A DNA stretch of 64,000 nucleotides from the NCBI RefSeq assembly GCF_001632805.1, contig NZ_CP007220.1:3038001-3102000 (forward strand). Reading direction: 5' to 3'. This document shows positions 1 to 64,000 of the stretch, one piece after another. Below the pieces are notes generated by a model. It did not search any database. It worked only from the letters and a program-made list of their open reading frames with translations, and was not told where the DNA came from. The position numbers and the translations under genes are program-made. Source of the DNA: Mycobacteroides chelonae CCUG 47445 (GTDB lineage Bacteria > Actinomycetota > Actinomycetes > Mycobacteriales > Mycobacteriaceae). The stretch's first letter is position 1. The number at the start of each line of letters is the position of its first letter.

Positions 1-1007
1 CGGAGAAGTACGAGATCCTCAGTGTCATCGACAGCCTCCGGGCCGGAGTCGATGCCGGAAAACTCCTCGACGGCACGGCGAACGGTATCCCGGTGCTGGC
101 ATCGCTGGCCGAGTCCGTCGCTCACGCAGGCCGCGTACCCGACTACCTGATCTGTGGGCTGGCGCCTGCCGACGGCCTACTGTCGAACGAGCAGCGGCTC
201 GTACTGCTAGACGGCATCGCCCGCGGGATGCACATCATCAACGGCCTGCACGAGTTCCTCAACGACGATGCCGAATTCGTAGCAGCAGCTGTGATCGCCC
301 GAGTCACCATCACCGATGTACGCCAACCGAAGTCCAAGCGCGACCTACACCTGTTCTCCGGCCGGATCTTCGACATCACCTGCCCAAGAATCGCGATCCT
401 GGGTACGGACGGGGCGATCGGGAAACGCACCACCGCCACCTTGCTGGTCCAAGCATTGAATGCACGCGGCATCAGGGCGGTCATGGTCGGCACCGGTCAG
501 ACCACCCTGATCCAGGGCGGGAAGTACGGCGTGGCGCTGGACGCGCTGGTCCCCCAGTTCTGCTCGGGTGAAGTCGAGCACCAGGTCGTCGCCGCGTCCG
601 AGGGTGAAGACCCTGACGTGATCGTGGTCGAGGGCCAGGGCGCGCTGAGCCACCCCGCGTACATCACGTCGGCCCACATCCTGCGGGGCAGCCGCCCGGC
701 CGGCGTGATCGTGCAGCACGCACCAAAACGTAAGGTGCTCGGCGACTTCCCCATGGTGCCGATGCCGACCGCAGCCAGCGAGATCGCACTGATCGAGGCG
801 TTCGCCGATACTCGCGTCATCGGGGTCACGATCAACCACGAGGAAATGACCGGCGACGAGCTGAACGATGCGATCTCCGAGCATCATTCGGAGCTCGGCC
901 TCCCGGTTACCGACCCGCTGACACGCCCCGCTTCGGAGCTGGTCGAGATGGTGCTGTCGGCTTTCCCTGTCCTCGCTGGGAAAGCCAACGCGACCACCCC
1001 AGTGTGA
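1..1007 (+). CDS. DUF1611 family P-loop protein, 5' end outside window
   Basis: The reading frame is already open at base 3 and no start is needed inside the window, so the gene begins upstream; the GTG at 93 is probably internal. The protein has a nucleotide-binding-like loop GTDGAIGKRTT midway and the QHAPKRKVLGDFP segment near the C-terminus that I associate with DUF1611. Some family members (DgcN) act in D-glutamate metabolism of marine bacteria; that role is not shown here. The stop overlaps the next start by 4 bases (GTGA), so the two are translationally coupled, and the partner is a racemase-like enzyme. A joint role in D-amino-acid or modified-peptide turnover is inference. Confidence 0.75.
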   Translation, partial: EKYEILSVIDSLRAGVDAGKLLDGTANGIPVLASLAESVAHAGRVPDYLICGLAPADGLLSNEQRLVLLDGIARGMHIINGLHEFLNDDAEFVAAAVIARVTITDVRQPKSKRDLHLFSGRIFDITCPRIAILGTDGAIGKRTTATLLVQALNARGIRAVMVGTGQTTLIQGGKYGVALDALVPQFCSGEVEHQVVAASEGEDPDVIVVEGQGALSHPAYITSAHILRGSRPAGVIVQHAPKRKVLGDFPMVPMPTAASEIALIEAFADTRVIGVTINHEEMTGDELNDAISEHHSELGLPVTDPLTRPASELVEMVLSAFPVLAGKANATTPV

Positions 1008-2101
1008 CACTTCGGCTCGAGACCGATCTCGACAAGGTCGAGCAGAACACGCGGATCCTGGTTGATCGGCTTACCGGGGTGGGCATCCGGGTCACCGGCA
1101 TCACCAAGGCAGTGTTGGGCTCGCCGGGTGTCGGTGCGGCGATGCTGCGCGGCGGCGCCCGCGGACTCGGTGACTCACGGATACCGAACCTCGCTCGGCT
1201 GGCCGGCCTCGACTGCCTACCGCTACGCACGTTGATCCGCTCACCCATGCTCAGCCAAGTGGCACAGATCGTTGACATCGCCGATGTCAGTCTGAACACC
1301 GAGGCCGTCGTCCTGGCTGCGCTCGATAAGGCCGCGTCCCAACAGAACCGGGTACATGCCGTCGTGCTCATGGTTGAACTGGGCGACCTGCGTGAGGGCA
1401 TCGCGCTGGACGACGCCCCCGAAGCTGCGCGGGCCGTTCTTGGCCACTCCTCGTTGCGGCTCGCCGGGCTCGGTGCCAACCTCGCTTGTCAGAGCGGCGT
1501 CGTGCCCGACGACCGGAACATGGGCATCCTTACGGAGCTCGCGAACCACATCGAGGCACTGCACGGGATCTCGCTCGAGGTTGTCTCAGGCGGCAACTCT
1601 GCGAACCTGAACTGGGCGCTGCACACACACGACGTCGGCCGGATCGACGAACTCCGGCTCGGTGAAGCCATTCTTCTCGGCGTCGACCCGCTGTACCGAA
1701 CACCGATCCCCGGCCTGCACACGAATGCCTTCACCTTGAGTGCAGAAGTCATCGAGGTCGCGATGAAACCCGCTCAACCCTGGGGGCATCGTGCTCAGGC
1801 GGCATTCGGCGAAGCACCGGCCCGCACCGGCAGTGCGACTGTGCGCCAGGCAATCCTGGCCCTCGGCCGCCAGGACGTGGACCCGGATGGCCTGCAGCCA
1901 CCCGAGGGCATCATGGTCCTCGGGATGAGCAGCGACCATCTGGTGGTCGACCTCGGTGATCACCAGGCGGTTGTCGGAGACGAGATCGCCTTCGGTATCG
2001 GCTACGGCACGCTCGTGCGGGCGATGACATCGCCCTTCGTCGCCAAGATCGAGCATCTGGGCCGTTCCATCGCACCCCACGGGATACGGTCACTCCGGTA
2101 G
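1004..2101 (+). CDS. Alanine/ornithine racemase-family PLP enzyme
   Basis: A 365-residue protein of the fold III, alanine-racemase N-terminal family. The expected PLP lysine lies in VTGITKAVLGSP near residue 36, and the phosphate-binding GGNSANLNWA and LRLGEAILLG segments follow in the usual order. It most resembles the ornithine/alanine racemase-like group rather than biosynthetic Alr, because the two-domain Alr C-terminal barrel with its catalytic tyrosine is not obvious. The GTG start overlaps the stop of the DUF1611 gene. The substrate cannot be read from sequence; a D-amino-acid interconversion working with the DUF1611 partner is the simplest inference. Confidence 0.75.
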   Translation: MTLRLETDLDKVEQNTRILVDRLTGVGIRVTGITKAVLGSPGVGAAMLRGGARGLGDSRIPNLARLAGLDCLPLRTLIRSPMLSQVAQIVDIADVSLNTEAVVLAALDKAASQQNRVHAVVLMVELGDLREGIALDDAPEAARAVLGHSSLRLAGLGANLACQSGVVPDDRNMGILTELANHIEALHGISLEVVSGGNSANLNWALHTHDVGRIDELRLGEAILLGVDPLYRTPIPGLHTNAFTLSAEVIEVAMKPAQPWGHRAQAAFGEAPARTGSATVRQAILALGRQDVDPDGLQPPEGIMVLGMSSDHLVVDLGDHQAVVGDEIAFGIGYGTLVRAMTSPFVAKIEHLGRSIAPHGIRSLR

Positions 2102-2108
2102 CCGGATG

Positions 2109-2843
2109 TCAGTGGAAGCTGTCGTGCACCTTGAGTACAGCCGCGGTGAAGGCCTGATCCAGGAGCACCGCATCGGGCTCGGTGCCCTGAAAAGTCATGT
2201 AGGTGGCCTGGATTCGAACATCGGCAATCTGCGCGATGAGCGACAGGGTGGTTTGTGTGCCGTTGCCTGCCCCGGACGGCGACACCGTTTGGTTGACCGC
2301 CACCGAATCATCGGCGTTGATGGGCGGAGCCACGGCCTGAGAGGCCGTCACCGTGCTCGTGACCTGGTCCGGGTCGGTGAAGGTATACGAAGTACAGCGT
2401 TCCAGTTGGGTCTTGTAGGTGGCAAGCGGTTGCGGCACGCGAAGTACCGCCACCGTGATGGTCGAATTGTCGGACTCGTTGGTGCCCACCGCCACCGCCG
2501 CGTCCTGCGGCACTGCGGGAACGGGTTCCGGTGTGCATGTGGTGGGGGCGACGGTAGCCGCATCGGGCACGCCCCGGATGTCGCGCAGCGCCAGACCGGC
2601 GGCACCAGGATCCAGCGTGGTGGCTGGATATTGATGCGGGAAGTCCGTCGGCGCCAGCAGGAGGGCCCCCACCGGGCCTGCCGGTGCCCGCAGTGGTGCG
2701 GTGGTGGTGGTCAACGGGGACGATGCGCCAGCGGATGACTCCATGGGCGTTCCGTCGATTGCCCGCGTGCATGCGGGCGATGTCGCGGCGCAGCATCCAG
2801 CCACGACCATCGTCGCTACCAGCCGCGATGCCGTCACGGTCAC
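2109..2843 (-). CDS. Putative lipoprotein, unknown function
   Basis: A 244-residue exported protein with a GTG start. The N-terminus has a short hydrophobic stretch ending V-A-G-C at residues 14-17, a plausible lipobox, followed by a Ser/Thr/Pro-rich low-complexity linker to about residue 55. The remainder contains three cysteines likely to form a disulfide. It looks like mycobacterial PknH-sensor-like or DUF5642-like lipoproteins, but I cannot assign it firmly. It lies tail-to-tail with the racemase gene (7-bp gap) and is divergent from sthA. Confidence 0.65.
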
Positions 2844-2967
2844 ATGCTGCCATCGGCACGGCCCGGGCCCCCGGAGGCGCGCGCGAGATTCGGTAGGGAC
2901 AACTGTTCATGTCACCGTGACACGGACGGCATGCACGGTTAGACGAATCGGCGTATTGAGTACACCC

Positions 2968-4419
2968 ATGACCAACGGTCTTCGCGCAAGCGGCTCATCC
3001 ACGGCAGCAGAAACCCCCACCTACGACCTTGTCGTGATCGGATCGGGCCCCGGCGGCCAGAAGGCCGCCATCGCCGCGGCCAAGCTGGGCAAGTCGGTGG
3101 CCGTGGTCGAACGCGACAACATGCTCGGCGGTGTTTGCACCAACACCGGAACCATTCCGTCCAAGACACTGCGTGAGGCCGTCCTCTACCTGACCGGCAT
3201 GAACCAGCGCGAGCTCTATGGCGCGAGCTACCGGGTGAAAGCGAACATCACTCCCGAAGATCTGCTGGCCCGCACCGAACACGTCATCCGTAAGGAAATC
3301 GAGGTGGTGCGTTCCCAGCTCCTGCGCAATCGGATCGACCTGATCAGCGGCATCGGACGGTTCGCCGATGAGCACACCGTCGTAGTGGAAGAGCCCTCCC
3401 GGGGCGAGCGCACCACACTGCATGCCGAGTACGTCGTGCTGGCCACCGGCACCAAGCCCGCCCGGCCCGCCGGTGTGGCGTTCGACGAACGCCGCGTCCT
3501 GGATTCGGACGGCATCCTGGATCTGCGCTTCATCCCCGGATCCATGGTGGTGGTCGGCGCGGGCGTCATCGGAATCGAGTACGCCTCCATGTTCGCCGCC
3601 CTGGGCACCAAGGTGACCGTGGTGGAGAAACGCGACTCGATGCTGGACTTCTGCGATCCCGAAGTCGTTGAGGCCCTTCGCTTTCACCTGCGCGACTTGG
3701 CCGTGACCTTCCGTTTCGGCGAGGAGGTCACCGCCGTCGACGTCAATGATTCGGGCACCATGACCACATTGGCCAGCGGCAAACAGATCCCCGCGGATAC
3801 CGTGATGTACTCCGCGGGACGACAGGGGCAGACAGATCAGCTCGACCTCGCCCGGGCCGGGCTGGAGGCCGACAACCGTGGCCGGATCTGGGTTGACGCG
3901 AACTTTCAGACCAAGGTCGACCACATCTACGCGGTGGGTGATGTGATCGGCTTCCCCGCGCTGGCGGCCACGTCGATGGATCAGGGCCGCCTCGCGGCCT
4001 ACCACGCGTTTGGCGAGCCCTCCAAAGGCATGACCGATCTGCAACCGATCGGCATCTATTCGATCCCCGAAGTGTCCTATGTGGGCGCCACCGAAGTTGA
4101 ACTCACCAAGAACGCGATTCCCTACGAGGTGGGTGTCTCGCGTTATCGCGAGCTGGCGCGCGGTCAGATCGCCGGAGATTCCTACGGAATGCTCAAGCTG
4201 CTGGTCTCCACCGAGGACCTCAGGCTGCTCGGCGTGCACATCTTCGGCTCCGATGCCACCGACCTGGTCCACATCGGACAGGCGGTGATGGGCTGCGGCG
4301 GCACCGTCGAATACCTGGTCGACGCGGTTTTCAACTACCCGACGTTCTCCGAGGCCTACAAGGTCGCGGCACTCGACGTGATGAACAAGATCCGCGCGCT
4401 CAACCAGTTCAAGGCCTGA
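2968..4419 (+). CDS. sthA: Soluble pyridine nucleotide transhydrogenase SthA
   Basis: A 483-residue FAD flavoprotein that equilibrates NADPH and NADH in the cytosol. The FAD-binding VVIGSGPGG lies at residues 22-30 and a second dinucleotide motif [13 protein letters not shown] follows in the middle. The redox site reads [12 protein letters not shown]: the second cysteine of dihydrolipoamide dehydrogenase is Thr62, the hallmark separating SthA from lipoamide dehydrogenases. The C-terminal dimerisation domain is complete. An upstream in-frame extension exists, but the ATG at 2968 gives the family length (M. tuberculosis about 468). Confidence 0.93.
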
Positions 4420-4555
4420 AGGATTTCGCGCTGGGCGAATGCCGCCCGCATCCGGAATTTGCATCCCGCCTGGGCCGTTGAGGCCATAGGTACATTCGCC
4501 GTTTGCCTGCCGGTAAGGGACACTGGTGGGACGAGGACGCGAAGGGAGGCGAATC

Positions 4556-5539
4556 ATGACAAGCAGTAACGACGGGGAGCAGCAGCCGTACAGACCCGAT
4601 CAGAGTGGCATGTACGAGCTGGAATTCCCGGGCCCACAGCTGGCATCCGCCGATGGGCGCGGTCCGGTTCTGGTGCATGCGTTGCAGGGCTTCTCCGACT
4701 CCGGTCACGCCGTGAAACTGGCGGCCGCCCATCTGCGTGACACGCTCGAAAGCGAGTTGGTCGCGTCATTCGCCATCGACGATCTGCTCGACTACCGGTC
4801 TCGCCGTCCGGTGATGACGTTCAAGAGCGATCACTTCACCGAGTACGCCACGCCCGAACTCAACCTGTATGCGCTCAAAGACACCAAGGGCACACCGTTC
4901 CTGCTGCTGGCCGGGCTTGAGCCAGATCTGAAGTGGGAGCGTTTCGTCACCGCGATCCGGCTGCTGGCCGATCAACTCGGCGTACGCAAGACCATTGGAC
5001 TGGGCGCGATTCCGATGGCGGTACCGCATACCCGCCCGATCACCCTGACCGCACACGGAAACGACCGCAAGACCCTCGACGAGCACCCGGGCTGGATCGA
5101 CGAGGTCCAGGTCCCGGGCAGCGCCTCCAACCTGCTGGAGTTCCGTCTGGCCCAGCACGGCCACGATGTGGTCGGCTTCGCCGTCCACGTTCCCCATTAC
5201 CTGGCACAGACCGACTACCCGGAGGCCTCGCAACGCCTGCTGGAAGAAGTCGCCAGGACCGGCGATCTGGATCTGGATCTGCAGGCGCTTACCGAGGCAG
5301 CCGGCAAGGTGCGCAACCAGATCAACGAGCAGGTGGAAGGCAGCGAAGAGGTCGCTCAGGTGGTCCAGGCACTGGAACGCCAGTACGACGCCTTCGTCGC
5401 GGCGCAGGAGAATCGCTCGTTGCTGGCACGGGACGAGGAGCTTCCCAGCGGTGACGAACTGGCCGGAGAGTTCGAGCGTTTCCTCGCTGAACAGGCCAAG
5501 TTCGGCGAGGATCCGTCCGGCGATGGGCCTGTTCTCTAA
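4556..5539 (+). CDS. PAC2 family protein (Rv2714-like)
   Basis: A 327-residue protein of the proteasome-assembly-chaperone-2 (PAC2) fold, conserved in actinobacteria and structurally known from Rv2714. No catalytic site is recognised and its role is unknown. The N-terminal half carries the family segments VLVHALQGFSDSGHA and LGAIPMAVPHTRP; the C-terminal third is charged and helical. The start was chosen from a strong GGGAGG ribosome site 7 bases before the ATG at 4556; an upstream in-frame GTG would extend it by ten arginine-rich residues. It sits between sthA and a hydrolase as in M. tuberculosis. Confidence 0.88.
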   Translation: MTSSNDGEQQPYRPDQSGMYELEFPGPQLASADGRGPVLVHALQGFSDSGHAVKLAAAHLRDTLESELVASFAIDDLLDYRSRRPVMTFKSDHFTEYATPELNLYALKDTKGTPFLLLAGLEPDLKWERFVTAIRLLADQLGVRKTIGLGAIPMAVPHTRPITLTAHGNDRKTLDEHPGWIDEVQVPGSASNLLEFRLAQHGHDVVGFAVHVPHYLAQTDYPEASQRLLEEVARTGDLDLDLQALTEAAGKVRNQINEQVEGSEEVAQVVQALERQYDAFVAAQENRSLLARDEELPSGDELAGEFERFLAEQAKFGEDPSGDGPVL

Positions 5540-5553
5540 GCCTGTTGTCCGCT

Positions 5554-5574
5554 CGCCGCGCCAAATTTGCGGCG
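5554..5574 (+). promoter_or_regulatory. GC-rich hairpin before the hydrolase start
   Basis: CGCCGC (5554-5559) and GCGGCG (5569-5574) form a 6-bp stem with a 9-base AT-rich loop, between the PAC2 stop (5539) and the hydrolase ATG (5594). It could be a weak terminator or could mask the AAGGG just after it. No U-tract follows. Confidence 0.3.
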
Positions 5575-5593
5575 AAGGGTCAAAATACTTGAC

Positions 5594-6676
5594 ATGAATC
5601 CTCCGCCGCGGCTCCTGCATCCAGTGCCGGATACTGAGCACACCGAGGGTGCTGATGTCGGCGACAATGCCGAATCGGCCACCGACGCATCGACGCGTCC
5701 GCGGATGGCGTTCCGCACCATCCACGGGTACCGGCGCGCCTTTCGAATCGCGGGATCGGGACCCGCACTCCTGCTCATCCACGGTATCGGCGACAACTCC
5801 GCGACATGGGACAGCGTGCACGCGCAGCTCGCCGAGCATTTCACTGTGATCGCCCCGGATCTGCTGGGGCACGGCCAGTCGGATAAACCACGCGCCGACT
5901 ACTCGGTGGCGGCCTACGCCAATGGCATGCGGGACTTGCTGGCCGTGCTGGACATCGAAAGGGTCACCGTCGTCGGGCATTCGCTGGGCGGCGGCGTTGC
6001 GATGCAGTTCACCTACCAGTTCCCCCACCTGGTAGAGCGCCTGATCCTGGTCGCGCCGGGCGGGGTGACCAAAGACGTCAACATCGTATTGCGTTGTGCG
6101 TCAATGCCCGTCATCGGAGATGCGATCGGCCTGCTCAGACTACCGCTGGCCATGCCGATGATCCGGCTGACCGGCGCAATAGCCGGCGCGACGTTGGGAC
6201 GGGCCGGAATGGGCCGCGACATCCCCGACGTCCTGCGGGTTCTCGCCGACCTGCCCGAGCCCCGGGCCTCGGCCGCGTTCACCCGGACGTTGCGCGCCGT
6301 GGTGGATTGGCGCGGCCAGGTGGTCACCATGCTGGACCGATGTTATTTGACCGAGTCCGTTCCCGTGCAGTTGATTTGGGGTAGCGACGACCTAGTGATC
6401 CCGGTTAGCCACGGACATTTCGCCCATGCGGCCATGCCCGGCTCGACACTAGAGATCTTCGAGCACTCCGGGCATTTCCCCTTCCACGACGACCCCGATC
6501 GTTTCATCAGCATCGTTCGCCAATTCATCGCCTCCACCGAGCCCGCCGAATACGACGAGAATGAGTTGCGCCGACTGTTGCGCACCGGCATCACCGAGCA
6601 CACGATCAGTGGGGCCGCACGGACCCGGATGGCGGTGCTCGACGCCATGGGCACCGACGAGCGCAGCGCCACCTAG
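5594..6676 (+). CDS. Alpha/beta hydrolase (Rv2715-like)
   Basis: A 360-residue alpha/beta-hydrolase. The oxyanion motif LLIHGIGDNS is near residue 62, the nucleophile elbow VVGHSLGG places Ser130, the acid is in IWGSDDLVIP and the histidine in EHSGHFPFHDDP, so the triad is complete. A cap region lies between the nucleophile and the acid. The N-terminal 35 residues are polar and poorly conserved-looking. The ATG at 5594 was chosen for family length; the alternative TTG starts just upstream have no better ribosome site. Substrate is unknown. Mtb has the homologue in the same place after PAC2. Confidence 0.85.
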   Translation: MNPPPRLLHPVPDTEHTEGADVGDNAESATDASTRPRMAFRTIHGYRRAFRIAGSGPALLLIHGIGDNSATWDSVHAQLAEHFTVIAPDLLGHGQSDKPRADYSVAAYANGMRDLLAVLDIERVTVVGHSLGGGVAMQFTYQFPHLVERLILVAPGGVTKDVNIVLRCASMPVIGDAIGLLRLPLAMPMIRLTGAIAGATLGRAGMGRDIPDVLRVLADLPEPRASAAFTRTLRAVVDWRGQVVTMLDRCYLTESVPVQLIWGSDDLVIPVSHGHFAHAAMPGSTLEIFEHSGHFPFHDDPDRFISIVRQFIASTEPAEYDENELRRLLRTGITEHTISGAARTRMAVLDAMGTDERSAT

Positions 6677-6750
6677 CCACGAGAGCTGAAGCGGTACCGG
6701 AAGATTGCGCAGTTCACGGGGTATCCCCGGTGCGCGGCGCGCGCGCGACG

Positions 6751-6756
6751 TAGAGT
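6751..6756 (+). promoter_or_regulatory. -10 element of phzF-like gene (leaderless)
   Basis: TAGAGT followed by 6 bases and the ATG at 6763; no ribosome site is visible, consistent with a leaderless transcript. Confidence 0.5.
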
Positions 6757-6762
6757 CGACGC

Positions 6763-7446
6763 ATGAGTGTTGATGTCGCGGTTGTTCGCGTATTCACCGA
6801 CGAGACAGGCAACTTCGGTAATCCCCTGGGGATCGTCAATGGCGCCGACGTCGCAGCGTCGGCACGCCAGGAGGTCGCCACCCGGTTGGGTTTCAGCGAA
6901 ACAGTTTTCGTCGATCTTCCCGCCGAAGGATCGAACACCGCACATCTGCGGATATTCACCCCGGCCGCCGAGCTGCCCTTCGCCGGACATCCGACAGTCG
7001 GATTGGCGTGGTGGCTGCGTGAACGCGGGACACCGGTCAACACCCTCCAAGTTCCCGCGGGCGTGCTCCAGGTGAGCTACGACGACCGCACGTGGATACG
7101 CGCCCGATCCGAGTGGTCACCCGAGACCGATTTCCACGAGCTGGACTCCCCCAGCGATGTGGATGCTGCCGATCCCTCCGACTACGCCGACGAGTTACTG
7201 CACTGCGTGTGGGCGTGGCAGGACCGTAACGCGAGTCTGGTGCGATCGCGGGTGTTCGCGTTCGACCTGGGCGTCAACGAGGACGAAGCAACTGGTTCGG
7301 TGGCGGCACGGATGACCGACCTGTTGAGCCGTGATCTGATCGTCAATCAGGGCAAGGGTTCACAGATTCTCACGCAATGGAGCCCGGAGGGCTGGGTGAC
7401 TATCGGTGGCCATGTCGTCGCCGATCAGTCACTGACGTTGGACTAG
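6763..7446 (+). CDS. PhzF family isomerase/epimerase-like protein
   Basis: A 227-residue protein of the PhzF (diaminopimelate-epimerase-like) fold. The N-terminal signature [18 protein letters not shown] and the [16 protein letters not shown] segment are typical of the family, and the second half repeats the fold with [19 protein letters not shown]. The glutamate of the family active site can be placed in the GNxxN-type N-terminal segment region only tentatively. It is the counterpart of Rv2716, of unknown substrate. It is preceded by a leaderless-type -10. Confidence 0.85.
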
Positions 7447-7471
7447 TGACGCACGGCACCGCCATCTGGGT

Positions 7472-7936
7472 CTAGGACCCTGTCGGCGCGTCCCGGTGCG
7501 CGCGCAATGCGGCGATCTCGCGTTCGAAGTCCTCGGCGGAGCTGAATCCGCGATACACCGAGGCGAAACGCAGGTACGCGACCTCGTCCAGGTCGCGAAG
7601 CGGGCCAAGGATGGCCAGGCCCACCTCATTGCTGGGGATTTCCGGGGATCCGGCGGCCCTGACGGCATCCTCGACTTGCTGAGCAAGCAGATTCAGCGCG
7701 TCGTCGTCGACGTCGCGACCCTGACAGGCACGGCGTACGCCCTTGATGACCTTGTCGCGACTGAACGGCTCGGTGACACCGCTGCGCTTCACAACAGCGA
7801 GCACAGCGGTCTCGACGGTGGTGAAACGACGGCCGCACTCCGGGCACGATCGACGTCGCCGTATCGCCTGACCCTCATCCGCCTCACGGGAATCGACCAC
7901 ACGCGAGTCTGGATGCCGGCAGAACGGACAGTGCAT
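7472..7936 (-). CDS. nrdR: Transcriptional repressor NrdR
   Basis: A 154-residue regulator of ribonucleotide reductase genes. The zinc ribbon has its four cysteines at positions 3, 6, 31 and 34, with the arginine-rich RRRRS strand between them, and an ATP-cone domain spans about residues 46-136. The ATG at 7936 has an AAGGAG ribosome site 6-7 bases upstream. Length is exactly that of the M. tuberculosis protein. It is followed in convergent orientation by the PhzF gene; the intervening Rv2717c-type nitrobindin gene of M. tuberculosis is absent here. Confidence 0.95.
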
Positions 7937-8066
7937 TACTGCTCCTTCGCCGGTTCTGGACTCCAAGTCGTTGGGCTGGGTGAGCTGACGCACAGCGCAA
8001 CGCGCCCAGACCGGTGTCGAGGATACCCGTGCTCCCGCACGTTCGAAGGTCACGCCCGTTCGCCGA

Positions 8067-8576
8067 TCAGCCGACCGGAGAAACAAGTGTCTGACCGGCT
8101 TGCACTGTCGCCGAATCGAGTTCATTGAGTTCACGGATCTTGGACACCACCGCCGAGCGCGGCGCGCCCGGTGCGACACGCGAGGCCACATCAGCCAGGG
8201 TCTCTCCGGGCGCGACCTGGACAACCGCCACGCGGTCGGGCACGTCAACTCCCCCGATTCCGGCGGCGCTGACCTGGCCGAGCATCAACAGCCACATGGT
8301 GGCCACGGCGGCACCCACCGAGACAACGATGGTGGCCTTAAGGCTCACCGGGCTCCGACGATGCACCCGATGCGGCACCGACGAGACTCGGATGCCGTTA
8401 CCCCGGTAGGCAACTGGCCGGCCGGAAGGCCTCCGGTAGGCGACGGTGCGCACCGGCAGCGCCCGGCGCTGGGTGAGCGGATATTGGGCGCTGTACGCGC
8501 GCGCCTGCGGGGCGCACTCGCGTGATGCGTGCTCGGCGGTGCGAAGACGCGGCGTGGTGAGAACGTTTGTGCTCAT
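8067..8576 (-). CDS. chiZ: LysM membrane protein, ChiZ-like SOS cell-wall/division protein
   Basis: A 169-residue single-pass protein. Residues 1-75 are basic and cytosolic, one membrane segment (about [20 protein letters not shown]) follows, and the C-terminus carries a LysM domain from about residue 115 ([16 protein letters not shown] to the last residues). It corresponds to Rv2719c/ChiZ, an SOS-induced protein that affects division in M. tuberculosis. It is divergent from lexA and has three LexA-box-like sites upstream. The ATG at 8576 has a GGAAGG ribosome site; a longer upstream frame is not needed. Confidence 0.88.
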
Positions 8577-8614
8577 CTGTATGCCCTTCCTGTCCTGTCG
8601 ATCGGTAAGCCCGT

Positions 8615-8630
8615 TCGCTCTTATGTTCGA
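8615..8630 (-). promoter_or_regulatory. LexA box 1 (weak), chiZ side
   Basis: On the minus strand TCGAAC-ATAA-GAGCGA; two mismatches from the mycobacterial SOS box TCGAACnnnnGTTCGA. Nearest of three tandem sites to the chiZ start. Confidence 0.45.
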
Positions 8631-8636
8631 ATGTAC

Positions 8637-8652
8637 TCGATCATGTGTTCGA
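8637..8652 (-). promoter_or_regulatory. LexA box 2, chiZ side
   Basis: On the minus strand TCGAAC-ACAT-GATCGA, one mismatch from TCGAACnnnnGTTCGA. The start is 22 bp from that of box 1. Confidence 0.8.
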
Positions 8653-8655
8653 TGT

Positions 8656-8671
8656 CCGAACATGTGATCGA
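8656..8671 (-). promoter_or_regulatory. LexA box 3, chiZ side
   Basis: On the minus strand TCGATC-ACAT-GTTCGG, two mismatches from the consensus. It lies only 3 bp beyond box 2, so LexA dimers could bind side by side. Confidence 0.6.
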
Positions 8672-8757
8672 TTTGTAGCATCCGCCACCGACAAGCGGCC
8701 CTGACCAGCGCCGACACTCCATTTGATCGAGCCGCCGGCCACCTTTGACGACACGCA

Positions 8758-8773
8758 TCGAACACATGTTTGA
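8758..8773 (+). promoter_or_regulatory. LexA box of lexA
   Basis: TCGAAC-ACAT-GTTTGA, one mismatch from the SOS consensus. It overlaps the -35 of the predicted lexA promoter, the expected position for autorepression. Confidence 0.85.
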
Positions 8774-8798
8774 TAAATGTCGTCGACAGGTCTAGATT
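8770..8798 (+). promoter_or_regulatory. lexA promoter (leaderless)
   Basis: TTGATA (8770-8775), a 17-bp spacer and TAGATT (8793-8798), 7 bases before the ATG at 8806. There is no Shine-Dalgarno sequence, so the transcript is predicted to start at or next to the start codon. Confidence 0.7.
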
Positions 8799-8805
8799 CG
8801 GGCCC

Positions 8806-9480
8806 ATGAGCGATACACCCAGCAAGGGACCCGCCACCGGTTCACTGACCGAGCGCCAGCGGACCATCCTGGAGGTCATCCGCGCATCGGTGAATGAACG
8901 GGGCTACCCCCCGAGCATCCGCGAAATCGGAGACGCCGTCGGGCTTACCTCGACGTCGTCGGTCGCCCATCAACTACGCACCCTCGAACAGAAGGGCTTC
9001 CTGCGGCGTGATCCGAATCGTCCACGCGCCGTTGATGTTCGGGGAATCGATGATTCCCACTCCCCATCGGCCACCACCGACGTGGTGGGCTCGGGCGATC
9101 TGCCGGAGCCCACGTTCGTGCCCGTGCTGGGGCGGATCGCCGCCGGTGGCCCCATCCTGGCCGAGGAGGCCGTTGAGGATGTGTTCCCGCTCCCCCGCGA
9201 ACTCGTCGGCGAGGGATCGCTGTTCCTGCTCAAGGTCGTCGGCGAATCGATGATCGACGCCGCGATCTGCGATGGCGACTGGGTGGTGGTCCGCCAGCAG
9301 AACGTCGCCGACAACGGCGACATCGTGGCAGCGATGATCGATGGTGAGGCGACCGTCAAGACATTCAAGCGGACGACGGGTCAGGTGTGGCTGATGCCGC
9401 ACAACCCGCTGTTCGAGCCCATCCCCGGCAACGACGCCGCCATCCTCGGCAAGGTCGTCACCGTCATCCGCAAAGTCTAG
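8806..9480 (+). CDS. lexA: SOS repressor LexA
   Basis: A 224-residue repressor and self-cleaving protease. The winged helix-turn-helix spans about residues 14-75 ([20 protein letters not shown]), the cleavage bond Ala113-Gly114 is in GRIAAGGP, and the catalytic dyad is Ser148 (VGESMID) and Lys185 (EATVKTFKR). All elements needed for RecA*-stimulated autocleavage are intact. The ATG at 8806 is preferred to a GTG-like upstream extension because of the leaderless promoter and family length. Its last 4 bases overlap the convergent acetyltransferase gene. Confidence 0.97.
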
Positions 9481-10010
9481 GCCGACCCGGGCGGCGGCCC
9501 GGGCGCAGAAGCATCGTCGCTGGACGTTAAGAAGAGCTGGAAGTGTGCCACGTCGTGCCAGCTACCCAGCTTGTAACCGATGCGTCGATACAGCGCCACC
9601 TGTTCGAATCCCATTGCCAGGTGTAGTTTTTCGCTCGCCAGATTAGGCACTACGACAACGGCCAGCACCGTGCGATAGCCGAGGGAGCGCAACCGCTCCA
9701 ACAGAGCCGCGTACAACTGACGACCCGCTCCGCGCTGCCGGCGCGCACCATCGACATACACGCTCACTTCGCAAGCCCACTGATAGGCCGTGCGCGACTT
9801 CCACGGCACCGCATAGGCATACCCGAGAATCTCTCCGGCGTCCTCAGCGACTAGCCAGGCATGGCGGTGAGCCGCCGTCTGGATGCGTTCGGCAAGAACG
9901 ACATCCGACGGCGGCACCTCCTCGAACGAAATAGCCGTGTCGGTGACATACGGCGCATAGATCGCTGCGCACGCGGCCGCGTCGGCGGCCGTGGCGTCAC
10001 GAATACGCAT
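9477..10010 (-). CDS. GNAT acetyltransferase, phosphinothricin-acetyltransferase-like
   Basis: A 177-residue GNAT protein. The N-terminal [22 protein letters not shown], the acetyl-CoA-binding [15 protein letters not shown] (R/Q-x-x-G-x-G/A) and the later [21 protein letters not shown] are characteristic of the phosphinothricin/methionine-sulfoximine acetyltransferase branch. The true substrate is not predictable; N-acetylation of an amino-acid-like compound is likely. It begins 6 bp after the fadE20 stop, so the two are probably co-transcribed, and its stop overlaps that of lexA (shared CTAG). Confidence 0.85.
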
Positions 10011-10016
10011 CCGCGA

Positions 10017-11171
10017 CTAGAGCGAACGCCCGATGATCTCCTTCATGATCTCGGTGGTTCCGCCATAGATCGTCTGGATACGAGAGTCCATGTAGGCACG
10101 TGCCACCGGGTATTCACGCATGAAGCCGTAACCACCGTGCAGCTGCAGGCAGCGGTCGATCAGGTGAACCTGCTTCTCGGTGCTGTACCACTTGGCCATC
10201 GCGGCCTGCTCGACGGTCAGCTCCTTCTTGTTGAGCAAGGTGATGAACTCATCGACCATGATCCGGATCACCGTGGCATCGGTCGCGAGCTCGGCGAGCA
10301 GGAAGCGGCTGTTCTGGAAGCTCTTGATCGGCTTGCCGAACGCCTTGCGCTCGGTCGTGTACTCGATGGTCGCCTCAAGCATGGTTTCCATGGCAGCCGC
10401 GGCCACGACGGCGATCGACATGCGCTCCTGCGGCAGGTTCTGCATCAGGTAAACGAAGCCCTGGCCCTCTTCACCCAGCAGGTTGGCGGCGGGCACCCGG
10501 ACATCGGTGAAGGACAGCTCAGCGGTGTCCTGCGCGTCCAGGCCCATCTTGTCGAGCTTGCGGCCGCGCTCAAAGCCCTCCATGCCGCGCTCTACGACGA
10601 TGAGGCTGAAGCCCAGCGCACCCTTCTCGGGGTCGGTCTGTGCGACCACGATCACCAGGTCGGCATTGATGCCGTTGGTGATGAAGGTCTTCGCGCCATT
10701 GAGAATGTAATGATCGCCGTCCTTGACCGCGCGGGTCTTGATGCCCTGCAGGTCACTACCGGTGCCCGGCTCGGTCATGGCGATGGCCGTGATCAGCTCA
10801 CCGGAACAGAATCCCGGGAACCAGCGGGCCTTCTGCTCGTCGTTGGCCAGATCCCTGAAGTACGGGCCCGCGACATCGTTGTGCAGGGTGAAGCCGATAC
10901 CCGACTGACGGGCCTTGGTGATCTCTTCACCGATGATGGCGTTGTAGCGGAAATCCACGAGTCCGCCGCCGCCGAACTCCTCGGGCATGTCAGTGCCCAA
11001 AAAGCCCTGCTTGCCGGCCTCGACCCACAGCGAGCGGTCGACGATCTTGTTCTCGTCCCACTCCTCCCGGTAAGGCTCTGCATGCCGTTCCAGGAAGGTC
11101 TTGAACGACTCGCGGAACAGTTCGTGCTCGGGTTCGAAGATGGTGCGTTTGAACTTAACGGCGCCGGCCAT
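10017..11171 (-). CDS. fadE20: Acyl-CoA dehydrogenase (FadE20-like)
   Basis: A 384-residue FAD-dependent acyl-CoA dehydrogenase for beta-oxidation. The family signatures IAMTEPGTGSDL and QLHGGYGFMREYPVAR are present, and the middle beta-domain and C-terminal helical bundle are full length. The start is the ATG at 11171, with AAGG about 7 bases upstream; a GTG two codons earlier is too close to that ribosome site. It matches Rv2724c by position between the lexA region and hflX. A 24-bp palindrome lies in the divergent promoter region with bisC, suggesting TetR-type control. Confidence 0.9.
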   Translation of the reverse strand: MAGAVKFKRTIFEPEHELFRESFKTFLERHAEPYREEWDENKIVDRSLWVEAGKQGFLGTDMPEEFGGGGLVDFRYNAIIGEEITKARQSGIGFTLHNDVAGPYFRDLANDEQKARWFPGFCSGELITAIAMTEPGTGSDLQGIKTRAVKDGDHYILNGAKTFITNGINADLVIVVAQTDPEKGALGFSLIVVERGMEGFERGRKLDKMGLDAQDTAELSFTDVRVPAANLLGEEGQGFVYLMQNLPQERMSIAVVAAAAMETMLEATIEYTTERKAFGKPIKSFQNSRFLLAELATDATVIRIMVDEFITLLNKKELTVEQAAMAKWYSTEKQVHLIDRCLQLHGGYGFMREYPVARAYMDSRIQTIYGGTTEIMKEIIGRSL

Positions 11172-11212
11172 GATCACCTTCCGGTTTGGATTTACGTACT
11201 TGGCAGAATGTA

Positions 11213-11236
11213 TACCAACCCACTGGTCGGTTGGTA
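11213..11236. promoter_or_regulatory. 24-bp palindromic operator between fadE20 and bisC
   Basis: Arms TACCAACC (11213-11220) and GGTTGGTA (11229-11236) are perfect, and 10 of 12 base pairs of the whole 24-bp site match. Size and symmetry suit a TetR-family dimer. It lies 41 bp before the fadE20 ATG and 45 bp before the bisC GTG. No TetR gene is adjacent. Confidence 0.7.
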
Positions 11237-11268
11237 CTCGCCTACCCGGTTTCGACGGACAGAAAGCC

Positions 11269-11274
11269 TAGGCT
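11269..11274 (+). promoter_or_regulatory. -10 element of bisC (leaderless)
   Basis: TAGGCT, 7 bases before the GTG at 11282; supports that start. Confidence 0.5.
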
Positions 11275-11281
11275 GATTGGG

Positions 11282-13573
11282 GTGACCAGGCTGGCGCTTT
11301 CACATACCCACTGGGGTGCATTCACGCCCGAGGTCCGCGACGGCGAAGTGATCGGTGTCACACCCATCCCGACGGATCTGGACCCTTCCCCGCTGCTGCA
11401 GAACATTCCCGGTTCGATCCGCCACCAGGCCCGGGTAACCGCGCCGTCGGTGCGGCGCGGCTGGCTGCGGGACGGGCCCGGCCCCAGTACCGCCCGCGGC
11501 TCGGACGAGTACGTGGAGGTGTCCTGGGATGAGCTCACCGAACTACTGGCCGATGAGCTACGACGCATCGTCGATACCCACGGCAATGAAGCCATCTACG
11601 GCGGCTCGTACGGCTGGGCCAGCGCGGGACGATTCCATCACGCTCAGAGTCAGGTGCACCGGTTCCTGAAACTGCTCGGCGGGTACACCTTTTCGCGCCA
11701 TTCGTACAGCCTGGGCGCCACCGGCGTCATCATGCCGCACGTGGTCGGCACCCACGATGGGCTCTTCAAGAGGTCGACGTCATGGGATGTCATCGTCGAG
11801 AACACCGATCTGTTGGTGTCATTCGGCGGAATCGCCTTGAAGAACACCGGTGTCAACCATGGCGGCACCACCGCACATCCGGCACGTGCCGCCCTCGACA
11901 AGTTCCGCGCCCGCGGTGGCCGCATCGTCTCGTTCAGTCCGTTGCGCGATGACATCGACGGCGAATGCGAATGGCATGCGCCCGTTCCCGGCACCGATGT
12001 CGCGGTCATGCTCGCGCTGGCCCATGTGCTGGCCGTGGAGGGGCTCGCAGACCTGACGTTCCTGAGCACTTATTGCACCGGCTACGAGCGGTTCGAACGC
12101 TATCTGCTGGGCCTCGACGACGGTGTGCCCAAGAGCCCGGAATGGGCCGCGAGCATCAGCGATCTGGAAGCCGACGAGCTGCGGACACTGGCACGGCGCA
12201 TGGCCGCCGGACGCACCCTGGTCACGGTCAGCTGGTCGCTACAGCGAGTACGCCACGGCGAGCAGGCGCCCTGGATGGGGCTCACCCTGGCCGCCATGCT
12301 CGGTCAGATCGGTGTTCCCGGAGGCGGTTTCGGCCACGGTTATGGATCGATGAACGAGGCCGGACTGGCCCCGATCAACTGCCCACTGCCCACCTTCCCG
12401 CAGGGGCCAAACCCGGTGACGACATTCATTCCGGTGGCAGCCATCAGCGAGCTGCTCCTGCGGCCCGGTGAGACGCTGGCCTACAACGGTCAAACGCTCA
12501 CGCTGCCGGACATCAAATGCGTCTACTGGGCAGGCGGCAACCCATTCCACCATCATCAGAACCTGCCGCGGCTGCGCCGCGGCCTGGCGCGCGTCGACAC
12601 CGTCGTGGTGCACGATCCGGTGTGGACGGCAATGGCCAAGCACGCCGATATCGTGGTGCCGTCCACCACCAGCCTGGAACGCGACGACTTCTCCGGGAGC
12701 CGCAATGACCCACTGCTGGTGGCCATGAAGGCCGCAGCGCCGCCATACGCCAACTCTCGCGACGACTACACGACGTTCTCGGCTCTGGCCGACAGGCTCG
12801 GGTTCGGCGGGCAATTCACGGAGGGACGCACCGCCGCACAGTGGCTTCGCCACCTGTACACCGAATGGGCCGGGGCCCGGGACTTCCCGGTGCCATCTTT
12901 CGATGAGTTCTGGGAGCGCGGCTACCTGCAGCTGCCCACCGATCCGGGCCTGACTCTGCTGTCCGATTTCCGGGACAACCCGGACACGCACCCGCTGCAC
13001 ACCCCGAGCGGGCGCATCGAGATCTTCTCGGAAACCATCGACGGATTCGGATACGCCGACTGCGGTGGCCACCCACAGTGGTACGAGCCCACCGAATGGC
13101 TGAACGGAGAACGCGCCCAAAGCTTCCCGCTACACCTCATCGCCAACCAGCCCCGCACGCGGCTGCACAGCCAGCTCGATTTCGGTGGCACTAGCCAACG
13201 CTCGAAGGTTCGGGGACGCGAACCCATCCGCATACACCCGACCGACGCCACCGAACGCGGTATCGCCGATGGTGACGTGGTGCGGGTGTTCAACGACCGG
13301 GGCACCTGCCTGGCGGGCGCTGTTCTCGACGAGGGCTTGCGGCGCCACGTGGTGCAGCTGTCCACCGGGGCATGGTTCGATCCGATCGATCCGGCCGACC
13401 CCGATTCGCCCTGCGCACACGGGAACCCGAACGTACTCACCGACGACGCAGGCACCTCGTCGCTGGCTCAGGGCTGCACCGGTCAGCACGTGCTCGTGCA
13501 GATCGAACGGTTCGAGGGCACACCGCCGCCCGTGCGTGCGTACATCCCGCCGCGTCTTGTCGAGCGCGACTAG
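11282..13573 (+). CDS. bisC: Molybdopterin oxidoreductase, biotin-sulfoxide/TMAO reductase type
   Basis: A 763-residue bis-MGD molybdoenzyme of the DMSO-reductase family, similar to BisC/TorA. The first 60 residues lack a [4Fe-4S] cysteine motif and a Tat signal, as for cytosolic BisC. The probable serine ligand to molybdenum is Ser143 in the SYSLGA motif; cofactor-binding segments HDPVWTAMAKHADIVVPSTT and the C-terminal MGD-binding NQPRTRLHSQLD follow. Substrate could be biotin sulfoxide, methionine sulfoxide or another S/N-oxide. Start GTG chosen from the -10 TAGGCT and family length. It is inserted between fadE20 and hflX relative to M. tuberculosis. Confidence 0.85.
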   Translation: MTRLALSHTHWGAFTPEVRDGEVIGVTPIPTDLDPSPLLQNIPGSIRHQARVTAPSVRRGWLRDGPGPSTARGSDEYVEVSWDELTELLADELRRIVDTHGNEAIYGGSYGWASAGRFHHAQSQVHRFLKLLGGYTFSRHSYSLGATGVIMPHVVGTHDGLFKRSTSWDVIVENTDLLVSFGGIALKNTGVNHGGTTAHPARAALDKFRARGGRIVSFSPLRDDIDGECEWHAPVPGTDVAVMLALAHVLAVEGLADLTFLSTYCTGYERFERYLLGLDDGVPKSPEWAASISDLEADELRTLARRMAAGRTLVTVSWSLQRVRHGEQAPWMGLTLAAMLGQIGVPGGGFGHGYGSMNEAGLAPINCPLPTFPQGPNPVTTFIPVAAISELLLRPGETLAYNGQTLTLPDIKCVYWAGGNPFHHHQNLPRLRRGLARVDTVVVHDPVWTAMAKHADIVVPSTTSLERDDFSGSRNDPLLVAMKAAAPPYANSRDDYTTFSALADRLGFGGQFTEGRTAAQWLRHLYTEWAGARDFPVPSFDEFWERGYLQLPTDPGLTLLSDFRDNPDTHPLHTPSGRIEIFSETIDGFGYADCGGHPQWYEPTEWLNGERAQSFPLHLIANQPRTRLHSQLDFGGTSQRSKVRGREPIRIHPTDATERGIADGDVVRVFNDRGTCLAGAVLDEGLRRHVVQLSTGAWFDPIDPADPDSPCAHGNPNVLTDDAGTSSLAQGCTGQHVLVQIERFEGTPPPVRAYIPPRLVERD

Positions 13574-13578
13574 AACCG

Positions 13579-14979
13579 CTACTTCAGTTCCAGCAGGCTG
13601 GCGGCCAGCGCCTGCGGCACTCTCGCGATCACCCGTGTGCCGGCCGCGAGGTGCTCGGTGGATTGCACATGCCCGTCGGTATGGATCCGGGCCACCAGAT
13701 CACCACGCTCATAAGGGACCACCACGTCGACGGGCACATCTCCACGGGGCACCGTCTCGGCGAGCGCCTCGCGCAGCGTGGCAACGCCGTCGCCGGTGTG
13801 CGCCGACACGAACAGCGCCTTGGGCAGCGCACGACGCAACTGCGCCAGGGCAAGATCACTGGCCGCGTCGATCTTGTTGATCACCAACAGCTCCGGTGCC
13901 GCCGACGAATCGTGATCCGCGACGACGTCGCTGATGACCGCACGCACCGCTTCGATCTGGGCCAGCGGCGCCACGTCCGAGCCGTCCACCACATGGACAA
14001 GCAGGTCGGCGTCGGCCACCTCCTCCAGAGTGGACCGGAACGCCTCGACCAACTGGGTGGGTAGGTGCCGTACGAAACCGACGGTGTCCGTGATGACGAA
14101 TTCGCGTCCGTCGTCGAACGTTCCGCGGCGCGTTGTCGGTTCGAGTGTTGCGAACAGTGCGTCCTGGACCAGCACCCCGGCTCCGGTGATCGCATTCAGC
14201 AGGCTCGACTTACCGGCATTGGTGTAACCGACAATGGCGATCGAGGGCACATCGCTTTCGAGCCGACGGCTGCGCTTGGTGTCACGCACCTTCTTCATGT
14301 CGCGGATCTCGCGACGCAGCCTGGACATGCGCTCACGGATTCGGCGCCGATCGGTCTCGATCTTCGTCTCACCGGGGCCGCGGGTACCCACGCCGCCACC
14401 GGCACCTCCGGCGCGACCACCGGCCTGACGAGACATGGATTCACCCCAGCCGCGCAGTCGCGGCAGCATGTATTCCATCTGTGCCAAAGACACCTGCGCC
14501 TTGCCTTCGCGGCTGGTGGCGTGTTGGGCGAAGATATCCAGAATCAGCGCGGTGCGATCGATGACCTTGACCTTCACCGCTTTCTCCAGGGCCACCAGCT
14601 GCGCCGGGCTGAGCTCGCCGTCGCAGATCACGGTGTCGGCACCGGTGGCCAGTACGATCTCCCGTAGCTCTATCGCCTTGCCAGAGCCGATATACGTTGC
14701 CGGATCAGGCTTTTGGCGACGTTGAATCAGACCTTCGAGCACCTCGGATCCTGCGGTTTCGGCCAGCGCGGCGAGTTCGGCCATGCTGGCGTCGGCCTCC
14801 TGGGAGGTCCCGTCGGTCCAGACACCCACCAGCACAACCCGTTCCAGGCGCAGCTGCCGGTACTCGACCTCGGTGACGTCGGCAAGTTCGGTGGAGAGCC
14901 CCGCCACACGTTTGAGTGCCGCGCGGTCTTCGAGGGCGAGTTCGCCATCGGTGGGTGTCTGATAGGACGTCGAATTCAT
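13579..14979 (-). CDS. hflX: Ribosome-associated GTPase HflX
   Basis: A 466-residue GTPase that rescues or splits stalled ribosomes; in mycobacteria HflX is linked to macrolide and hypoxia responses. The glycine-rich basic linker (GGRAGGAGGGVGTRGPGETK) precedes the G domain: G1 VGYTNAGKSSLLNA, G3 DTVGFV, G4 NKID. The N-terminal HflX domain contains the SGKAIELREI segment. The start is uncertain: ATG 14979 gives a normal protein, while in-frame GTGs up to about 15033 would add some 18 residues without a better ribosome site. It lies downstream of dapF in the same direction. Confidence 0.93.
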   Translation of the reverse strand: MNSTSYQTPTDGELALEDRAALKRVAGLSTELADVTEVEYRQLRLERVVLVGVWTDGTSQEADASMAELAALAETAGSEVLEGLIQRRQKPDPATYIGSGKAIELREIVLATGADTVICDGELSPAQLVALEKAVKVKVIDRTALILDIFAQHATSREGKAQVSLAQMEYMLPRLRGWGESMSRQAGGRAGGAGGGVGTRGPGETKIETDRRRIRERMSRLRREIRDMKKVRDTKRSRRLESDVPSIAIVGYTNAGKSSLLNAITGAGVLVQDALFATLEPTTRRGTFDDGREFVITDTVGFVRHLPTQLVEAFRSTLEEVADADLLVHVVDGSDVAPLAQIEAVRAVISDVVADHDSSAAPELLVINKIDAASDLALAQLRRALPKALFVSAHTGDGVATLREALAETVPRGDVPVDVVVPYERGDLVARIHTDGHVQSTEHLAAGTRVIARVPQALAASLLELK

Positions 14980-15058
14980 GTCTCTGCTGTCTACTCTTCG
15001 CGCGAGTCGCTCGTCGCGCACCGATGCTCCCACCGGTGGCTCATCGATCGCATCCGAA

Positions 15059-15955
15059 TTATCCGCAGGAGCCAATGCCGCCCCACCATTCGTCGGAAAT
15101 CTCGCCGTCGGCCAACAGCATCGAAGGCCCACGCAGGAAGCTGGACTCGGCGGTGACCGTCACCCGAACCTGTCCGCCCGGGATGTTGACGACGATCTCG
15201 CCGGTCGACTGCCCGAGATGACGCAGCGCCGCATAGGCGGCCGCCACGGTTCCCGTTCCGCAGGAACGTGTCTCACCGACACCGCGCTCGTGGACCCGCA
15301 TGTGCACCGCACCGACGGCAGCGTCCGTGCCGTTCACGGGGGCCGTGAGCACCTCGATGTTCACCCCGTCGGGGAACAGGACCTCGTCAAAGCTGACCTG
15401 GGCACCCACGTCGAGCATGCGGAGATCCTCAACGGTCAGATCCGGGTCCACACACGCCAGATGCGGATTGCCCACGTCGATGGCCAGTCCGGAGAACCGC
15501 CGACCGCCAACACTTGCCTCGCCGGCGCCGAATTCCTTCACCGGCCCCATGTCGACGGTCACATCGGCCGTGAGCTGGCTCCAGGAGTTGATACGTACCG
15601 GCCGGGGCCCGGCAAGGGATGCGACCACGAACTCGTCCCGGTGTTCCAGCCCCACCGAACGCAGGTAGTGCGCGAATACCCGCACGCCGTTACCGCACAT
15701 CTCCGCGACGGAACCGTCCGCATTGCGGTAGTCCATGAACCAGTCTTCGCTGCTCACTCCGGCAGGCTTCTCCTCCAGCACCCCACCCTCGAGGGCAGCG
15801 CCCACGGTGGTCACGCGCAGCACGCCATCGGCGCCCAGGCCGCGTTGCCGATCGCATAACGCCTGGACGGCGGCCACCGTCAGATCCCGCTTGGTGTGGA
15901 TGTCGGGCAACACCACGAAGTCGTTCTGGGTGCCGTGGCCCTTGGTGAACTTCAC
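15059..15955 (-). CDS. dapF: Diaminopimelate epimerase
   Basis: A 298-residue enzyme converting LL- to meso-diaminopimelate for lysine and peptidoglycan synthesis. The first active cysteine is in [15 protein letters not shown] and the second in [16 protein letters not shown]; the N-terminal [14 protein letters not shown] is standard. The GTG at 15955 was chosen because it overlaps the miaA stop in a GTGA arrangement and gives the family N-terminus; an ATG 7 codons earlier is possible. The operon order miaA-dapF-hflX is as in M. tuberculosis. Confidence 0.96.
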
Positions 15956-16881
15956 GTATTCGAGGATAGGCGCCACCGCGACTCAATTTCGCCGCAGAGT
16001 GCCGCTGCATCGCCGCCGTCGCCCGCGAGCCACATGATGCGGTGATCGCGACCGAACCACGATCGCTGACGACGCACGTAGCGCCGGGTGCCGATGAACG
16101 TCAGTTCCCGCGCCTGCGACAGATCATCGGAGCCTCCCCCGGCGTCCAAAGCCGCGATCACCTGGGCATATCCGATGGCCCGTGACGCGGTCACGCCCTC
16201 GCGCAATCCGGCGTCGAGCAGCTGCTCGACCTCGGCGACAAACCCCTGCTCGAACATCAGGTCGGTACGCCGCGCGATCCGCTCATCGAGTTTCGAGGTC
16301 TCCCAGTCCAATCCGACGATCAGGGTGTCCCAGCGCGGGGCCCCGATGGTGGGTGCCGACGCCGCGAACGGCTGCCCGGTGAGCTCGATCACCTCCAGTG
16401 CCCGCACCGTGCGGCGCCCGTCGGTGGGCAAGATGATGGCCGCCGCCGCCGGGTCGCGCACGGCGAGTTCGGCGTGCAGCGCAGCGACTCCGATCTCCGC
16501 CAGCCGCTGCTCCCAGCGGGCCCGCACCTGAGCATCGGTCGCCGGAAACGCCCAATCATCAAGCAACGCTTGGATGTACATCATCGATCCGCCGACGATC
16601 ACGGGCACATGCCCGCTCGCCAACAAAGTGTCGATGGCCGCGACGGCCTCCTGCTGATAGGTCGCGACGGTGGCGGTCTCGGTCACCTCGAGCACATCGA
16701 GCATGTGATGGGGAATGCCCCTGCGGTCGGCCGTAGGCACCTTGGCCGTGCCGATATCCATGCCGCGGTACAGCTGCATGGCGTCGGCGTTGACGATCTC
16801 GCCACCCAGTCGCTCGGCGATATCCAATGCGAGTGCCGACTTGCCTGTAGCCGTGGGGCCGATGACCGCAATGGGCCGCAT
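15952..16881 (-). CDS. miaA: tRNA dimethylallyltransferase
   Basis: A 309-residue enzyme that isopentenylates A37 of UNN-reading tRNAs, the substrate later thiomethylated by MiaB (also in this window). The P-loop [10 protein letters not shown] is at residues 8-17, [16 protein letters not shown] follows, and the C-terminal [15 protein letters not shown] carries the RNA-binding basic run. The ATG at 16881 overlaps the upstream stop by one base (TGATG); a GTG one codon earlier would overlap by four. Confidence 0.96.
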
Positions 16882-17546
16882 CACGACACCTGCCAGGTGC
16901 CCGCGAAGTACCCGACCCCGTACGGGGAGCCCTGGTAGAGACACTGAGCTTGGACCTGATCCGACCCCACCAATCCGCCAAGCACCCGGTAGGCGGAGCC
17001 CCCGGTGATGACATCCGATACGCGGTGCAACGCGGCCGTGTCCCCCTGGGTGAGCGCATCGACAAGGTCCTGCTGCGCGGCACCGGACTCGGGCCGGTAT
17101 CCCCCGGGCGCCTTGTCGGTGAGGGTGTTGGCGCCGTCGGCGATGACGAGCACACCCGGAGGCGTCGGCATCGCGCGGATCTCGTCGCGCAATGCCCGCC
17201 CGATGGCGGCGCCATCCATGCCCGAGACCAGTCGCGCCTCCACCGCAGCGGCTGGCACCTGCGCCCGCAGCCATCCGGCGATGAGCACCGGCAGTGGGAG
17301 TTGGATGGGTCCGGAGATCGTCGAAGACAGCGAAACATGCACGTCAACCCCGTATCCGGCGAATGTGCCCGATACTTCGCTGCCATACCGTCCGTCCCCT
17401 GCCCCAATAGCTATCCACCGTGTGGGCAGACTTCGCACCGCGATGATGGCGGCCTCGCGCAGCTCGGCGGTTTCCTGGGCAGCCGCTCCGCCCAGCTCAG
17501 GCACCAGCAGCGGGGTCGACGGGCAGATCGCTATCGAAAGAGCCAC
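16881..17546 (-). CDS. Rv2728c-like conserved protein, class III extradiol dioxygenase-like fold
   Basis: A 221-residue protein starting at GTG 17546, 4 bp after the transporter stop. The opening ([19 protein letters not shown]) and the later [20 protein letters not shown] resemble the LigB/MEMO-like class III extradiol dioxygenase superfamily, but the metal-binding histidines are largely missing, so catalysis is doubtful. M. tuberculosis has a same-sized gene in this position. It is sandwiched between a DMT transporter and miaA in one operon; its function is unknown. Confidence 0.75.
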
Positions 17547-17550
17547 GGCG

Positions 17551-18459
17551 TTAGGAAACCTTCGGGGTCGTCGGTGGCGTATTTCCGGTCGTTTCACTGA
17601 CCCGCGCCTGCAGGACCGCCTCGCTGCGCGCCAGTGCCGCCGTCGCAGCAACCATGATCACCACTGCGAACACGAGCATCATGGCGCCAAAGGTATTGGT
17701 GCGAAACGATTCACCCAGTACCAAGATGCCCAGCAACGAGGCGACCACGGGCTCGGTCACCGTCATCGTGGGTAGCGAGGCCACCAAGGTCCCGGCGTGG
17801 AAGGCGGACTGCTGGAGCGCCACCCCGGTAATGCCCACGGCCGCCAGCGCGTAGCTCTCTGGGTTGATCAACAGGCTGACGATGCCGTGGCCAAGCGAAT
17901 CGACAACACCTTTGGTGAGAACGGCCATCAGTCCCCACATGATCCCCGACGCCACCGCCAGCAGCACCGCCCGACGCGGCCCGGGCCACCGCCGAGCGCC
18001 CTCCAGACACAGCAGCGTGACGGGTCCGATGACGGCGGCAACCTGTATCCACAACTGCGGTGTGGCATGTGGCATGCCGGCCACCGGGTTGCCCACCGAC
18101 ACCACCACGGAGATGGCGCCGGCAAGCAGAATCGCGGCTCCCCACTGGTATCCGGTAACCCTGCGTTTGGCCCACCGCGACTCGATGACCAGCGCGAACA
18201 GCAACGAGGAAACCATGATCGTCTGCACCAGCACAACCGAGCCCACACCGAGCGCGGCAGCCTGCAGCCCGAAGCCCACCAGGCTGATCAGCGTGCCCAG
18301 CCACCAGGGCCAATGCCGCAATAACGTGGTGATGGGACCCAACGCGCCGATATCATCGGCGGGCACGGCGTGAGCGGTGCGCTGGTGGATGACATCGCCG
18401 AACGCGACAGCCGCGGCGGCTCCGACGGCGAGTGCCGACGCGATATCCGCCTGGGACAT
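17551..18459 (-). CDS. DMT/EamA-type membrane transporter-like protein (Rv2729c-like)
   Basis: A 302-residue integral membrane protein with about nine to ten hydrophobic segments, for example [21 protein letters not shown] and the C-terminal [21 protein letters not shown]. The two-repeat layout, each repeat ending in an ALxLGE/VLGE-like turn (GILVLGESF), fits the drug/metabolite transporter superfamily. The ATG at 18459 has an AAGGAGG ribosome site. It heads the transporter-Rv2728c-miaA-dapF-hflX run. Substrate unknown. Confidence 0.82.
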
Positions 18460-18583
18460 CGCGGCCTCCTTGCGGAATCATCTGGCATATGTTCGCCCGT
18501 GCGGCGATGACACCTGTTTGAATGAACGGTGTAGTGAGCTTAGGGCGCCGTGTTGCGCGGCAACAATTGTAGGAAGAGGTTTC

Positions 18584-19930
18584 ATGTCCGATCAGACCCA
18601 GCCGGAACTCTCGACACAGCACGAGAGCGTTGCCCCCGCCCCCCGGCCGGGGCCGAAACCTCATCCGATGCCGCGGCGTCCCGCGGCATCGGCGCCCGCC
18701 CCTGCCGCTCACCACGGTGACCCGCACAAGTTCGGCCGCGTAGATGACGACGGCACCGTCTGGCTGATCACCTCCGCCGGCGAGCGTCAGATCGGGTCAT
18801 GGCAGGCCGGGGATGCCGACGCGGCGTACTCACATTTCGGCCGCCGATTCGAAGACCTGGAGACGGAGATCCAGCTGCTGGAACTGCGGCTCGGCTCGGG
18901 TTCCGGCGACGCACGCAAGATCAAGACCGCTGCCGAGCACTTGGCGCAGACGCTGCCCACCGCCGCTGTCCTCGGCGATGTGGACTCGCTCTCGGCACGG
19001 CTGTCGGCGCTCGTGGAGTCCGCAGACACCCAGGCCGCGGCGGCGCGCGCACAGCGCGATGAGGCGCGTTCAGCGAGCATCTCCCGCAAGGAGGAGCTTG
19101 CCGCCGAAGCCGAGGAGCTGGCGACCAACTCCACCCAGTGGAAAGCTGCCGGTGACCGGATCCGCGTCATTCTCGACGAGTGGAAGTCCATCCACGGCGT
19201 CGACCGCAAGACGGACGACGCTCTGTGGAAGCGTTACTCGACGGCACGCGAGACGTTCAACCGCAGGCGCGGCGCACACTTCGCCGAGCTCGATCGCGAA
19301 CGCGCCGGGGCACGGGAGAAGAAGGAAGACCTGTGCAAGCAGGCCGAGGCACTCTCGGATTCCACCGACTGGGGTGCCACCGCGGCCGCGTTCCGGAACC
19401 TGCTGAATGACTGGAAGGCTGCCGGTCGGGCGCCCCGGGAGACCGACGACAACCTGTGGCACCGCTTCAAGGCGGCTCAGGACAAGTTCTTCTCGGCGCG
19501 CAATGCCGAGTCCGCTTCCCGCGATGCCGAATTCGTGGCCAATGCCGACGCCAAGCGGGCGTTGCTGGTGGAGGCCGAGAAGATCGATCCGGAGACCGAC
19601 GTGGATGCTGCCCGGGCGGCGCTGCGAGCCATCGGTGACAAATGGGATGCCATCGGAAAGGTGCCGCGCGAGCAGCAGACCGATCTGGAACGGCGGCTGC
19701 GCGCGGTCGAGAAGAAGGTGCGCGAGGCCGGCGAGTCCGGCTGGGGCGACCCCGAGGCAGAAGCCCGTGCCGAGCAGTTCCGCGATCGCGCACGCCAGTT
19801 CGAGGAGCAGGCCGCCAAGGCGGAGGCTGCGGGCAAAGCCAAGGATGCCGAGAAGGCCCGTGCCAGCGCCAAGCAGTGGCAGGAATGGGCCGATGCGGCG
19901 GTGGCGGCAGTCAAGAGCCGCTCGCGCTAG
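18584..19930 (+). CDS. DUF349 coiled-coil protein (Rv2731-like)
   Basis: A 448-residue cytosolic, highly charged helical protein. After a Pro/Ala-rich N-terminal 50 residues and a short beta segment ([21 protein letters not shown]), it contains three tandem DUF349 repeats, each recognisable by the W-K-x-AG/IG and D-x-LW-x-RF/Y pattern (for example [21 protein letters not shown] and its relatives). The DUF349 family is conserved but functionally unclear. Its stop abuts the stop of the convergent membrane-protein gene with no spacer. Confidence 0.88.
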
Positions 19931-20524
19931 TTACTGCGCGCCCTCGTCGTCCTCAAAAGCGTCATCGAGGAAGGTGCGCTGATCGCGCTTGGCGGCCTCG
20001 CGGCGCTGCTGCTCGGCCGCCAGCTGCACGGCGGTACGCGACCACACCACACGCGCCCAGTGGAAGGTCAACAGGATGACGGCGATCCAGGCGACCACCA
20101 AACCGATCCCCGGACCGGGATGTCCGGCTCCGGCGGTCTGACGGGTCCAAATCGCAAGCATGCCAATCACACTGGCGACAAACGAGCCTGCCAGTGCGAT
20201 CCAGGACAGCACCCAGCGGCGTGTCAGTAGCGCCAGCATGGAAAACCCGACGCCGAAGACCATGGCAAGCCAGACGAAGATCCTGGACGGCACCCGCACC
20301 GATTCCTGGTCTGCGATCGCGCCGTTGACCAGAACGTCAAACCCTCTGGCGTGTCCGGTATGCGGCAATACGAAGGTCAGCAGCAAGGCAAAAACCAGGA
20401 CGGCCACCACCATGGCGCGGGCGCCCGGATCAATCTCACCGGCCACCTTCTTCTCGGCCGCATCGATGTCTCTGCGGAACTCCTCGAATTCGGCGTCTTC
20501 TTTTCCGGATTCCGCGTCACTCAT
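19931..20524 (-). CDS. Conserved membrane protein (Rv2732c-like)
   Basis: A 197-residue protein with an acidic cytosolic N-terminus and four hydrophobic segments (starting [18 protein letters not shown], and including [19 protein letters not shown]) and a charged C-terminal tail. The ATG overlaps the miaB stop (ATGA), so its translation is coupled to miaB, as in other mycobacteria. No enzymatic motif is visible. Confidence 0.85.
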
Positions 20525-22047
20525 AGCCCGCACCCTGCAACCTCAATCTGCTCTGCCGCCTTCGGGACTCCAATGGCCGGCATGCCCAAGCCAATTCCTG
20601 ATGTTGACGGCTTCTTGCCGGTTTCGTGCGCATCACCCGCCTGCGTGCGCCGATGACTGAGCACTCCCCCGTCGGCGATCAGGTGATGCGGTGCCGCGCC
20701 GGTCACGTCGACGGTGATGATGTCTCCGGGACGCATTTCCCCGTCGATGTGTCCCTGCGGGCGGAAGTGCACCAGCCGGCCGTCGCGGGCGCGCCCGCTC
20801 ATCCGCGCGGTAGCACCATCCTTGCGCCCTTCCCCGGTGGCGATCAGCACCTCGATCTGTCGACCGATCTGCTTTTGATTCTCTTCCAGTGTGATGGACT
20901 CCTGCAACAGGATGAGCCGGTCATAGCGTTCCTGCACAACGGCTTTCGGCAGCTGATCGGGAAGATCGGCAGCCGGGGTGCCCGGCCTGATCGAGTACTG
21001 GAACGTGAACGCGCTGGAAAAACGTGCCCGACGCACGACCTCGAGTGTCTGCTCGAAGTCTTCTTCGGTCTCCCCGGGGAAGCCGACGATGATGTCGGTG
21101 GTGATCGCGGCGTCCGGCATGACCGCTCGCACCTTGTCGATGATCGACAGGAAGCGCTCGGAGCGGTAAGAACGGCGCATTGCCTTCAGGATGCGGTCAG
21201 AACCGGACTGCAGCGGCATATGCAGCTGCGGACACACATTGGGTGTCTGCGCCATGGCCTCGATGACGTCGTCGGTGAATTCAGCCGGGTGGGGCGAGGT
21301 GAAACGCACCCGTTCTAGCCCCTCGATGCGGCCACAGGCACGCAGCAGGTCGGCGAAAGCGCCACGGTCACGTGCGATGTCGGGATCGGCGAAGTTGATG
21401 CCGTAGGCGTTGACGTTCTGCCCTAGCAACGTCACCTCCAACACACCCTGGTCCACCAGAGCCTGCACCTCGGCGAGGATGTCACCGGGACGACGGTCGA
21501 TCTCTTTGCCCCGCAACGAGGGCACGATGCAGAAGGTGCAGGTGTTGTTGCAGCCCACCGAGATCGACACCCAGGCCGCGTAGGCCGATTCGCGCGTAGC
21601 GGGCAGCGCGGAGGGAAAGTGCTCGAGGGCCTCGACGATCTCAACCTGGGCTTCGTTGTTGTGGCGCGCGCGTTCCAGCAAGGTAGGTAACGAACCGATG
21701 TTGTGGGTACCGAAGACGACGTCGACCCACGGCGCCTTCTTGAGCATGCCCTCGCGATCCTTCTGTGCGAGGCAGCCGCCGACAGCGATCTGCATGTTCG
21801 GGTTGGCGGCCTTACGGGGCGCCAAGTGGCTGATGTTTCCGTACAGCTTGTTGTCGGCGTTCTCGCGCACCGCGCAGGTATTGAAGATGACGATGTCGGC
21901 GTCGGTGCCGTCGGGCGCCTTGACGTATCCGGCCGCATCCAGGAGGCCCGACACCCGCTCGGAGTCGTGCACATTCATCTGGCAGCCGTAGGTGCGGACC
22001 TGGTACGTCCGGACCGCCGATTGATCGGAAGTCACGGTACTGGTCAC
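20521..22047 (-). CDS. miaB: tRNA-2-methylthio-N6-dimethylallyladenosine synthase
   Basis: A 508-residue radical-SAM methylthiotransferase acting on the MiaA product at A37. The N-terminal UPF0004 domain has cysteines 22, 58 and 92 for the auxiliary cluster; the radical-SAM triad is Cys166, Cys170 and Cys173 (GCNNTCTFC); a C-terminal TRAM domain follows. The GTG at 22047 is chosen because TACCAT lies 6 bases upstream (leaderless) and the length matches M. tuberculosis; a start 22 codons earlier is less likely. Confidence 0.95.
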
Positions 22048-22053
22048 GGACTT

Positions 22054-22059
22054 ATGGTA
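22054..22059 (-). promoter_or_regulatory. -10 element of miaB (leaderless)
   Basis: TACCAT on the minus strand, 6 bases before the GTG at 22047. Confidence 0.5.
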
Positions 22060-22070
22060 CGTGCCCGCGT

Positions 22071-22469
22071 TCAGGCCGTTTCTCGCGCCGATGTGCGGCG
22101 GTTCCGCCACCATTCATCGGCGTCGCAGGAGTACTGCTGGACCCCGTAGAGACAGAACCCCAGGTACACCCAATTCATGCTGTCCGTCGTGTTGGCCACC
22201 AGGCTGGGCAACGCCAGGAAGAAGACGCCAAACAGATACAGGCCCATGACCCACCAGAACGCCGCCGAGCGAGGGCATTCCGATTCGGGTCGGATGGGTC
22301 TGCGAAGAATCTCGTGCCAGTTGAGCACCGTGGAGGCTCCCGCGATCAGCGCGATGACGGCGACTATCCAGCGCCACCATGATGCGCCGTATACGACCGC
22401 GACGGCGAACGCCACCAGCCAACACACCCCCGCAGCGAGGTCGAACGCCACCCGCCACCGTGGCTTCAT
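22071..22469 (-). CDS. Small membrane protein, unknown
   Basis: A 132-residue protein with about four hydrophobic segments ([61 protein letters not shown]) and a cysteine/tryptophan-rich end ([11 protein letters not shown]). Its ATG overlaps the stop of the preceding membrane gene (ATGA), so the two form a coupled pair. Both end in a C-x-x-D-x-WW pattern (CDADEWW here, CSIDDWW in the neighbour), suggesting they are distant paralogues. Function unknown. Confidence 0.7.
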
Positions 22470-22936
22470 CGCACCCCGCGCTCCGGAACATGCCAGCCCT
22501 GCCACCAATCGTCGATGCTGCAGACGGCGTTCACACCTATCCACATCCACCAGCCGGCCCATATCCACGACTCCGGGTGCCCGGGCGCGGCGGATGCTTC
22601 GAGAACACCGAGCACGACGACCATCACGATCAGTGCGGCGACGACCGCAAAGGAGATATCTCGCCGCGGCCGGGGCCGCTCGAGAATCTCGCTGTCGCGC
22701 AGATGCCGCCCCGCATCGACGGTCACCTGCCCCGATGGCGTGACCAAACGCATTAGCGAGCTGGGCAGCAGAAACAATCCGCATACCAGCCCGAAACTCG
22801 CCGCGATCCAACCCCAGGTAGTTGCCCCGTTAATCACCGCAATCAAAAAAGATGCGATGAACAGAACAGATGCGAGAACTCTTGCGAACGCCTTGATTCG
22901 CGGGCCTTCGACGGAAGGCCGCCGTCGCGTCCGCAT
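22466..22936 (-). CDS. Small membrane protein, unknown, partner of the next gene
   Basis: A 156-residue protein with a basic N-terminus and four hydrophobic segments ([74 protein letters not shown]), ending in [10 protein letters not shown]. The ATG at 22936 is used; a GTG ten codons upstream is possible. It is divergent from gluA and translationally coupled to the downstream paralogue. No known family assigned. Confidence 0.68.
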
Positions 22937-23046
22937 GGACTCAGTATTGCAGATGTTTGCTGACACCGGTCAGGCGAGGTGCCGGATCGCGGGTCGTTCG
23001 ATTGGCGGACCCCTGCGTTCCACGCTGCAGAAGTGTGGGGAACCCG

Positions 23047-23052
23047 TATTGT
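23047..23052 (+). promoter_or_regulatory. -10 element of gluA (leaderless)
   Basis: TATTGT, 6 bases before the ATG at 23059; no ribosome site. Confidence 0.5.
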
Positions 23053-23058
23053 CTGACC

Positions 23059-23847
23059 ATGCCGGTGAGCACCGACACCTCAACGAGCGGGGAAAACGCC
23101 CCCGCAACAAGCATCCCGATGATCTCCCTTGAGCACGTCGACAAGCACTTCGGCGACTTGCACGTCCTCAAGGACATCACCCTGGAAATCCCACGCGGTC
23201 AGGTCGTTGTCATCCTCGGGCCTTCCGGCTCGGGCAAGTCGACCTTGTGTCGCACCATCAATCGCCTCGAACCCATCGACACCGGCACCATCCGAATCGA
23301 CGGCAAGGCCCTTCCCGAAGAGGGACGCGCGCTGGCCAACCTGCGCGCGGAGGTAGGGATGGTCTTCCAGTCCTTCAACCTCTTCTCACACAAGACAATT
23401 CTCGACAACGTGACGCTCGCGCCCATGAAGGTGCGCAAGAAGGACAAGGAATCTGCGCGCAAGCACGCCATCGAGCTGCTGGAACGCGTGGGCATCGCCA
23501 GTCAGAAGGACAAGTACCCGGCACAGCTGTCCGGCGGGCAGCAGCAACGCGTCGCGATCGCCAGATCGCTGGCCATGGGCCCCAAGGTCATGCTGTTCGA
23601 TGAGCCCACCTCCGCGCTGGACCCCGAGATGGTCAACGAGGTTCTCGATGTCATGGTGTCGCTGGCCAAAGAGGGCATGACCATGCTGGTGGTGACCCAT
23701 GAAATGGGATTCGCCCGCAAGGCCGCAGACCGCATCATCTTCATGGCCGACGGTGCCATCGTCGAAGACACGGACCCGGAAAGCTTCTTCACCAATCCCA
23801 AGTCCGAACGCGCCAAGGACTTCCTCGGAAAGATCCTCGGCCATTGA
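23059..23847 (+). CDS. gluA: Glutamate/polar amino acid ABC transporter ATPase
   Basis: A 262-residue ABC ATPase. Walker A is GPSGSGKST at residues 54-62, the signature LSGGQQQR and Walker [15 protein letters not shown] follow, and the H-loop is VVTHEMG. It belongs to the polar-amino-acid (GlnQ/GluA) branch. The first about 20 residues are a non-conserved extension; an internal ATG at 23119 would remove it, but the leaderless -10 favours 23059. It heads a four-gene operon (ATPase, binding protein, two permeases). Confidence 0.92.
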
Positions 23848-23879
23848 TCGGCCGCTTACGCGAAGAAGCTCAAGCACTG

Positions 23880-24866
23880 ATGCGACGGCACACCGCGCTG
23901 GTGGCGGCAGTTGCCTTGGTGACCACCCTCGTCAGTTCCTGCGGCAGTACCGAGCCACGTCAGCTGCTTGGATCGATCCGGGGCGGAACCGTCATCCTCG
24001 GTACGAAATTCGATCAGCCCGGGGTGGGCTTGCAGCACCCCGACAAAAAGATGAGCGGATTCGACGTCAAGATCTCCGAGTACGTCGTCAACGCCATCGC
24101 CGATGAGCTCGGCGTCAAGCACCCGGCCATCCGCTGGTATGAGACGCCGTCGGCGCAGCGCGAGCAGCTCATCGACAACGGCACGGTGGACATGATCGCG
24201 GGGAGTTACTCGATCAACTACAGCCGCGCGCAGAAGGTGTCGTTCGCGGGCCCCTATCTCATTACCTACCAAGGGCTCCTGGTACGCAAGGCCGATGACT
24301 CGCTGACCACATTGGACGACCTCAACCGGGGCAAGAAGCTGTGTTCGGTGTCCGGATCGACGCCCGCACAGAACGTCAAGAATCTGCTGGCCGGCACACA
24401 GCTGCAGGAGTTCGATTCGTACTCCTCGTGCGTAGAAGCACTGCGGCGGGGCAAGGTCGATGCACTCACCACCGACGAGACCATCCTGGCCGGGTACGCC
24501 AAGCGGTACGAAGGTGAGTTCAAGCTGATTCAGATGAACTACGAGCTGAGCAAGCCGTTGTGCATCGGGAAACCCAAGAAACAGAAGAAAAACGGTGACC
24601 CGTTCTCCAGGGAGGTGTACGGGATCGGTCTGGCCAAGGGCGATACCGCAGCCATCGAGGCCATCGACCGCGCACTCGACAAGATGATCGCCAGCGGAAC
24701 CTGGGATGCCGATCTGCGGGAAGCTCTCGGCGACAGCACTATCGATGATTGGGAGAAGCGCGCGACCGGCGGCACCTACGCGCTGCGGCCCGATCCCTCA
24801 CCGGCTGCGGTCGAGAAGATCACCGGTGTGAAGCCCGTCGCCGACAAGGCGTGTGAGGCCGCATGA
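23880..24866 (+). CDS. gluB: Glutamate-binding lipoprotein of ABC transporter
   Basis: A 328-residue solute-binding protein of family 3. The signal peptide ends at a lipobox L-V-S-S-C with Cys21, so the protein is lipid-anchored outside the membrane. Ligand-binding segments include [19 protein letters not shown], the [20 protein letters not shown] block and [18 protein letters not shown] at 23844 overlapping the gluA stop (TTGA) is an alternative start adding 12 residues. Specificity for glutamate is inferred from the operon type. Confidence 0.88.
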
Positions 24867-25546
24867 ACGCGCTGTGGGCGAACATGGGGCCGCAGCTATG
24901 GCCGGCGTTCTGGACGACGCTCAAGCTGACGTTCTTTTCTGCGATAGGCGCCCTGGTGTGGGGCACACTGCTGGCCGAATGCCGGGTCTCACCGGTGCCG
25001 ATCATGCGAATCTTCGGCACCTGGTACGTCAACCTGGTCCGCAATACCCCGCTGACCCTGATCATCTTGTTCTGTTCGGTGGGGCTATACCAGAACCTCG
25101 GCATCGCGCTGGCGCCCGAGAACTCCAACTTCATCAGGAACAACAACTTCTGGCTGTCTGTTCTCGGCTTCTCTTTGTACACGGCAACTTTCGTATGCGA
25201 GACGCTGCGCTCCGGCTTCAACACCGTTCCGTTGGGCCAGGCCGAGGCAGCCCGGTCCCTCGGATTGCCGTTCTGGAAGGTCTTGACGCTCATCGTGTTA
25301 CCGCAGGCCATGCGGTCGGTCCTGGCCCCCATGGGCAGCGTGCTGATCGCGCTGGTGAAAAACACCTCGATCGCCTCGGCGATCGGGGTGGCCGAGGCGG
25401 CCCTGCTGATGCGGTCGGAGATCGAGCTGTTCGCCGATCAGATCGTCTGGATCTTCCTCATCATCGCGGCGGGATACATGGTGATCACGTTGACGATCGG
25501 ACTGACCTTCGGATACTTCGCAAAGCGATTGGCGGTGAAGCGATGA
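24863..25546 (+). CDS. gluC: Glutamate ABC transporter permease
   Basis: A 227-residue inner-membrane permease with about five transmembrane helices, of the His/Glu/Gln type. The EAA loop that contacts the ATPase is [25 protein letters not shown]. The ATG overlaps the gluB stop (ATGA), and its own stop overlaps the next permease, so the operon is tightly coupled. Confidence 0.9.
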
Positions 25547-26484
25547 CCGGCAACGCCACCGTCATGTACGACGCGCCCGGCCCAAAGGCCAGGGCGGTCA
25601 ATCGGATCATCGCCGTCGTGTTCACCGCGCTGGTGGTCGCCGTCGGCGCGTGGGTGATCTGGACACTTATCGCCAATGAGCAGCTGACCGCCGAAAAGTG
25701 GTCGCCCTTCCTGCAGCCCGACACGTGGACGACCTACATCCTGCCCGGCCTGGTGGGCACCATCAGCGCGGCGGCGCTGTCGATCATTTTCGCGCTGGTC
25801 CTCGGCGCGGTGCTCGGCATCGGCCGGCTCTCCGAGCACCGGACGGTGCGCTGGATTTCCAGCGCCCTCGTCGAGTTCTTCCGGGCGATCCCCGTGCTCA
25901 TTCTGATGGTGTTCTCGTACTACCTGTACGGGCAGCAGGCAGTGTTCCCGTCCGAATACCTGGCGTTCGCTGCCGTGGTGACGGGGCTGTCCCTCTACAA
26001 CGGCTCGGTCATCGCCGAGATCCTGCGCTCGGGCATTCAATCGCTTCCCAAGGGGCAGTCCGAGGCCGCGGTGGCGCTGGGCATGCGCAAGTCACAGATG
26101 ATGCGACTGATCCTGCTCCCTCAATCGATCGCCGCAATGCTGCCCGCACTGATCTCTCAGATGGTCATCGCGCTGAAAGACTCCGCGCTGGGCTATGCCT
26201 TCGGTTACATCGAGGTGGTGCGTTCGGGCATCCGGTCGGCGTCGTACTACGGAAACTATCTGCCGGCGCTCGTCGTGGTGGCGATCATCATGATCATCAT
26301 CAACTTCGCGCTCTCGTCGCTGGCCACCAACATCGAGCGGCAGCTGCGTGAAGGCCGAAAGAAGAAGAGCCTCTTAGAGGTTCCGCACGCACAGCCCGAG
26401 CCGGGATTGGTCACCAAGGACCTGTTGGAGACCCGCGGCGTGGATCCCGCCCATCAGGATCTACGCCGGGATTACGGGGAGTAA
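25543..26484 (+). CDS. gluD: Glutamate ABC transporter permease
   Basis: A 313-residue second permease. A first hydrophobic segment ([19 protein letters not shown]) precedes the core permease domain; the EAA loop is [25 protein letters not shown] long charged C-terminal tail of about 40 residues follows the last helix, as in corynebacterial GluD. The ATG overlaps the gluC stop. Its TAA directly abuts the stop of the convergent DUF1348 gene. Confidence 0.9.
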
Positions 26485-26934
26485 CTACCGGATCGGCAGT
26501 GGAGACTCGTCACCAGCCGGGCGCGGACCGAAGATGCGACGTTCCGTCTCGGCGATCGGGGTGTCGTTGATGCTGGCCTCTCGCCGTGACATCAGCCCTT
26601 CTGCGGTGAACTCCCACAACTCGTTGCCATAGCTGCGCCACCACTGCCCGGCCTCGTCGTGCCATTCGTATTGAAAGCGCACCGCCATCCGGTTCTCCCG
26701 GAATCCCCACAGCTCCTTGCGCAGCGCGTACCCGTTCTCCCTGGCCCATTTACGGGTCAGGAAGGCGACAATTTCAGCGTGTCCGGTGATGAACTCGTCG
26801 CGGTTTCGCCATACCGAATCTTCGGTGTAGGCGGTGGCGACGATCTCGGGATCACGTGTGTTCCAGGCATTCTCGGCGGCCCTGACTTTCTGGTGAGCAG
26901 ATTCGAGGTCGAACGGCGGCAGCGGTGGACGCAT
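26485..26934 (-). CDS. DUF1348 (SnoaL/NTF2-like) protein
   Basis: A 149-residue NTF2-like fold protein with typical DUF1348 segments: [42 protein letters not shown] and the [21 protein letters not shown] strand. Family members are small, cofactor-free and of unknown function. It is the last gene of a VOC-PNPOx-DUF1348 operon, starting 16 bp after the oxidase stop, and its role is presumably detoxification or small-molecule modification (inference). Confidence 0.85.
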
Positions 26935-26950
26935 GATGTGTCTTTCTTTG

Positions 26951-27838
26951 TCAGAGAGGTGGGTTGGCGGGCGAGGGATCGGGTTCACCCCACCGTAAGG
27001 GGCTGGAGTTGGCGGTTTCGACGACCTCGTCGATGGTGAAGTCGACGGAGCACTGAGCACCGGGGGCGAAGGTGCCCTCATCCCAGTTGAGGCGTGCGGT
27101 TCCCGTGAGCTGCAGGGTTGATCCGTTGCGCCAGTTCGGGATCAGCAGACCGCACCGGGGATCGACGTGCAGGTTCCCCAGCGTCATGAACATGGAGTTG
27201 CCGAAGTAATCGGGCCACCGCAGCTCGTGTGGTGAGAGCACCCGCAGGAACCCTGAATTGCCCCCTCGGTGTGATGCGTCGGCATTGCCTTCCTTATCGG
27301 CGGTGCCGATGATGAAGGTATCCGTTGCAGAGATCAATTGCTGCTGTTCGTCGTTCAGGGCAGTCGCGTGGCGCGGCTCTCCGGGCAGCCCCGGACCGAT
27401 CCCAAGTACATCGCGTCGCGCGATGTACTTGGGGCAGTTCGAATACACCTGATCGGTGGTGACGATAAGACCCCGCCCCGACGGCGCGGCGGTGCCGTTC
27501 ACACGCATCCGGCGCCGGCGCTGCGGCTGCAACGCGATCATGCCGATCTTGCGCTCCGATTGCAGTGGCTCGGCCAGCGGGTCGCCGGGGTCCGGCACAC
27601 CGTCAATCGCGATGGTCTGGGCATCGGTGGCATGCGCGAAACCCGGTGGCCCGACGATCTGGCTCGCCCACATCCGGCCAGCGTCATCGCGTGCCGACAC
27701 GAAGACCAGGGGCTGAGCGGCCAGAAAGGCCGCCGCAACCTCCGGTATCTGCGCCGAAATGATCCGCCCGACTCGAATAGCGCTGTCGTACTGCCCCATT
27801 CGGCGCTGTACGGCAAGCTCGCCGAAGTGGTACGTCAT
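26951..27838 (-). CDS. Pyridoxamine-5'-phosphate-oxidase-fold flavoprotein
   Basis: A 295-residue split-barrel flavin-binding protein. The N-terminal half has [22 protein letters not shown]; the conserved [11 protein letters not shown] motif and the second barrel [16 protein letters not shown] with [16 protein letters not shown] place it in the larger PNPOx-like branch with unknown substrate. It starts one base after the VOC stop (TGA-G-ATG), so translation is coupled. The DNA coding the CPKYIARR motif forms a perfect 33-bp hairpin (see 27401-27433). Confidence 0.85.
27401..27433. repeat. Perfect 15-bp inverted repeat with 3-base loop inside PNPOx gene
   Basis: CCCAAGTACATCGCG (27401-27415), TCG, then the exact reverse complement (27419-27433). 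It falls on the codons of the conserved [11 protein letters not shown] stretch. Confidence 0.9.
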
Positions 27839-27839
27839 C

Positions 27840-28301
27840 TCAGAAGAATCCGCATGTCGGCGCGTCGCCGGCTGGCGCCGCATGCTGCTCGACGCCCGCC
27901 GACGCGAATACCTCGAGACGAATCCCATCGGGGTCGGTGAAGAAGATTCCATCCGAGGATGCGCCCTCCTGGTGCGCCACCACGCCCTCATGCACGAAAA
28001 TCGTCGACAGTTCCTTCAAGACCGCCTCCACCTCACGCACCTGCTGCACCGAATCCACTTGGAACGACAAATGGTGCAAGCCCGGTGTGGCCGCCGAGAA
28101 TTCCCCGTTGCTTTGCTCCCAGAGGGTGAGCACGGGTCCGTCATCAAATCCGAGGAAGGCGAACCGCTGTGCGCCGTCCTCGTTGGCCGCAAGTTGCTCG
28201 AATCCGAACGCCTGCCGATAGAACGCGACCGACCGCTCCAGATCACTGACGTTCAATCCGATATGACCGGTGGCCACACGAGGCGCGATGACAGTGCCCA
28301 T
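27840..28301 (-). CDS. VOC superfamily (glyoxalase/bleomycin-resistance-like) protein
   Basis: A 153-residue protein of two beta-alpha-beta-beta-beta modules. Likely metal ligands are His13 (TGHIGLNV), Glu62, His77 (LHHLSFQVD) and Glu130 (DGIRLEVFA), so a metal-dependent lyase, dioxygenase or binding function is possible. It is the first gene of the operon with the PNPOx protein and DUF1348, and is divergent from a CGNR regulator whose intergenic region carries repeated motifs. Confidence 0.88.
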   Translation of the reverse strand: MGTVIAPRVATGHIGLNVSDLERSVAFYRQAFGFEQLAANEDGAQRFAFLGFDDGPVLTLWEQSNGEFSAATPGLHHLSFQVDSVQQVREVEAVLKELSTIFVHEGVVAHQEGASSDGIFFTDPDGIRLEVFASAGVEQHAAPAGDAPTCGFF

Positions 28302-28312
28302 AAGAGATCCTC

Positions 28313-28326
28313 TCTAACCAATAAAA
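28313..28326 (-). promoter_or_regulatory. Operator-like motif copy 1 (VOC side)
   Basis: On the minus strand TTTTATTGGTTAGA. The same 14-mer with one change recurs in opposite orientation at 28384-28397. Confidence 0.6.
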
Positions 28327-28335
28327 TTGCGTTAC

Positions 28336-28343
28336 CGGTTAGA
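28336..28343 (+). promoter_or_regulatory. Operator-like half motif, middle copy
   Basis: CGGTTAGA; shares the core with the two 14-mers and forms an inverted pair with the copy at 28313. Confidence 0.45.
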
Positions 28344-28383
28344 CCGTAAGTGCGAAGCATCCCAGTGTCAACCATCTATCAAG

Positions 28384-28397
28384 TTTTATCGGTTAGA
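28384..28397 (+). promoter_or_regulatory. Operator-like motif copy 2 (CGNR side)
   Basis: TTTTATCGGTTAGA, 13 of 14 identical to the copy on the other strand at 28313. Probably bound by the adjacent CGNR regulator (inference). Confidence 0.6.
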
Positions 28398-28432
28398 ATT
28401 CATGCGACACACTCCCCCAGAGAGGAGGCGGC

Positions 28433-28438
28433 TAGCCT
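28433..28438 (+). promoter_or_regulatory. -10 element of CGNR gene (leaderless)
   Basis: TAGCCT, 6 bases before the ATG at 28445. Confidence 0.5.
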
Positions 28439-28444
28439 CAGGCC

Positions 28445-28963
28445 ATGTCCGATCCACGTCCCCATCTCGGCGAACCGCTCGCACTGGACCTGTTGAACAC
28501 CCGGTGGATGAGCGGCGACGGACTGCAGGATCTGCTCAGCACTCTTGATGGCGTACGAATCTGGCTGCGTACCAACAATCTTCATGATCGATGCACCGCC
28601 AACGAGAAGACCCAGGAGGCGTTGCTCTTTGCGCGCGACGCCATTTATCACGCGGTGAAGGATGATCAGGGCGACGAGATCAACGCGGTGCTCTCCCACG
28701 GCGCGATCCGCCGCTCACTGACTCCCGACGGGCCGGTGAACACCGCCGAGGTGCCCGAATCGCATTGGCTTCCGGGTTGGCTGGCGGCCGACAACCTATT
28801 GACCCTGCTATCCGACTCCCCCGATCGGATCAAGCAATGCGCTCACCCACACTGCGTTCTGTTCTTCTATGACACATCCAAGAACGGCGCACGCCGGTGG
28901 CATTCCATGGCGACCTGCGGAAACAGGGCGAAGGCCGCACGGCATTACGCCAAGAACACCTAA
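28445..28963 (+). CDS. CGNR zinc-finger transcriptional regulator
   Basis: A 172-residue protein with an N-terminal ABATE-like ligand domain (HLGEPLALDLLNT, typical of the family) and a C-terminal CGNR zinc finger: Cys132 and Cys137, then C-G-N-R at 158-161 followed by KAARHY. It is divergent from the VOC operon and probably its regulator. The start is supported by a leaderless -10. Confidence 0.88.
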   Translation: MSDPRPHLGEPLALDLLNTRWMSGDGLQDLLSTLDGVRIWLRTNNLHDRCTANEKTQEALLFARDAIYHAVKDDQGDEINAVLSHGAIRRSLTPDGPVNTAEVPESHWLPGWLAADNLLTLLSDSPDRIKQCAHPHCVLFFYDTSKNGARRWHSMATCGNRAKAARHYAKNT

Positions 28964-29044
28964 ATAGCCTTCACAGCTGCATCACAGGACCGATTCTTAC
29001 TCAACTATCACAATCGGAGTATTACGTAACAGGTATCACTTCGT

Positions 29045-29050
29045 TACCAT
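29045..29050 (+). promoter_or_regulatory. -10 element of small secreted-protein gene (leaderless)
   Basis: TACCAT, 7 bases before the ATG at 29058. Confidence 0.45.
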
Positions 29051-29057
29051 AACCCTC

Positions 29058-29441
29058 ATGCGAAACATCGTATTGGCCGTTGGCGTGTCCGCCGTTTTCG
29101 GAGCGGCGTGCGCAGGGGCTGCACTCACGGGTGCGCCGGTGGCCTACGGAGCTCCGTTGAACTTCGATTGCCTGCAGGTCGCGACACCGGTTGGAATGAA
29201 TCTCACCTGCGTGAACCCGACTCCGTTCACCATGGACGCGCACTTCAAGGGGAACTGTGGTCCGCTCCCCATGCTCAATGAAGACACCGAGATCGGCCCA
29301 TTCAAGACGATCTCCCGCCAGGTCCCGTGCCTGCCGGGCGTGCAGTCGCCGTCGGCCGAAGCGTCGATGAGCATGAGATCCAACGCGCCAGACGAAGGCA
29401 ACCCACCGCCCGAGGCCCCGGCACGTCCATTCGGTCTATAA
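29058..29441 (+). CDS. Small secreted protein, unknown
   Basis: A 127-residue protein with a signal peptide (about residues 1-31, cleavage after V-A-Y-G-A). The mature part has four cysteines (FDCLQ, LTCVN, GNCGP, VPCLP), probably two disulfides, and a proline-rich C-terminal tail. I do not recognise the family. It stands alone between the CGNR regulator and the convergent recX. Confidence 0.7.
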   Translation: MRNIVLAVGVSAVFGAACAGAALTGAPVAYGAPLNFDCLQVATPVGMNLTCVNPTPFTMDAHFKGNCGPLPMLNEDTEIGPFKTISRQVPCLPGVQSPSAEASMSMRSNAPDEGNPPPEAPARPFGL

Positions 29442-29458
29442 GCAGTCTGCGCGCGCCA

Positions 29459-30061
29459 CTAGCCGACGTCGCGTCGGTCTTGTTCGGAAGCAAGGGCGTT
29501 CTTCACCACGTCATAGGCCATGGATTGGCCGTATCCGCGGCGCGCCAGCATGGCGACCAATCGCCGCGCGGCTTTGATACCCCCGTCGTCGAGATTTTCT
29601 GACCGGAGTTTTTTGGCGACAAGCTGTGCCGCACGTGACCGCTCGGCGTCCCCGTCGATCTGCGCAAGGGCCGCGGCCGCATTCTCGGCCGACACTCCCT
29701 TGGTCCGAAGCTCCGCGGCCAAGGCACGCTTGCCTTTTCCTGCGTAGGTATGCCGGGACTGCACCCATTGAGTGGCAAAGTCGGCGTCATTGATCAGGCC
29801 GGCGGTCGCCAACCGTTGCATGATTCGCGTGGAAACCTCATCGGGGTACCCGCGCCGAGTGAGCCTTTCGGTCAACTCGGCGCGGGTACGCGCGCGACTT
29901 GTCAACAGGCGAAGGCAATATGACCACGCCTGCTCGTCCCGCGAGTCAACCGGTTCACGCGTCGGGGCTTCGGGGACCGACGCGACCCGGGCTCGCAGTT
30001 CGTCTAGGGATTCCCTGGAACGAGAATCAGAAATCGACTGGGGCCGGGACGACTTCGTCAT
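29459..30061 (-). CDS. recX: RecA modulator RecX
   Basis: A 200-residue helical protein that limits RecA filament activity. Three-helix repeats typical of RecX are visible ([55 protein letters not shown]). The first 35 bases overlap the end of recA in another frame, the same overlap length I recall for M. tuberculosis, so the two are co-transcribed and probably coupled. Confidence 0.93.
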
Positions 30062-31067
30062 CGGTCAGCACCGCTCCGATACCAAGCTTTTCCTTGATCT
30101 TCTTCTCGATCTCGTTGGCGACATCGACGTTCTCCAACAGGAAGTTGCGGGCATTTTCCTTGCCCTGACCCAACTGCTCACCCTCGTAGGTGAACCAGGA
30201 ACCGGACTTGCGGATGAAGCCCTGCTCCACGCCCATGTCGATGAGCGACCCCTCCTTGGAGATGCCCTTGCCGTAGAGGATGTCGAACTCGGCCTGCTTG
30301 AACGGCGGCGACACCTTGTTCTTGACCACCTTGACGCGAGTGCGGTTACCCACCGCATCGGTGCCGTCCTTGAGGGTCTCGATACGGCGCACATCAAGAC
30401 GCACCGACGAGTAGAACTTCAAAGCCTTACCACCGGTGGTGGTTTCGGGCGAACCAAACATCACACCGATCTTCTCGCGGAGCTGGTTGATGAAGATCGC
30501 GGTGGTACCCGAGTTGTTGAGTGCACCGGTCATCTTGCGCAGGGCCTGGCTCATCAGACGAGCCTGCAGACCGACATGGCTGTCACCCATCTCACCCTCG
30601 ATTTCGGCACGAGGCACCAAGGCCGCCACCGAGTCGATCACGATAAGAGAGATGGCGCCGGAGCGCACCAGCATGTCGGCGATTTCTAGAGCCTGCTCAC
30701 CGGTATCCGGCTGAGAGACGAGCAGCGAGTCGGTATCGACACCGAGCTTCTTGGCGTATTCGGGGTCGAGCGCATGCTCGGCGTCGATGAACGCAGCGAT
30801 ACCGCCGGCGGCTTGCGCGTTGGCGACCGCGTGCAGCGCGACGGTGGTCTTACCCGAGGATTCCGGTCCATAGATCTCGACCACGCGGCCACGAGGCAGG
30901 CCACCGATACCAAGCGCCACATCCAGCGCGATGGATCCGGTCGGGATCACGGAGATGGGCTGACGCACCTCGTCACCCAGCCGCATGACCGAGCCCTTAC
31001 CGAAGCTCTTGTCGATTTGTGCGAGCGCGAGTTCAAGCGCCTTCTCGCGATCCGGTGCCTGCGCCAT
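30027..31067 (-). CDS. recA: Recombinase RecA
   Basis: A 346-residue recombinase and SOS co-protease. Walker A is GPESSGKT at residues 67-74, Walker B is [10 protein letters not shown], the L2 loop is in [19 protein letters not shown], and the C-terminal domain is intact. There is no intein, unlike M. tuberculosis and M. leprae recA. The ATG at 31067 has GGAGAA just upstream; an ATG four codons earlier lies too close to it. Two damage-responsive elements precede it. Confidence 0.98.
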
Positions 31068-31133
31068 GGTGTTCTCCATTTCGTCTCGGTGTTCGAAGAT
31101 CGGTCCGATTCGGTGGCCGATCGGTTGAGGTGG

Positions 31134-31156
31134 ACGCTAACCGACCCCACCGACAA
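31134..31156 (-). promoter_or_regulatory. RecA-NDp type (PafBC-dependent) promoter of recA
   Basis: On the minus strand TTGTCGGTG (31148-31156), 8 bases, then TAGCGT (31134-31139). This fits the mycobacterial LexA-independent damage promoter consensus tTGTCRgtg-N8-TAnnnT. It gives a 5' leader of about 60 bases. Confidence 0.85.
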
Positions 31157-31202
31157 GCGATCTACCTGCACGGATCGTCTCTTCGACTGCAATCAGAGTA
31201 AG

Positions 31203-31218
31203 GCGAACATCTGTTCGA
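31203..31218 (-). promoter_or_regulatory. LexA box upstream of recA
   Basis: On the plus strand GCGAAC-ATCT-GTTCGA, one mismatch from TCGAACnnnnGTTCGA. It lies upstream of the RecA-NDp element, as in M. tuberculosis where the LexA-controlled promoter is the distal one. Confidence 0.85.
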
Positions 31219-31256
31219 ATCAAGCAGGCGCGCCGATGCGGCGTGTCATCGAGTCA

Positions 31257-31451
31257 TCACCACTGATCGCGTGGGACATCGAAATCGGCACATAGCGCCC
31301 GCCACACATCCCGCGGCTCCACCCCGTCTTCGACTGCCTGCGACGCCGTCCGTCCACCGAGGGCGGTCAACACATGGTCGACCAGTACCGACGAGCCGTA
31401 GACCCGACCGAATCGACCGGTGACAAGCTCATGAAACTCCGTCAGACGCAC
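31257..31451 (-). CDS. DUF3046 protein (Rv2738c-like)
   Basis: A 64-residue soluble protein (MRLTEFHELVTGRFGRVYGS start). The family occurs in actinobacteria next to recA and its function is unknown. The GTG is preceded by AAGGTG that overlaps the stop region of the glycosyltransferase gene 4 bp away, so it is translated as the second gene of that operon. Confidence 0.88.
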   Translation of the reverse strand: MRLTEFHELVTGRFGRVYGSSVLVDHVLTALGGRTASQAVEDGVEPRDVWRALCADFDVPRDQW

Positions 31452-31455
31452 ACGG

Positions 31456-32613
31456 TCACCTTAGGGCCGCCACCACGTCCTGGCACACCCGTACCGGATC
31501 TGTGACGTCCGCGGCGCCGGCAGCAGCCCGGCGCGCTGCCTCGGTGTAGCGCCGCTCACCCAGCACCTTGCCGATCGCCGCCGACATAGCCTCGCAGGTC
31601 AGCGGTCGCACCAGCTCAGCACTACCTTGCCGCACAACACGATTCGCCAACTCCCACTGGTCGCCGCCGCCAGGAACAACCACCGCAGGCACCCCGGCCA
31701 GCAATGCCTTGCTCAGAAAGCCGTGTCCCCCACCGCAAATGGCCAAATCGGCACCGGCGAGCAAAAGATCCTGACGCGCCAGCCCGGCAATCGCCCACGA
31801 AGGCAGGCCCGACGCAGGCGGATCCAGCGCGGACACAACCACGCGCGCGCCCACTGAATCCAAAGCCCGTACCGCCAGTTCGGTCATCCCTTCAGCTCCG
31901 GTGAAGGCCGTCGACGGTGCGATCACCACCACCGGTCCCGTACCCAACGGCGGCTGCAGCGCAGCGTCGGTGGGCTCCCAATGCAGGGGGCCCACCAGGA
32001 CCGCCTCATCCGGCCAATCGGGACGCGGCACTTCCAGCGCGGGCAATGTCGCGATCAGCCGTCGGACGGGTCCGGGGTCGCGGGCGGGCAATCCGATCTC
32101 TACCCGCGCCTGCGAGCGCTGCCGCAAGCCTTCATCGATCGACCTTTGCGTCAACCGACGCATCAACCCGTCACGCAGCCTGCCACGCAAGCCCTCACCA
32201 GGAGCCAGCCCACTTCCCAATGGCGGCAATCCTTTTGACGGCAGGTACAGCGGATGCGGGTTGAGTTCCACCCACGGCACACCGAGCAACTCACCGGCCA
32301 TGCCTCCGCAGGCGGTGATCACATCGGAAACGATGAGATCCGGCGCCAGTTGCCCCAACTGATCGAGATTGGCCAACGCCATATGGACCGCCCGCTGATG
32401 GATCTTGGCGCCCGCGTCTGCGTCGTCATCGGCAACCCGGGGCTGCAGTCCCAGAAGCTCTACCGACTCGAGTCCGGCGGCACGGGCCTGATCGAGCCAG
32501 CGCGTTCCCGTCAACAACACGGGGTCGTGCCCGGCCGCCCCGAATTTCAGGCACAACGCGATGGCGGGAAAGGCATGCCCGGGATCCGGACCGGCGACCA
32601 CGGCAACACGCAC
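31456..32613 (-). CDS. GT1/MGT-type glycosyltransferase (Rv2739c-like)
   Basis: A 385-residue GT-B fold enzyme. The N-terminal Rossmann half starts VAVVAGPDPGHAFPAIAL, and the nucleotide-sugar half carries LLAGADLAICGGGHGFLSKALLAGVPAVVVPGGGDQW, the UGT-like signature. The acceptor is unknown; related proteins modify macrolides or lipids. The start is GTG. It is divergent from the epoxide-hydrolase array with only 41 bp between start codons. Confidence 0.85.
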   Translation of the reverse strand: MRVAVVAGPDPGHAFPAIALCLKFGAAGHDPVLLTGTRWLDQARAAGLESVELLGLQPRVADDDADAGAKIHQRAVHMALANLDQLGQLAPDLIVSDVITACGGMAGELLGVPWVELNPHPLYLPSKGLPPLGSGLAPGEGLRGRLRDGLMRRLTQRSIDEGLRQRSQARVEIGLPARDPGPVRRLIATLPALEVPRPDWPDEAVLVGPLHWEPTDAALQPPLGTGPVVVIAPSTAFTGAEGMTELAVRALDSVGARVVVSALDPPASGLPSWAIAGLARQDLLLAGADLAICGGGHGFLSKALLAGVPAVVVPGGGDQWELANRVVRQGSAELVRPLTCEAMSAAIGKVLGERRYTEAARRAAAGAADVTDPVRVCQDVVAALR

Positions 32614-32641
32614 CGCCCTACCCTGCCACAGCGATTCGGGC

Positions 32642-32647
32642 TAGGTT
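32642..32647 (+). promoter_or_regulatory. -10 of epoxide-hydrolase-like gene A1
   Basis: TAGGTT, 7 bases before the ATG at 32655; no ribosome site. Confidence 0.5.
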
Positions 32648-32654
32648 GAAACGC

Positions 32655-33098
32655 ATGACTGACGCCACGCTGGCTCCTTCCACGTTGACTCCAGCCGAGA
32701 CCGTCACCCGATTCCTGGAATCCCTGCAAACCGAGGACATCGACTTCGCGGGATCGGCGCTGGCCGAGGACCTCGTCTATCAGAACGTAGGTCTGCCCAC
32801 CATCTATGGCCGGCGCGCGACTCTCAAGGTCTTCGAACCACTCACCAAGCCGCAGTTCGGATTCGAAGTACAAATCCACCGCACCACCACCAACGGGAAC
32901 AGTGTGATGAACGAGCGCCACGACGCCATCGTCATCGGACCACTTCGTCTGCAGTTCTGGGTATGCGGAGTCTTCGAGGTGTCGGACGACGGAAAGATCA
33001 CCCTGTGGCGCGACTACTTCGACATGTTCGACATGTTCAAGGCCACGGTGCGCGGCCTGGTCGGCATCGCCATCCCCGCCCTGCGGCCGCGCTTCTAA
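32655..33098 (+). CDS. Limonene-1,2-epoxide hydrolase family protein, type A1 (EphG-like)
   Basis: A 147-residue protein of the LEH fold, counterpart of Rv2740. The five LEH active-site positions can be placed: Tyr42 and Asn44 (VYQNVGLP), Arg88 and Asp90 (NERHD), and Asp120 (WRDYFD), so an epoxide- or lipid-epoxide-hydrolysing activity is credible. It is the first of four tandem paralogues (A1-B1-A2-B2), each with its own leaderless-type -10, so they are separate transcription units. Confidence 0.9.
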   Translation: MTDATLAPSTLTPAETVTRFLESLQTEDIDFAGSALAEDLVYQNVGLPTIYGRRATLKVFEPLTKPQFGFEVQIHRTTTNGNSVMNERHDAIVIGPLRLQFWVCGVFEVSDDGKITLWRDYFDMFDMFKATVRGLVGIAIPALRPRF

Positions 33099-33137
33099 GT
33101 CTGGTTCAGCCCCCTATCCAAAGCCTTCGACAGCCGC

Positions 33138-33143
33138 TAGCGT
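33138..33143 (+). promoter_or_regulatory. -10 of epoxide-hydrolase-like gene B1
   Basis: TAGCGT, 7 bases before the ATG at 33151. Confidence 0.5.
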
Positions 33144-33150
33144 CGGGCGC

Positions 33151-33591
33151 ATGACGGACACTCTCACCACCATCAACCCCACGGAGATCGTCGAGGGTCT
33201 CTGGGACGCCATGCGGCTCGGCGATCTGGCGTCCATCGACACCGTCCTGGATGAGAACGTCAGCTGGGAAAACGTCGGCCTGCCTGCGATTCGCGGGCGA
33301 TCGTCGGTGATGCGTGCCTTGTCCGGGCTCAACCTCCCCGGCGTTGGTTTCGATGTGAAGATTCACCGGATCACCGCCACCGGCAATACGGTGATGACCG
33401 AGCGCACCGACGTCCTCATCGTCGGTCGCCTGCACGTCGGATTCTGGGTCTGCGGAGTGTTCGAAGTGACGCCGCGCGGCACCATCGCCCTGTGGCGCGA
33501 CTATGCGGATGTCCTGAACATCACGGTTGGCTTCGCGCGCGGCCTGCTCGGTATCGCCATTCCCGCACTGCGACCGACTCTGGCGCACTGA
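33151..33591 (+). CDS. Limonene-epoxide-hydrolase-like protein, type B1
   Basis: A 146-residue paralogue. Asn41, Arg85, Asp87 and Asp117 match the catalytic set, but the position of the active-site tyrosine is Trp39 (SWENVGLP). Type B also shares IHRITATGNTVMTERTDV, distinct from type A. The Tyr-to-Trp change should remove one of the three residues holding the nucleophilic water, so activity or substrate may differ. Confidence 0.87.
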   Translation: MTDTLTTINPTEIVEGLWDAMRLGDLASIDTVLDENVSWENVGLPAIRGRSSVMRALSGLNLPGVGFDVKIHRITATGNTVMTERTDVLIVGRLHVGFWVCGVFEVTPRGTIALWRDYADVLNITVGFARGLLGIAIPALRPTLAH

Positions 33592-33603
33592 GATTATCTA
33601 ACA

Positions 33604-33609
33604 TAAATT
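33604..33609 (+). promoter_or_regulatory. -10 of epoxide-hydrolase-like gene A2
   Basis: TAAATT, 6 bases before the ATG at 33616, in an AT-rich spacer of 24 bp. Confidence 0.5.
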
Positions 33610-33615
33610 AGTCTC

Positions 33616-34056
33616 ATGGTTACCGCGGGATCGCCCACCAGACTGGACCCCGGAGCGATTGTCACCCGATTTCTCGAGGCCGTACAGAACGACGACATCG
33701 ACTTCGCACGAGACGTATTGGACGAGAACATCGTCTATCAGAATGTCGGGCTCCCCACCATCCGCGGCAAACAGGCTGTACTTCGATTGTTCGGGGCGCT
33801 GGAGAACACGTCGTTCGGTTTCGAGGTCGATGTTCAGCGCACCACCACCAACGGCTACACCGTGATGAACGAGCGCTACGACGCCCTCAGCTTCGGCCCC
33901 TTACGCACACAGTTCTGGGTGTGCGGTGTCTTCGAGGTGAGCGAGCGCGACACCATCACCCTGTGGCGCGATTACTTCGACTTCGCGGCGGTATCTCGCG
34001 CTTTCCTGCGGGGCCTCATCGGCATCGTGGTGCCGTCGCTGCGGGCGCGGTTCTGA
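33616..34056 (+). CDS. Limonene-epoxide-hydrolase-like protein, type A2
   Basis: A 146-residue paralogue close to A1. Tyr41, Asn43, Arg87, Asp89 and Asp119 keep the complete active site (YQNVGLPTIRG, NERYD, WRDYFD). It shares RTTTNG-x-x-VMNER with A1 but not with the B members, so A1/A2 and B1/B2 are sister pairs and the array probably arose by duplication of an A-B unit. Confidence 0.9.
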   Translation: MVTAGSPTRLDPGAIVTRFLEAVQNDDIDFARDVLDENIVYQNVGLPTIRGKQAVLRLFGALENTSFGFEVDVQRTTTNGYTVMNERYDALSFGPLRTQFWVCGVFEVSERDTITLWRDYFDFAAVSRAFLRGLIGIVVPSLRARF

Positions 34057-34141
34057 AAACCGTCGTACGAATCCGCTGACCGGACCTGGGGTCACACCCC
34101 GATATCTGATCACGCCCCTTCTCCCCCACGACGGTGCTCGC

Positions 34142-34147
34142 TAGCGT
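34142..34147 (+). promoter_or_regulatory. -10 of epoxide-hydrolase-like gene B2
   Basis: TAGCGT, 6 bases before the GTG at 34154. Confidence 0.5.
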
Positions 34148-34153
34148 TGGCTG

Positions 34154-34588
34154 GTGACCGACATTCTGGCAAGAACCGACCCCACCGCCGCCGTCGAAAC
34201 CCTTTGGAGCGCTGCCGGTCTAGGCGATTTGGCAGTGCTCGAGTCCGTCCTCGCCGACGATGTCCGATGGGAGAATGTGGGCCTGCCCGCAGTGCGTGGG
34301 CGCAAGGCTGTGTTGCGCGTGTTATCCGCCACGAACTGGCCCGGGGCAGGATTTGGCGTCAAGATTCACCGAATCACCGCCACCGGAAACACCGTGATGA
34401 CCGAGCGCACCGACGTGATCATCGTGGGCCCGCTACACATCGGATTCTGGGTCGTCGGAGTCACCGAGCACTCGGATGATGGAAAGATCACGCTCTGGCG
34501 TGACTACGGCGACGTTCTCAACGTCACTCTCGGTTTCCTGAGGGGCCTGCTGGGGATAGTTTTCCCGTCTGTACGTCCGCGACTCTAG
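34154..34588 (+). CDS. Limonene-epoxide-hydrolase-like protein, type B2
   Basis: A 144-residue paralogue of B1, again with Trp39 in place of the active-site tyrosine (RWENVGLPAVRG) but Asn41, Arg85, Asp87 and Asp117 kept. It starts with GTG. The cysteine present in the FWVCGV strand of the other three is a valine here. Its stop overlaps the end of the convergent small membrane protein gene by 4 bp. Confidence 0.87.
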   Translation: MTDILARTDPTAAVETLWSAAGLGDLAVLESVLADDVRWENVGLPAVRGRKAVLRVLSATNWPGAGFGVKIHRITATGNTVMTERTDVIIVGPLHIGFWVVGVTEHSDDGKITLWRDYGDVLNVTLGFLRGLLGIVFPSVRPRL

Positions 34589-34752
34589 GGCAGCCGGGAT
34601 TTGTCCGCGTCGGTGACCGCGCGGTACAGCATGACGCCCCCGAGAATCACCACACCGGCCACCAGCATCGGTACCACGAGCTTGAAGATGGCGCCCACGA
34701 CCAGAAACGCCAGCCACACGACCAGCAGCACGCCAATGATCTTCCACAACAC
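34585..34752 (-). CDS. Small membrane protein downstream of pspM
   Basis: A 55-residue protein with two hydrophobic segments (LWKIIGVLLVVWLAFLVVGAI and LVVPMLVAGVVILGGVMLY) and a short charged tail. GTG 34752 is the likely start; the frame extends upstream into pspM but without convincing coding character. It follows pspM on the same strand by about 100 bp, the place of the fourth psp-operon gene in M. tuberculosis, but no homology to that gene is evident. Confidence 0.55.
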   Translation of the reverse strand: MLWKIIGVLLVVWLAFLVVGAIFKLVVPMLVAGVVILGGVMLYRAVTDADKSRLP

Positions 34753-34850
34753 CGGTACCCACCGTTCTCTCGACTGCGATAGAGCAAGCCTGGCAGTCGG
34801 ATCGGCACCTGAGGAACCCCGGAACGCGAAGATCAGGGAAAGATCGGGGA

Positions 34851-35678
34851 TTACCCTGACAGCTGGCCAAGTTCGTCGAGGGCACCCGCCCACCCGGTGA
34901 GCCGGTCGGTTGCCGACACCAGGTCATCGAGAAGCGGACCGCGTGACATCGGCGAGGCGAGGACCGCCCCGCCATTTCCGGCCGACACCAACTGCGCTGC
35001 CGCGGTGACCAACTCGTTGTATTGACGCACACCAGTGTCGAGTTGCGCAGTGAACGCACTAATGGTCGGTTGCAGATACTCACGGGTGTGTGGTGCCGCG
35101 ACAGCGGCGCGCTCCATGGATACCACTTCCTTGGCGGTCGCGGCCATCACATACGCAGCCTGATTGGCCGCAGCAAGAATCTGCCGCCCCTCGCTGTCGG
35201 GAATCATGTTGCCGCGCTCCACCACTCCGAGAAGAGAGAACAGCGAGCGCTCGGCGGCATCCAGCGCCGCCATGGGCGGACGCGCCATCGAACCTATTGG
35301 CGGCAGCCGTCGTTCCACTCCGGGCCGCGGCGGCGGCAACGGCTCAGCCTTGAGGTACCGATACCGCACAAACAGATACGTGGCCGGAATCGCACAACCG
35401 GCGGTGAGCAGCGCCGGGATGATCAGCAGCCAGGGGGGTGCGCCGGTCGTCGCGAGCACCGTCGTGACAAGCAGCCCGGCAGCGCAGGCCAGCGCCCAGC
35501 GGATACTCCACCGCTTGGCTCGTAGACGCTTCCGCAGCAGTTTCTCGCGTTTGTCGGACATCACCCGCATTCGTGCGGCGAGTTCCTCGCCCAGATCGTT
35601 GACGTTGTTGACCACACGGCGCAGCAGCTGCTCCCAGCCTCCTTGCACCGCGGTGCGACGGGGTGGCTGGGGTGTCAT
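34851..35678 (-). CDS. pspM: PspA-interacting membrane protein PspM
   Basis: A 275-residue protein with a basic N-terminus, two adjacent transmembrane helices (WALACAAGLLVTTVLATTG and LLIIPALLTAGCAIPATYLFV), a proline-rich stretch (PLPPPRPGVERRLPPIG) and a helical C-terminal half. It corresponds to Rv2743c, which links PspA to the membrane in the mycobacterial envelope-stress response. It is the third gene of clgR-pspA-pspM. The ATG at 35678 gives the family length. Confidence 0.87.
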   Translation of the reverse strand: MTPQPPRRTAVQGGWEQLLRRVVNNVNDLGEELAARMRVMSDKREKLLRKRLRAKRWSIRWALACAAGLLVTTVLATTGAPPWLLIIPALLTAGCAIPATYLFVRYRYLKAEPLPPPRPGVERRLPPIGSMARPPMAALDAAERSLFSLLGVVERGNMIPDSEGRQILAAANQAAYVMAATAKEVVSMERAAVAAPHTREYLQPTISAFTAQLDTGVRQYNELVTAAAQLVSAGNGGAVLASPMSRGPLLDDLVSATDRLTGWAGALDELGQLSG

Positions 35679-35797
35679 GTTCACATTGTGCCCGAAAATT
35701 CGGCGGTCGCCGAGGACGAATTGTCCATGCGACAAATCCGCCGAGTGGGCGCGGCTGCGTCCCCACTCGGCGGATTGAAGCGAAAGAAGAGAGAAAA

Positions 35798-36607
35798 CTA
35801 CTGCTGGCCCAGCGGGTTAGCGGGATTAGCCTGCTCTGGTGCCGCCGCCGGCGCCGGGGTCGCGGTGCCACCGGTGGGCAGGGCCTCACCCTTCATGGAG
35901 GCGCGGATCTGCTCCAGACGCGAATGTCCGGCCATCTGCACGCTGGCCTGCTGTACCTCGATCATGCGGCCCTGTACCGAGTTCTGCGCCAGCTCGGCCT
36001 GACCAAGGGCGTTGGCGTAGCGGCGCTCGATCTTGTCGCGCACCTCGTCCAGGCTCGGGGTGTTGCCGGGGGCGGCAAGCTCGCTCATCGACCGAAGCGA
36101 GGCGGAGACCTGCTCCTGCATCTTTGCCTGCTCCAGCTGGCTCAGCAGCTTGGTCCGCTCGGCGATCCGCTGCTGCAGCATCATCGCGTTCTGCTCGACG
36201 GCCTTCTTGGCCTGGGCCGCGGCGGCAAGCGCCTGATCGTGCAGCGCCTTGAGGTCCTCGACGCTCTGCTCGGCGGTAACCAACTGGGCGGCGAACGCCT
36301 CGGCCGCGTTATTGTACTCGGTCGCCTTAGATGCATCTCCCGAACCAGTGGCCTGATCGGCCAAGGTCAGCGCCTGACGAACATTGACCTGAAGTTTCTC
36401 GACATCGGCCAGCTGACGGTTGAGGCGCATCTCCAGCTGGCGCTGATTCCCGATCACCGACGCGGCCTGCTGCGAGAGCGCCTGGTGGTTCCGCTGGGCC
36501 TCCTCGATGGCCTGCTGAATCTGCACCTTGGGGTCTGCGTTCTCGTCAATCTTCGCGTTGAACAGTGCCATCAGGTACTTCCACGCCTTGACGAACGGGT
36601 TAGCCAT
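35798..36607 (-). CDS. pspA: Phage shock protein A (ESCRT-III-like)
   Basis: A 269-residue coiled-coil protein of the PspA/IM30 family that stabilises damaged membranes. It begins [22 protein letters not shown], the amphipathic helix, followed by heptad-rich helices to about residue 235 and an Ala/Pro-rich tail. It lies downstream of clgR and upstream of pspM; expression is expected from the SigE-type clgR promoter. Confidence 0.95.
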
Positions 36608-36739
36608 GAGATCGATCCGCCTTCTGCTTGGATGCCGGTAGTCGTCGCCACCTACGACTGCGTGGGTCCCAACTTATCTGTTGCATGCCGATCCCCACAC
36701 CCCCTACGGGGCGCAAAACAATGCGACCGCCACAGTAAG

Positions 36740-37090
36740 TTAGGCGGCCGCCATTGCGCGAACCTGCGGAATGACAACCTTGGTCGCGACATCGATCCCA
36801 CTGAGTGAGCCGGCCGCTGTCGTCACTGCGGGCTGCGAAGCCGCGACGGCAGCCTCGCGATGCGCCAGTCTTGCGCTGACCTCGGATAACACCTCCGACA
36901 GCGGGACATCGAGCGCGCCGCAGATCGCGGCCAGCAGCTCACTGGAGGCTTCCTTACGGCCACGTTCCACCTCGGACAGATATCCCAGGCTGACACGTGC
37001 CGAGTCCGACACCTCACGCAACGTTCTCCCCTGCCCGGATCGAGCGTTCCGCAGGGTGTCGCCGATGGCCTCTCGAAGCAACAACGCCAT
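36740..37090 (-). CDS. clgR: Stress regulator ClgR
   Basis: A 116-residue XRE-type activator of clp proteases, htrA-like and psp genes. The helix-turn-helix is in [32 protein letters not shown]. The C-terminus ends A-M-A-A-A, resembling the AA-type degron through which ClgR proteins are turned over by Clp. The ATG at 37090 has an AAAGGAGAG ribosome site. A SigE-like promoter lies about 65 bp upstream. Confidence 0.95.
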
Positions 37091-37137
37091 GTGTCTCTCC
37101 TTTGCGTCCTGAACGTCGGCGTCCATACCGCGTAGTA

Positions 37138-37158
37138 GTTGAGTCTGCCTTGCTCAAC
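37138..37158 (-). promoter_or_regulatory. Hairpin at the clgR transcript start
   Basis: GTTGAG and CTCAAC arms separated by 9 bases; the upstream arm overlaps the SigE -10, so it could be an operator for autoregulation or a 5' stem-loop. Confidence 0.35.
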
Positions 37159-37182
37159 GTTGCCGCGCACGCGGAGGTTCCC
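37156..37182 (-). promoter_or_regulatory. SigE-type promoter of clgR-pspA-pspM
   Basis: On the minus strand GGGAACC (37176-37182), a 16-bp spacer and CGTT (37156-37159), the ECF sigma pattern described for SigE in M. tuberculosis, where clgR is a known SigE target. Confidence 0.78.
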
Positions 37183-37232
37183 GGAAATTTGAGTGACAGA
37201 CGCCTCAACGCCGCCCTTTATGCGGCCCTGAT

Positions 37233-37793
37233 TCACCGGTAACAGCGCCCACCACCGGGTGGGCTACACGAAGCCGGTCCCAGTTCCATCCAGCTCAAAT
37301 CCGTCCATGCGGCCGACAGCCAGGTCCTGGTGGGCTCTATGACGAAACGCATCGGACCACGCTCGCAGTAGGTTCGGTTATCCGGGGTTACTGCGCAGGT
37401 TGTGCCCTGATGGCTGATCTTGCTGCGCGCCGGCAGCGGCTGTCCTGCCTCCACAGCAGGGAATCTGACGGCCATGGACCAGTCGTAGTGCACCGCCCGG
37501 TCACCATCGATCCAGCCGATGTGGTTGGTCCCCGCCGGGGCTCCCGGAATCACGCCGGAGCAGCCGAAGCTGCCACGGCCCCAAATCCCGCAGTTCTGTC
37601 CGGCCGGCCCGATGAACCACACCCCACCAGGCTGAGCGAAATCGTTGGCGTTGAGCTCGTCGTAGTACCGAATATCGGGGAATGGGTCTGAGGTGGCCTC
37701 CGGTGGCGGTGGCTCGGAGCGAGCCGTCGCGACCGGACCTGCCGCGAAAAGAATCAAACTCAGAGCGGCCACTGCAGCACAGCGATGTCTCAT
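37233..37793 (-). CDS. Exported Cys-rich protein, last gene of the mce block
   Basis: A 186-residue protein with a signal peptide (about 1-28). The core pattern C-G-I-W-x-x-G-S-F-G-C-S-G-x-x-PGAPAGTN and later CAVTPDNRTYC gives four conserved cysteines; the same pattern recurs in the protein at 53480-54022, so the two are paralogues. The last residues include another C-x-n-C. It is on the same strand as the mce genes and ends about 50 bp before the clgR promoter. Function unknown. Confidence 0.75.
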   Translation of the reverse strand: MRHRCAAVAALSLILFAAGPVATARSEPPPPEATSDPFPDIRYYDELNANDFAQPGGVWFIGPAGQNCGIWGRGSFGCSGVIPGAPAGTNHIGWIDGDRAVHYDWSMAVRFPAVEAGQPLPARSKISHQGTTCAVTPDNRTYCERGPMRFVIEPTRTWLSAAWTDLSWMELGPASCSPPGGGRCYR

Positions 37794-37867
37794 AGCCCAC
37801 ACTCCGTACGCGGATCGTCTATCACGACATCGTTCTCAATATCTCGGTCCCGAATCATCATGGCGTC

Positions 37868-38263
37868 CTACGTGATCCGCGGAGTGATGCCATAACATGC
37901 GGCATTCCCAACGTCCATCGTGTTCTGGCAGACGACCTTTCCCTGGTAGACGATCCGTACGGTCACCCACCGGCCAACCGCGGCGGCGGGTCGCCAATCC
38001 GCCCGCAGCTGGCTGCCGTCCGGTGGCGCGCCACGAACGGAGCGCACCATTGCGTCAGTGCGCCATGGCAGTGCCACGCTCACGACAGCTGCCCGGCCGG
38101 TTACGGCCTGATACTCGATGTTCGCAACCTGAACGCTGTCGGACAGGACTTCATAGACGACGGGATCATCTGCCCAGGCCTCAGGCGGAGCCATCGGCAT
38201 GAACACTGTTACGCCACACACCGCCGCCACGAGGAAACGCGTCATGGTCCTCGCAGGGTTCAT
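37868..38263 (-). CDS. Secreted MmpS-like protein
   Basis: A 131-residue protein. A signal peptide ends at A-W-A near residue 31 and the rest matches the MmpS beta-fold layout: VVYEVLSDSVQVANIEYQ, VSVALPW, then VTVRIVYQGKVVCQNT and a final cysteine. Typical MmpS proteins keep a membrane anchor and pair with MmpL transporters; this one appears cleaved and sits in an mce operon. The ATG overlaps the previous stop (ATGA). The MmpS assignment is by pattern, not by alignment. Confidence 0.65.
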   Translation of the reverse strand: MNPARTMTRFLVAAVCGVTVFMPMAPPEAWADDPVVYEVLSDSVQVANIEYQAVTGRAAVVSVALPWRTDAMVRSVRGAPPDGSQLRADWRPAAAVGRWVTVRIVYQGKVVCQNTMDVGNAACYGITPRIT

Positions 38264-38760
38264 GTCGCTACCAAAACAACCGCGACAAGGGTGAAGTCCG
38301 ACTGTTCTTCGTAGAGGCTGCTGACGCCGAAATCGGTGTAGGCGCAATCGGGGAAAGCGTCACGTCCTTCCAACAACATCCCCTTGGTGGCATCGGCCAC
38401 ATTGTGACCCGCGCCCTGAAACGATGCCGTCCTGGTCGCCTCGATACCAAGGTCCCTCACAATCGCCTTCTGGTGCGGTTCGTCGGCCGGAACATTCTCG
38501 GCGGTGTGGTTGAGATACGAGTAGGTGGACCGGTTGATGATGTCGGCGGCGTGCTCTACGGCCGGGTTGTGGCGCAGCGGTGCACACGAGGTGCCGCCGC
38601 GTGCATCGACGACAGCCTGCGTCACTTCGGCTCCGGGTTCTGCGATGGCCGGCACAGCGAAAATAGTTGCGGCACTAAAGATCATTAACGAAGCGACAAC
38701 TACGATGACGGGCCCCTGTCTTGAGTCACGGCGCCCGCTACGGGGCTCCACTGTCGACAT
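38260..38760 (-). CDS. Exported protein with CAP-like domain (tentative)
   Basis: A 166-residue protein with an N-terminal membrane/signal segment (VIVVVASLMIFSAATIFAVPAIA) and a domain beginning VVDARGGTSCAPLRHNPAVEHAADIIN, which looks like the opening of CAP/SCP-like domains; the later CAYTDFGVSSLYEEQ and hydrophobic final strand fit as well. The ATG at 38760 is 6 bases after GAGGAG. Translation of the MmpS-like gene is coupled to its stop. Confidence 0.6.
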   Translation of the reverse strand: MSTVEPRSGRRDSRQGPVIVVVASLMIFSAATIFAVPAIAEPGAEVTQAVVDARGGTSCAPLRHNPAVEHAADIINRSTYSYLNHTAENVPADEPHQKAIVRDLGIEATRTASFQGAGHNVADATKGMLLEGRDAFPDCAYTDFGVSSLYEEQSDFTLVAVVLVAT

Positions 38761-38796
38761 ACGCATCTCCTCGTCGTTCGCGTGCGATGGTGGTAC

Positions 38797-39423
38797 TCAG
38801 CTGCAGGCATGGGAACGATGGATCTTGCTTCCCCAGTGCATGACCCGGTGGTACGACGGTCCCGTGAACCAGGTCGGTTGACGTGCCTTGATGCCGTTAC
38901 CGACATTGGACAATTGCTGCCACAGACCGAAGAAGCTATCCCCTTGGTATATAGGGAAATACATATCACCCGCGTGGTCATAGCTCTGGGTGAGTGCCTG
39001 TGCCCGCGGAGCCAGGAAATCCACTGACTGGTCAATGTTGGCGATGACGATATCCGCCTGCTCCTGGACGCCGGGAGCATCGTAATGGCCGTTGTTGCGG
39101 ACCAAACTGTCGTTGAGTCCCTCGATTTGATGTTTCACGGCATCGTATTGAGCGTCGAACCACTGACACATCTCTCGTACCGCGTTGACATCCACAGACG
39201 TCACGTATCGCCTCGTCTGATCGAACGGAAACGGAAACTGCGGTTGCCAATTGCTGGCCACCGGAGTCATCACCGGCAGCCGCTGCGGCTGGTCGAAGTG
39301 GGCAACTGGGTCGTAGCCGCCACCCGGATCAGCACTGGCTGCCGCCGTCAGAACCTCCCCCGAACAAATCAGTGTCGCGACTACAACCACCATCAACCGG
39401 CTACTCCAGATGCGAATCATCAT
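38797..39423 (-). CDS. Exported protein, unknown, mce-linked
   Basis: A 208-residue protein with a signal peptide (RLMVVVVATLICSGEVLTAAASA). The mature part has alternating helical stretches, VDVNAVREMCQWFDAQYDAVKHQIEGLND and ADIVIANIDQSVDFLAPRAQALTQSY, and a C-terminal WFTGPSYHRVMHWGSKIHRSHAC. I do not recognise it. It begins 10 bp after the stop of the Mce-associated protein gene, so it is in the mce operon and probably acts in the periplasm. Confidence 0.65.
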   Translation of the reverse strand: MMIRIWSSRLMVVVVATLICSGEVLTAAASADPGGGYDPVAHFDQPQRLPVMTPVASNWQPQFPFPFDQTRRYVTSVDVNAVREMCQWFDAQYDAVKHQIEGLNDSLVRNNGHYDAPGVQEQADIVIANIDQSVDFLAPRAQALTQSYDHAGDMYFPIYQGDSFFGLWQQLSNVGNGIKARQPTWFTGPSYHRVMHWGSKIHRSHACS

Positions 39424-39433
39424 GCTACCGAGG

Positions 39434-40105
39434 CTATTTGCCAAGAGCAGAGTCGATACCACCAACGTCGGTGATCTGCCAGTCGTTGTTGCTGTCGATC
39501 GTGATGCTGTACGTAGCAGTGGACTGCAGCCCCTCGGGCGCCTGCATCGTCTTGGTGAGCACGCTGACGAACGCATCGACGGTGAATATCCCACCGGCGT
39601 CCGAGCGAACCTTTGCAGCCAAAGGCTTGGCCGTCGACTTCCAATGCAAAGGCGCCAGAATCTGCTCCATCGAGTCAGCAGCCTTTGTCAGCTTCTCCTT
39701 CAGATCTGGGGAAGTTCCGTTGACCAGCTTGACTTTCCACGCCTTGAAGTCCTGGTAATCCATATCTGCGGCATTCGTGGCATAGCCAGTAGCGATCTCT
39801 TCGGCCCGCACTCTATTGCCGGCACCCACGGCCTGCTCGTCCAACTTCTGCTGCGCACCGGCATACAGCCAGCCAAGCGCAACCGCAACGCCGGTCAGCA
39901 GGAGGATCACGACCGCGATGATCACGCTGCGCAGTGTGAAGGACACCTGTCGTGGCTGCTTAGCCGACAGACTCGCACGACCGCCTGCGGCAGTCACATC
40001 GGCAGGCGGATCGGCAGGCGGATCGGCAGGCGGATCGTCTGGCTGAGCCCGGTCATGACTCTCCGTCACAGGCGTGCTTTCGGGTTCGGTATCGACAACT
40101 GACAT
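39434..40105 (-). CDS. Mce-associated membrane protein
   Basis: A 223-residue protein: acidic/proline-rich cytosolic N-terminus with a three-fold DPPA repeat, one transmembrane helix (SVIIAVVILLLTGVAVALGWLYA) and an extracytoplasmic NTF2/VirB8-like domain (GYATNAADMDYQDFKAW onwards), the layout of Mas/Mam proteins found after mceF in other mce loci. These proteins are thought to stabilise or assemble Mce complexes. The ATG has GAGAGGAAG upstream. Confidence 0.82.
   Translation of the reverse strand: MSVVDTEPESTPVTESHDRAQPDDPPADPPADPPADVTAAGGRASLSAKQPRQVSFTLRSVIIAVVILLLTGVAVALGWLYAGAQQKLDEQAVGAGNRVRAEEIATGYATNAADMDYQDFKAWKVKLVNGTSPDLKEKLTKAADSMEQILAPLHWKSTAKPLAAKVRSDAGGIFTVDAFVSVLTKTMQAPEGLQSTATYSITIDSNNDWQITDVGGIDSALGK
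39998..40037 (-). repeat. 12-bp tandem repeat, three full copies
   Basis: Three identical copies of ATCGGCAGGCGG plus a partial fourth; it encodes the DPPADPPADPP repeat of the Mce-associated protein. In-frame, so copy-number change would only lengthen the linker. Confidence 0.9.
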
Positions 40106-40140
40106 GAAACTTCCTCTCGGGTTATGGGAGTGGCCTCGGC

Positions 40141-41097
40141 CTAGCGGTCGGGCATGGATACACGAAGCGTGATCGCGCCGTCTTCCGGTATGCCTGATAA
40201 TGCGTTACTCAGGATTTGTGCCGTGTCGAAGTTCATCAACGCTCCCCCGATTCCCTGGAACTGCGGAAGTAGTGCATTACCAATAACTTTGAGATCAGGC
40301 GCCCGCGTGTCCAGAAAGTTTTGGAGGCGCGCGAGGAACTTTTGAAACAGCTGAACGTTGTGCGGATTGTTCCAGGCGACAACATTCATCATGGCGGTAA
40401 ATGCGCCCGATATTCCATCCCCTACAGCCCGCAACGGCGGCCCGATTTCTGCCAAAGTGGGGCCAACCCAGTCGGCATTACGCAGCAGATTTTGAAGATT
40501 GCCAAGAAGTTCCTGCCCTTTTCCGTCCATGCTCATCATCATGTTTCGGGTAAGCAAACTCGCGCGCGATAGGTTGGGTAGCACGCGGCCTGGATCCGGC
40601 AAGGAAGCGTCCGCTTCATTCAGGATCCTTTTGAGCTGCACAGGATCCATCTGGTTGAGTATGCGGACCACCGTGGCGACAAGTTGTGAGATCGAGGGCG
40701 GCACGGTTACCGCCTGCGCCGCGATGCGCTGACCGTCCGTCAGCACAGGGCCGTCATCGGACCGCGGCCGAAAGCCGACGTAGGCTTCACCGAGCGCAGA
40801 AAAATTATCCAGACGCACATCACTGTCGACGGGAACGTGCTGCCCGGGGTCGAGATAGAAATCGATGGTGGCATTGCTCACCGAGGTCGAAACACCGGTC
40901 ACCTTGCCAATGGCCACACCGCGCAGCAGCACGCTGGAGCCAACCACCACACCTTCGCTATCCGGTACGTCCATCGTGAGATTGATGCGATTCTTCGGTA
41001 ACCCCAGCCGGATACCGAACGACCCGATGTATGTAAGCGCGACCGCGATAATCATCGCGAACATTGCGAAGGACAGTATGTTCTTGGCGACTCTCAT
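40141..41097 (-). CDS. mceF: Mce protein F
   Basis: A 318-residue protein with an N-terminal membrane anchor (NILSFAMFAMIIAVALTYIG), one MCE domain (about residues 37-115, VVVGSSVLLRGVAIGKVTGV) and a helical tail. With MceA-E it should form a hexameric tunnel passing lipids across the envelope. Compared with many MceF proteins the C-terminal extension is short. The ATG overlaps the mceE stop (ATGA). Confidence 0.9.
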   Translation of the reverse strand: MRVAKNILSFAMFAMIIAVALTYIGSFGIRLGLPKNRINLTMDVPDSEGVVVGSSVLLRGVAIGKVTGVSTSVSNATIDFYLDPGQHVPVDSDVRLDNFSALGEAYVGFRPRSDDGPVLTDGQRIAAQAVTVPPSISQLVATVVRILNQMDPVQLKRILNEADASLPDPGRVLPNLSRASLLTRNMMMSMDGKGQELLGNLQNLLRNADWVGPTLAEIGPPLRAVGDGISGAFTAMMNVVAWNNPHNVQLFQKFLARLQNFLDTRAPDLKVIGNALLPQFQGIGGALMNFDTAQILSNALSGIPEDGAITLRVSMPDR

Positions 41098-42092
41098 GGC
41101 GCTGCTCCCAGTATGCGCAGCACATCCTGTACGTTGCCAATCATTTCGCGCCCGTCGGGCCCGGATATCGAGGTGATGTTGATTGCGGGGTACTTATCGA
41201 CGGGAAAGAAGTCCTCGATGAACAACTTTCGCCATTTAGGCGCTTCGTCTTCGAAGCTCCATTTGCTCTGTTGAACCGCCCCAACCGCATTGCTCAGCGA
41301 CCTAAGTAACGGAACCAACCAGAACCCTCCGCTGTAAATACTCCCGACCGACGGAAGTACGGTGCCGATGTAGCTTGCGACCACTGTCGACCGGTCGAAT
41401 CCCAGCATGCCTTCCGGCGAGAACCAGTACCTGTATGTAGGCAGGTTGCGGCTCATCACATCGGTAGTTCTCGATACGCCGTCAAGCCATTTGTCGACCA
41501 TATCCACGTTGTTGGAAAGGTCCGCCAGGTCCACCGCAACCCGGCTCACCAGGTTGCGCAGGTCTTCTCGATTCGACGGGGTCACACGGTTGATGCCGAT
41601 GATCGTGTCCTGCACCCGCTGGATCGCTCCACTGCCAACGAAGTTCGCCATGTTCGCCAACGTGTCCTCAAGCTGCGGCGGAGACACTGTTTGCGCCAAA
41701 GGGATTCGTCCGCCAGCGGTGACCGGTGGCGCCCCCTCACCTGACCGGAGACGTTCGAGCGCAACATAGGTATCACCGAGCACCGTTGATTGCTGCAGTG
41801 TGGCACTAACATTCGCCGGTATGTTGATGCCGGGATCGATCTGCGATGTCACATCAACGTGATTGCTTCTGAGATCGACCCTGGTGACCACCCCCACCGT
41901 GGCGCCGTCTTGGACCACTTTCGCACGATTCGGCAGATTCAGGACACTGGCAAATTCCAGAACGATGTCATAGCCGCCGCGATGGTTACCACCTGGCTGG
42001 GGTATCGCATTCACCGATAACGACGAACAAGAAACGACCAGCATGGCTGTCGCGGCTCCGGTAACCACTGTCCGGATTTGACGGGGGCTCAT
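41094..42092 (-). CDS. mceE: Mce protein E, lipoprotein
   Basis: A 332-residue protein whose signal ends at lipobox L-V-V-S-C (Cys22), as usual for MceE (LprK type). The MCE domain starts YDIVLEFASVLNLPNRAKVVQDG with the VGVVTRVDL strand, followed by a helical channel region. It overlaps both neighbours by 4 bases. Confidence 0.9.
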   Translation of the reverse strand: MSPRQIRTVVTGAATAMLVVSCSSLSVNAIPQPGGNHRGGYDIVLEFASVLNLPNRAKVVQDGATVGVVTRVDLRSNHVDVTSQIDPGINIPANVSATLQQSTVLGDTYVALERLRSGEGAPPVTAGGRIPLAQTVSPPQLEDTLANMANFVGSGAIQRVQDTIIGINRVTPSNREDLRNLVSRVAVDLADLSNNVDMVDKWLDGVSRTTDVMSRNLPTYRYWFSPEGMLGFDRSTVVASYIGTVLPSVGSIYSGGFWLVPLLRSLSNAVGAVQQSKWSFEDEAPKWRKLFIEDFFPVDKYPAINITSISGPDGREMIGNVQDVLRILGAAP

Positions 42093-43204
42093 GAGTGGCT
42101 CGCCTGCTGCAGCACGTACTGCAGCAGCGCAACGTCAACGGCGTAGGGCTGGCCGTTGACGTCCGCACAGCTGCCGGGCATCGACGCATTCATCGCGCCG
42201 CAGAGCGCCAGCTTGTCGTGGGTGGCAACGCGGAACAGCGGGGGTCGGTAAGCGATGTTGAACGTGCCGAACTGTTTGGCGTTAAAGTGATTTGCCGCGG
42301 TGTTGATCCACCAGGGCACCCCATTGAACAAGCCGGCAAGGGCGTTGGCGTGCGGGCTGATTTTTCGGAGGGCGTTGCTCACTCTGTCCAATGTGATCTG
42401 CGTTTCGTCCCCGAGTCTGGATTCCAGTGTGGCGACCAACTCCATAAGTGGACCAACCTTTCCGATGGCGTCCGCACCGACCAGCCGAGTCGCGCCGTCC
42501 AGCGCAGTCACGATGTCTACGGTCGTGGTCGGCGCATCCAGCAGAATCTCCTTCATCGGCCCTGTGATGTCTTCCAACGCTGATGTCAGCTGCGCGGTGT
42601 TCCGAACGATCGAGCCGATGTTGCTGATCTGTCGATCGGGGCCATCGAGCAAGTCGGACGACACGGTCAGCAAGTGGCCGAACCCTGCTCCATTGTTGTG
42701 TGCCAATTGATCTAACCCACGAACTGTGTCTGCGATGTTCTCCGAGCCGCTGGAGTTGATGGCGCTGAGGAAGCTGTCCGCCGACCCAATGATCTCCGAC
42801 AACGACTTCGGTGACACAGACCGATTGAGCGGGATACAACTGGCGGCGTTGAGCCGGGACCCTCCGGCGTAGTTGCCGACCAGTTCCAGCGAGCGATCCG
42901 CGAGGATTGAGGTGGACCGGATGACCGCCGTGACGTCGCCGGGGAATTCGCGTCCTCCGGTTACGGAGAAGCCGACGCGGACATGGCTGGGACCTGGCTG
43001 GATCGAGACGATTTTGCCTATGCGGTAACCCATCTGAGTAACAGGGTTACCTACATAGAGCCCGATCGCGTCAGGCATGAACGCACAGTAGGAGGCTTCA
43101 TGCCGAGCTAGCGGTGCGCATGACGAGTTGGCTCCGATGGCCACGACCGCCATCGTGGCGGCCACCATGCAACGGAGAGTTCGACGAACCGCGATCGCAT
43201 TCAT
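42089..43204 (-). CDS. mceD: Mce protein D
   Basis: A 371-residue protein at the mceD position. The N-terminal hydrophobic segment VAATMAVVAIGANSSC ends in a cysteine, which is unusual for MceD: it is reminiscent of a lipobox, though N-S-S-C is not canonical. The MCE domain (IGLYVGNPVTQMGYRIGKIVSI) and helical region follow. The ATG overlaps the mceC stop by one base (TGATG). Confidence 0.87.
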   Translation of the reverse strand: MNAIAVRRTLRCMVAATMAVVAIGANSSCAPLARHEASYCAFMPDAIGLYVGNPVTQMGYRIGKIVSIQPGPSHVRVGFSVTGGREFPGDVTAVIRSTSILADRSLELVGNYAGGSRLNAASCIPLNRSVSPKSLSEIIGSADSFLSAINSSGSENIADTVRGLDQLAHNNGAGFGHLLTVSSDLLDGPDRQISNIGSIVRNTAQLTSALEDITGPMKEILLDAPTTTVDIVTALDGATRLVGADAIGKVGPLMELVATLESRLGDETQITLDRVSNALRKISPHANALAGLFNGVPWWINTAANHFNAKQFGTFNIAYRPPLFRVATHDKLALCGAMNASMPGSCADVNGQPYAVDVALLQYVLQQASHS

Positions 43205-44175
43205 CAGCAGCTGCTTCCGGACATCGGTATGCACAAATCGGTGGCGAGCAGCTCTGGACGTGCGTTCTGCGCGTCCAGGACGCGCTCGAGCTTGTCACGC
43301 ACCCGGCGCAGTCGAGGGACGAGTCTGCTGTTGTTATCGACCCACCGACGAACCCGGTTCTGCCATTCGCGAACTTTCTGGATGAACTCCTCACGGTGGT
43401 TGACCCAGAATTTGCCGGTGGGAGCCAGGATCGCATCCGAGATGTCGCCCATGCCTTTCAGAGCGCCAGCGAATCCCTTGCCGTACAGCACAAGTGTCTG
43501 CTCCATGATCGAAATTTTCAGGATGAGATCCTTAAGCTTGTCGCGGTAGCCGGAGAGTGACTCGATGTATTCGTCCGACAAATCGAGGATCTGTGAGATC
43601 TGCCCCCGCTGCTTATCGATCGTCTCCGTCAGAGCATTGCCTGCGTTGACAACCGCCGATAGCGTCTCCACGTTGGTTCCGTTCAGGCCGGCCTGAATCT
43701 TGTCCAGTGATTCACGGATCGGCGTCGGATTGACGTTTTCGGTGATCTTGGTGGCACCGGCCAGTGCTTTCATCAGGTTGTAGGGCATGGTCACCCGTTC
43801 CAGCGGAATAGCCTTCTGCCCCAGCGGTTTGTCGCCCAGCGACACCAGGTTCACGTAGTAGCCACCGATCACCGTGAGCATCCGAACCTGAACTTGTGAC
43901 TGATCGCCGACAAAGGCGTCCTTCGACACGCTCAGGCGTACCTGAACCTGGTTCGGCTCAATCGCGAGGCTGTCCACCTTTCCGACGGTGATGCCGGCGA
44001 TGCGCACACTGTCGCCTAGCCGCACCGATGCGGCGTCGTCTGTGTAGAAAACCACCGGCCGATGATTGAGTGGGTTGACATAGATGATGCCGGCGGCCAG
44101 TGCCACCATCGCGACCATGCCTAGCGCAAGCAGGCCGACCATCGTCGGATTTGCGAGCTTCTTCAGCGATTGCAC
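43204..44175 (-). CDS. mceC: Mce protein C
   Basis: A 323-residue protein with an N-terminal helix (MVGLLALGMVAMVALAAGIIY), the MCE domain (YTDDAASVRLGDSVRIAGITVGKVDSL) and long helices containing coiled-coil character. It ends in a basic, arginine-rich stretch and a final cysteine pair. It overlaps mceB by 13 bp, indicating coupled translation. Confidence 0.9.
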   Translation of the reverse strand: MQSLKKLANPTMVGLLALGMVAMVALAAGIIYVNPLNHRPVVFYTDDAASVRLGDSVRIAGITVGKVDSLAIEPNQVQVRLSVSKDAFVGDQSQVQVRMLTVIGGYYVNLVSLGDKPLGQKAIPLERVTMPYNLMKALAGATKITENVNPTPIRESLDKIQAGLNGTNVETLSAVVNAGNALTETIDKQRGQISQILDLSDEYIESLSGYRDKLKDLILKISIMEQTLVLYGKGFAGALKGMGDISDAILAPTGKFWVNHREEFIQKVREWQNRVRRWVDNNSRLVPRLRRVRDKLERVLDAQNARPELLATDLCIPMSGSSC

Positions 44176-45170
44176 AGGATCACCCGTTGACCGTTCAGTA
44201 GTACGTCCATCGATTCAGGTAATTGCGCCCGTCCATGTGAGCACGGCACCGGGGTCCCGGGAGGCGCGGGCGGCTCGACGTTGTCCCAGATCACCGGTAC
44301 GCGTTTGAACGCATCGCTGTAGTCGTCAAACACCGTGATCGCCCGGTCAATCCCCTTGTCCATGTCTGCTTTGCCTGGGGTGAATCCGGCATTGGCCAGC
44401 AGCTGAACGGTCACGGACGTGAACTCCGGCCCGTACAACTCCGACTTCCGGAACTCGTCGATCACCGCGAGCGCGTTGTCCACCGGCCGATTTACCCAGT
44501 CCAGGATCTGTAGCAGATCTCTGGAATGCCCACCGAACGTTTCCGCGATCGCGCTGAGGTTGCGCATCAAAGTTGCGATGACCTGCTGTCGATCGGCCAC
44601 GAACTGGGTCAGTTTTCGGACGCTGTCCAGCATCGGTCCAAGACCAGTACCGTTGCCGTCCATAAACGAAGCGACATTGTCCGTAAAGTTGTCAATATCG
44701 CTGGGGCTCAAGGTCGCCAATACCGGTTGCAACCCGTTGAACAAGGTGGTGACGTCGAACGAAGAATGAGTCATGCTCAACGGAATTCGCGTCACCACGC
44801 TCTCATCGGGCCCCTCCTCGACGGGATCAGCGAGATCGAGATAGCGCAGCCCGGTCAGTGATTGGAACTTGATCGCCAGCCGAGTCTTGGACACCACGGC
44901 ATAGCGCTTGTCCAGGCTCAGCTCTACCTCAGCGATACTCTGCCCCTCCTTGCGTGCCAGCCGTATGTCCTTGACCTTGCCCACACGCACCCCACGAAAG
45001 CGAACATCCGCATCCAGACGCAGGCCGGACGCATCAGTGAATTCTGCTGTATAGGAACGTGTTTCACTGGATACAGGTTGCCGCAGCACGTTGATGATCA
45101 AGATCAGCAGCACGGCCCCAATGGCACCGCTGACCATGAAACGCCACAGTGCAGCCTTGGGTTTGATCAT
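44163..45170 (-). CDS. mceB: Mce protein B
   Basis: A 335-residue protein: anchor helix (FMVSGAIGAVLLILIINVL), MCE domain (YTAEFTDASGLRLDADVRFRGVRVGKVKDI, the clearest family signature in the locus) and a helical tail with a C-terminal cysteine pair (PVPCSHG and VILCNR). The ATG overlaps the mceA stop (ATGA). Confidence 0.92.
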   Translation of the reverse strand: MIKPKAALWRFMVSGAIGAVLLILIINVLRQPVSSETRSYTAEFTDASGLRLDADVRFRGVRVGKVKDIRLARKEGQSIAEVELSLDKRYAVVSKTRLAIKFQSLTGLRYLDLADPVEEGPDESVVTRIPLSMTHSSFDVTTLFNGLQPVLATLSPSDIDNFTDNVASFMDGNGTGLGPMLDSVRKLTQFVADRQQVIATLMRNLSAIAETFGGHSRDLLQILDWVNRPVDNALAVIDEFRKSELYGPEFTSVTVQLLANAGFTPGKADMDKGIDRAITVFDDYSDAFKRVPVIWDNVEPPAPPGTPVPCSHGRAQLPESMDVLLNGQRVILCNR

Positions 45171-46264
45171 GGGCCACCCATCGCACTAATCGGAGCCTGC
45201 ACACCAGGTATCTGATCGAGCACGATATGGACCTGCAACGCGCGCTGTTCCGGTGATCCCCCATACAGCTTCTCGAAACGTGTCCGCAGTTCCACCAGGG
45301 TGTCGCTGAGGCCCGCGGGTGTCACCAAACCGGGCACCGTGTCAGTGAGAGTCCGGATCACGTTGACCACCGGAAGCAACTCGCCGGTGTGTGATGACAA
45401 CAGCTTTCCGACAGCCCCGAAGAACCCCTTTGCGAGTAGATCAATGGACGGCAGGGCTCGTTTGTTCCAAAATTCTTCGGTGACAGGCATTCCGGGTTCG
45501 GCCACGACCGGGACAACAGCTTGCCCGGGCATCGCGTTCGCCGCGGAAACGTTGAACTTCACAAAACCCGAGCGCTGATTGAAGCCGTAACCTGCAACGG
45601 TTGCCGCCTCCACGAACCCCGGGAATGCCACACTGATTCCCGCCGTGTTTCTCAGCAGCTGCTCGGTGCTGACTGTCTGGACTGCCGCGACCGCACGGGC
45701 CGCCGTGATCACAGACTCGATCAGAGGATTGAGTCCATCGGTGTAGCGCGTGGCCCGGTTAATCACGTCAACAAGCTGCGGGGTCACCAGACCGTTGGTG
45801 ATCTCGCCCGCTCGGTACAGCAGCGCCTGTAGCGTGAAGTTTCCTTGCGGCGTGGCGGTGATGTGCACCCCGTTGTGCAATGGCTTACCACCTTGGCCCG
45901 CGATCAAATTGATACCGGTTACGCCAAAGTAGTTGGCGGGACGGAAGTCCACGCCCATCGTGTCCGTCAATCCCGCGGTGGGGCCGGCCTCCAGGTCGAC
46001 ATCGAGCCGGACCCTGTCATTGGCGACGGTCGACACGCCGGCGACATTTCCGACAGTTACGCCGTGCATCATCATGGGGGCCCCCGCCGTCACCCCCTCA
46101 CCGACGTACGGCAGGTCAATCACGATAGATAGGCGGTTCGCCGGCCGATCTGCCCACGGGTTGAAGGCAACACACAGCGCCAGTGCGGCAATACACAAGG
46201 CGACCGCAAGACCGATGATGCTCAGCCTGCGCGCTTCAGCCTCTGCTGACATGCGAAACAACAC
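45167..46264 (-). CDS. mceA: Mce protein A
   Basis: A 365-residue protein with anchor helix (LSIIGLAVALCIAALALCVAF) and an MCE domain (LPYVGEGVTAGAPMMMHGVTVGNVAGV), then a helical region. GTG 46264 lies 9 bp after the yrbEB stop; an ATG four codons later is an alternative. First of the six-gene mce set. Confidence 0.87.
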   Translation of the reverse strand: MLFRMSAEAEARRLSIIGLAVALCIAALALCVAFNPWADRPANRLSIVIDLPYVGEGVTAGAPMMMHGVTVGNVAGVSTVANDRVRLDVDLEAGPTAGLTDTMGVDFRPANYFGVTGINLIAGQGGKPLHNGVHITATPQGNFTLQALLYRAGEITNGLVTPQLVDVINRATRYTDGLNPLIESVITAARAVAAVQTVSTEQLLRNTAGISVAFPGFVEAATVAGYGFNQRSGFVKFNVSAANAMPGQAVVPVVAEPGMPVTEEFWNKRALPSIDLLAKGFFGAVGKLLSSHTGELLPVVNVIRTLTDTVPGLVTPAGLSDTLVELRTRFEKLYGGSPEQRALQVHIVLDQIPGVQAPISAMGGP

Positions 46265-46273
46265 GGTGGCCCC

Positions 46274-47149
46274 CTACGCCTTGAACACGAATTCGGGTCG
46301 CAGGCCCCACAGCATGATGGTGGTCGCCAGGTCTAACACCAAGATGGTCACCAGGCTGGCGCGGATAGCCCGGCCCGATGACTCCCCGACACCTACGGGC
46401 CCTCCGGAGGCGAAATAGCCGTAGTAGCAATGAATTATCGTCACCGCGGTGCAGTAGGTGGCCGCTTTTATCAGCGAGGCACCGATATCATGCGGGGTGA
46501 GAAACTCGACGAAGTAGTGATTGTAGGTGCCGCCCGGCTGGCCGTAGAAAACGCGAATCACGATGTCACACGTCACGAAACTGACCACCAGCGCCAGCAG
46601 ATATCCCGGTACGACACACATCAATCCACCGATGAGGCGGGTACCGACCACAAACGGGATCGACCTCAGTCCCATGGCTTCGGTGGCGTCGATTTCCTCC
46701 GCGATCCGCATGGAGCCGATCTCCGCGGTCATCCGGCAACCCGCCTGAGAAGCGAACGCCACTCCAGCGACCAGCGGAGCCATCTCACGGACATTCCCCC
46801 ACCCGCCGATGATGCCGGCGAGTGCCCCAAGCCCCATCAGATTCATGATGGAGAATGCCTCGATCGCTGCCATGCCACCGACCGCGATGCCAAGTACCGC
46901 AAGCACACTGATCACGCCGCCATCGACAATGACCGAACCCCGGCCCCACGCCAGGTTGTTCATCACCCGTAACGTCTCACGCCGGTACAAACGCACCGTA
47001 ACCGGAAGCAACCACACCGTCTGTGCAATAAACGTCACCCACTGCCCGGTGGCGCGGAAAGGCTCGAGCAGCGCCATCGGGATTTTGTGTCCGATGCCGA
47101 CACGTCGCGCGGGTAGCGCGTCGAGACGATGCTGCGGCTGGCCGGCCAT
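46274..47149 (-). CDS. yrbEB: YrbE permease B
   Basis: A 291-residue MlaE/YrbE-type permease of the Mce lipid importer. The conserved core is MAPLVAGVAFASQAGCRMTAEIGSMRIAEEIDATEAMGL, with five or so transmembrane segments. The ATG follows the yrbEA TAG directly with no gap. The partner ATPase MceG is not in this window, as expected because it is encoded elsewhere in mycobacteria. Confidence 0.92.
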   Translation of the reverse strand: MAGQPQHRLDALPARRVGIGHKIPMALLEPFRATGQWVTFIAQTVWLLPVTVRLYRRETLRVMNNLAWGRGSVIVDGGVISVLAVLGIAVGGMAAIEAFSIMNLMGLGALAGIIGGWGNVREMAPLVAGVAFASQAGCRMTAEIGSMRIAEEIDATEAMGLRSIPFVVGTRLIGGLMCVVPGYLLALVVSFVTCDIVIRVFYGQPGGTYNHYFVEFLTPHDIGASLIKAATYCTAVTIIHCYYGYFASGGPVGVGESSGRAIRASLVTILVLDLATTIMLWGLRPEFVFKA

Positions 47150-47983
47150 CTACGCCACCACCATCGGGAAGAACATCGTCTGCAACTGAGTGATCGCAAG
47201 ATTGACCGCCACAATGCAGATCACATTCAGGACCACCGCGGCGTTCACGGCATCGGCAACACCCCGCGGACCGCCCTTGGCCTCCATGCCTCGCTGGCAG
47301 GAGACCACCCCCACAATCGCGGCAAAAATGAAGCCCTTGCCGAGGGTGAACCAAAGATCGATCACCTTGGTAAACGACCCGAAGGACAACCAAAAACTTC
47401 CTGGTGTCACGCCATTGAACGCGGTCGCAATCACGAATGCCGCCCCAACACCCATCGCGATGATGATCACGACCAGAATCGGCGTGACCAGCAGCAACGC
47501 CAGAACGCGCGGCACCACAAGTCGTTGCACAGGGTCAATTCCCAGCGACCGCAAGGCATCGAGTTCCTCGCGAATCGCTCTGGCCCCGAAGTCAGACGCG
47601 ATCGCGGCGGCGGCAGCACCGCCCATCAGCAGGCCGGCTGTCAGTGGCGCCCCCTGCCGCAGCACGGCCACACCCGTGACCGACCCCACCAATGAATTGG
47701 CTCCGACTTGGTTGACGAGGCCTGAGATCTGCACAGCCACCATGCCGCCGAAAGGGATCGCCATCAATATCGCCGGCACGGCCGTCACCTTCAACAAAAG
47801 CCAGGCCTGAACGATGAGTTCGCTGAACGGCAGCCGCCCTGACAGTGCATCGGTCGCGGTGTACCTGAGCACCTGGGCGGCCAGGATCACACTGCGACCG
47901 GTCGTTGTGGCGCTACGTATCGGCACAGAGCCGACCTTCGCGGCCCCGCTCCTAACCAATTGCTCCACCGAGGCGAGGCCCAT
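47150..47983 (-). CDS. yrbEA: YrbE permease A
   Basis: A 277-residue MlaE-type permease with the conserved GARAIREELDALRSLGIDPVQRLVVPR loop and five to six hydrophobic segments. It starts 15 bp after the regulator stop. A TATATT lies 6 bases before the ATG, so a leaderless transcript is possible, and a 9-bp inverted repeat encloses the start codon on read-through mRNA. Confidence 0.92.
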   Translation of the reverse strand: MGLASVEQLVRSGAAKVGSVPIRSATTTGRSVILAAQVLRYTATDALSGRLPFSELIVQAWLLLKVTAVPAILMAIPFGGMVAVQISGLVNQVGANSLVGSVTGVAVLRQGAPLTAGLLMGGAAAAAIASDFGARAIREELDALRSLGIDPVQRLVVPRVLALLLVTPILVVIIIAMGVGAAFVIATAFNGVTPGSFWLSFGSFTKVIDLWFTLGKGFIFAAIVGVVSCQRGMEAKGGPRGVADAVNAAVVLNVICIVAVNLAITQLQTMFFPMVVA

Positions 47984-47992
47984 TGGAGCAAT
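47959..47992 (-). promoter_or_regulatory. Inverted repeat enclosing the yrbEA start codon
   Basis: On the minus strand ATTGCTCCA, then ATG and 13 more bases, then TGGAGCAAT: a perfect 9-bp stem with a 16-base loop holding the start codon. It can fold only on mRNA that begins upstream of the ATG. Confidence 0.6.
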
Positions 47993-47995
47993 ATA
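47990..47995 (-). promoter_or_regulatory. Possible internal promoter -10 of yrbEA
   Basis: TATATT on the minus strand, 6 bases before the ATG, inside the AT-rich end of the regulator gene; no good -35. Confidence 0.4.
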
Positions 47996-47998
47996 ATG

Positions 47999-48763
47999 CT
48001 ATAAATTAATTAAGGGAAGCCTTACCTGACACTCTGCCGGAGGGGGGCCGGCGCCCCCTCCGCCATTCCGGGATGCGGGTACCAGACGCACCATCACTTC
48101 GCACTCACCGTTGAGCGCATCGGGCACGATTGACACCGAGTACTGGGACGCGAGCGCCGGTGAGGTCAAGGCAAGTGCCTCCTCGATGGCACCGCGCTGT
48201 ATTCCGCTGGCAATTTCCGGATGTGTGAGAGCAATCTCGCGCAGCGGGCACGAGCAGATCTTTAGCTCGTGCTCGCCGAAGATACTGGTGACCGTGGATA
48301 CGCGGAATCCGAGCTGGCTGAGGATCTCGAGCGCCACGCTGGCCGGGTCCGGTACGTCAATCTGAAGGATGTGGGCGGAATGGTTCCGCGCCCAGATTCT
48401 CCCGGCATTTGCTGCGAGCTGTTCGCGTGCCGCCTCTGTACTACCGAACTGATCAAGAAGGAGAGGTAGGAAGGTGAAAAGCCGCGAGCGCGGGGCCGCC
48501 TCGTAGTGTGCCGGTGGCCGGCCTCGCCCCGAGCTGCTGCCAGGTACGACATTGACGGCACCCGAGGAGATCAGCTTCGCGAGGTGAAAACGCACGGTCG
48601 TAACATGCAGGCCTACCTGCTCGGCAAGCATCTGGACGCTCATCGGCGCCGGCGCTTCAAGCAAGGCATCAAGGATGACGTTGCGTCGGACATGTTCACC
48701 GGCATAAGCAGCCCGGGCCGGGATGACTTCTTCTATATCGCGCTCAGTGTCCGATTCCATCAT
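47999..48763 (-). CDS. SufR/ArsR-like winged-helix regulator heading the mce locus
   Basis: A 254-residue protein. A winged helix-turn-helix covers about residues 25-90 (SVQMLAEQVGLHVTTVRFHLAKL, wing GRGRPPAHYEA). The C-terminal domain resembles SufR-type sensors, with CSCPLRE at 170-176 and further cysteines at 221 and 245, four in all and potential Fe-S or metal ligands. It lies 15 bp upstream of yrbEA on the same strand, so it is likely both co-transcribed with and a regulator of the mce genes. The GntR or TetR regulators of known mce loci are of different families. Confidence 0.75.
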   Translation of the reverse strand: MMESDTERDIEEVIPARAAYAGEHVRRNVILDALLEAPAPMSVQMLAEQVGLHVTTVRFHLAKLISSGAVNVVPGSSSGRGRPPAHYEAAPRSRLFTFLPLLLDQFGSTEAAREQLAANAGRIWARNHSAHILQIDVPDPASVALEILSQLGFRVSTVTSIFGEHELKICSCPLREIALTHPEIASGIQRGAIEEALALTSPALASQYSVSIVPDALNGECEVMVRLVPASRNGGGGAGPPPAECQVRLPLINL

Positions 48764-48936
48764 TTACCAGTCAAACTCATCGGTGTGCCCACTGCCTGAC
48801 CGGGTGCCTCCAGATGGGATGTCTGTACCGCGACATGGAGACACGACCTGCAGAGAGCCGAACTGTCCTCAGGATCTATCGTGGCACACAATTCTCCACA
48901 CACCCTGCAATCAAGATCTGCAATGTTGCCCGGATG
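48764..48936. other. Non-coding stretch upstream of the mce regulator
   Basis: The larger part of the 212-bp gap between the regulator start and the pgsA3 stop. No convincing small ORF or RNA was seen; the regulator promoter should lie here, but I cannot pick clear -35/-10 boxes. Confidence 0.5.
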
Positions 48937-48965
48937 GTTAATAGCAGAAAATTTCTACTATTAAC
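48937..48965. promoter_or_regulatory. AT-rich 29-bp inverted repeat at the pgsA3/mce junction
   Basis: Arms GTTAATAG (48937-48944) and CTATTAAC (48958-48965), with AGAAA/TTTCT inside; 13 of 14 base pairs match around a single central base. It is 10 bp after the pgsA3 stop and about 174 bp before the regulator ATG. It could be an operator, a bidirectional terminator-like hairpin or an integration scar. Confidence 0.75.
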
Positions 48966-48975
48966 AGCGCGCGGG

Positions 48976-49590
48976 CTACGACGATGCGGATTTGGGCCGA
49001 GGCCGCAGCGCCTGCACCAGGTAGTCGATGCCGGTTATGAGGGTGAGAGCCACCGCCAGCCCCATCAGGACCGCAGCGGCGGTGTGCCAATGACCGGTCA
49101 GCGGCAGCAGATACCCGGCGATCGCCAGGGACTGCACCATGGTCTTGAGCTTGCCGCCACGATTGGCCGGGATCACCCCATGGCGGAGCACCGAGAAACG
49201 CAGCACCGTGATCCCGATCTCGCGCACCAGGATGACCGCGGTAACCCACCACGCAAGATCTCCGAGCACGCTGAGCCCTACCAGTGCCGCACCGACGAGC
49301 GCCTTGTCGGCGATCGGGTCGGCAAGCTGGCCGAACGGGGTGACCAGGCCGTACCGGCGGGCCAGCACGCCGTCGTAGCGGTCGGTGGCGATGGCCAGCG
49401 CGAACACCCCGAAAGCAGCGATGCGCCAGGAGGATTCGTGCCCACCCGCGGTGAACAGGACAGCGATGAACACCGGTACGAGCAGAATGCGCAGCACTGT
49501 CAGGATGTTGGCAATGTTCACCACCGGCACCGGCGCAGCCGAAGCCTCGGAATCAGGCTGGGTTTCCGGTGGCATCGGCACGTCAAACAC
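48976..49590 (-). CDS. pgsA3: CDP-alcohol phosphatidyltransferase (PgsA3)
   Basis: A 204-residue membrane enzyme of phosphatidylglycerophosphate synthase type. The CDP-alcohol motif is complete: Asp70, Asp73, Gly74, Ala77, Arg78, Gly87, Asp91 and Asp95. Four to six hydrophobic segments surround it. In M. tuberculosis the gene (Rv2746c) sits directly before clgR; here the whole mce block separates them. It is divergent from argA with 33 bp between starts. Confidence 0.93.
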   Translation of the reverse strand: MFDVPMPPETQPDSEASAAPVPVVNIANILTVLRILLVPVFIAVLFTAGGHESSWRIAAFGVFALAIATDRYDGVLARRYGLVTPFGQLADPIADKALVGAALVGLSVLGDLAWWVTAVILVREIGITVLRFSVLRHGVIPANRGGKLKTMVQSLAIAGYLLPLTGHWHTAAAVLMGLAVALTLITGIDYLVQALRPRPKSASS

Positions 49591-49611
49591 CCTATCTGTT
49601 CTAGGGCTAGC

Positions 49612-49617
49612 TACTGT
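49612..49617 (+). promoter_or_regulatory. -10 element of argA (leaderless)
   Basis: TACTGT, 6 bases before the ATG at 49624. Confidence 0.5.
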
Positions 49618-49623
49618 TCACGC

Positions 49624-50160
49624 ATGAGCGCTGAAGGTACATCCGGCATCTCGACTAACACGGCTCCCGCGGTGACCGTTCGTCGTGCCCGTACCTCCGA
49701 TGTGCCCGCTATCAAGGCGCTCGTCGACGTCTATGCCGGGCGCATCCTGCTGGAAAAGAACCTTGTGACGCTGTACGAGGCAGTTCAGGAGTTCTGGGTG
49801 GCCGAGTTCGACGGGGACGTCGTGGGCTGTGGCGCCCTGCATGTGCTGTGGTCCGATCTCGGTGAGGTACGCACCATCGCGGTGCACCCCCGGCTCAAGG
49901 GCTCGGGGGTTGGGCACGCGATTGTCAGCCGCCTGCTCGATGTCGCCAGGGAACTTGAACTCAAAAGAGTCTTCGTGCTGACCTTCGAAGTCGACTTCTT
50001 CACCAAACACGGATTCCGCGAGATCGATGGCACCCCGGTGACGGCCGAGGTCTACGAGGAGATGTGCCGGTCCTACGACACCGGTGTGGCCGAGTTCCTC
50101 GACCTGAGCTACGTGAAGCCGAACACGCTGGGCAACACTCGCATGCTCGCCCACCTCTGA
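49624..50160 (+). CDS. argA: N-acetylglutamate synthase (Rv2747-type ArgA)
   Basis: A 178-residue GNAT enzyme making N-acetylglutamate, the first step of arginine synthesis. It is the short mycobacterial form without an amino-acid-kinase domain. Motifs: VRRARTSDVPAIKALVDVYA, acetyl-CoA loop VHPRLKGSGVGHAIVSRLL and FTKHGFREID. The start is set by the leaderless -10 and matches Rv2747 length. Confidence 0.93.
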   Translation: MSAEGTSGISTNTAPAVTVRRARTSDVPAIKALVDVYAGRILLEKNLVTLYEAVQEFWVAEFDGDVVGCGALHVLWSDLGEVRTIAVHPRLKGSGVGHAIVSRLLDVARELELKRVFVLTFEVDFFTKHGFREIDGTPVTAEVYEEMCRSYDTGVAEFLDLSYVKPNTLGNTRMLAHL

Positions 50161-50209
50161 TTTCTGCGCATCGGGCATTCTCGGCGCGATCGTCGGCCAT
50201 GATCGAGGC

Positions 50210-50866
50210 ATGCCACGACTGCGCCAGGTGTCCCGTGCCGAAACCGACGACCGCCTTGTCCATCGGATGTACGACCAGATCTTCGGTGATCGCGATCCGG
50301 TCTCCGATCCCGGCACCACCACAGGCACACCGGGTGACTGGTGGACGGTCTTCGCGCTCGTGCCCGAGGCGCTGAAGCACTCGGTTCAGGGTTTCGCGTT
50401 CTACCGCAGTCCCGATCGCAAGCTGGACCCCGTTCTGCGTGAGCTTGGTCAAACCCGCGCCGGCTGGGCGCGCCGCAGCCAGTTTGTGTTCTCCCAGCAT
50501 TGCAAGTCGTGCCGCATGGTGGGTATGTCCGAGGAGATGATCGCCGCGATCCCGTCGTGGAGTACCGCCGATTGCTTCACCGCAGCGCAGCGAGCCGTGC
50601 TGGCCTACACGGACTGCCTGGTTCTCGACGGGGGCCGGGTGCCCGACGGGATCTTCGCCGCGTTGAAGGCCCACCTCTCCGATGAAGAGATCCTGGAACT
50701 CACCTACATCACGGCCATGTATGAAATGCATGCGGTGATGAGCACGGCCTTGCGTCTGGAATGGGACAACCGCGACGAGCCGATCGTGGAGATCGCCGCC
50801 CCCGAGGGATTCACATCCTTCGATGTAGGCGACGCCATCGCACTGCGGCGCGACGAGAACGCTTAG
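50210..50866 (+). CDS. Carboxymuconolactone decarboxylase / AhpD-like family protein
   Basis: A 218-residue helical protein. The redox-type motif HCKSCRMVG puts His97, Cys98 and Cys101 in the AhpD-like active-site arrangement, followed by the [21 protein letters not shown] helix typical of the family. A peroxidase/disulfide-reductase role or a ring-opening role are both possible. It is not in this position in M. tuberculosis, so it is an insertion between argA and ftsK. Its stop overlaps that of ftsK by 4 bp. Confidence 0.85.
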
Positions 50867-53352
50867 AAGTCTTCGGGCACCGCGCCGTCGTCTTCTTCTT
50901 CCTCGTCGGCTCCCCCGCCGCCGCGGATCGACGCCATCACACTGCCGAGATCCTCGGGTTTCACCATGACCTCGCGCGCCTTGGATCCCTCACTGGGGCC
51001 GACGATTCCGCGCGTCTCCATTAGGTCCATGAGGCGACCCGCCTTGGCGAAACCGACCCGCAGCTTGCGCTGCAGCATCGAGGTCGAGCCGAACTGACTC
51101 GACACCACGAGCTCGACGGCCTGCAAGAAGGCGTCCATGTCGTCGCCGATGTCGGGGTCGACGTCTTCTTTACCGGGACCGCCACCGACCTTGGTCGCGG
51201 TGACACCCTCGGTATAGTCGGGCTCGGCCTGTTCCTTGGCCGCCGACACCACCGCGCTGATCTCCTCGTCGGTGATGAAGGCGCCCTGCATGCGAATTGG
51301 CCGCCCGGCGCCCATCGGCAGGAACAGCCCGTCACCCATACCGATGAGCTTCTCGGCACCGGGTTGGTCCAGGATGACACGGCTGTCCGTCAGCGATGAC
51401 GTCGCAAAGGCAAGCCGCGAAGGCACATTCGTCTTGATCAGACCGGTGACCACGTCCACCGACGGACGCTGGGTGGCCAGCACCAGGTGGATACCGGCCG
51501 CGCGCGCCTTCTGGGTGATGCGGACGATGGCGTCCTCGACGTCACGAGGCGCGGTCATCATGAGGTCGGCCAACTCGTCGACGACGGCGAGAATGAAGGG
51601 GTACGGACGGTACTCACGCTGGCTGCCCAGCGGGGTGGTGATCTCGCCGGAGCGCACCTTCGCGTTGAAGTCGTTGATGTGCCGCACCCGGCTGGCCTGC
51701 ATGTCCTGGTATCGCTGCTCCATCTCCTCGACCAGCCAGGCCAGGGCGGCCGCAGCCTTCTTCGGCGAGGTGATGATCGGGGTGATCAGGTGCGGAATAC
51801 CTTCGTAGGGTGTCAGTTCCACCATCTTCGGGTCGATCAGGATCATCCTGACCTCCTCCGGAGTGGCGCGGGCCAGCAGTGAGACGAGCATCGAGTTGAC
51901 GAAGCTCGACTTACCCGAACCGGTGGAACCGGCAACCAGCAAGTGCGGCATCTTGGCCAGGTTGGCGGAAATGAAGTCGCCCTCGATGTCCTTGCCCAGG
52001 CCGATCAACAGCGGATGGTGATCCGTGCGGGTTTCGGGTGCGGTCAGCACATCGGCCAGTCGCACCATCTCCCGATCGGTATTCGGCACCTCGATGCCGA
52101 CCGCCGACTTACCGGGGATCGGCGCGAGCAAGCGCACGCTGTCGGTGGCCACCGCATACGCGATATTGCGTTGCAGGGCGGTGATTTTCTCCACCTTGAC
52201 GCCGGGGCCGAGCTCAACCTCGTAGCGCGTGACGGTGGGACCACGGTTGAAACCGGTGACCGCCGCGTCGACCTTGAATTGTTCGAGCACTCCGGTGATC
52301 GCGGCGATCATGTCGTCGTTCGCCGCGCTGCTTTCCTTCGGGGGATCTCCCGCGATGAGCAGATCGAGCGAGGGCAGCACGTAGGGGCCCTCGACCACCC
52401 GATCGACAACGGGCATCTGTGGTTTCGGCTTGGACTTCTTGGTCGACTTGACCACGGGCGCCGGCTTGGGAGCCGGGGCGGCGGGCGGCTCCGGGGCCGC
52501 CGCCTCTTCCTCAAGCGGGTAGTTGTCCATCGGGGTGGCACCGCGCGTGAATTCACGCGTCGCCTCGTAGTCGTCTTCGGGTTCGTAGTCCTCTACGTAG
52601 TCCTCGTCGTCCCACTCCTCGTCCCATTCGTCGTAGTCCCTGGGCGAGAACATGTTCCGAAGGGTGTCCGGGATGTCGCGGATCGTGGTGCCGGTCAGCA
52701 GCAGCACCCCGAAGACGATCGCCATCACGAGCAGCGGCGCGGCGATCCACGCGGTGAGGCCTTGCGCGAGGGGCCCGCCGATCACGAAGCCTACGAATCC
52801 TCCCGCGTCCGCTCGCCCCTCTGGGGAATCGGGGGAACCTGCGAACAGATGCCACAGACCCAGGATCGGCAGCGCGACCATGGCGAAGCCCAGTAGCAGG
52901 CGCGGACGCTCCTCCGGGTTCGGCTCGGTGCGCATCAGGAACACGGCGATGACGACTGCGATGATTGGCACCAGCGCAACACCGGATCCCACGACCGCGC
53001 GGAAGACATCGTCGATCCAGCCGCCTACCGGCTTGGCGGCGTGGAACCATGAGCTCGCGCCCACCACGAACGCCAGGCCCAGCAACGCCAGCGCGACACC
53101 ATCGCGCCGGTGACCGTGTTCGATGTCGTGAGCCCTGCCCACGGACCGGAACAGCGTCCCCACGCCATGGGCGCAGGCATGCCACCCGCTACGCGCCCCT
53201 CGGCCCAATGCCACCAGCGGCGTCGTCCAATGCTGGTTACGACGCTGATTACGCCGACGCGGTGCCGGACGACGGGTCGGCGCGGTGTTACGCGACCGGG
53301 GTCCCGATTTGGTGTTCCGGCCACGCGAACGGCTGACAGTCTTACTCGCCAT
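50863..53352 (-). CDS. ftsK: DNA translocase FtsK
   Basis: An 829-residue division-site DNA pump. A basic N-terminus, four or so membrane helices (between about residues 85 and 225) and an acidic then proline/lysine-rich linker precede the motor. Walker [10 protein letters not shown] is at about residues 475-483, Walker B is [12 protein letters not shown], and the C-terminal gamma domain ([31 protein letters not shown]) that reads KOPS-like sequences is complete. A TAGGCT 6 bases before the ATG suggests a leaderless mRNA. Confidence 0.96.
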
Positions 53353-53358
53353 GGCGAC

Positions 53359-53364
53359 AGCCTA
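53359..53364 (-). promoter_or_regulatory. -10 element of ftsK (leaderless)
   Basis: TAGGCT on the minus strand, 6 bases before the ATG at 53352. Confidence 0.5.
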
Positions 53365-53479
53365 GTCGCAACAGCCACATCTGCACCATCTGCAACACGG
53401 CTAAAACCGCTAGTAAGCAAATGTTTTGTCACCTACGCGAGGCCGCCCCGAGACGGTCTCGTGACCTACGAAACCCGGC

Positions 53480-54022
53480 TCAGCGCTCGGGACGCGGCTT
53501 GGTCTCGCCCAGCCAGGACTGATTCGCCCCGATATAGAACTGATCGCCATTGAAGCTGCTCGCCGAGTGACCCCGGAAGCAGTAAACGCCCTGATCCTTG
53601 GTGACTGCGCATTTGACGGCACGGTAGTTGAAGTAGTTACCGGGCGTGAGTACCGGCGGACGCGTCGCCGGAGTGAACAGCGCGTCATTGGTGATGTCGA
53701 AATGAGCACGCCAATCGCCCGGGAACCAGGCGACTTGGTTCGTACCGGCCGGCGCCCCGGGGAATGAGCCGTTGCAGCCGAAGCTTCCGTCGATCCAGAT
53801 GGCACACGTCAACCCACGTGGCGTCGAAAACCACGCTCCGTCGGTGTCATCACGCAAGAACTGTTCGAAGTCGGCCTGTTTGAACTTGGAGGCGTTATTG
53901 ACGTCGGGATAGGGATTCGGGTCCCCGGGGATGTCTGGATCAGCCATCGCGAAGGCCAGCGATCCGGCAGTAAGTCCCAGCGCCAGCGCGATGAGTGCCA
54001 CCATCCGAGTCAGCAGCCGCAT
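53480..54022 (-). CDS. Exported Cys-rich protein, paralogue of the mce-linked one
   Basis: A 180-residue protein with a signal peptide (MVALIALALGLTAGSLAFAMA). The central pattern C-A-I-W-x-x-G-S-F-G-C-N-G-x-x-PGAPAGTN and the later CAVTKDQGVYC match the protein at 37233-37793, with the same spacing of four cysteines. ATG has a GGGAGGG ribosome site. It lies downstream of ftsK on the same strand; in the other direction it is divergent from an MpaB-type oxygenase. Function unknown. Confidence 0.78.
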   Translation of the reverse strand: MRLLTRMVALIALALGLTAGSLAFAMADPDIPGDPNPYPDVNNASKFKQADFEQFLRDDTDGAWFSTPRGLTCAIWIDGSFGCNGSFPGAPAGTNQVAWFPGDWRAHFDITNDALFTPATRPPVLTPGNYFNYRAVKCAVTKDQGVYCFRGHSASSFNGDQFYIGANQSWLGETKPRPER

Positions 54023-54133
54023 TCCAAGCCCTCCCGATATTCGTGGTTACTGAGTCAGCAAAATAGCGAGGCCGATTGTATTGACGCCGTCGATCCGGCG
54101 CGGGAAAACCGGCCAGACACTTGACAATGAGTG

Positions 54134-54163
54134 TTGCCAACATGCCCGTGCGCTCGCTAGCCT
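54134..54163 (+). promoter_or_regulatory. Promoter of MpaB-like gene (leaderless)
   Basis: TTGCCA (54134-54139), 18 bp, TAGCCT (54158-54163), 6 bases before the ATG at 54170. Confidence 0.55.
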
Positions 54164-54169
54164 TTCCCC

Positions 54170-55534
54170 ATGAGTGGCAATGGCGCCCTATCGCCGGTCA
54201 GCACGCATCCCAATGACTACTACTGGCGGGCAGGCATGAACCTGCGCCCCGCACCCGCCCGGCTGCGCTTCGATGCGATGTGGACCCAATCTCGCAGAGA
54301 CATCCTCGCGCCGTGGATGGACTTCCACGAGATTCCCAGGGAAACGGCGCGTACCCGGCTGCTCGCCGATCACCTCTGGCAGGGCGACGAGCTGATGGAT
54401 GCGGTCGTGGACCGCATCCGGAAGATGCCCGCGCGTCAGGGGCGGGCGATGCTGACCCGGGCCCTTGACCACGGCATCGAATCGATAGAAAACCCGCCGG
54501 CAGAATTTGTCGCGTTGTTCGCGCAGCTCGATAATCCACCCCCGTGGTACGACCCCGCACTCTGGGAGCGGGGCCGCCAGCTATGGAACAACTCCTCCTT
54601 GGCGGCCAAGTTCGGCATGGGGTTCGGCGACACCTTCGGCACCTTTGTGGGCGATGAGGTCGCATACGCAACCGGAGCGACCGGAAGATTCGTCAACGAC
54701 ACCCTGCGGAGAAATCTGGAGACCACCGCGTGGTTCCGCAAGATGACCTATCGCGGAGCCCTGGAACGCTTTTCACAACCTTTCAAGGACACTGTCCTGG
54801 TTCGGCTGATGCACGCACAAGTGCGCGCGGGGCTGCGACGCTCCTGGGGCGACGAACAGTTCGCCCACCACGGCAACCCGATCTCCAATTCGATGATGAT
54901 GGGTGCCGCGATGACCTTCGGGCTCATCCCGCCACTGATCGACCATCAGCACGGGCGCACCCGCAGCATGGCCGATCTGGAAGCAGCCGTGATGTATTGG
55001 GCATACATCGCCTACGTATTCGGCGTCGCCGAGGAGCTGATCCCGAAATCCGTGGCCGAGGGCATGGAGACGATGGACTACATGGTCGCCTACGCCGGCG
55101 GCCCCTCGGAATGGACCGACGTCATGATGACTGCGGCATTCGGCTTCGTGGACAAGGGAATTGCCGGGCGGATCGGCCGAATGGTCTTCACCCCGGTTCT
55201 GGGTGTCGCCGCCTATTACGGCGGCGAGGATCTTGTGCGGGCGCTTGTGCGCGCTACTCCCCTGCGCGACGCCCGCCTCCAACCGTGGACCACGCTGACC
55301 GGCCTCGCGGTGCACGCCAACGTCCAGATGCGGCGGCTCACGGACAGGCTGCCGGGCGCTGAACGGCGTGCACAACAACGCAATGGCGAACTGTTGTGGT
55401 GGTCCGCGACGGTGATCAATCAGGCACTGGCCAGGCTCGGTGGAATGCGGGATACGTCCTACACCCACCACGACGCCACGGCGGCGACACCGGCCGGATG
55501 CCCGGTGCCGCACGCCCCGCGCGTCGGCGCCTAA
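54170..55534 (+). CDS. DUF2236 / MpaB-type oxygenase
   Basis: A 454-residue helical protein of the rubber-oxygenase/MpaB (DUF2236) group, haem-dependent oxygenases of polyisoprene and mycophenolic-acid prenyl side chains. Family segments: MGFGDTFGTFVGDEVAYATGATGRF, LVRLMHAQVRAGLRRSWG with a candidate haem-binding histidine, and HGNPISNSMMMGAAMTFG. No signal peptide was seen. A Ser/Thr/His-containing tail follows. Substrate unknown; the adjacent alcohol dehydrogenase fusion could act on its product (inference). Confidence 0.85.
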   Translation: MSGNGALSPVSTHPNDYYWRAGMNLRPAPARLRFDAMWTQSRRDILAPWMDFHEIPRETARTRLLADHLWQGDELMDAVVDRIRKMPARQGRAMLTRALDHGIESIENPPAEFVALFAQLDNPPPWYDPALWERGRQLWNNSSLAAKFGMGFGDTFGTFVGDEVAYATGATGRFVNDTLRRNLETTAWFRKMTYRGALERFSQPFKDTVLVRLMHAQVRAGLRRSWGDEQFAHHGNPISNSMMMGAAMTFGLIPPLIDHQHGRTRSMADLEAAVMYWAYIAYVFGVAEELIPKSVAEGMETMDYMVAYAGGPSEWTDVMMTAAFGFVDKGIAGRIGRMVFTPVLGVAAYYGGEDLVRALVRATPLRDARLQPWTTLTGLAVHANVQMRRLTDRLPGAERRAQQRNGELLWWSATVINQALARLGGMRDTSYTHHDATAATPAGCPVPHAPRVGA

Positions 55535-55544
55535 CGACCACGGA

Positions 55545-57116
55545 CTAAAACTGCAGTACCGCCTTGACAGCGTCACCGCGCCGACTCGCGTCCACCGCAT
55601 CGTTGATTTTCTCGAAGGGGTAGGTGGTGACCAACCTGTCGATGGGGAACGCGCCTGCAAGGTAATGGTCGATGAGCCGCGGGATGAAGGTGCGGGGCAC
55701 CGCATCGCCCTCGGTGACACCGCGCAACGTCTGCCCGCGCACCACCATTTTCGACTGATCCAGCTCGATCGGCACAGAGGCCCCCTGCAGGCCTATGGTG
55801 GCGCACACTCCGGGCGAGGCAAGGCTCGCGATGGCCGCCCGGAGTACCCCGGGTTTGCCGATGCAATCCACGGAATAGTCAACGCCCCCAGCGGTCGTCG
55901 TCTTCACCTCCTCGGGAGCTACCGCAGCGGTCGCGCCGAGCTCCAGTGCCAGGGCACGGCGCTGCGGCATCGGGTCCACTGCCACGATCCGCGCGCATCC
56001 GGCAAGTTTGGCGGCCATTACCGCCGACAGGCCGACCGATCCGGTGGCAAAGACTGCAATGGACGATCCCGGCTCTGGCCGCAGCGCATTGAGCACGGTC
56101 CCGGCTCCCGTCTGCACCCCGCACCCCAGTGGCGCAAGCAGCTCGACGGGAACATCGGCCCGCACCGGTACCACTGTGTGAGCAGCGGCTAGTGCGTACG
56201 TCGCGAAGGATGACTGACCGCAGAAACGTGCGCGAATGGCGCCTCCCATGCCTCGCATGCCTGCGGTGCCGTCCATGCGTAAACCGCTCAGATTGAGGGA
56301 GCCGGAGTTAGCGCAGTAGGCCATTCGCCCACGATTACAGTTGGTGCACGCGCCACACCAGTTGAAACTCATCACCACTCGGTCACCGACCGCGATATCG
56401 ACCACTGCATCTCCGATGGCCTCGACAGTGCCGGCACCCTCGTGGCCCAGCACCATGGGCAACTGAGCGGAGGTTGCGCTGCCACCGACGACTATGTCGG
56501 AATGGCAGATGCCGCTGGCCTCCAAGCGCACCAGAACCTCATCCGGACCTGGCGATTCGATCTCTGCGGTCTCCAGCGAGTAACGGCCGGCAGGTTCACG
56601 CAACACCGCGGCTCGCACGGACACGGGTGGTTGGTGCGAGCGAAACTCCAGGCGTCGTGGAGATGCCCCGGCCGGCAGCCGCTCGAGATAGAAATACCCC
56701 GGCTTGGAACCACCTGTGCGCTCCATCGCGCCGATGAGAATGTCATTCGAGACACCCCGAAAGTGATCGGCCATGGGTTGATCGAGGTACTGCATGGTGG
56801 CCGTGGAGGAACCCCGATACTCGACGTCGCGCAGTCTTGCCCCACCGAACAGGTCGTTGACGAATCGTCGTCCGGACGCATCGGCACACACAATCGGTGC
56901 GACGTCATCCGCAGAGCCGAAGAACTTTCCCACCCAATGGACGGAAGCGAGCTGCGCCTCGACGGCGTGCCCTAGCCCAAAGACGCCACCCCGCCAGTCC
57001 CCGAGGACGTCCGCAACCTGGAGCGGGACGGCATTCTCATAAAGCGAGTCCAGTTCGTCGAACGAAGGCGGAGTATCGCGGGCGACTATGGCGCGAAATT
57101 GCTGTTCGATGGTCAT
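55545..57116 (-). CDS. Fusion: GXWXG/DUF4334 domain with zinc alcohol dehydrogenase
   Basis: A 523-residue two-part protein in one uninterrupted frame. Residues 1-150 carry the GXWXG motif (G39-D-W-R-G43) and a DUF4334 domain (VNDLFGGARLRDVEYRG, DQPMADHF). From about residue 163 it is a medium-chain dehydrogenase: catalytic-zinc ASGICHSD and LGHEGAGTVEAIGD, structural-zinc C-x2-C-x2-C-x7-C (CGACTNCNRGRMAYC), PLGCGVQTGAGTV and NAD-binding FATGSVGLSAVM. It resembles NAD-dependent aryl/benzyl alcohol dehydrogenases. Divergent from a TetR gene; its -10 lies inside a 30-bp palindrome. Confidence 0.88.
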   Translation of the reverse strand: MTIEQQFRAIVARDTPPSFDELDSLYENAVPLQVADVLGDWRGGVFGLGHAVEAQLASVHWVGKFFGSADDVAPIVCADASGRRFVNDLFGGARLRDVEYRGSSTATMQYLDQPMADHFRGVSNDILIGAMERTGGSKPGYFYLERLPAGASPRRLEFRSHQPPVSVRAAVLREPAGRYSLETAEIESPGPDEVLVRLEASGICHSDIVVGGSATSAQLPMVLGHEGAGTVEAIGDAVVDIAVGDRVVMSFNWCGACTNCNRGRMAYCANSGSLNLSGLRMDGTAGMRGMGGAIRARFCGQSSFATYALAAAHTVVPVRADVPVELLAPLGCGVQTGAGTVLNALRPEPGSSIAVFATGSVGLSAVMAAKLAGCARIVAVDPMPQRRALALELGATAAVAPEEVKTTTAGGVDYSVDCIGKPGVLRAAIASLASPGVCATIGLQGASVPIELDQSKMVVRGQTLRGVTEGDAVPRTFIPRLIDHYLAGAFPIDRLVTTYPFEKINDAVDASRRGDAVKAVLQF

Positions 57117-57118
57117 AG

Positions 57119-57148
57119 CCGCAACCATAGATCGATCTATGGTTGCGG
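57119..57148. promoter_or_regulatory. Perfect 30-bp palindrome between dehydrogenase fusion and tetR
   Basis: Each arm is 15 bases (CCGCAACCATAGATC and its reverse complement) with no mismatch. It contains the TATGGT -10 of the minus-strand gene (57124-57129), so binding would block that promoter. Confidence 0.85.
57124..57129 (-). promoter_or_regulatory. -10 element of DUF4334-dehydrogenase gene (leaderless)
   Basis: TATGGT on the minus strand, 7 bases before the ATG at 57116. Confidence 0.5.
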
Positions 57149-57151
57149 TCA

Positions 57152-57165
57152 ATAGACTAGTCTAT
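57152..57165. promoter_or_regulatory. Perfect 14-bp palindrome at the tetR promoter
   Basis: ATAGACTAGTCTAT; overlaps the first bases of the tetR -10 (57163-57168), consistent with autorepression. Shares TCTATGGTT with the larger palindrome when its flank is included. Confidence 0.75.
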
Positions 57166-57168
57166 GGT
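57163..57168 (+). promoter_or_regulatory. -10 element of tetR (leaderless)
   Basis: TATGGT, 7 bases before the ATG at 57176; same hexamer and spacing as the divergent gene. Confidence 0.5.
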
Positions 57169-57175
57169 TAGGGGT

Positions 57176-57742
57176 ATGACGGAACGGGTATCGCAGCTGG
57201 ACTACTTCAGGGCGGCGTTCGAGCTGCTCGCTCAGGGCGGGAAGACCGCATTGACGACGACAGGGGTGTGCCGCCGCCTGAGCGTCACCACCGGCTCCCT
57301 GTACCACCACTTCGGCAGCGGCGCGGAGTTCTACAAGGCCGTCATCGACCACTGGGAAAACGAGGTCACCCCCGCGCAACGCCAGCGTGTCGACGCAGTG
57401 ACCGATCCCCGTGAGCGGCTCGCGGTGTTGGAGCAGACGGCCCGCGACGCGGATCACGAAGCCGAAAAGGCGATTCGTGCATGGGCCGCCACCGACCGCT
57501 ATGTCGCCGCCGCCATGCAACGGGTCGACCAGATTCGGCACAAGCATCTGACAAAGAGCTACATCGAAGCCGGCTTCGATCCGGTCCGGGCGGACACACT
57601 GGCCCGCATCGGATTCAGCATTCTGGTCGGCGCCCAGCAGATCGGCACCCAGGTGGACCGCAAGCGTCTCAACGCCGCGCTCGATGAGTACTCGGTCTGG
57701 ATCAACTCACTGGTGCCTGCGGAGGCGACCACGTCCCGCTGA
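57176..57742 (+). CDS. TetR-family regulator
   Basis: A 188-residue repressor. The helix-turn-helix is about residues 26-48 (TTTGVCRRLSVTTGSLYHHFG), unusual in using TTTG-V-C instead of the common T-x-x-x-IA start. The C-terminal ligand domain is helical with no assigned ligand. It is divergent from the dehydrogenase fusion and probably controls both genes through the two palindromes. Its 3' end overlaps the convergent membrane-protein gene by 41 bp. Confidence 0.9.
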   Translation: MTERVSQLDYFRAAFELLAQGGKTALTTTGVCRRLSVTTGSLYHHFGSGAEFYKAVIDHWENEVTPAQRQRVDAVTDPRERLAVLEQTARDADHEAEKAIRAWAATDRYVAAAMQRVDQIRHKHLTKSYIEAGFDPVRADTLARIGFSILVGAQQIGTQVDRKRLNAALDEYSVWINSLVPAEATTSR

Positions 57743-58283
57743 CCTTGGTGTAGCGGGACATCAGCGCCAGGGCCTGGTCGGGAAAGAGTTCGCGGGGGAA
57801 GGCTTCACGCATTCCTGGCCGCGCGGAAAACAAGACCCCCACGGCGTTGTCGTTCACCACGATGTTCTTGATCTCGGCGTAGTCCCGTAAGACCATCAGC
57901 CGAGTGGTCAGAAATGATTGTCCGAGTAAGGCATTCGTCGTTGGGCGCAGTACCCAGAACGTGAACTCTGACGCCCCGAACTCGGCACGCTGCACCGTCC
58001 CGACAGGTATCGCCTGCATGGACAGCCGGGTACGAGAACGGATTCTCGACGCGATCAGCGCCGCCGCCGCAATCACCACGATCAGGATCACCACACCGGC
58101 GCCAGCCGCCACAAACACAAAGAAGAACGCGACGTACAACACGGCCCCGACGAGCAGAATCCAGACGCCCCGGGACCGTGCGACCGTCTGAAGCGCGCCC
58201 TTTGCAAGTTTGCCGCGTCCCTCTTCGGTGAGGACAACCTCGGTTCGGATGGGCGGCCCGCTCGCCAGGTCGTGATCGGTCAT
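57702..58283 (-). CDS. Membrane protein, YcxB-like domain (tentative)
   Basis: A 193-residue protein: cytosolic N-terminus with EVVLTEEGRGKLAKGALQ, two close membrane helices (ILLVGAVLYVAFFFVFVAAG, VVILIVVIAAAALIAS) and a C-terminal beta-rich domain (PVGTVQRAEFGASEFTFWVLR, YAEIKNIVVNDNAVGVLF) like those of YcxB/PH-type membrane proteins. A GAGGGAGG ribosome site supports the ATG at 58283. Function unknown. Confidence 0.72.
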   Translation of the reverse strand: MTDHDLASGPPIRTEVVLTEEGRGKLAKGALQTVARSRGVWILLVGAVLYVAFFFVFVAAGAGVVILIVVIAAAALIASRIRSRTRLSMQAIPVGTVQRAEFGASEFTFWVLRPTTNALLGQSFLTTRLMVLRDYAEIKNIVVNDNAVGVLFSARPGMREAFPRELFPDQALALMSRYTKVSGTWSPPQAPVS

Positions 58284-58384
58284 ATCCCTCCCTCGATATC
58301 CCCCACAGCGTATCGACCGCTGGCCGCCCCAGCTGGCTTCGGTACGGTGGAATTCGATCCACTCCCAACGACGAGAGGTGTTCC

Positions 58385-58696
58385 ATGCCCACTGTGGTGG
58401 CGTTCCTGTATCCCCAGCCCGACAAGCGCGACGAGGTTCGTGCCGCACTCCTGGAGACCATCCCCCAGGTTCACGACGAGGCGGGCTGCAATCTCTACTC
58501 TCTGCACGAGGCACACGATCGCTTCGTCTTCGTCGAGTCGTGGGCGAGCAACGAAGCACTCGCAGAGCATGGGAAGGCGCCGGCCGTCACCGCGATGTTC
58601 GGCAAGGTGGGGCCACTACTCAGTCAGGCGCCGGAAATCGTTGTCGCCGAAGCGCTTCCCGCAGGTGATCCGGCCAAGGGCGATCTGACCCACTGA
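58385..58696 (+). CDS. ABM (antibiotic biosynthesis monooxygenase) domain protein, Rv2749-like
   Basis: A 103-residue dimeric alpha-beta-barrel (ferredoxin-like) protein with the family pattern VVAFLYPQPDKRDEVRAALLE, HDEAGCNLYSLHEAHD and FVFVESWASNEALAEH. Such proteins are cofactor-free monooxygenases or haem-degrading-like enzymes; the role here is unknown. A GAGAGG ribosome site precedes it. It begins a tight run with the SDR gene (1-bp gap) and methyltransferase gene. Confidence 0.88.
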   Translation: MPTVVAFLYPQPDKRDEVRAALLETIPQVHDEAGCNLYSLHEAHDRFVFVESWASNEALAEHGKAPAVTAMFGKVGPLLSQAPEIVVAEALPAGDPAKGDLTH

Positions 58697-58697
58697 T

Positions 58698-59516
58698 ATG
58701 GGCAAGCTGGATGGCAAGGTCGCGTTTATCACCGGCGCGGCCCGCGGCCAGGGCCGCGCCCACGCCATCAAGCTGGCATCCGAGGGAGCCAACGTCATCG
58801 CGGTGGACATCTGCGCACAGATACCTTCCGTGGAGTACCCGATGGCCACCGCGGAGGACCTCGACCTCACGGTCAAGGAGGTCGATGCCCTGGGGCGCGC
58901 CATCTCGGCACACGAAGCCGATGTGCGTGACCGGCAGGCGTTGCAAAGCGCCTTCGACGCCGGTGTCGAGGCCCTCGGACCGGTCGACATCGTGATTGCG
59001 AACGCCGGTATCGCCACCCTCACTCCCGAAAGCGGCGAGGACGGCTGGACCGACGTGCTCGACGTCAACCTCACCGGGGTGTATCACACGATCGAGGTGG
59101 CCCGGCCGTCGATGGTCGAGCGCGGCGCGGGCGGATCGATCGTGCTGACCAGCTCGGTGGCCGGCCTGACCGGCATGGTGATGAATACCCCCGGAGGGCT
59201 GGCCTATACCGCCGCCAAACACGGGCTGGTCGGGCTCATGCGGTCCTATGCGAACATGCTTGCGCCACACAGTATCCGGGTGAACACGATTCACCCGGGC
59301 GGTGTCGCGACCCCCATGCTGGTGAACCCGGTGACAGAAGAGCTGTTCGCCAACGGCGCGCCCGAAGGCATGTCCGATACCGGCCATGCCTTACCGGTGG
59401 TCCTCATGCCCGCCGAGGACATGGCCAACGCGGTGGCGTGGCTGGTGTCCGAGGATGCGCGGTACGTCACCGGCGTCGCACTCCCCGTCGATGCCGGGTT
59501 CACCAACAGGCGCTAA
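58698..59516 (+). CDS. Mycofactocin-coupled SDR dehydrogenase (Rv2750-like)
   Basis: A 272-residue short-chain dehydrogenase. The NAD motif TGAARGQG is at residues 12-19; catalytic Ser152, Tyr170 and Lys174 are present. The insertion after strand 2 (VDICAQIPSVEYPMATAEDL) is the mark of mycofactocin-associated SDRs, which bind NAD without exchange and pass electrons to mycofactocin. It starts one base after the ABM stop. Confidence 0.9.
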   Translation: MGKLDGKVAFITGAARGQGRAHAIKLASEGANVIAVDICAQIPSVEYPMATAEDLDLTVKEVDALGRAISAHEADVRDRQALQSAFDAGVEALGPVDIVIANAGIATLTPESGEDGWTDVLDVNLTGVYHTIEVARPSMVERGAGGSIVLTSSVAGLTGMVMNTPGGLAYTAAKHGLVGLMRSYANMLAPHSIRVNTIHPGGVATPMLVNPVTEELFANGAPEGMSDTGHALPVVLMPAEDMANAVAWLVSEDARYVTGVALPVDAGFTNRR

Positions 59517-59518
59517 AC

Positions 59519-60394
59519 ATGGCACGGAGAAACCCCGCGGCACAAACCGCATACGGCCCCATGGCTATCGCAGCTATCGAGCAGCACGAGCCGCCCGGGT
59601 CCCGGATCGTCGACGACGACCTGGCGGCCCGAATCCTGCCCACCGGGTTGCGGTGGTTCGTCCGTGCCACCACATGGACGACGCTGCGAAACCTGTTGAT
59701 CACGCTGGCGGAGAGAAGCGGCCAAGGCGCCTGGTCAATCTTCGTGTGCCGTAAGCGTTACATCGATGACCAGTTGGCCTCGTGGGCAGGCATTGCGGAA
59801 GCGGTCGTCAATTTGGGTGCGGGAATGGACAGCCGGGGATGCCGACTGTCCCGAACCTCATCGATACCGGTCTTCGAGGTCGATCAGCCAGTGAACATCG
59901 TGGCCAAGCGACGCGCGATCCAGCAGGCGGTCGGTGTTCTACCGCCGTCGGTCCACCTGGTGGCCGTCCACTTCCAGCATGACAATCTGTCCGACGCACT
60001 GCTGCGGGCCGGGCACGATCGCGCCTCACGCACCTTCTTCATCTGGGAGGGCGTCACGCAATACCTTTCCGAGCCCGCGGTTCGAGCGACGCTCGACTAT
60101 CTGAGCACCGCCGCAACAGGCAGTCGCCTCGCCTTCACCTACGTGCAACGCGATTTCATGGACGGTTCGAACCTGTACGGAAACACCATGCTGTACAAAC
60201 GTTTTCGGATGCGCAGCCAGGTATGGATGTTCGGTCTCTCCCCCGGCGCGGTGGCGCCACTGCTCGCCGAGTACGGCTGGCGAGTGCTCGAGGATGTCAG
60301 TGGCCCCGAATTCCAGACGCGTTATCTGGCACCCGCGGGACGCAGGCTCTCGACCACCGAACTCGAACGGACCGTGCTCGCGGAAAAGTCTTAG
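59519..60394 (+). CDS. SAM-dependent methyltransferase, class I LCMT-like (Rv2751-like)
   Basis: A 291-residue enzyme of the Ppm1/LCMT-like group common in mycobacteria. Landmarks are RKRYIDDQLASWAG, the SAM-binding VVNLGAGMDSRGCRL, FEVDQP and FIWEGVTQYLSEPAVRATL. The substrate is unknown. It begins 2 bp after the SDR stop and its end overlaps RNase J by 4 bp in convergent orientation. Confidence 0.88.
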   Translation: MARRNPAAQTAYGPMAIAAIEQHEPPGSRIVDDDLAARILPTGLRWFVRATTWTTLRNLLITLAERSGQGAWSIFVCRKRYIDDQLASWAGIAEAVVNLGAGMDSRGCRLSRTSSIPVFEVDQPVNIVAKRRAIQQAVGVLPPSVHLVAVHFQHDNLSDALLRAGHDRASRTFFIWEGVTQYLSEPAVRATLDYLSTAATGSRLAFTYVQRDFMDGSNLYGNTMLYKRFRMRSQVWMFGLSPGAVAPLLAEYGWRVLEDVSGPEFQTRYLAPAGRRLSTTELERTVLAEKS

Positions 60395-62082
60395 TCGACC
60401 GTCAACACGGTCGGTACGATCATGGGCTGGCGGCGGTAGGTCTCGCCGACCCATTTGCCAACCACACGCCGCACCGACTGCGCGATGCGGCCGGTATCGG
60501 TGACCGACTGTTCGGCAAGTGAATTCAACTCGGTGATCACCATCTCGGTCACCGGGTCCAGGGCCTTGGCGTCATCGGAGAATCCGCGCGAGAACAGCTC
60601 CGGCCTGCCGACCAGGCGCCCGTTGCTACGCACCACGACAGTGACCGCGATGAATCCGCCATTGCTCAAAACCAGGCGCTCGCCGACGGTGGCATCTGAC
60701 ACGTCACCATCGACCAGGCCGTGGACAAACATCTTGCCCACCGGAATCCGTCCCGCAATGCGCGCCCGCTCGTTGTGCAGGTCGACGCTTACGCCGTTTT
60801 CCGCCAACACGATCCGGTCTTCATCGACACCGGTCTTGACCGCAAGTTCGGCATTGGCACGCAGATGCCGCCAGGTGCCGTGCACCGGCATGACATTGCG
60901 CGGGCGTACCGCGTTGTAGAGGTAGAGCAGCTCCCCGGCATAGGCATGTCCCGAAACATGCACCCGCGCATGGGTGTTTGTCACAACCCGAGTGCCCACC
61001 TTCGCAAGCGAGTCAATGATGCCGTAGACGGCTTCCTCATTGCCCGGCACCAGCGATGACGACAAGATGACCAAATCGTCAGGAGTCAGGGTGATTTGGC
61101 GATGATCGCCACGAGCCATACGTGAGAGCGCAGCCATCGGCTCACCCTGTGTGCCGGTGGTAACCATCACAACGCGTTGCGGTGCAAGCTCGTTCGCGGC
61201 CTCTACATTAATCAGGTCGCGGTCCTCGACGTCGAGAAAGCCCAGATCGCGGGCGATACCCATGTTGCGCACCATCGATCGGCCCACGAGCGCGACACGG
61301 CGTCCGTGCGCCACCGAGGCATCGATGATCTGTTGCACCCGTGCCACATTGCTGGCGAAACACGCAATGATCACCCGGCCGCGCGCGGTCTCGATGAGCC
61401 GGTTCAGGGTGGGAGCGATCTCGCTCTCCGATGGACCTACTCCCGGCACCTCGGAGTTCGTGGAGTCGACGAGGAACAGGTCGACACCCCGATCACCCAA
61501 TCCGGATAGCCCGGGCAGGTCGGTGGGACGGCGGTCCGGAGGCAGCGGATCAAGCTTGATATCGCCGGTGTGCAAGATGGTCCCGGCCTCGGTGTGTACG
61601 GCGATGGCGAGTGCGTCGGGAATCGAGTGGTTGACCGCGAAGTACTCGCATTCAAAGGCGCCGTGAGTGGACCGCTCGCCCTCCGCCACCTTGATAAACC
61701 GAGGGGTGATGCGGTGCTCGCGGCACTTGGCCTCGACCAACGCGAGCGTGAAAGCCGAACCCACCACTGGGATATCGGGGCGCATCTTGAGCAGGAAAGG
61801 GATGGCTCCGATGTGATCCTCGTGCGCATGGGTCAAGACCAGCGCCTCGACATCATCGAGACGATCTTCGATATGCCGGATGTCCGGAAGGATCAGGTCC
61901 ACGCCGGGCTCGTCATGGCCGGGGAAAAGCACTCCACAGTCGATGATGAGGAGGCGCCCACGCAGCTCGAAAACCGTCATATTGCGGCCGATCTCGCTGA
62001 TACCGCCGAGCGCGGTGACGCGCAATGCGCCATCGGCGAGCGGACCGGGCGCACGCAGATCTTCGGGTGGCGTTATCGGCAC
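60391..62082 (-). CDS. rnj: Ribonuclease J
   Basis: A 563-residue metallo-beta-lactamase/beta-CASP RNase acting as 5'-3' exonuclease and endonuclease in mRNA turnover and rRNA maturation. Zinc ligands are in THAHEDH (His85, His87, Asp89, His90), with later HTGDIKLD and the beta-CASP SGHA region. The GTG start directly follows the dapA TAG, so it is the second gene of a dapA-rnj unit. Confidence 0.95.
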   Translation of the reverse strand: MPITPPEDLRAPGPLADGALRVTALGGISEIGRNMTVFELRGRLLIIDCGVLFPGHDEPGVDLILPDIRHIEDRLDDVEALVLTHAHEDHIGAIPFLLKMRPDIPVVGSAFTLALVEAKCREHRITPRFIKVAEGERSTHGAFECEYFAVNHSIPDALAIAVHTEAGTILHTGDIKLDPLPPDRRPTDLPGLSGLGDRGVDLFLVDSTNSEVPGVGPSESEIAPTLNRLIETARGRVIIACFASNVARVQQIIDASVAHGRRVALVGRSMVRNMGIARDLGFLDVEDRDLINVEAANELAPQRVVMVTTGTQGEPMAALSRMARGDHRQITLTPDDLVILSSSLVPGNEEAVYGIIDSLAKVGTRVVTNTHARVHVSGHAYAGELLYLYNAVRPRNVMPVHGTWRHLRANAELAVKTGVDEDRIVLAENGVSVDLHNERARIAGRIPVGKMFVHGLVDGDVSDATVGERLVLSNGGFIAVTVVVRSNGRLVGRPELFSRGFSDDAKALDPVTEMVITELNSLAEQSVTDTGRIAQSVRRVVGKWVGETYRRQPMIVPTVLTVD

Positions 62083-63006
<924 letters not shown>

Positions 63007-63040
63007 TTATCCCCCGGCGGCTGTGTTGTATCCCTCGGTT

Positions 63041-63793
63041 CTATCCCTCGTAGACCAGCGGAGAGATCGCGACCTCCGTACCGTCGGCCAGGGTCGCGAT
63101 GTCGAAGTCACCAAAGATCGACGGCGCCAGGTCGGTGAGTTGGCGCAGACAAGCGATTGCGAGCCGACGAATCTCCACGTCGGCATGCTCGCTGGCGCGC
63201 ATCGCGATGAAGTGTCGCCACGCCCGGTAGTTACCGGTGACGACGATGCGGGTTTCGGTGGCGTTGGGCAGCACAGACCGGGCCGCCTGTCGTGCCTGCT
63301 TACGCCGCAGCACGGCATTGGGAACGTCGGCAAGCTTGGATTCCAGCTTGTCCAGCAGTTCGACATAGGCAGCACGGCTCGCATCGGTGGCCTTGCGAAC
63401 CAGCTCGACCAGCTCCGGGTCGTCCGCGACCGCGGGCGGCAGCACCACATTGGAGTCCGCTTCGGGCACGAACCGCTGGGAAAGCTGTGAGTACGAGAAG
63501 TGCCGGTGCCGGATCAGTTCGTGCGTACAGGACCGGGAGATACCGGTGATGTAAAAGGTGACCGTCGCGTGCTCCAACAGCGACAGGTGCCCCACTTCGA
63601 TGACGTGACGCAGGTAGCTCTCATTGGTGGCGGTGCGCGGGTTGGGCTTGGACCAGCTCTGGTAACAGGCCCGGCCGGCGAATTCGACGAGTGCCGGGCC
63701 GCCATCGGCGTCGGTGCTCCAGTCGATGTCTTCCGGTGCGATGAAGTCGGTCTTAGCTATCAGCTGCACGCGCAGCGGCACGATCTCAGCCAC
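63041..63793 (-). CDS. thyX: Flavin-dependent thymidylate synthase
   Basis: A 250-residue FAD enzyme making dTMP. The ThyX motif RHRx7S is Arg95-His96-Arg97 to Ser105 ([15 protein letters not shown]), and the C-terminal [11 protein letters not shown] segment is conserved. GTG 63793 gives exactly the M. tuberculosis length and has TAGGGT 7 bases upstream. It is transcribed toward dapA with a 64-bp gap. Confidence 0.97.
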
Positions 63794-63800
63794 GCGCAAC

Positions 63801-63806
63801 ACCCTA
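63801..63806 (-). promoter_or_regulatory. -10 element of thyX (leaderless)
   Basis: TAGGGT on the minus strand, 7 bases before the GTG at 63793. Confidence 0.5.
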
Positions 63807-63881
63807 TCGGCGGTCGCGGCCGGTCAGTCACCAAGAACGCTCCCGCCGCCATCTCAGCATGCATTCCGCAACTCACACCGC

Positions 63882-63887
63882 TAGCTT
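63882..63887 (+). promoter_or_regulatory. -10 element of the right-edge gene (leaderless)
   Basis: TAGCTT, 6 bases before the GTG at 63894. Confidence 0.4.
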
Positions 63888-63893
63888 TGACAT

Positions 63894-64000
63894 GTGCGCA
63901 TCCTTGAATGGCAAACTGGCGATCGGGCTGAGCTGCAGGCGTTCATCCGCCCGTACCTCGTAGCCGGGTTCTGGTCGCGGGACGAGGTCGAAGAATCCGT
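63894..64000 (+). CDS. Partial gene, 3' end outside window
   Basis: A frame from GTG 63894 stays open to the window edge (35 residues, beginning MRILEWQTGDRAELQAFIRP). A leaderless-type -10 precedes it and it is divergent from thyX. Too short to assign a family. Confidence 0.5.
   Translation, partial: MRILEWQTGDRAELQAFIRPYLVAGFWSRDEVEES

Follow-up and report, generated by a model that had tools for sequence, protein, structure and literature searches.

A set of mce genes lies between clgR and pgsA3 in Mycobacteroides chelonae CCUG 47445, and the locus raises the question of whether this position reflects a functional tie to the neighboring psp/clgR envelope-stress operon or the arrival of a transport system that carries its own parts. 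The locus was analyzed within a window of 64,000 nucleotides (assembly GCF_001632805.1, contig NZ_CP007220.1, positions 3,038,001 to 3,102,000), to which all coordinates refer. The reading that is favored, with a probability of roughly 0.6, is a self-contained lipid import cassette with short Mce proteins, mobile between mycobacterial species and inserted as a block into a clgR–pgsA3 hot spot. The features concerned are as follows.

36740..37126, minus strand: clgR, backbone gene outside the cassette, named by synteny (HTH_3, 6e-09)
37156..37181, minus strand: GGAAC-N17-CGTT, sigma-E-type promoter-like element 5' of clgR, 2 bp from the insertion edge
37184..48983, unstranded: whole insertion, 11.8 kb (blastn against the closest relative, G088, which has 93 bp there)
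37233..37802, minus strand: x4, exported EatI-like beta-rich protein, 189 aa
37868..38263, minus strand: x3, exported MmpS-like protein, 131 aa
38260..38766, minus strand: x2, exported protein, 168 aa
38797..39423, minus strand: x1, exported helical protein, 208 aa
39434..40105, minus strand: Mas (Mce-associated) protein, apparent membrane segment and C-terminal domain
40141..41097, minus strand: mceF, 318 aa, used as the family marker (MlaD, 3.8e-11)
41094..42092, minus strand: mceE, 332 aa, lipobox-like N terminus (MlaD, 3.1e-14)
42089..43234, minus strand: mceD, 381 aa, lipobox-like N terminus (MlaD, 4.7e-11)
43204..44175, minus strand: mceC, 323 aa (MlaD, 3.9e-13)
44163..45170, minus strand: mceB, 335 aa (MlaD, 5.7e-17; Mce4_CUP1, 1.6e-12)
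45167..46264, minus strand: mceA, 365 aa (MlaD, 8.5e-05 at the protein level)
46274..47149, minus strand: yrbEB, MlaE-type permease (MlaE, 1e-50; EExDA motif at residue 151)
47150..47983, minus strand: yrbEA, MlaE-type permease (MlaE, 6e-56; EExDA motif at residue 139)
47999..48763, minus strand: REG, HTH regulator with a winged-helix N terminus
48938..48964, unstranded: 27-bp palindrome
48976..49590, minus strand: pgsA3, backbone gene on the opposite side of the insertion (CDP-OH_P_transf, 6.4e-47)

A first-pass annotation had described a regulator, yrbEA, yrbEB, mceA-F, a Mas gene and four further exported proteins, all on the same strand and flanked by clgR and pgsA3; every one of them was found there on the minus strand. 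Its gap figures (at most 9 bp or overlapping from yrbEA to mceF, at most about 105 bp elsewhere) also agree with the measured values: all intergenic gaps from REG through x4 are 65 bp or less (REG–yrbEA 15 bp, yrbEA–yrbEB 0 bp, yrbEB–mceA 9 bp, mceF–mas 35 bp, mas–x1 10 bp, x1–x2 30 bp, x3–x4 65 bp), neighbors from mceA to mceF overlap by 4–31 bp, x2 and x3 overlap by 4 bp, and x4 is separated from clgR by 106 bp. The starts of x1 (39423) and x3 (38263) are our choice, as the mechanical open reading frames begin further upstream. The claim of one long lipid-import operon thus stands as far as the operon-like layout and a single Mce system with exported partners are concerned, while the transcript and the substrate are predictions.

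The core corresponds to an actinobacterial Mce transporter, with two MlaE-type permeases by Pfam and six MlaD-domain proteins in a row, mceA exceeding the MlaD cut-off in the six-frame search only (26.5 bits; 23.2 bits at the protein level, just under the curated cut-off of 25.1). The NCBIfam Mtu_fam_mce model also matched MceA below its cut-off (9.6e-11). The EExDA ATPase-coupling motif is present in both YrbE proteins of the window, and in 66/73 YrbEA versus 42/71 YrbEB orthologues. By analogy with Mce1, YrbEA and YrbEB would form a permease powered by the ATPase MceG, encoded elsewhere. The Mce proteins of the cassette are short (318–381 aa), and MceA-F would build the ring, needle and portal across the periplasm without disordered tails. 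MceD and MceE may be lipid-anchored, the lipobox pattern being found in 43/77 MceD and 68/79 MceE orthologues.

About one in four of the mycobacterial genomes examined carry related blocks, at other chromosomal positions: the MceF marker (E ≤ 1e-60) was detected in 91 of 396 genomes of the genus and in one of the 76 genera in a sample of the order. The presence of x genes was judged in those 61 of 81 loci with enough flanking sequence, and x1 was present in 59, x2 in 59, x3 in 46 and x4 in 47, with all four in 45 and the exact order of the window (core-x1-x2-x3-x4) in 30. Mas was found in all of the best 80 named loci. Of 61 genomes, the 13 with strong x1 matches (E ≤ 1e-79) were precisely those with a short mceF, with 19 matches against 19 mceF loci. 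The gene set exceeds a chance assembly, as it recurs across species, and the cassette is a conserved, patchily distributed Mce variant with short Mce proteins and one Mas. Which x genes a locus carries agrees with its place in the Mce tree: the 14 loci lacking both x3 and x4 group together (support 1.0), as do, in a separate clade, three loci that lack x3 (support 1.0). In locus L149 x1 was not seen, and all four x genes are missing from Nocardia africana L140; given this locus and the 14-locus clade, x3 and x4, at least, are dispensable to the core.

The nearest relative of the window cassette is placed in the tree with branch supports of just 0.037 and 0.251. The cassettes of M. franklinii and sp. 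D16Q14 are 96.7% identical over 11,465 bp, with flanks at 92.7% and 87.0% and the DNA beside pgsA3 at 87.5%. That these cassettes are much closer to each other than their surroundings points to transfer, but slow change of the cassette could give the same pattern.

Comparison with known systems places the core close to Mce1 (8fed/8fee/8fef; PMC9882608). As far as the preprint's available text goes, both have two YrbE and six Mce proteins; the MceF profile aligns to residues 13–282 of the 518-residue Mce1F (8fed_F), and the best solved relative of MceD is Mce1D (8fed_D, 1.5e-09). The Mce1C, D and F chains have 524, 547 and 518 aa with long tails, whereas these tails are missing from the cassette proteins. 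The exported partners differ too, as does the lipobox-like start of MceD in part of its orthologues. The order yrbEAB-mceA-F-mas is shared with mce operons 1–8 as given in the available part of Casali and Riley (2007, PMC1810536); unlike those operons, as described there, the cassette has four further exported proteins and a patchy spread. Beyond their own family, MceF-like matches were 25–34% identical among the matches listed.

It could be that the cassette is a named mce group plus extra genes, for example mce7 or mce9, which were compared by description only. The single downstream Mas gene is as described for mce7 in the available text of PMC1810536, where the group comprises the MSMEG1131-1138, MAP and nfa operons, and the accessible portion of a 2019 paper assigns mce4 and mce9 genes to the chelonae-abscessus complex, the mce9 name also occurring in the available part of Fedrizzi 2017. 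However, the same portion of the 2019 paper has mce7 and mce8 lacking in this complex, and the mce7 holders named in the available 2007 text (M. smegmatis, M. avium and N. farcinica) are not among the best 80 loci of a scan that requires exact peptide words. A named group is thus considered unlikely.

The proteins encoded after mceF were examined by profile and fold searches. Mas gave no meaningful Pfam or NCBIfam family in profile searches, and a profile of its orthologues matched genes in the Mas position beside other mce operons (E 6e-06 to 1e-09). The AF2 model of x1 (pLDDT 88.8) had no PDB match at E ≤ 0.001 in a fold search. Among 22 distant x1 homologues, 13 had another mce gene in the surrounding stretch of ~ 20 kb (within 10 kb in 12, at about 13 kb in one), or 14 when a homologue accompanied by a Mas gene alone is included; a hand estimate of 5–6% each would give about 1 of 22 by chance. 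The remaining eight had no mce gene in the stretch searched, three of these stretches ending at contig ends, and one of them lies in the genome of the window itself (G000:C1:669587). Assignment of x1 to DUF6022 was judged too weak (5/31 members, best 0.0012). No Pfam family rose above noise for x2, and a CAP/SCP secreted protein was rejected, Pfam CAP appearing in 1/30 members only (E 0.069).

The x3 profile matched MmpS5 (8em5, 6.6e-06), and PF05423 was detected at E ≤ 1 in 23/25 members (best 4.2e-05), the x3 of the window alone scoring 15.1 bits against a cut-off of 21. Unlike MmpS4/MmpS5, x3 is encoded with mce genes and, on our reading of the N terminus, appears to be secreted. The x4 profile matched EatI (9mz5_C, 4.4e-09; 9myt_A, 1.4e-07); its model (pLDDT 81.0) gave no fold match at E ≤ 0.001, and EatI was not among the best 50 Foldseek matches listed. 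The number of cysteines after residue 40 of x4 is even in 58/58 orthologues (median 6). Judged from profiles, the links of x3 to MmpS and of x4 to EatI are remote.

The MmpS likeness of x3 raises the idea of a system that, with an MmpL exporter as partner, serves to recycle or export lipids of the envelope rather than to import foreign ones, as the MmpS proteins with solved structures carry the name siderophore export accessory protein. However, there is no mmpL in the insert of the window, nor is it a recurring cassette part in neighbor clustering, which was blurred by overlapping false open reading frames and served as a weak negative only. One whole cassette clade lacks x3, and the Mce1 preprint (PMC9882608) describes import in its available part. 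Export or recycling is therefore rated as rather improbable. In the favored import cassette, Mas and x1–x4 would be exported, act at the outer side and capture or hand over a hydrophobic substrate outside the range of ordinary Mce systems. Upstream neighbors give only a hint, with no control set, that oxidized hydrophobic compounds may be the substrate: of 33 genes scanned (49 upstream open reading frames from 66 loci, 17 of which gave none, minus 16 x genes), four encode P450, four TetR, three SDR and three FMO-like proteins.

Insertion between clgR and pgsA3, as the first-pass annotation had proposed, was borne out by comparison with relatives. Homology with the closest relative (96–97% DNA identity) ends at 37183 and restarts at 48984 by blastn, and the edges against 9/9 other genomes of the clade are nearly the same (37183–37212 and 48984–48988). 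The GC content is 60.0% in 37233–48763 and 64.1% in the rest of the window. A 148-genome sample of the genus was surveyed, in which both genes lay on one contig in 132 non-clade genomes and in four of the clade of the window; five had the genes on different contigs, and in seven one or both genes went unmatched at the thresholds applied. The clgR–pgsA3 gap was 51–614 bp in all 132 non-clade genomes, whereas in the 10-genome clade, where the edges are nearly identical, it was between 157 bp and 34.9 kb. The window genome is the only one of these 10 with mce genes at the site, and different genes occupy those inserts of other clade members that were scanned. The site is an insertion hot spot specific to this clade.

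The proposal of a functional link between the cassette and the psp/clgR operon, with the cassette placed there for read-through or shared control, draws on the common strand, the 106-bp gap and a consensus scan in which the x4–clgR interval showed no terminator-like site; on this sequence, read-through from x4 into clgR is possible. However, clgR, pspA and pgsA3 are absent from the best 80 named and 40 unnamed cassette loci (stretches of at most about 21 kb, many of the unnamed loci being identical to named ones), and relatives have other genes at the same place. In addition, GGAAC-N17-CGTT, which resembles a sigma-E-type promoter, is kept 5' of clgR in G149 and in each of the 10 clade genomes; it was also seen in M. 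senegalense, but the M. aurum stretch that was examined did not show it. The special tie suggested earlier was therefore not upheld and is regarded as quite improbable, and the psp neighborhood looks incidental. A sigma-70 promoter scan gave one site against 3.9 expected.

REG lies within the insertion (Pfam HTH_20 5.6e-08, HTH_IclR 1.9e-06, ArsR-type HTH_5 2.3e-05; NCBIfam matches below cut-off). It was rejected as a general cassette part, a homologue being found in only one of the best 80 named loci, at 32% identity. The palindrome, TTAATAGCAGAAAATTTCTACTATTAA, has three mismatches to its own reverse complement, and shuffles gave an expectation of 0 like it. Its exact pattern with free positions was absent from the 199 loci searched, and it was not among the output of the repeat finder. 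It is a candidate REG operator, or a leftover of the insertion end. REG would govern the cassette, with clgR/psp retaining their own stress promoter.

That the block is instead ancestral and was lost from relatives is very improbable: the edges common to other clade members would fit, but the scanned inserts of those members hold other genes, the nearest relative has its 93 bp at the site, and the 132 outside genomes without the insert show that the arrangement, whose possible ancestry had been raised from the outset, is not ancestral.

The clgR–pgsA3 hot spot is a place where one mycobacterial clade acquires new genes, and a caution against inferring regulation from the psp neighborhood. For the route of substrate from the outer membrane to the Mce tunnel, the Mce1 preprint (PMC9882608), in its available text, mentions possible additional unknown outer-membrane factors. 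A conserved exported set traveling with one variety of Mce supplies named candidates, and the relatives of x1 beside other mce operons add to its candidacy for an outer-membrane role. Tentatively, x1–x4 and Mas may make up a dedicated module on the outer side, capping the short Mce needle and joining it to the mycomembrane, with x1 belonging to a general family of Mce partners that extends to ordinary mce operons. If so, x1–x4 and Mas would be the missing outer-membrane side of Mce transport.

The genome of Mycobacteroides chelonae CCUG 47445 is a single contig of 5,029,817 bp with 50 MlaD/MCE matches, which a hand count from the match list resolved into eight clusters of six and two singles. 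In the window, the minus strand carries, in order, an HTH regulator gene, yrbEA, yrbEB, mceA-F, the gene for a Mce-associated protein (mas), four genes for exported proteins (x1-x4), clgR, pspA and a Rv2743c-family gene. The whole gene set that the first-pass annotation had assigned to one strand was found there, and its intergenic gap figures agreed with those measured. One further feature lies beyond these genes:

32646-34588, plus strand: four PF07858 genes in tandem (limonene-1,2-epoxide hydrolase family), separated from the insert by the psp operon.

The DNA of this stretch matches the nearest relative, G088, and the clade genome G050, both of which are without the mce insert.

Alignment with G088 showed that homology stops at 37183 and restarts at 48984, the G088 interval being 93 bp, with DNA identity to the window of 97.5% on the clgR side and 96.0% on the pgsA3 side. 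In a genus sample of 148 genomes, clgR and pgsA3 were on the same contig in 136, and in 132/132 of those outside the window's clade they lay 51-614 bp apart. The G088 edges and these short intervals bear out the proposal that the mce locus was inserted between clgR and pgsA3, and the genus comparison showed that this arrangement is not the common ancestral state. The clade itself comprises 10 genomes of a 396-genome sample (pgsA3 identity at least 86%, M. franklinii included), with gaps of 157, 572, 1848, 2713, 5715, 6606, 11852 (the window), 15167, 19801 and 34863 bp. Against the nine other clade genomes, the insertion edges fell at 37183-37212 (left) and 48984-48988 (right), and the GC content of the insert is 60.0% vs 64.1% for the rest of the window. 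A unique 27-bp palindrome was observed at 48938-48964, ~20 bp inside the right edge and 5' of the regulator gene.

The clgR-pgsA3 interval is a clade-specific insertion hot spot. Short mceF, the marker of the cassette family, is present in 3/10 clade genomes (the window's own, G494 and G517) and at the hot spot only in the window's own, and the other clade inserts scanned have gene content unlike that of the window. The G050 insert carries a TetR and a putative esterase. At the same site, G146 has a 15-kb insert (L069 1624-16707) encoding an MspA porin, MmpL, an O-methyltransferase, a type III polyketide synthase, an AMP ligase, a prephenate dehydrogenase and anthranilate-synthase-like genes, which looks like a biosynthetic cluster. 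Pooled ORFs from five further inserts (43 of 59 called, excluding one of >1500 aa and 15 more) included P450, chorismate enzymes, hydrolases, a pSAM2-type RepSA and a resolvase among 25 of 63 families, the pooling tying neither RepSA nor resolvase to any one genome. Chorismate-binding and prephenate-dehydrogenase genes were present in more than one clade insert. In M. franklinii (G517; L176, L177) the same hot spot is a 34.9 kb pgsA3-clgR interval (C7:158534-193398).

The distribution of the cassette was explored using the window's MceF. It divided the 148 genus genomes sharply: near full-length matches of at least 45% identity were found in 31 genomes, the remaining matches listed being 25-34% identical. 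At E<=1e-60, MceF was detected in 91/396 genus genomes (scoring covered five initial candidates in each genome) and in 8/298 genomes, or 1/76 genera, of an order sample. The best 80 loci of a named-record scan, from which records of the window itself or very close to it may be missing, were by record title all from Mycobacteriaceae except one Nocardia africana locus (L140), which has the core and mas and no x genes. MceF copies at G051:C325:59915-60850 and G019:C78:26764-27702 have one internal stop each and are perhaps decaying cassettes.

A profile survey of x1-x4 covered 61 of 81 loci with enough flank, 20 being dropped as too short or without an anchor gene. The counts were x1 59, x2 59, x3 46 and x4 47, with all four in 45, and the plain order core-x1-x2-x3-x4 in 30/61; variant loci have x4 upstream, by itself or with x1 and x2, the second form having x2 and x4 on the opposite strand. 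In a six-protein tree of 79 loci, 17 show neither x3 nor x4, of which 14 form one clade (support 1.0); of the remainder, L126 and L143 break off early on their contigs and the third is Nocardia L140. A separate clade (support 1.0) is made up of three loci without x3. A second, more distant Mce operon, with mas and with proteins ~26-59% identical to those of the cassette, was observed at L156 (G088 C1:964000-983900) and L157 (G146 C1:863300-883200), with no x1-x4 matches in the 20 kb at either locus.

Sequence comparison pointed to movement of the cassette between species. The cassettes of M. franklinii (L075) and sp. D16Q14 (L077) are 96.7% identical over 11,465 bp, whereas identity outside them is 92.7% upstream, 87.0% downstream and 87.5% in pgsA3-adjacent DNA. 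The window and M. franklinii cassettes were probably acquired separately, since their DNA is only ~72% identical over 7,745 bp (x part, 68.5%) and the pgsA3-side DNA is 86.6% identical.

Median lengths across loci were MceB 335, MceC 323, MceD 374, MceE 332 and MceF 318, near the window's values, and lipobox-like N termini were found in 43/77 MceD and 68/79 MceE orthologues. The MceF profile aligns to residues 13-282 of the 518 of Mce1F. The available text of PMC9882608 describes Mce1 as having an MCE ring, an eight-repeat needle, a portal strand and unstructured C termini of C, D and F; the short forms would fit a Mce1-like core minus these C-terminal tails. By analogy with Mce1, substrate would enter at the portal and pass through the needle, with YrbEAB and a shared ATPase driving it inward, and the exported partners probably act at the outer end of the transporter.

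Among these partners, x3 is remotely MmpS-like (profile, and Pfam matches across orthologues, the window's own member scoring below the Pfam cut-off) and x4 remotely EatI-like (profile), its model being beta-rich (mean pLDDT 81.0). No Pfam family match was obtained for x2, and the helical x1 model (pLDDT 88.8) had no PDB match at E<=0.001. Matches to x1 occurred in 28/61 genus genomes. The 19 strong ones (E<=1e-79) fell in exactly the 13 genomes with short mceF, itself at 19 loci there; in the draft genome G008, x1 and mceF lie on separate contigs. The 22 weaker matches are located elsewhere, and x1 likely belongs to a general Mce-associated family, because other mce genes lie near 13/22 (12 within 10 kb, one at ~13 kb) against ~1/22 expected by chance, a hand estimate from eight operons in 5 Mb. 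Of the remaining neighborhoods, 1/22 has a Mas gene only and 8/22 have none, three of these eight being cut by contig ends. No mce genes were found in the 20-kb surroundings of the distant homologue in the window's own genome (G000:C1:669587-670189, L190).

The pattern GGAAC-N17-CGTT, which we take to be of sigma-E promoter type, occurs at 37181-37156, 2 bp inside the insertion edge, and with 16-18 spacing it has two occurrences in the whole 64-kb window. It was found 5' of clgR in 10/10 clade genomes and G149, was also observed in M. senegalense, and was absent from the M. aurum stretch examined. This promoter-like element is left intact by the insertion, so psp could be expressed independently of the mce transcript. 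Rather than the psp-linked operon first suggested, the locus is a conserved, mobile variant of the Mce system accompanied by exported partners, found in a clade-specific insertion hot spot, and it is as such that it is notable.
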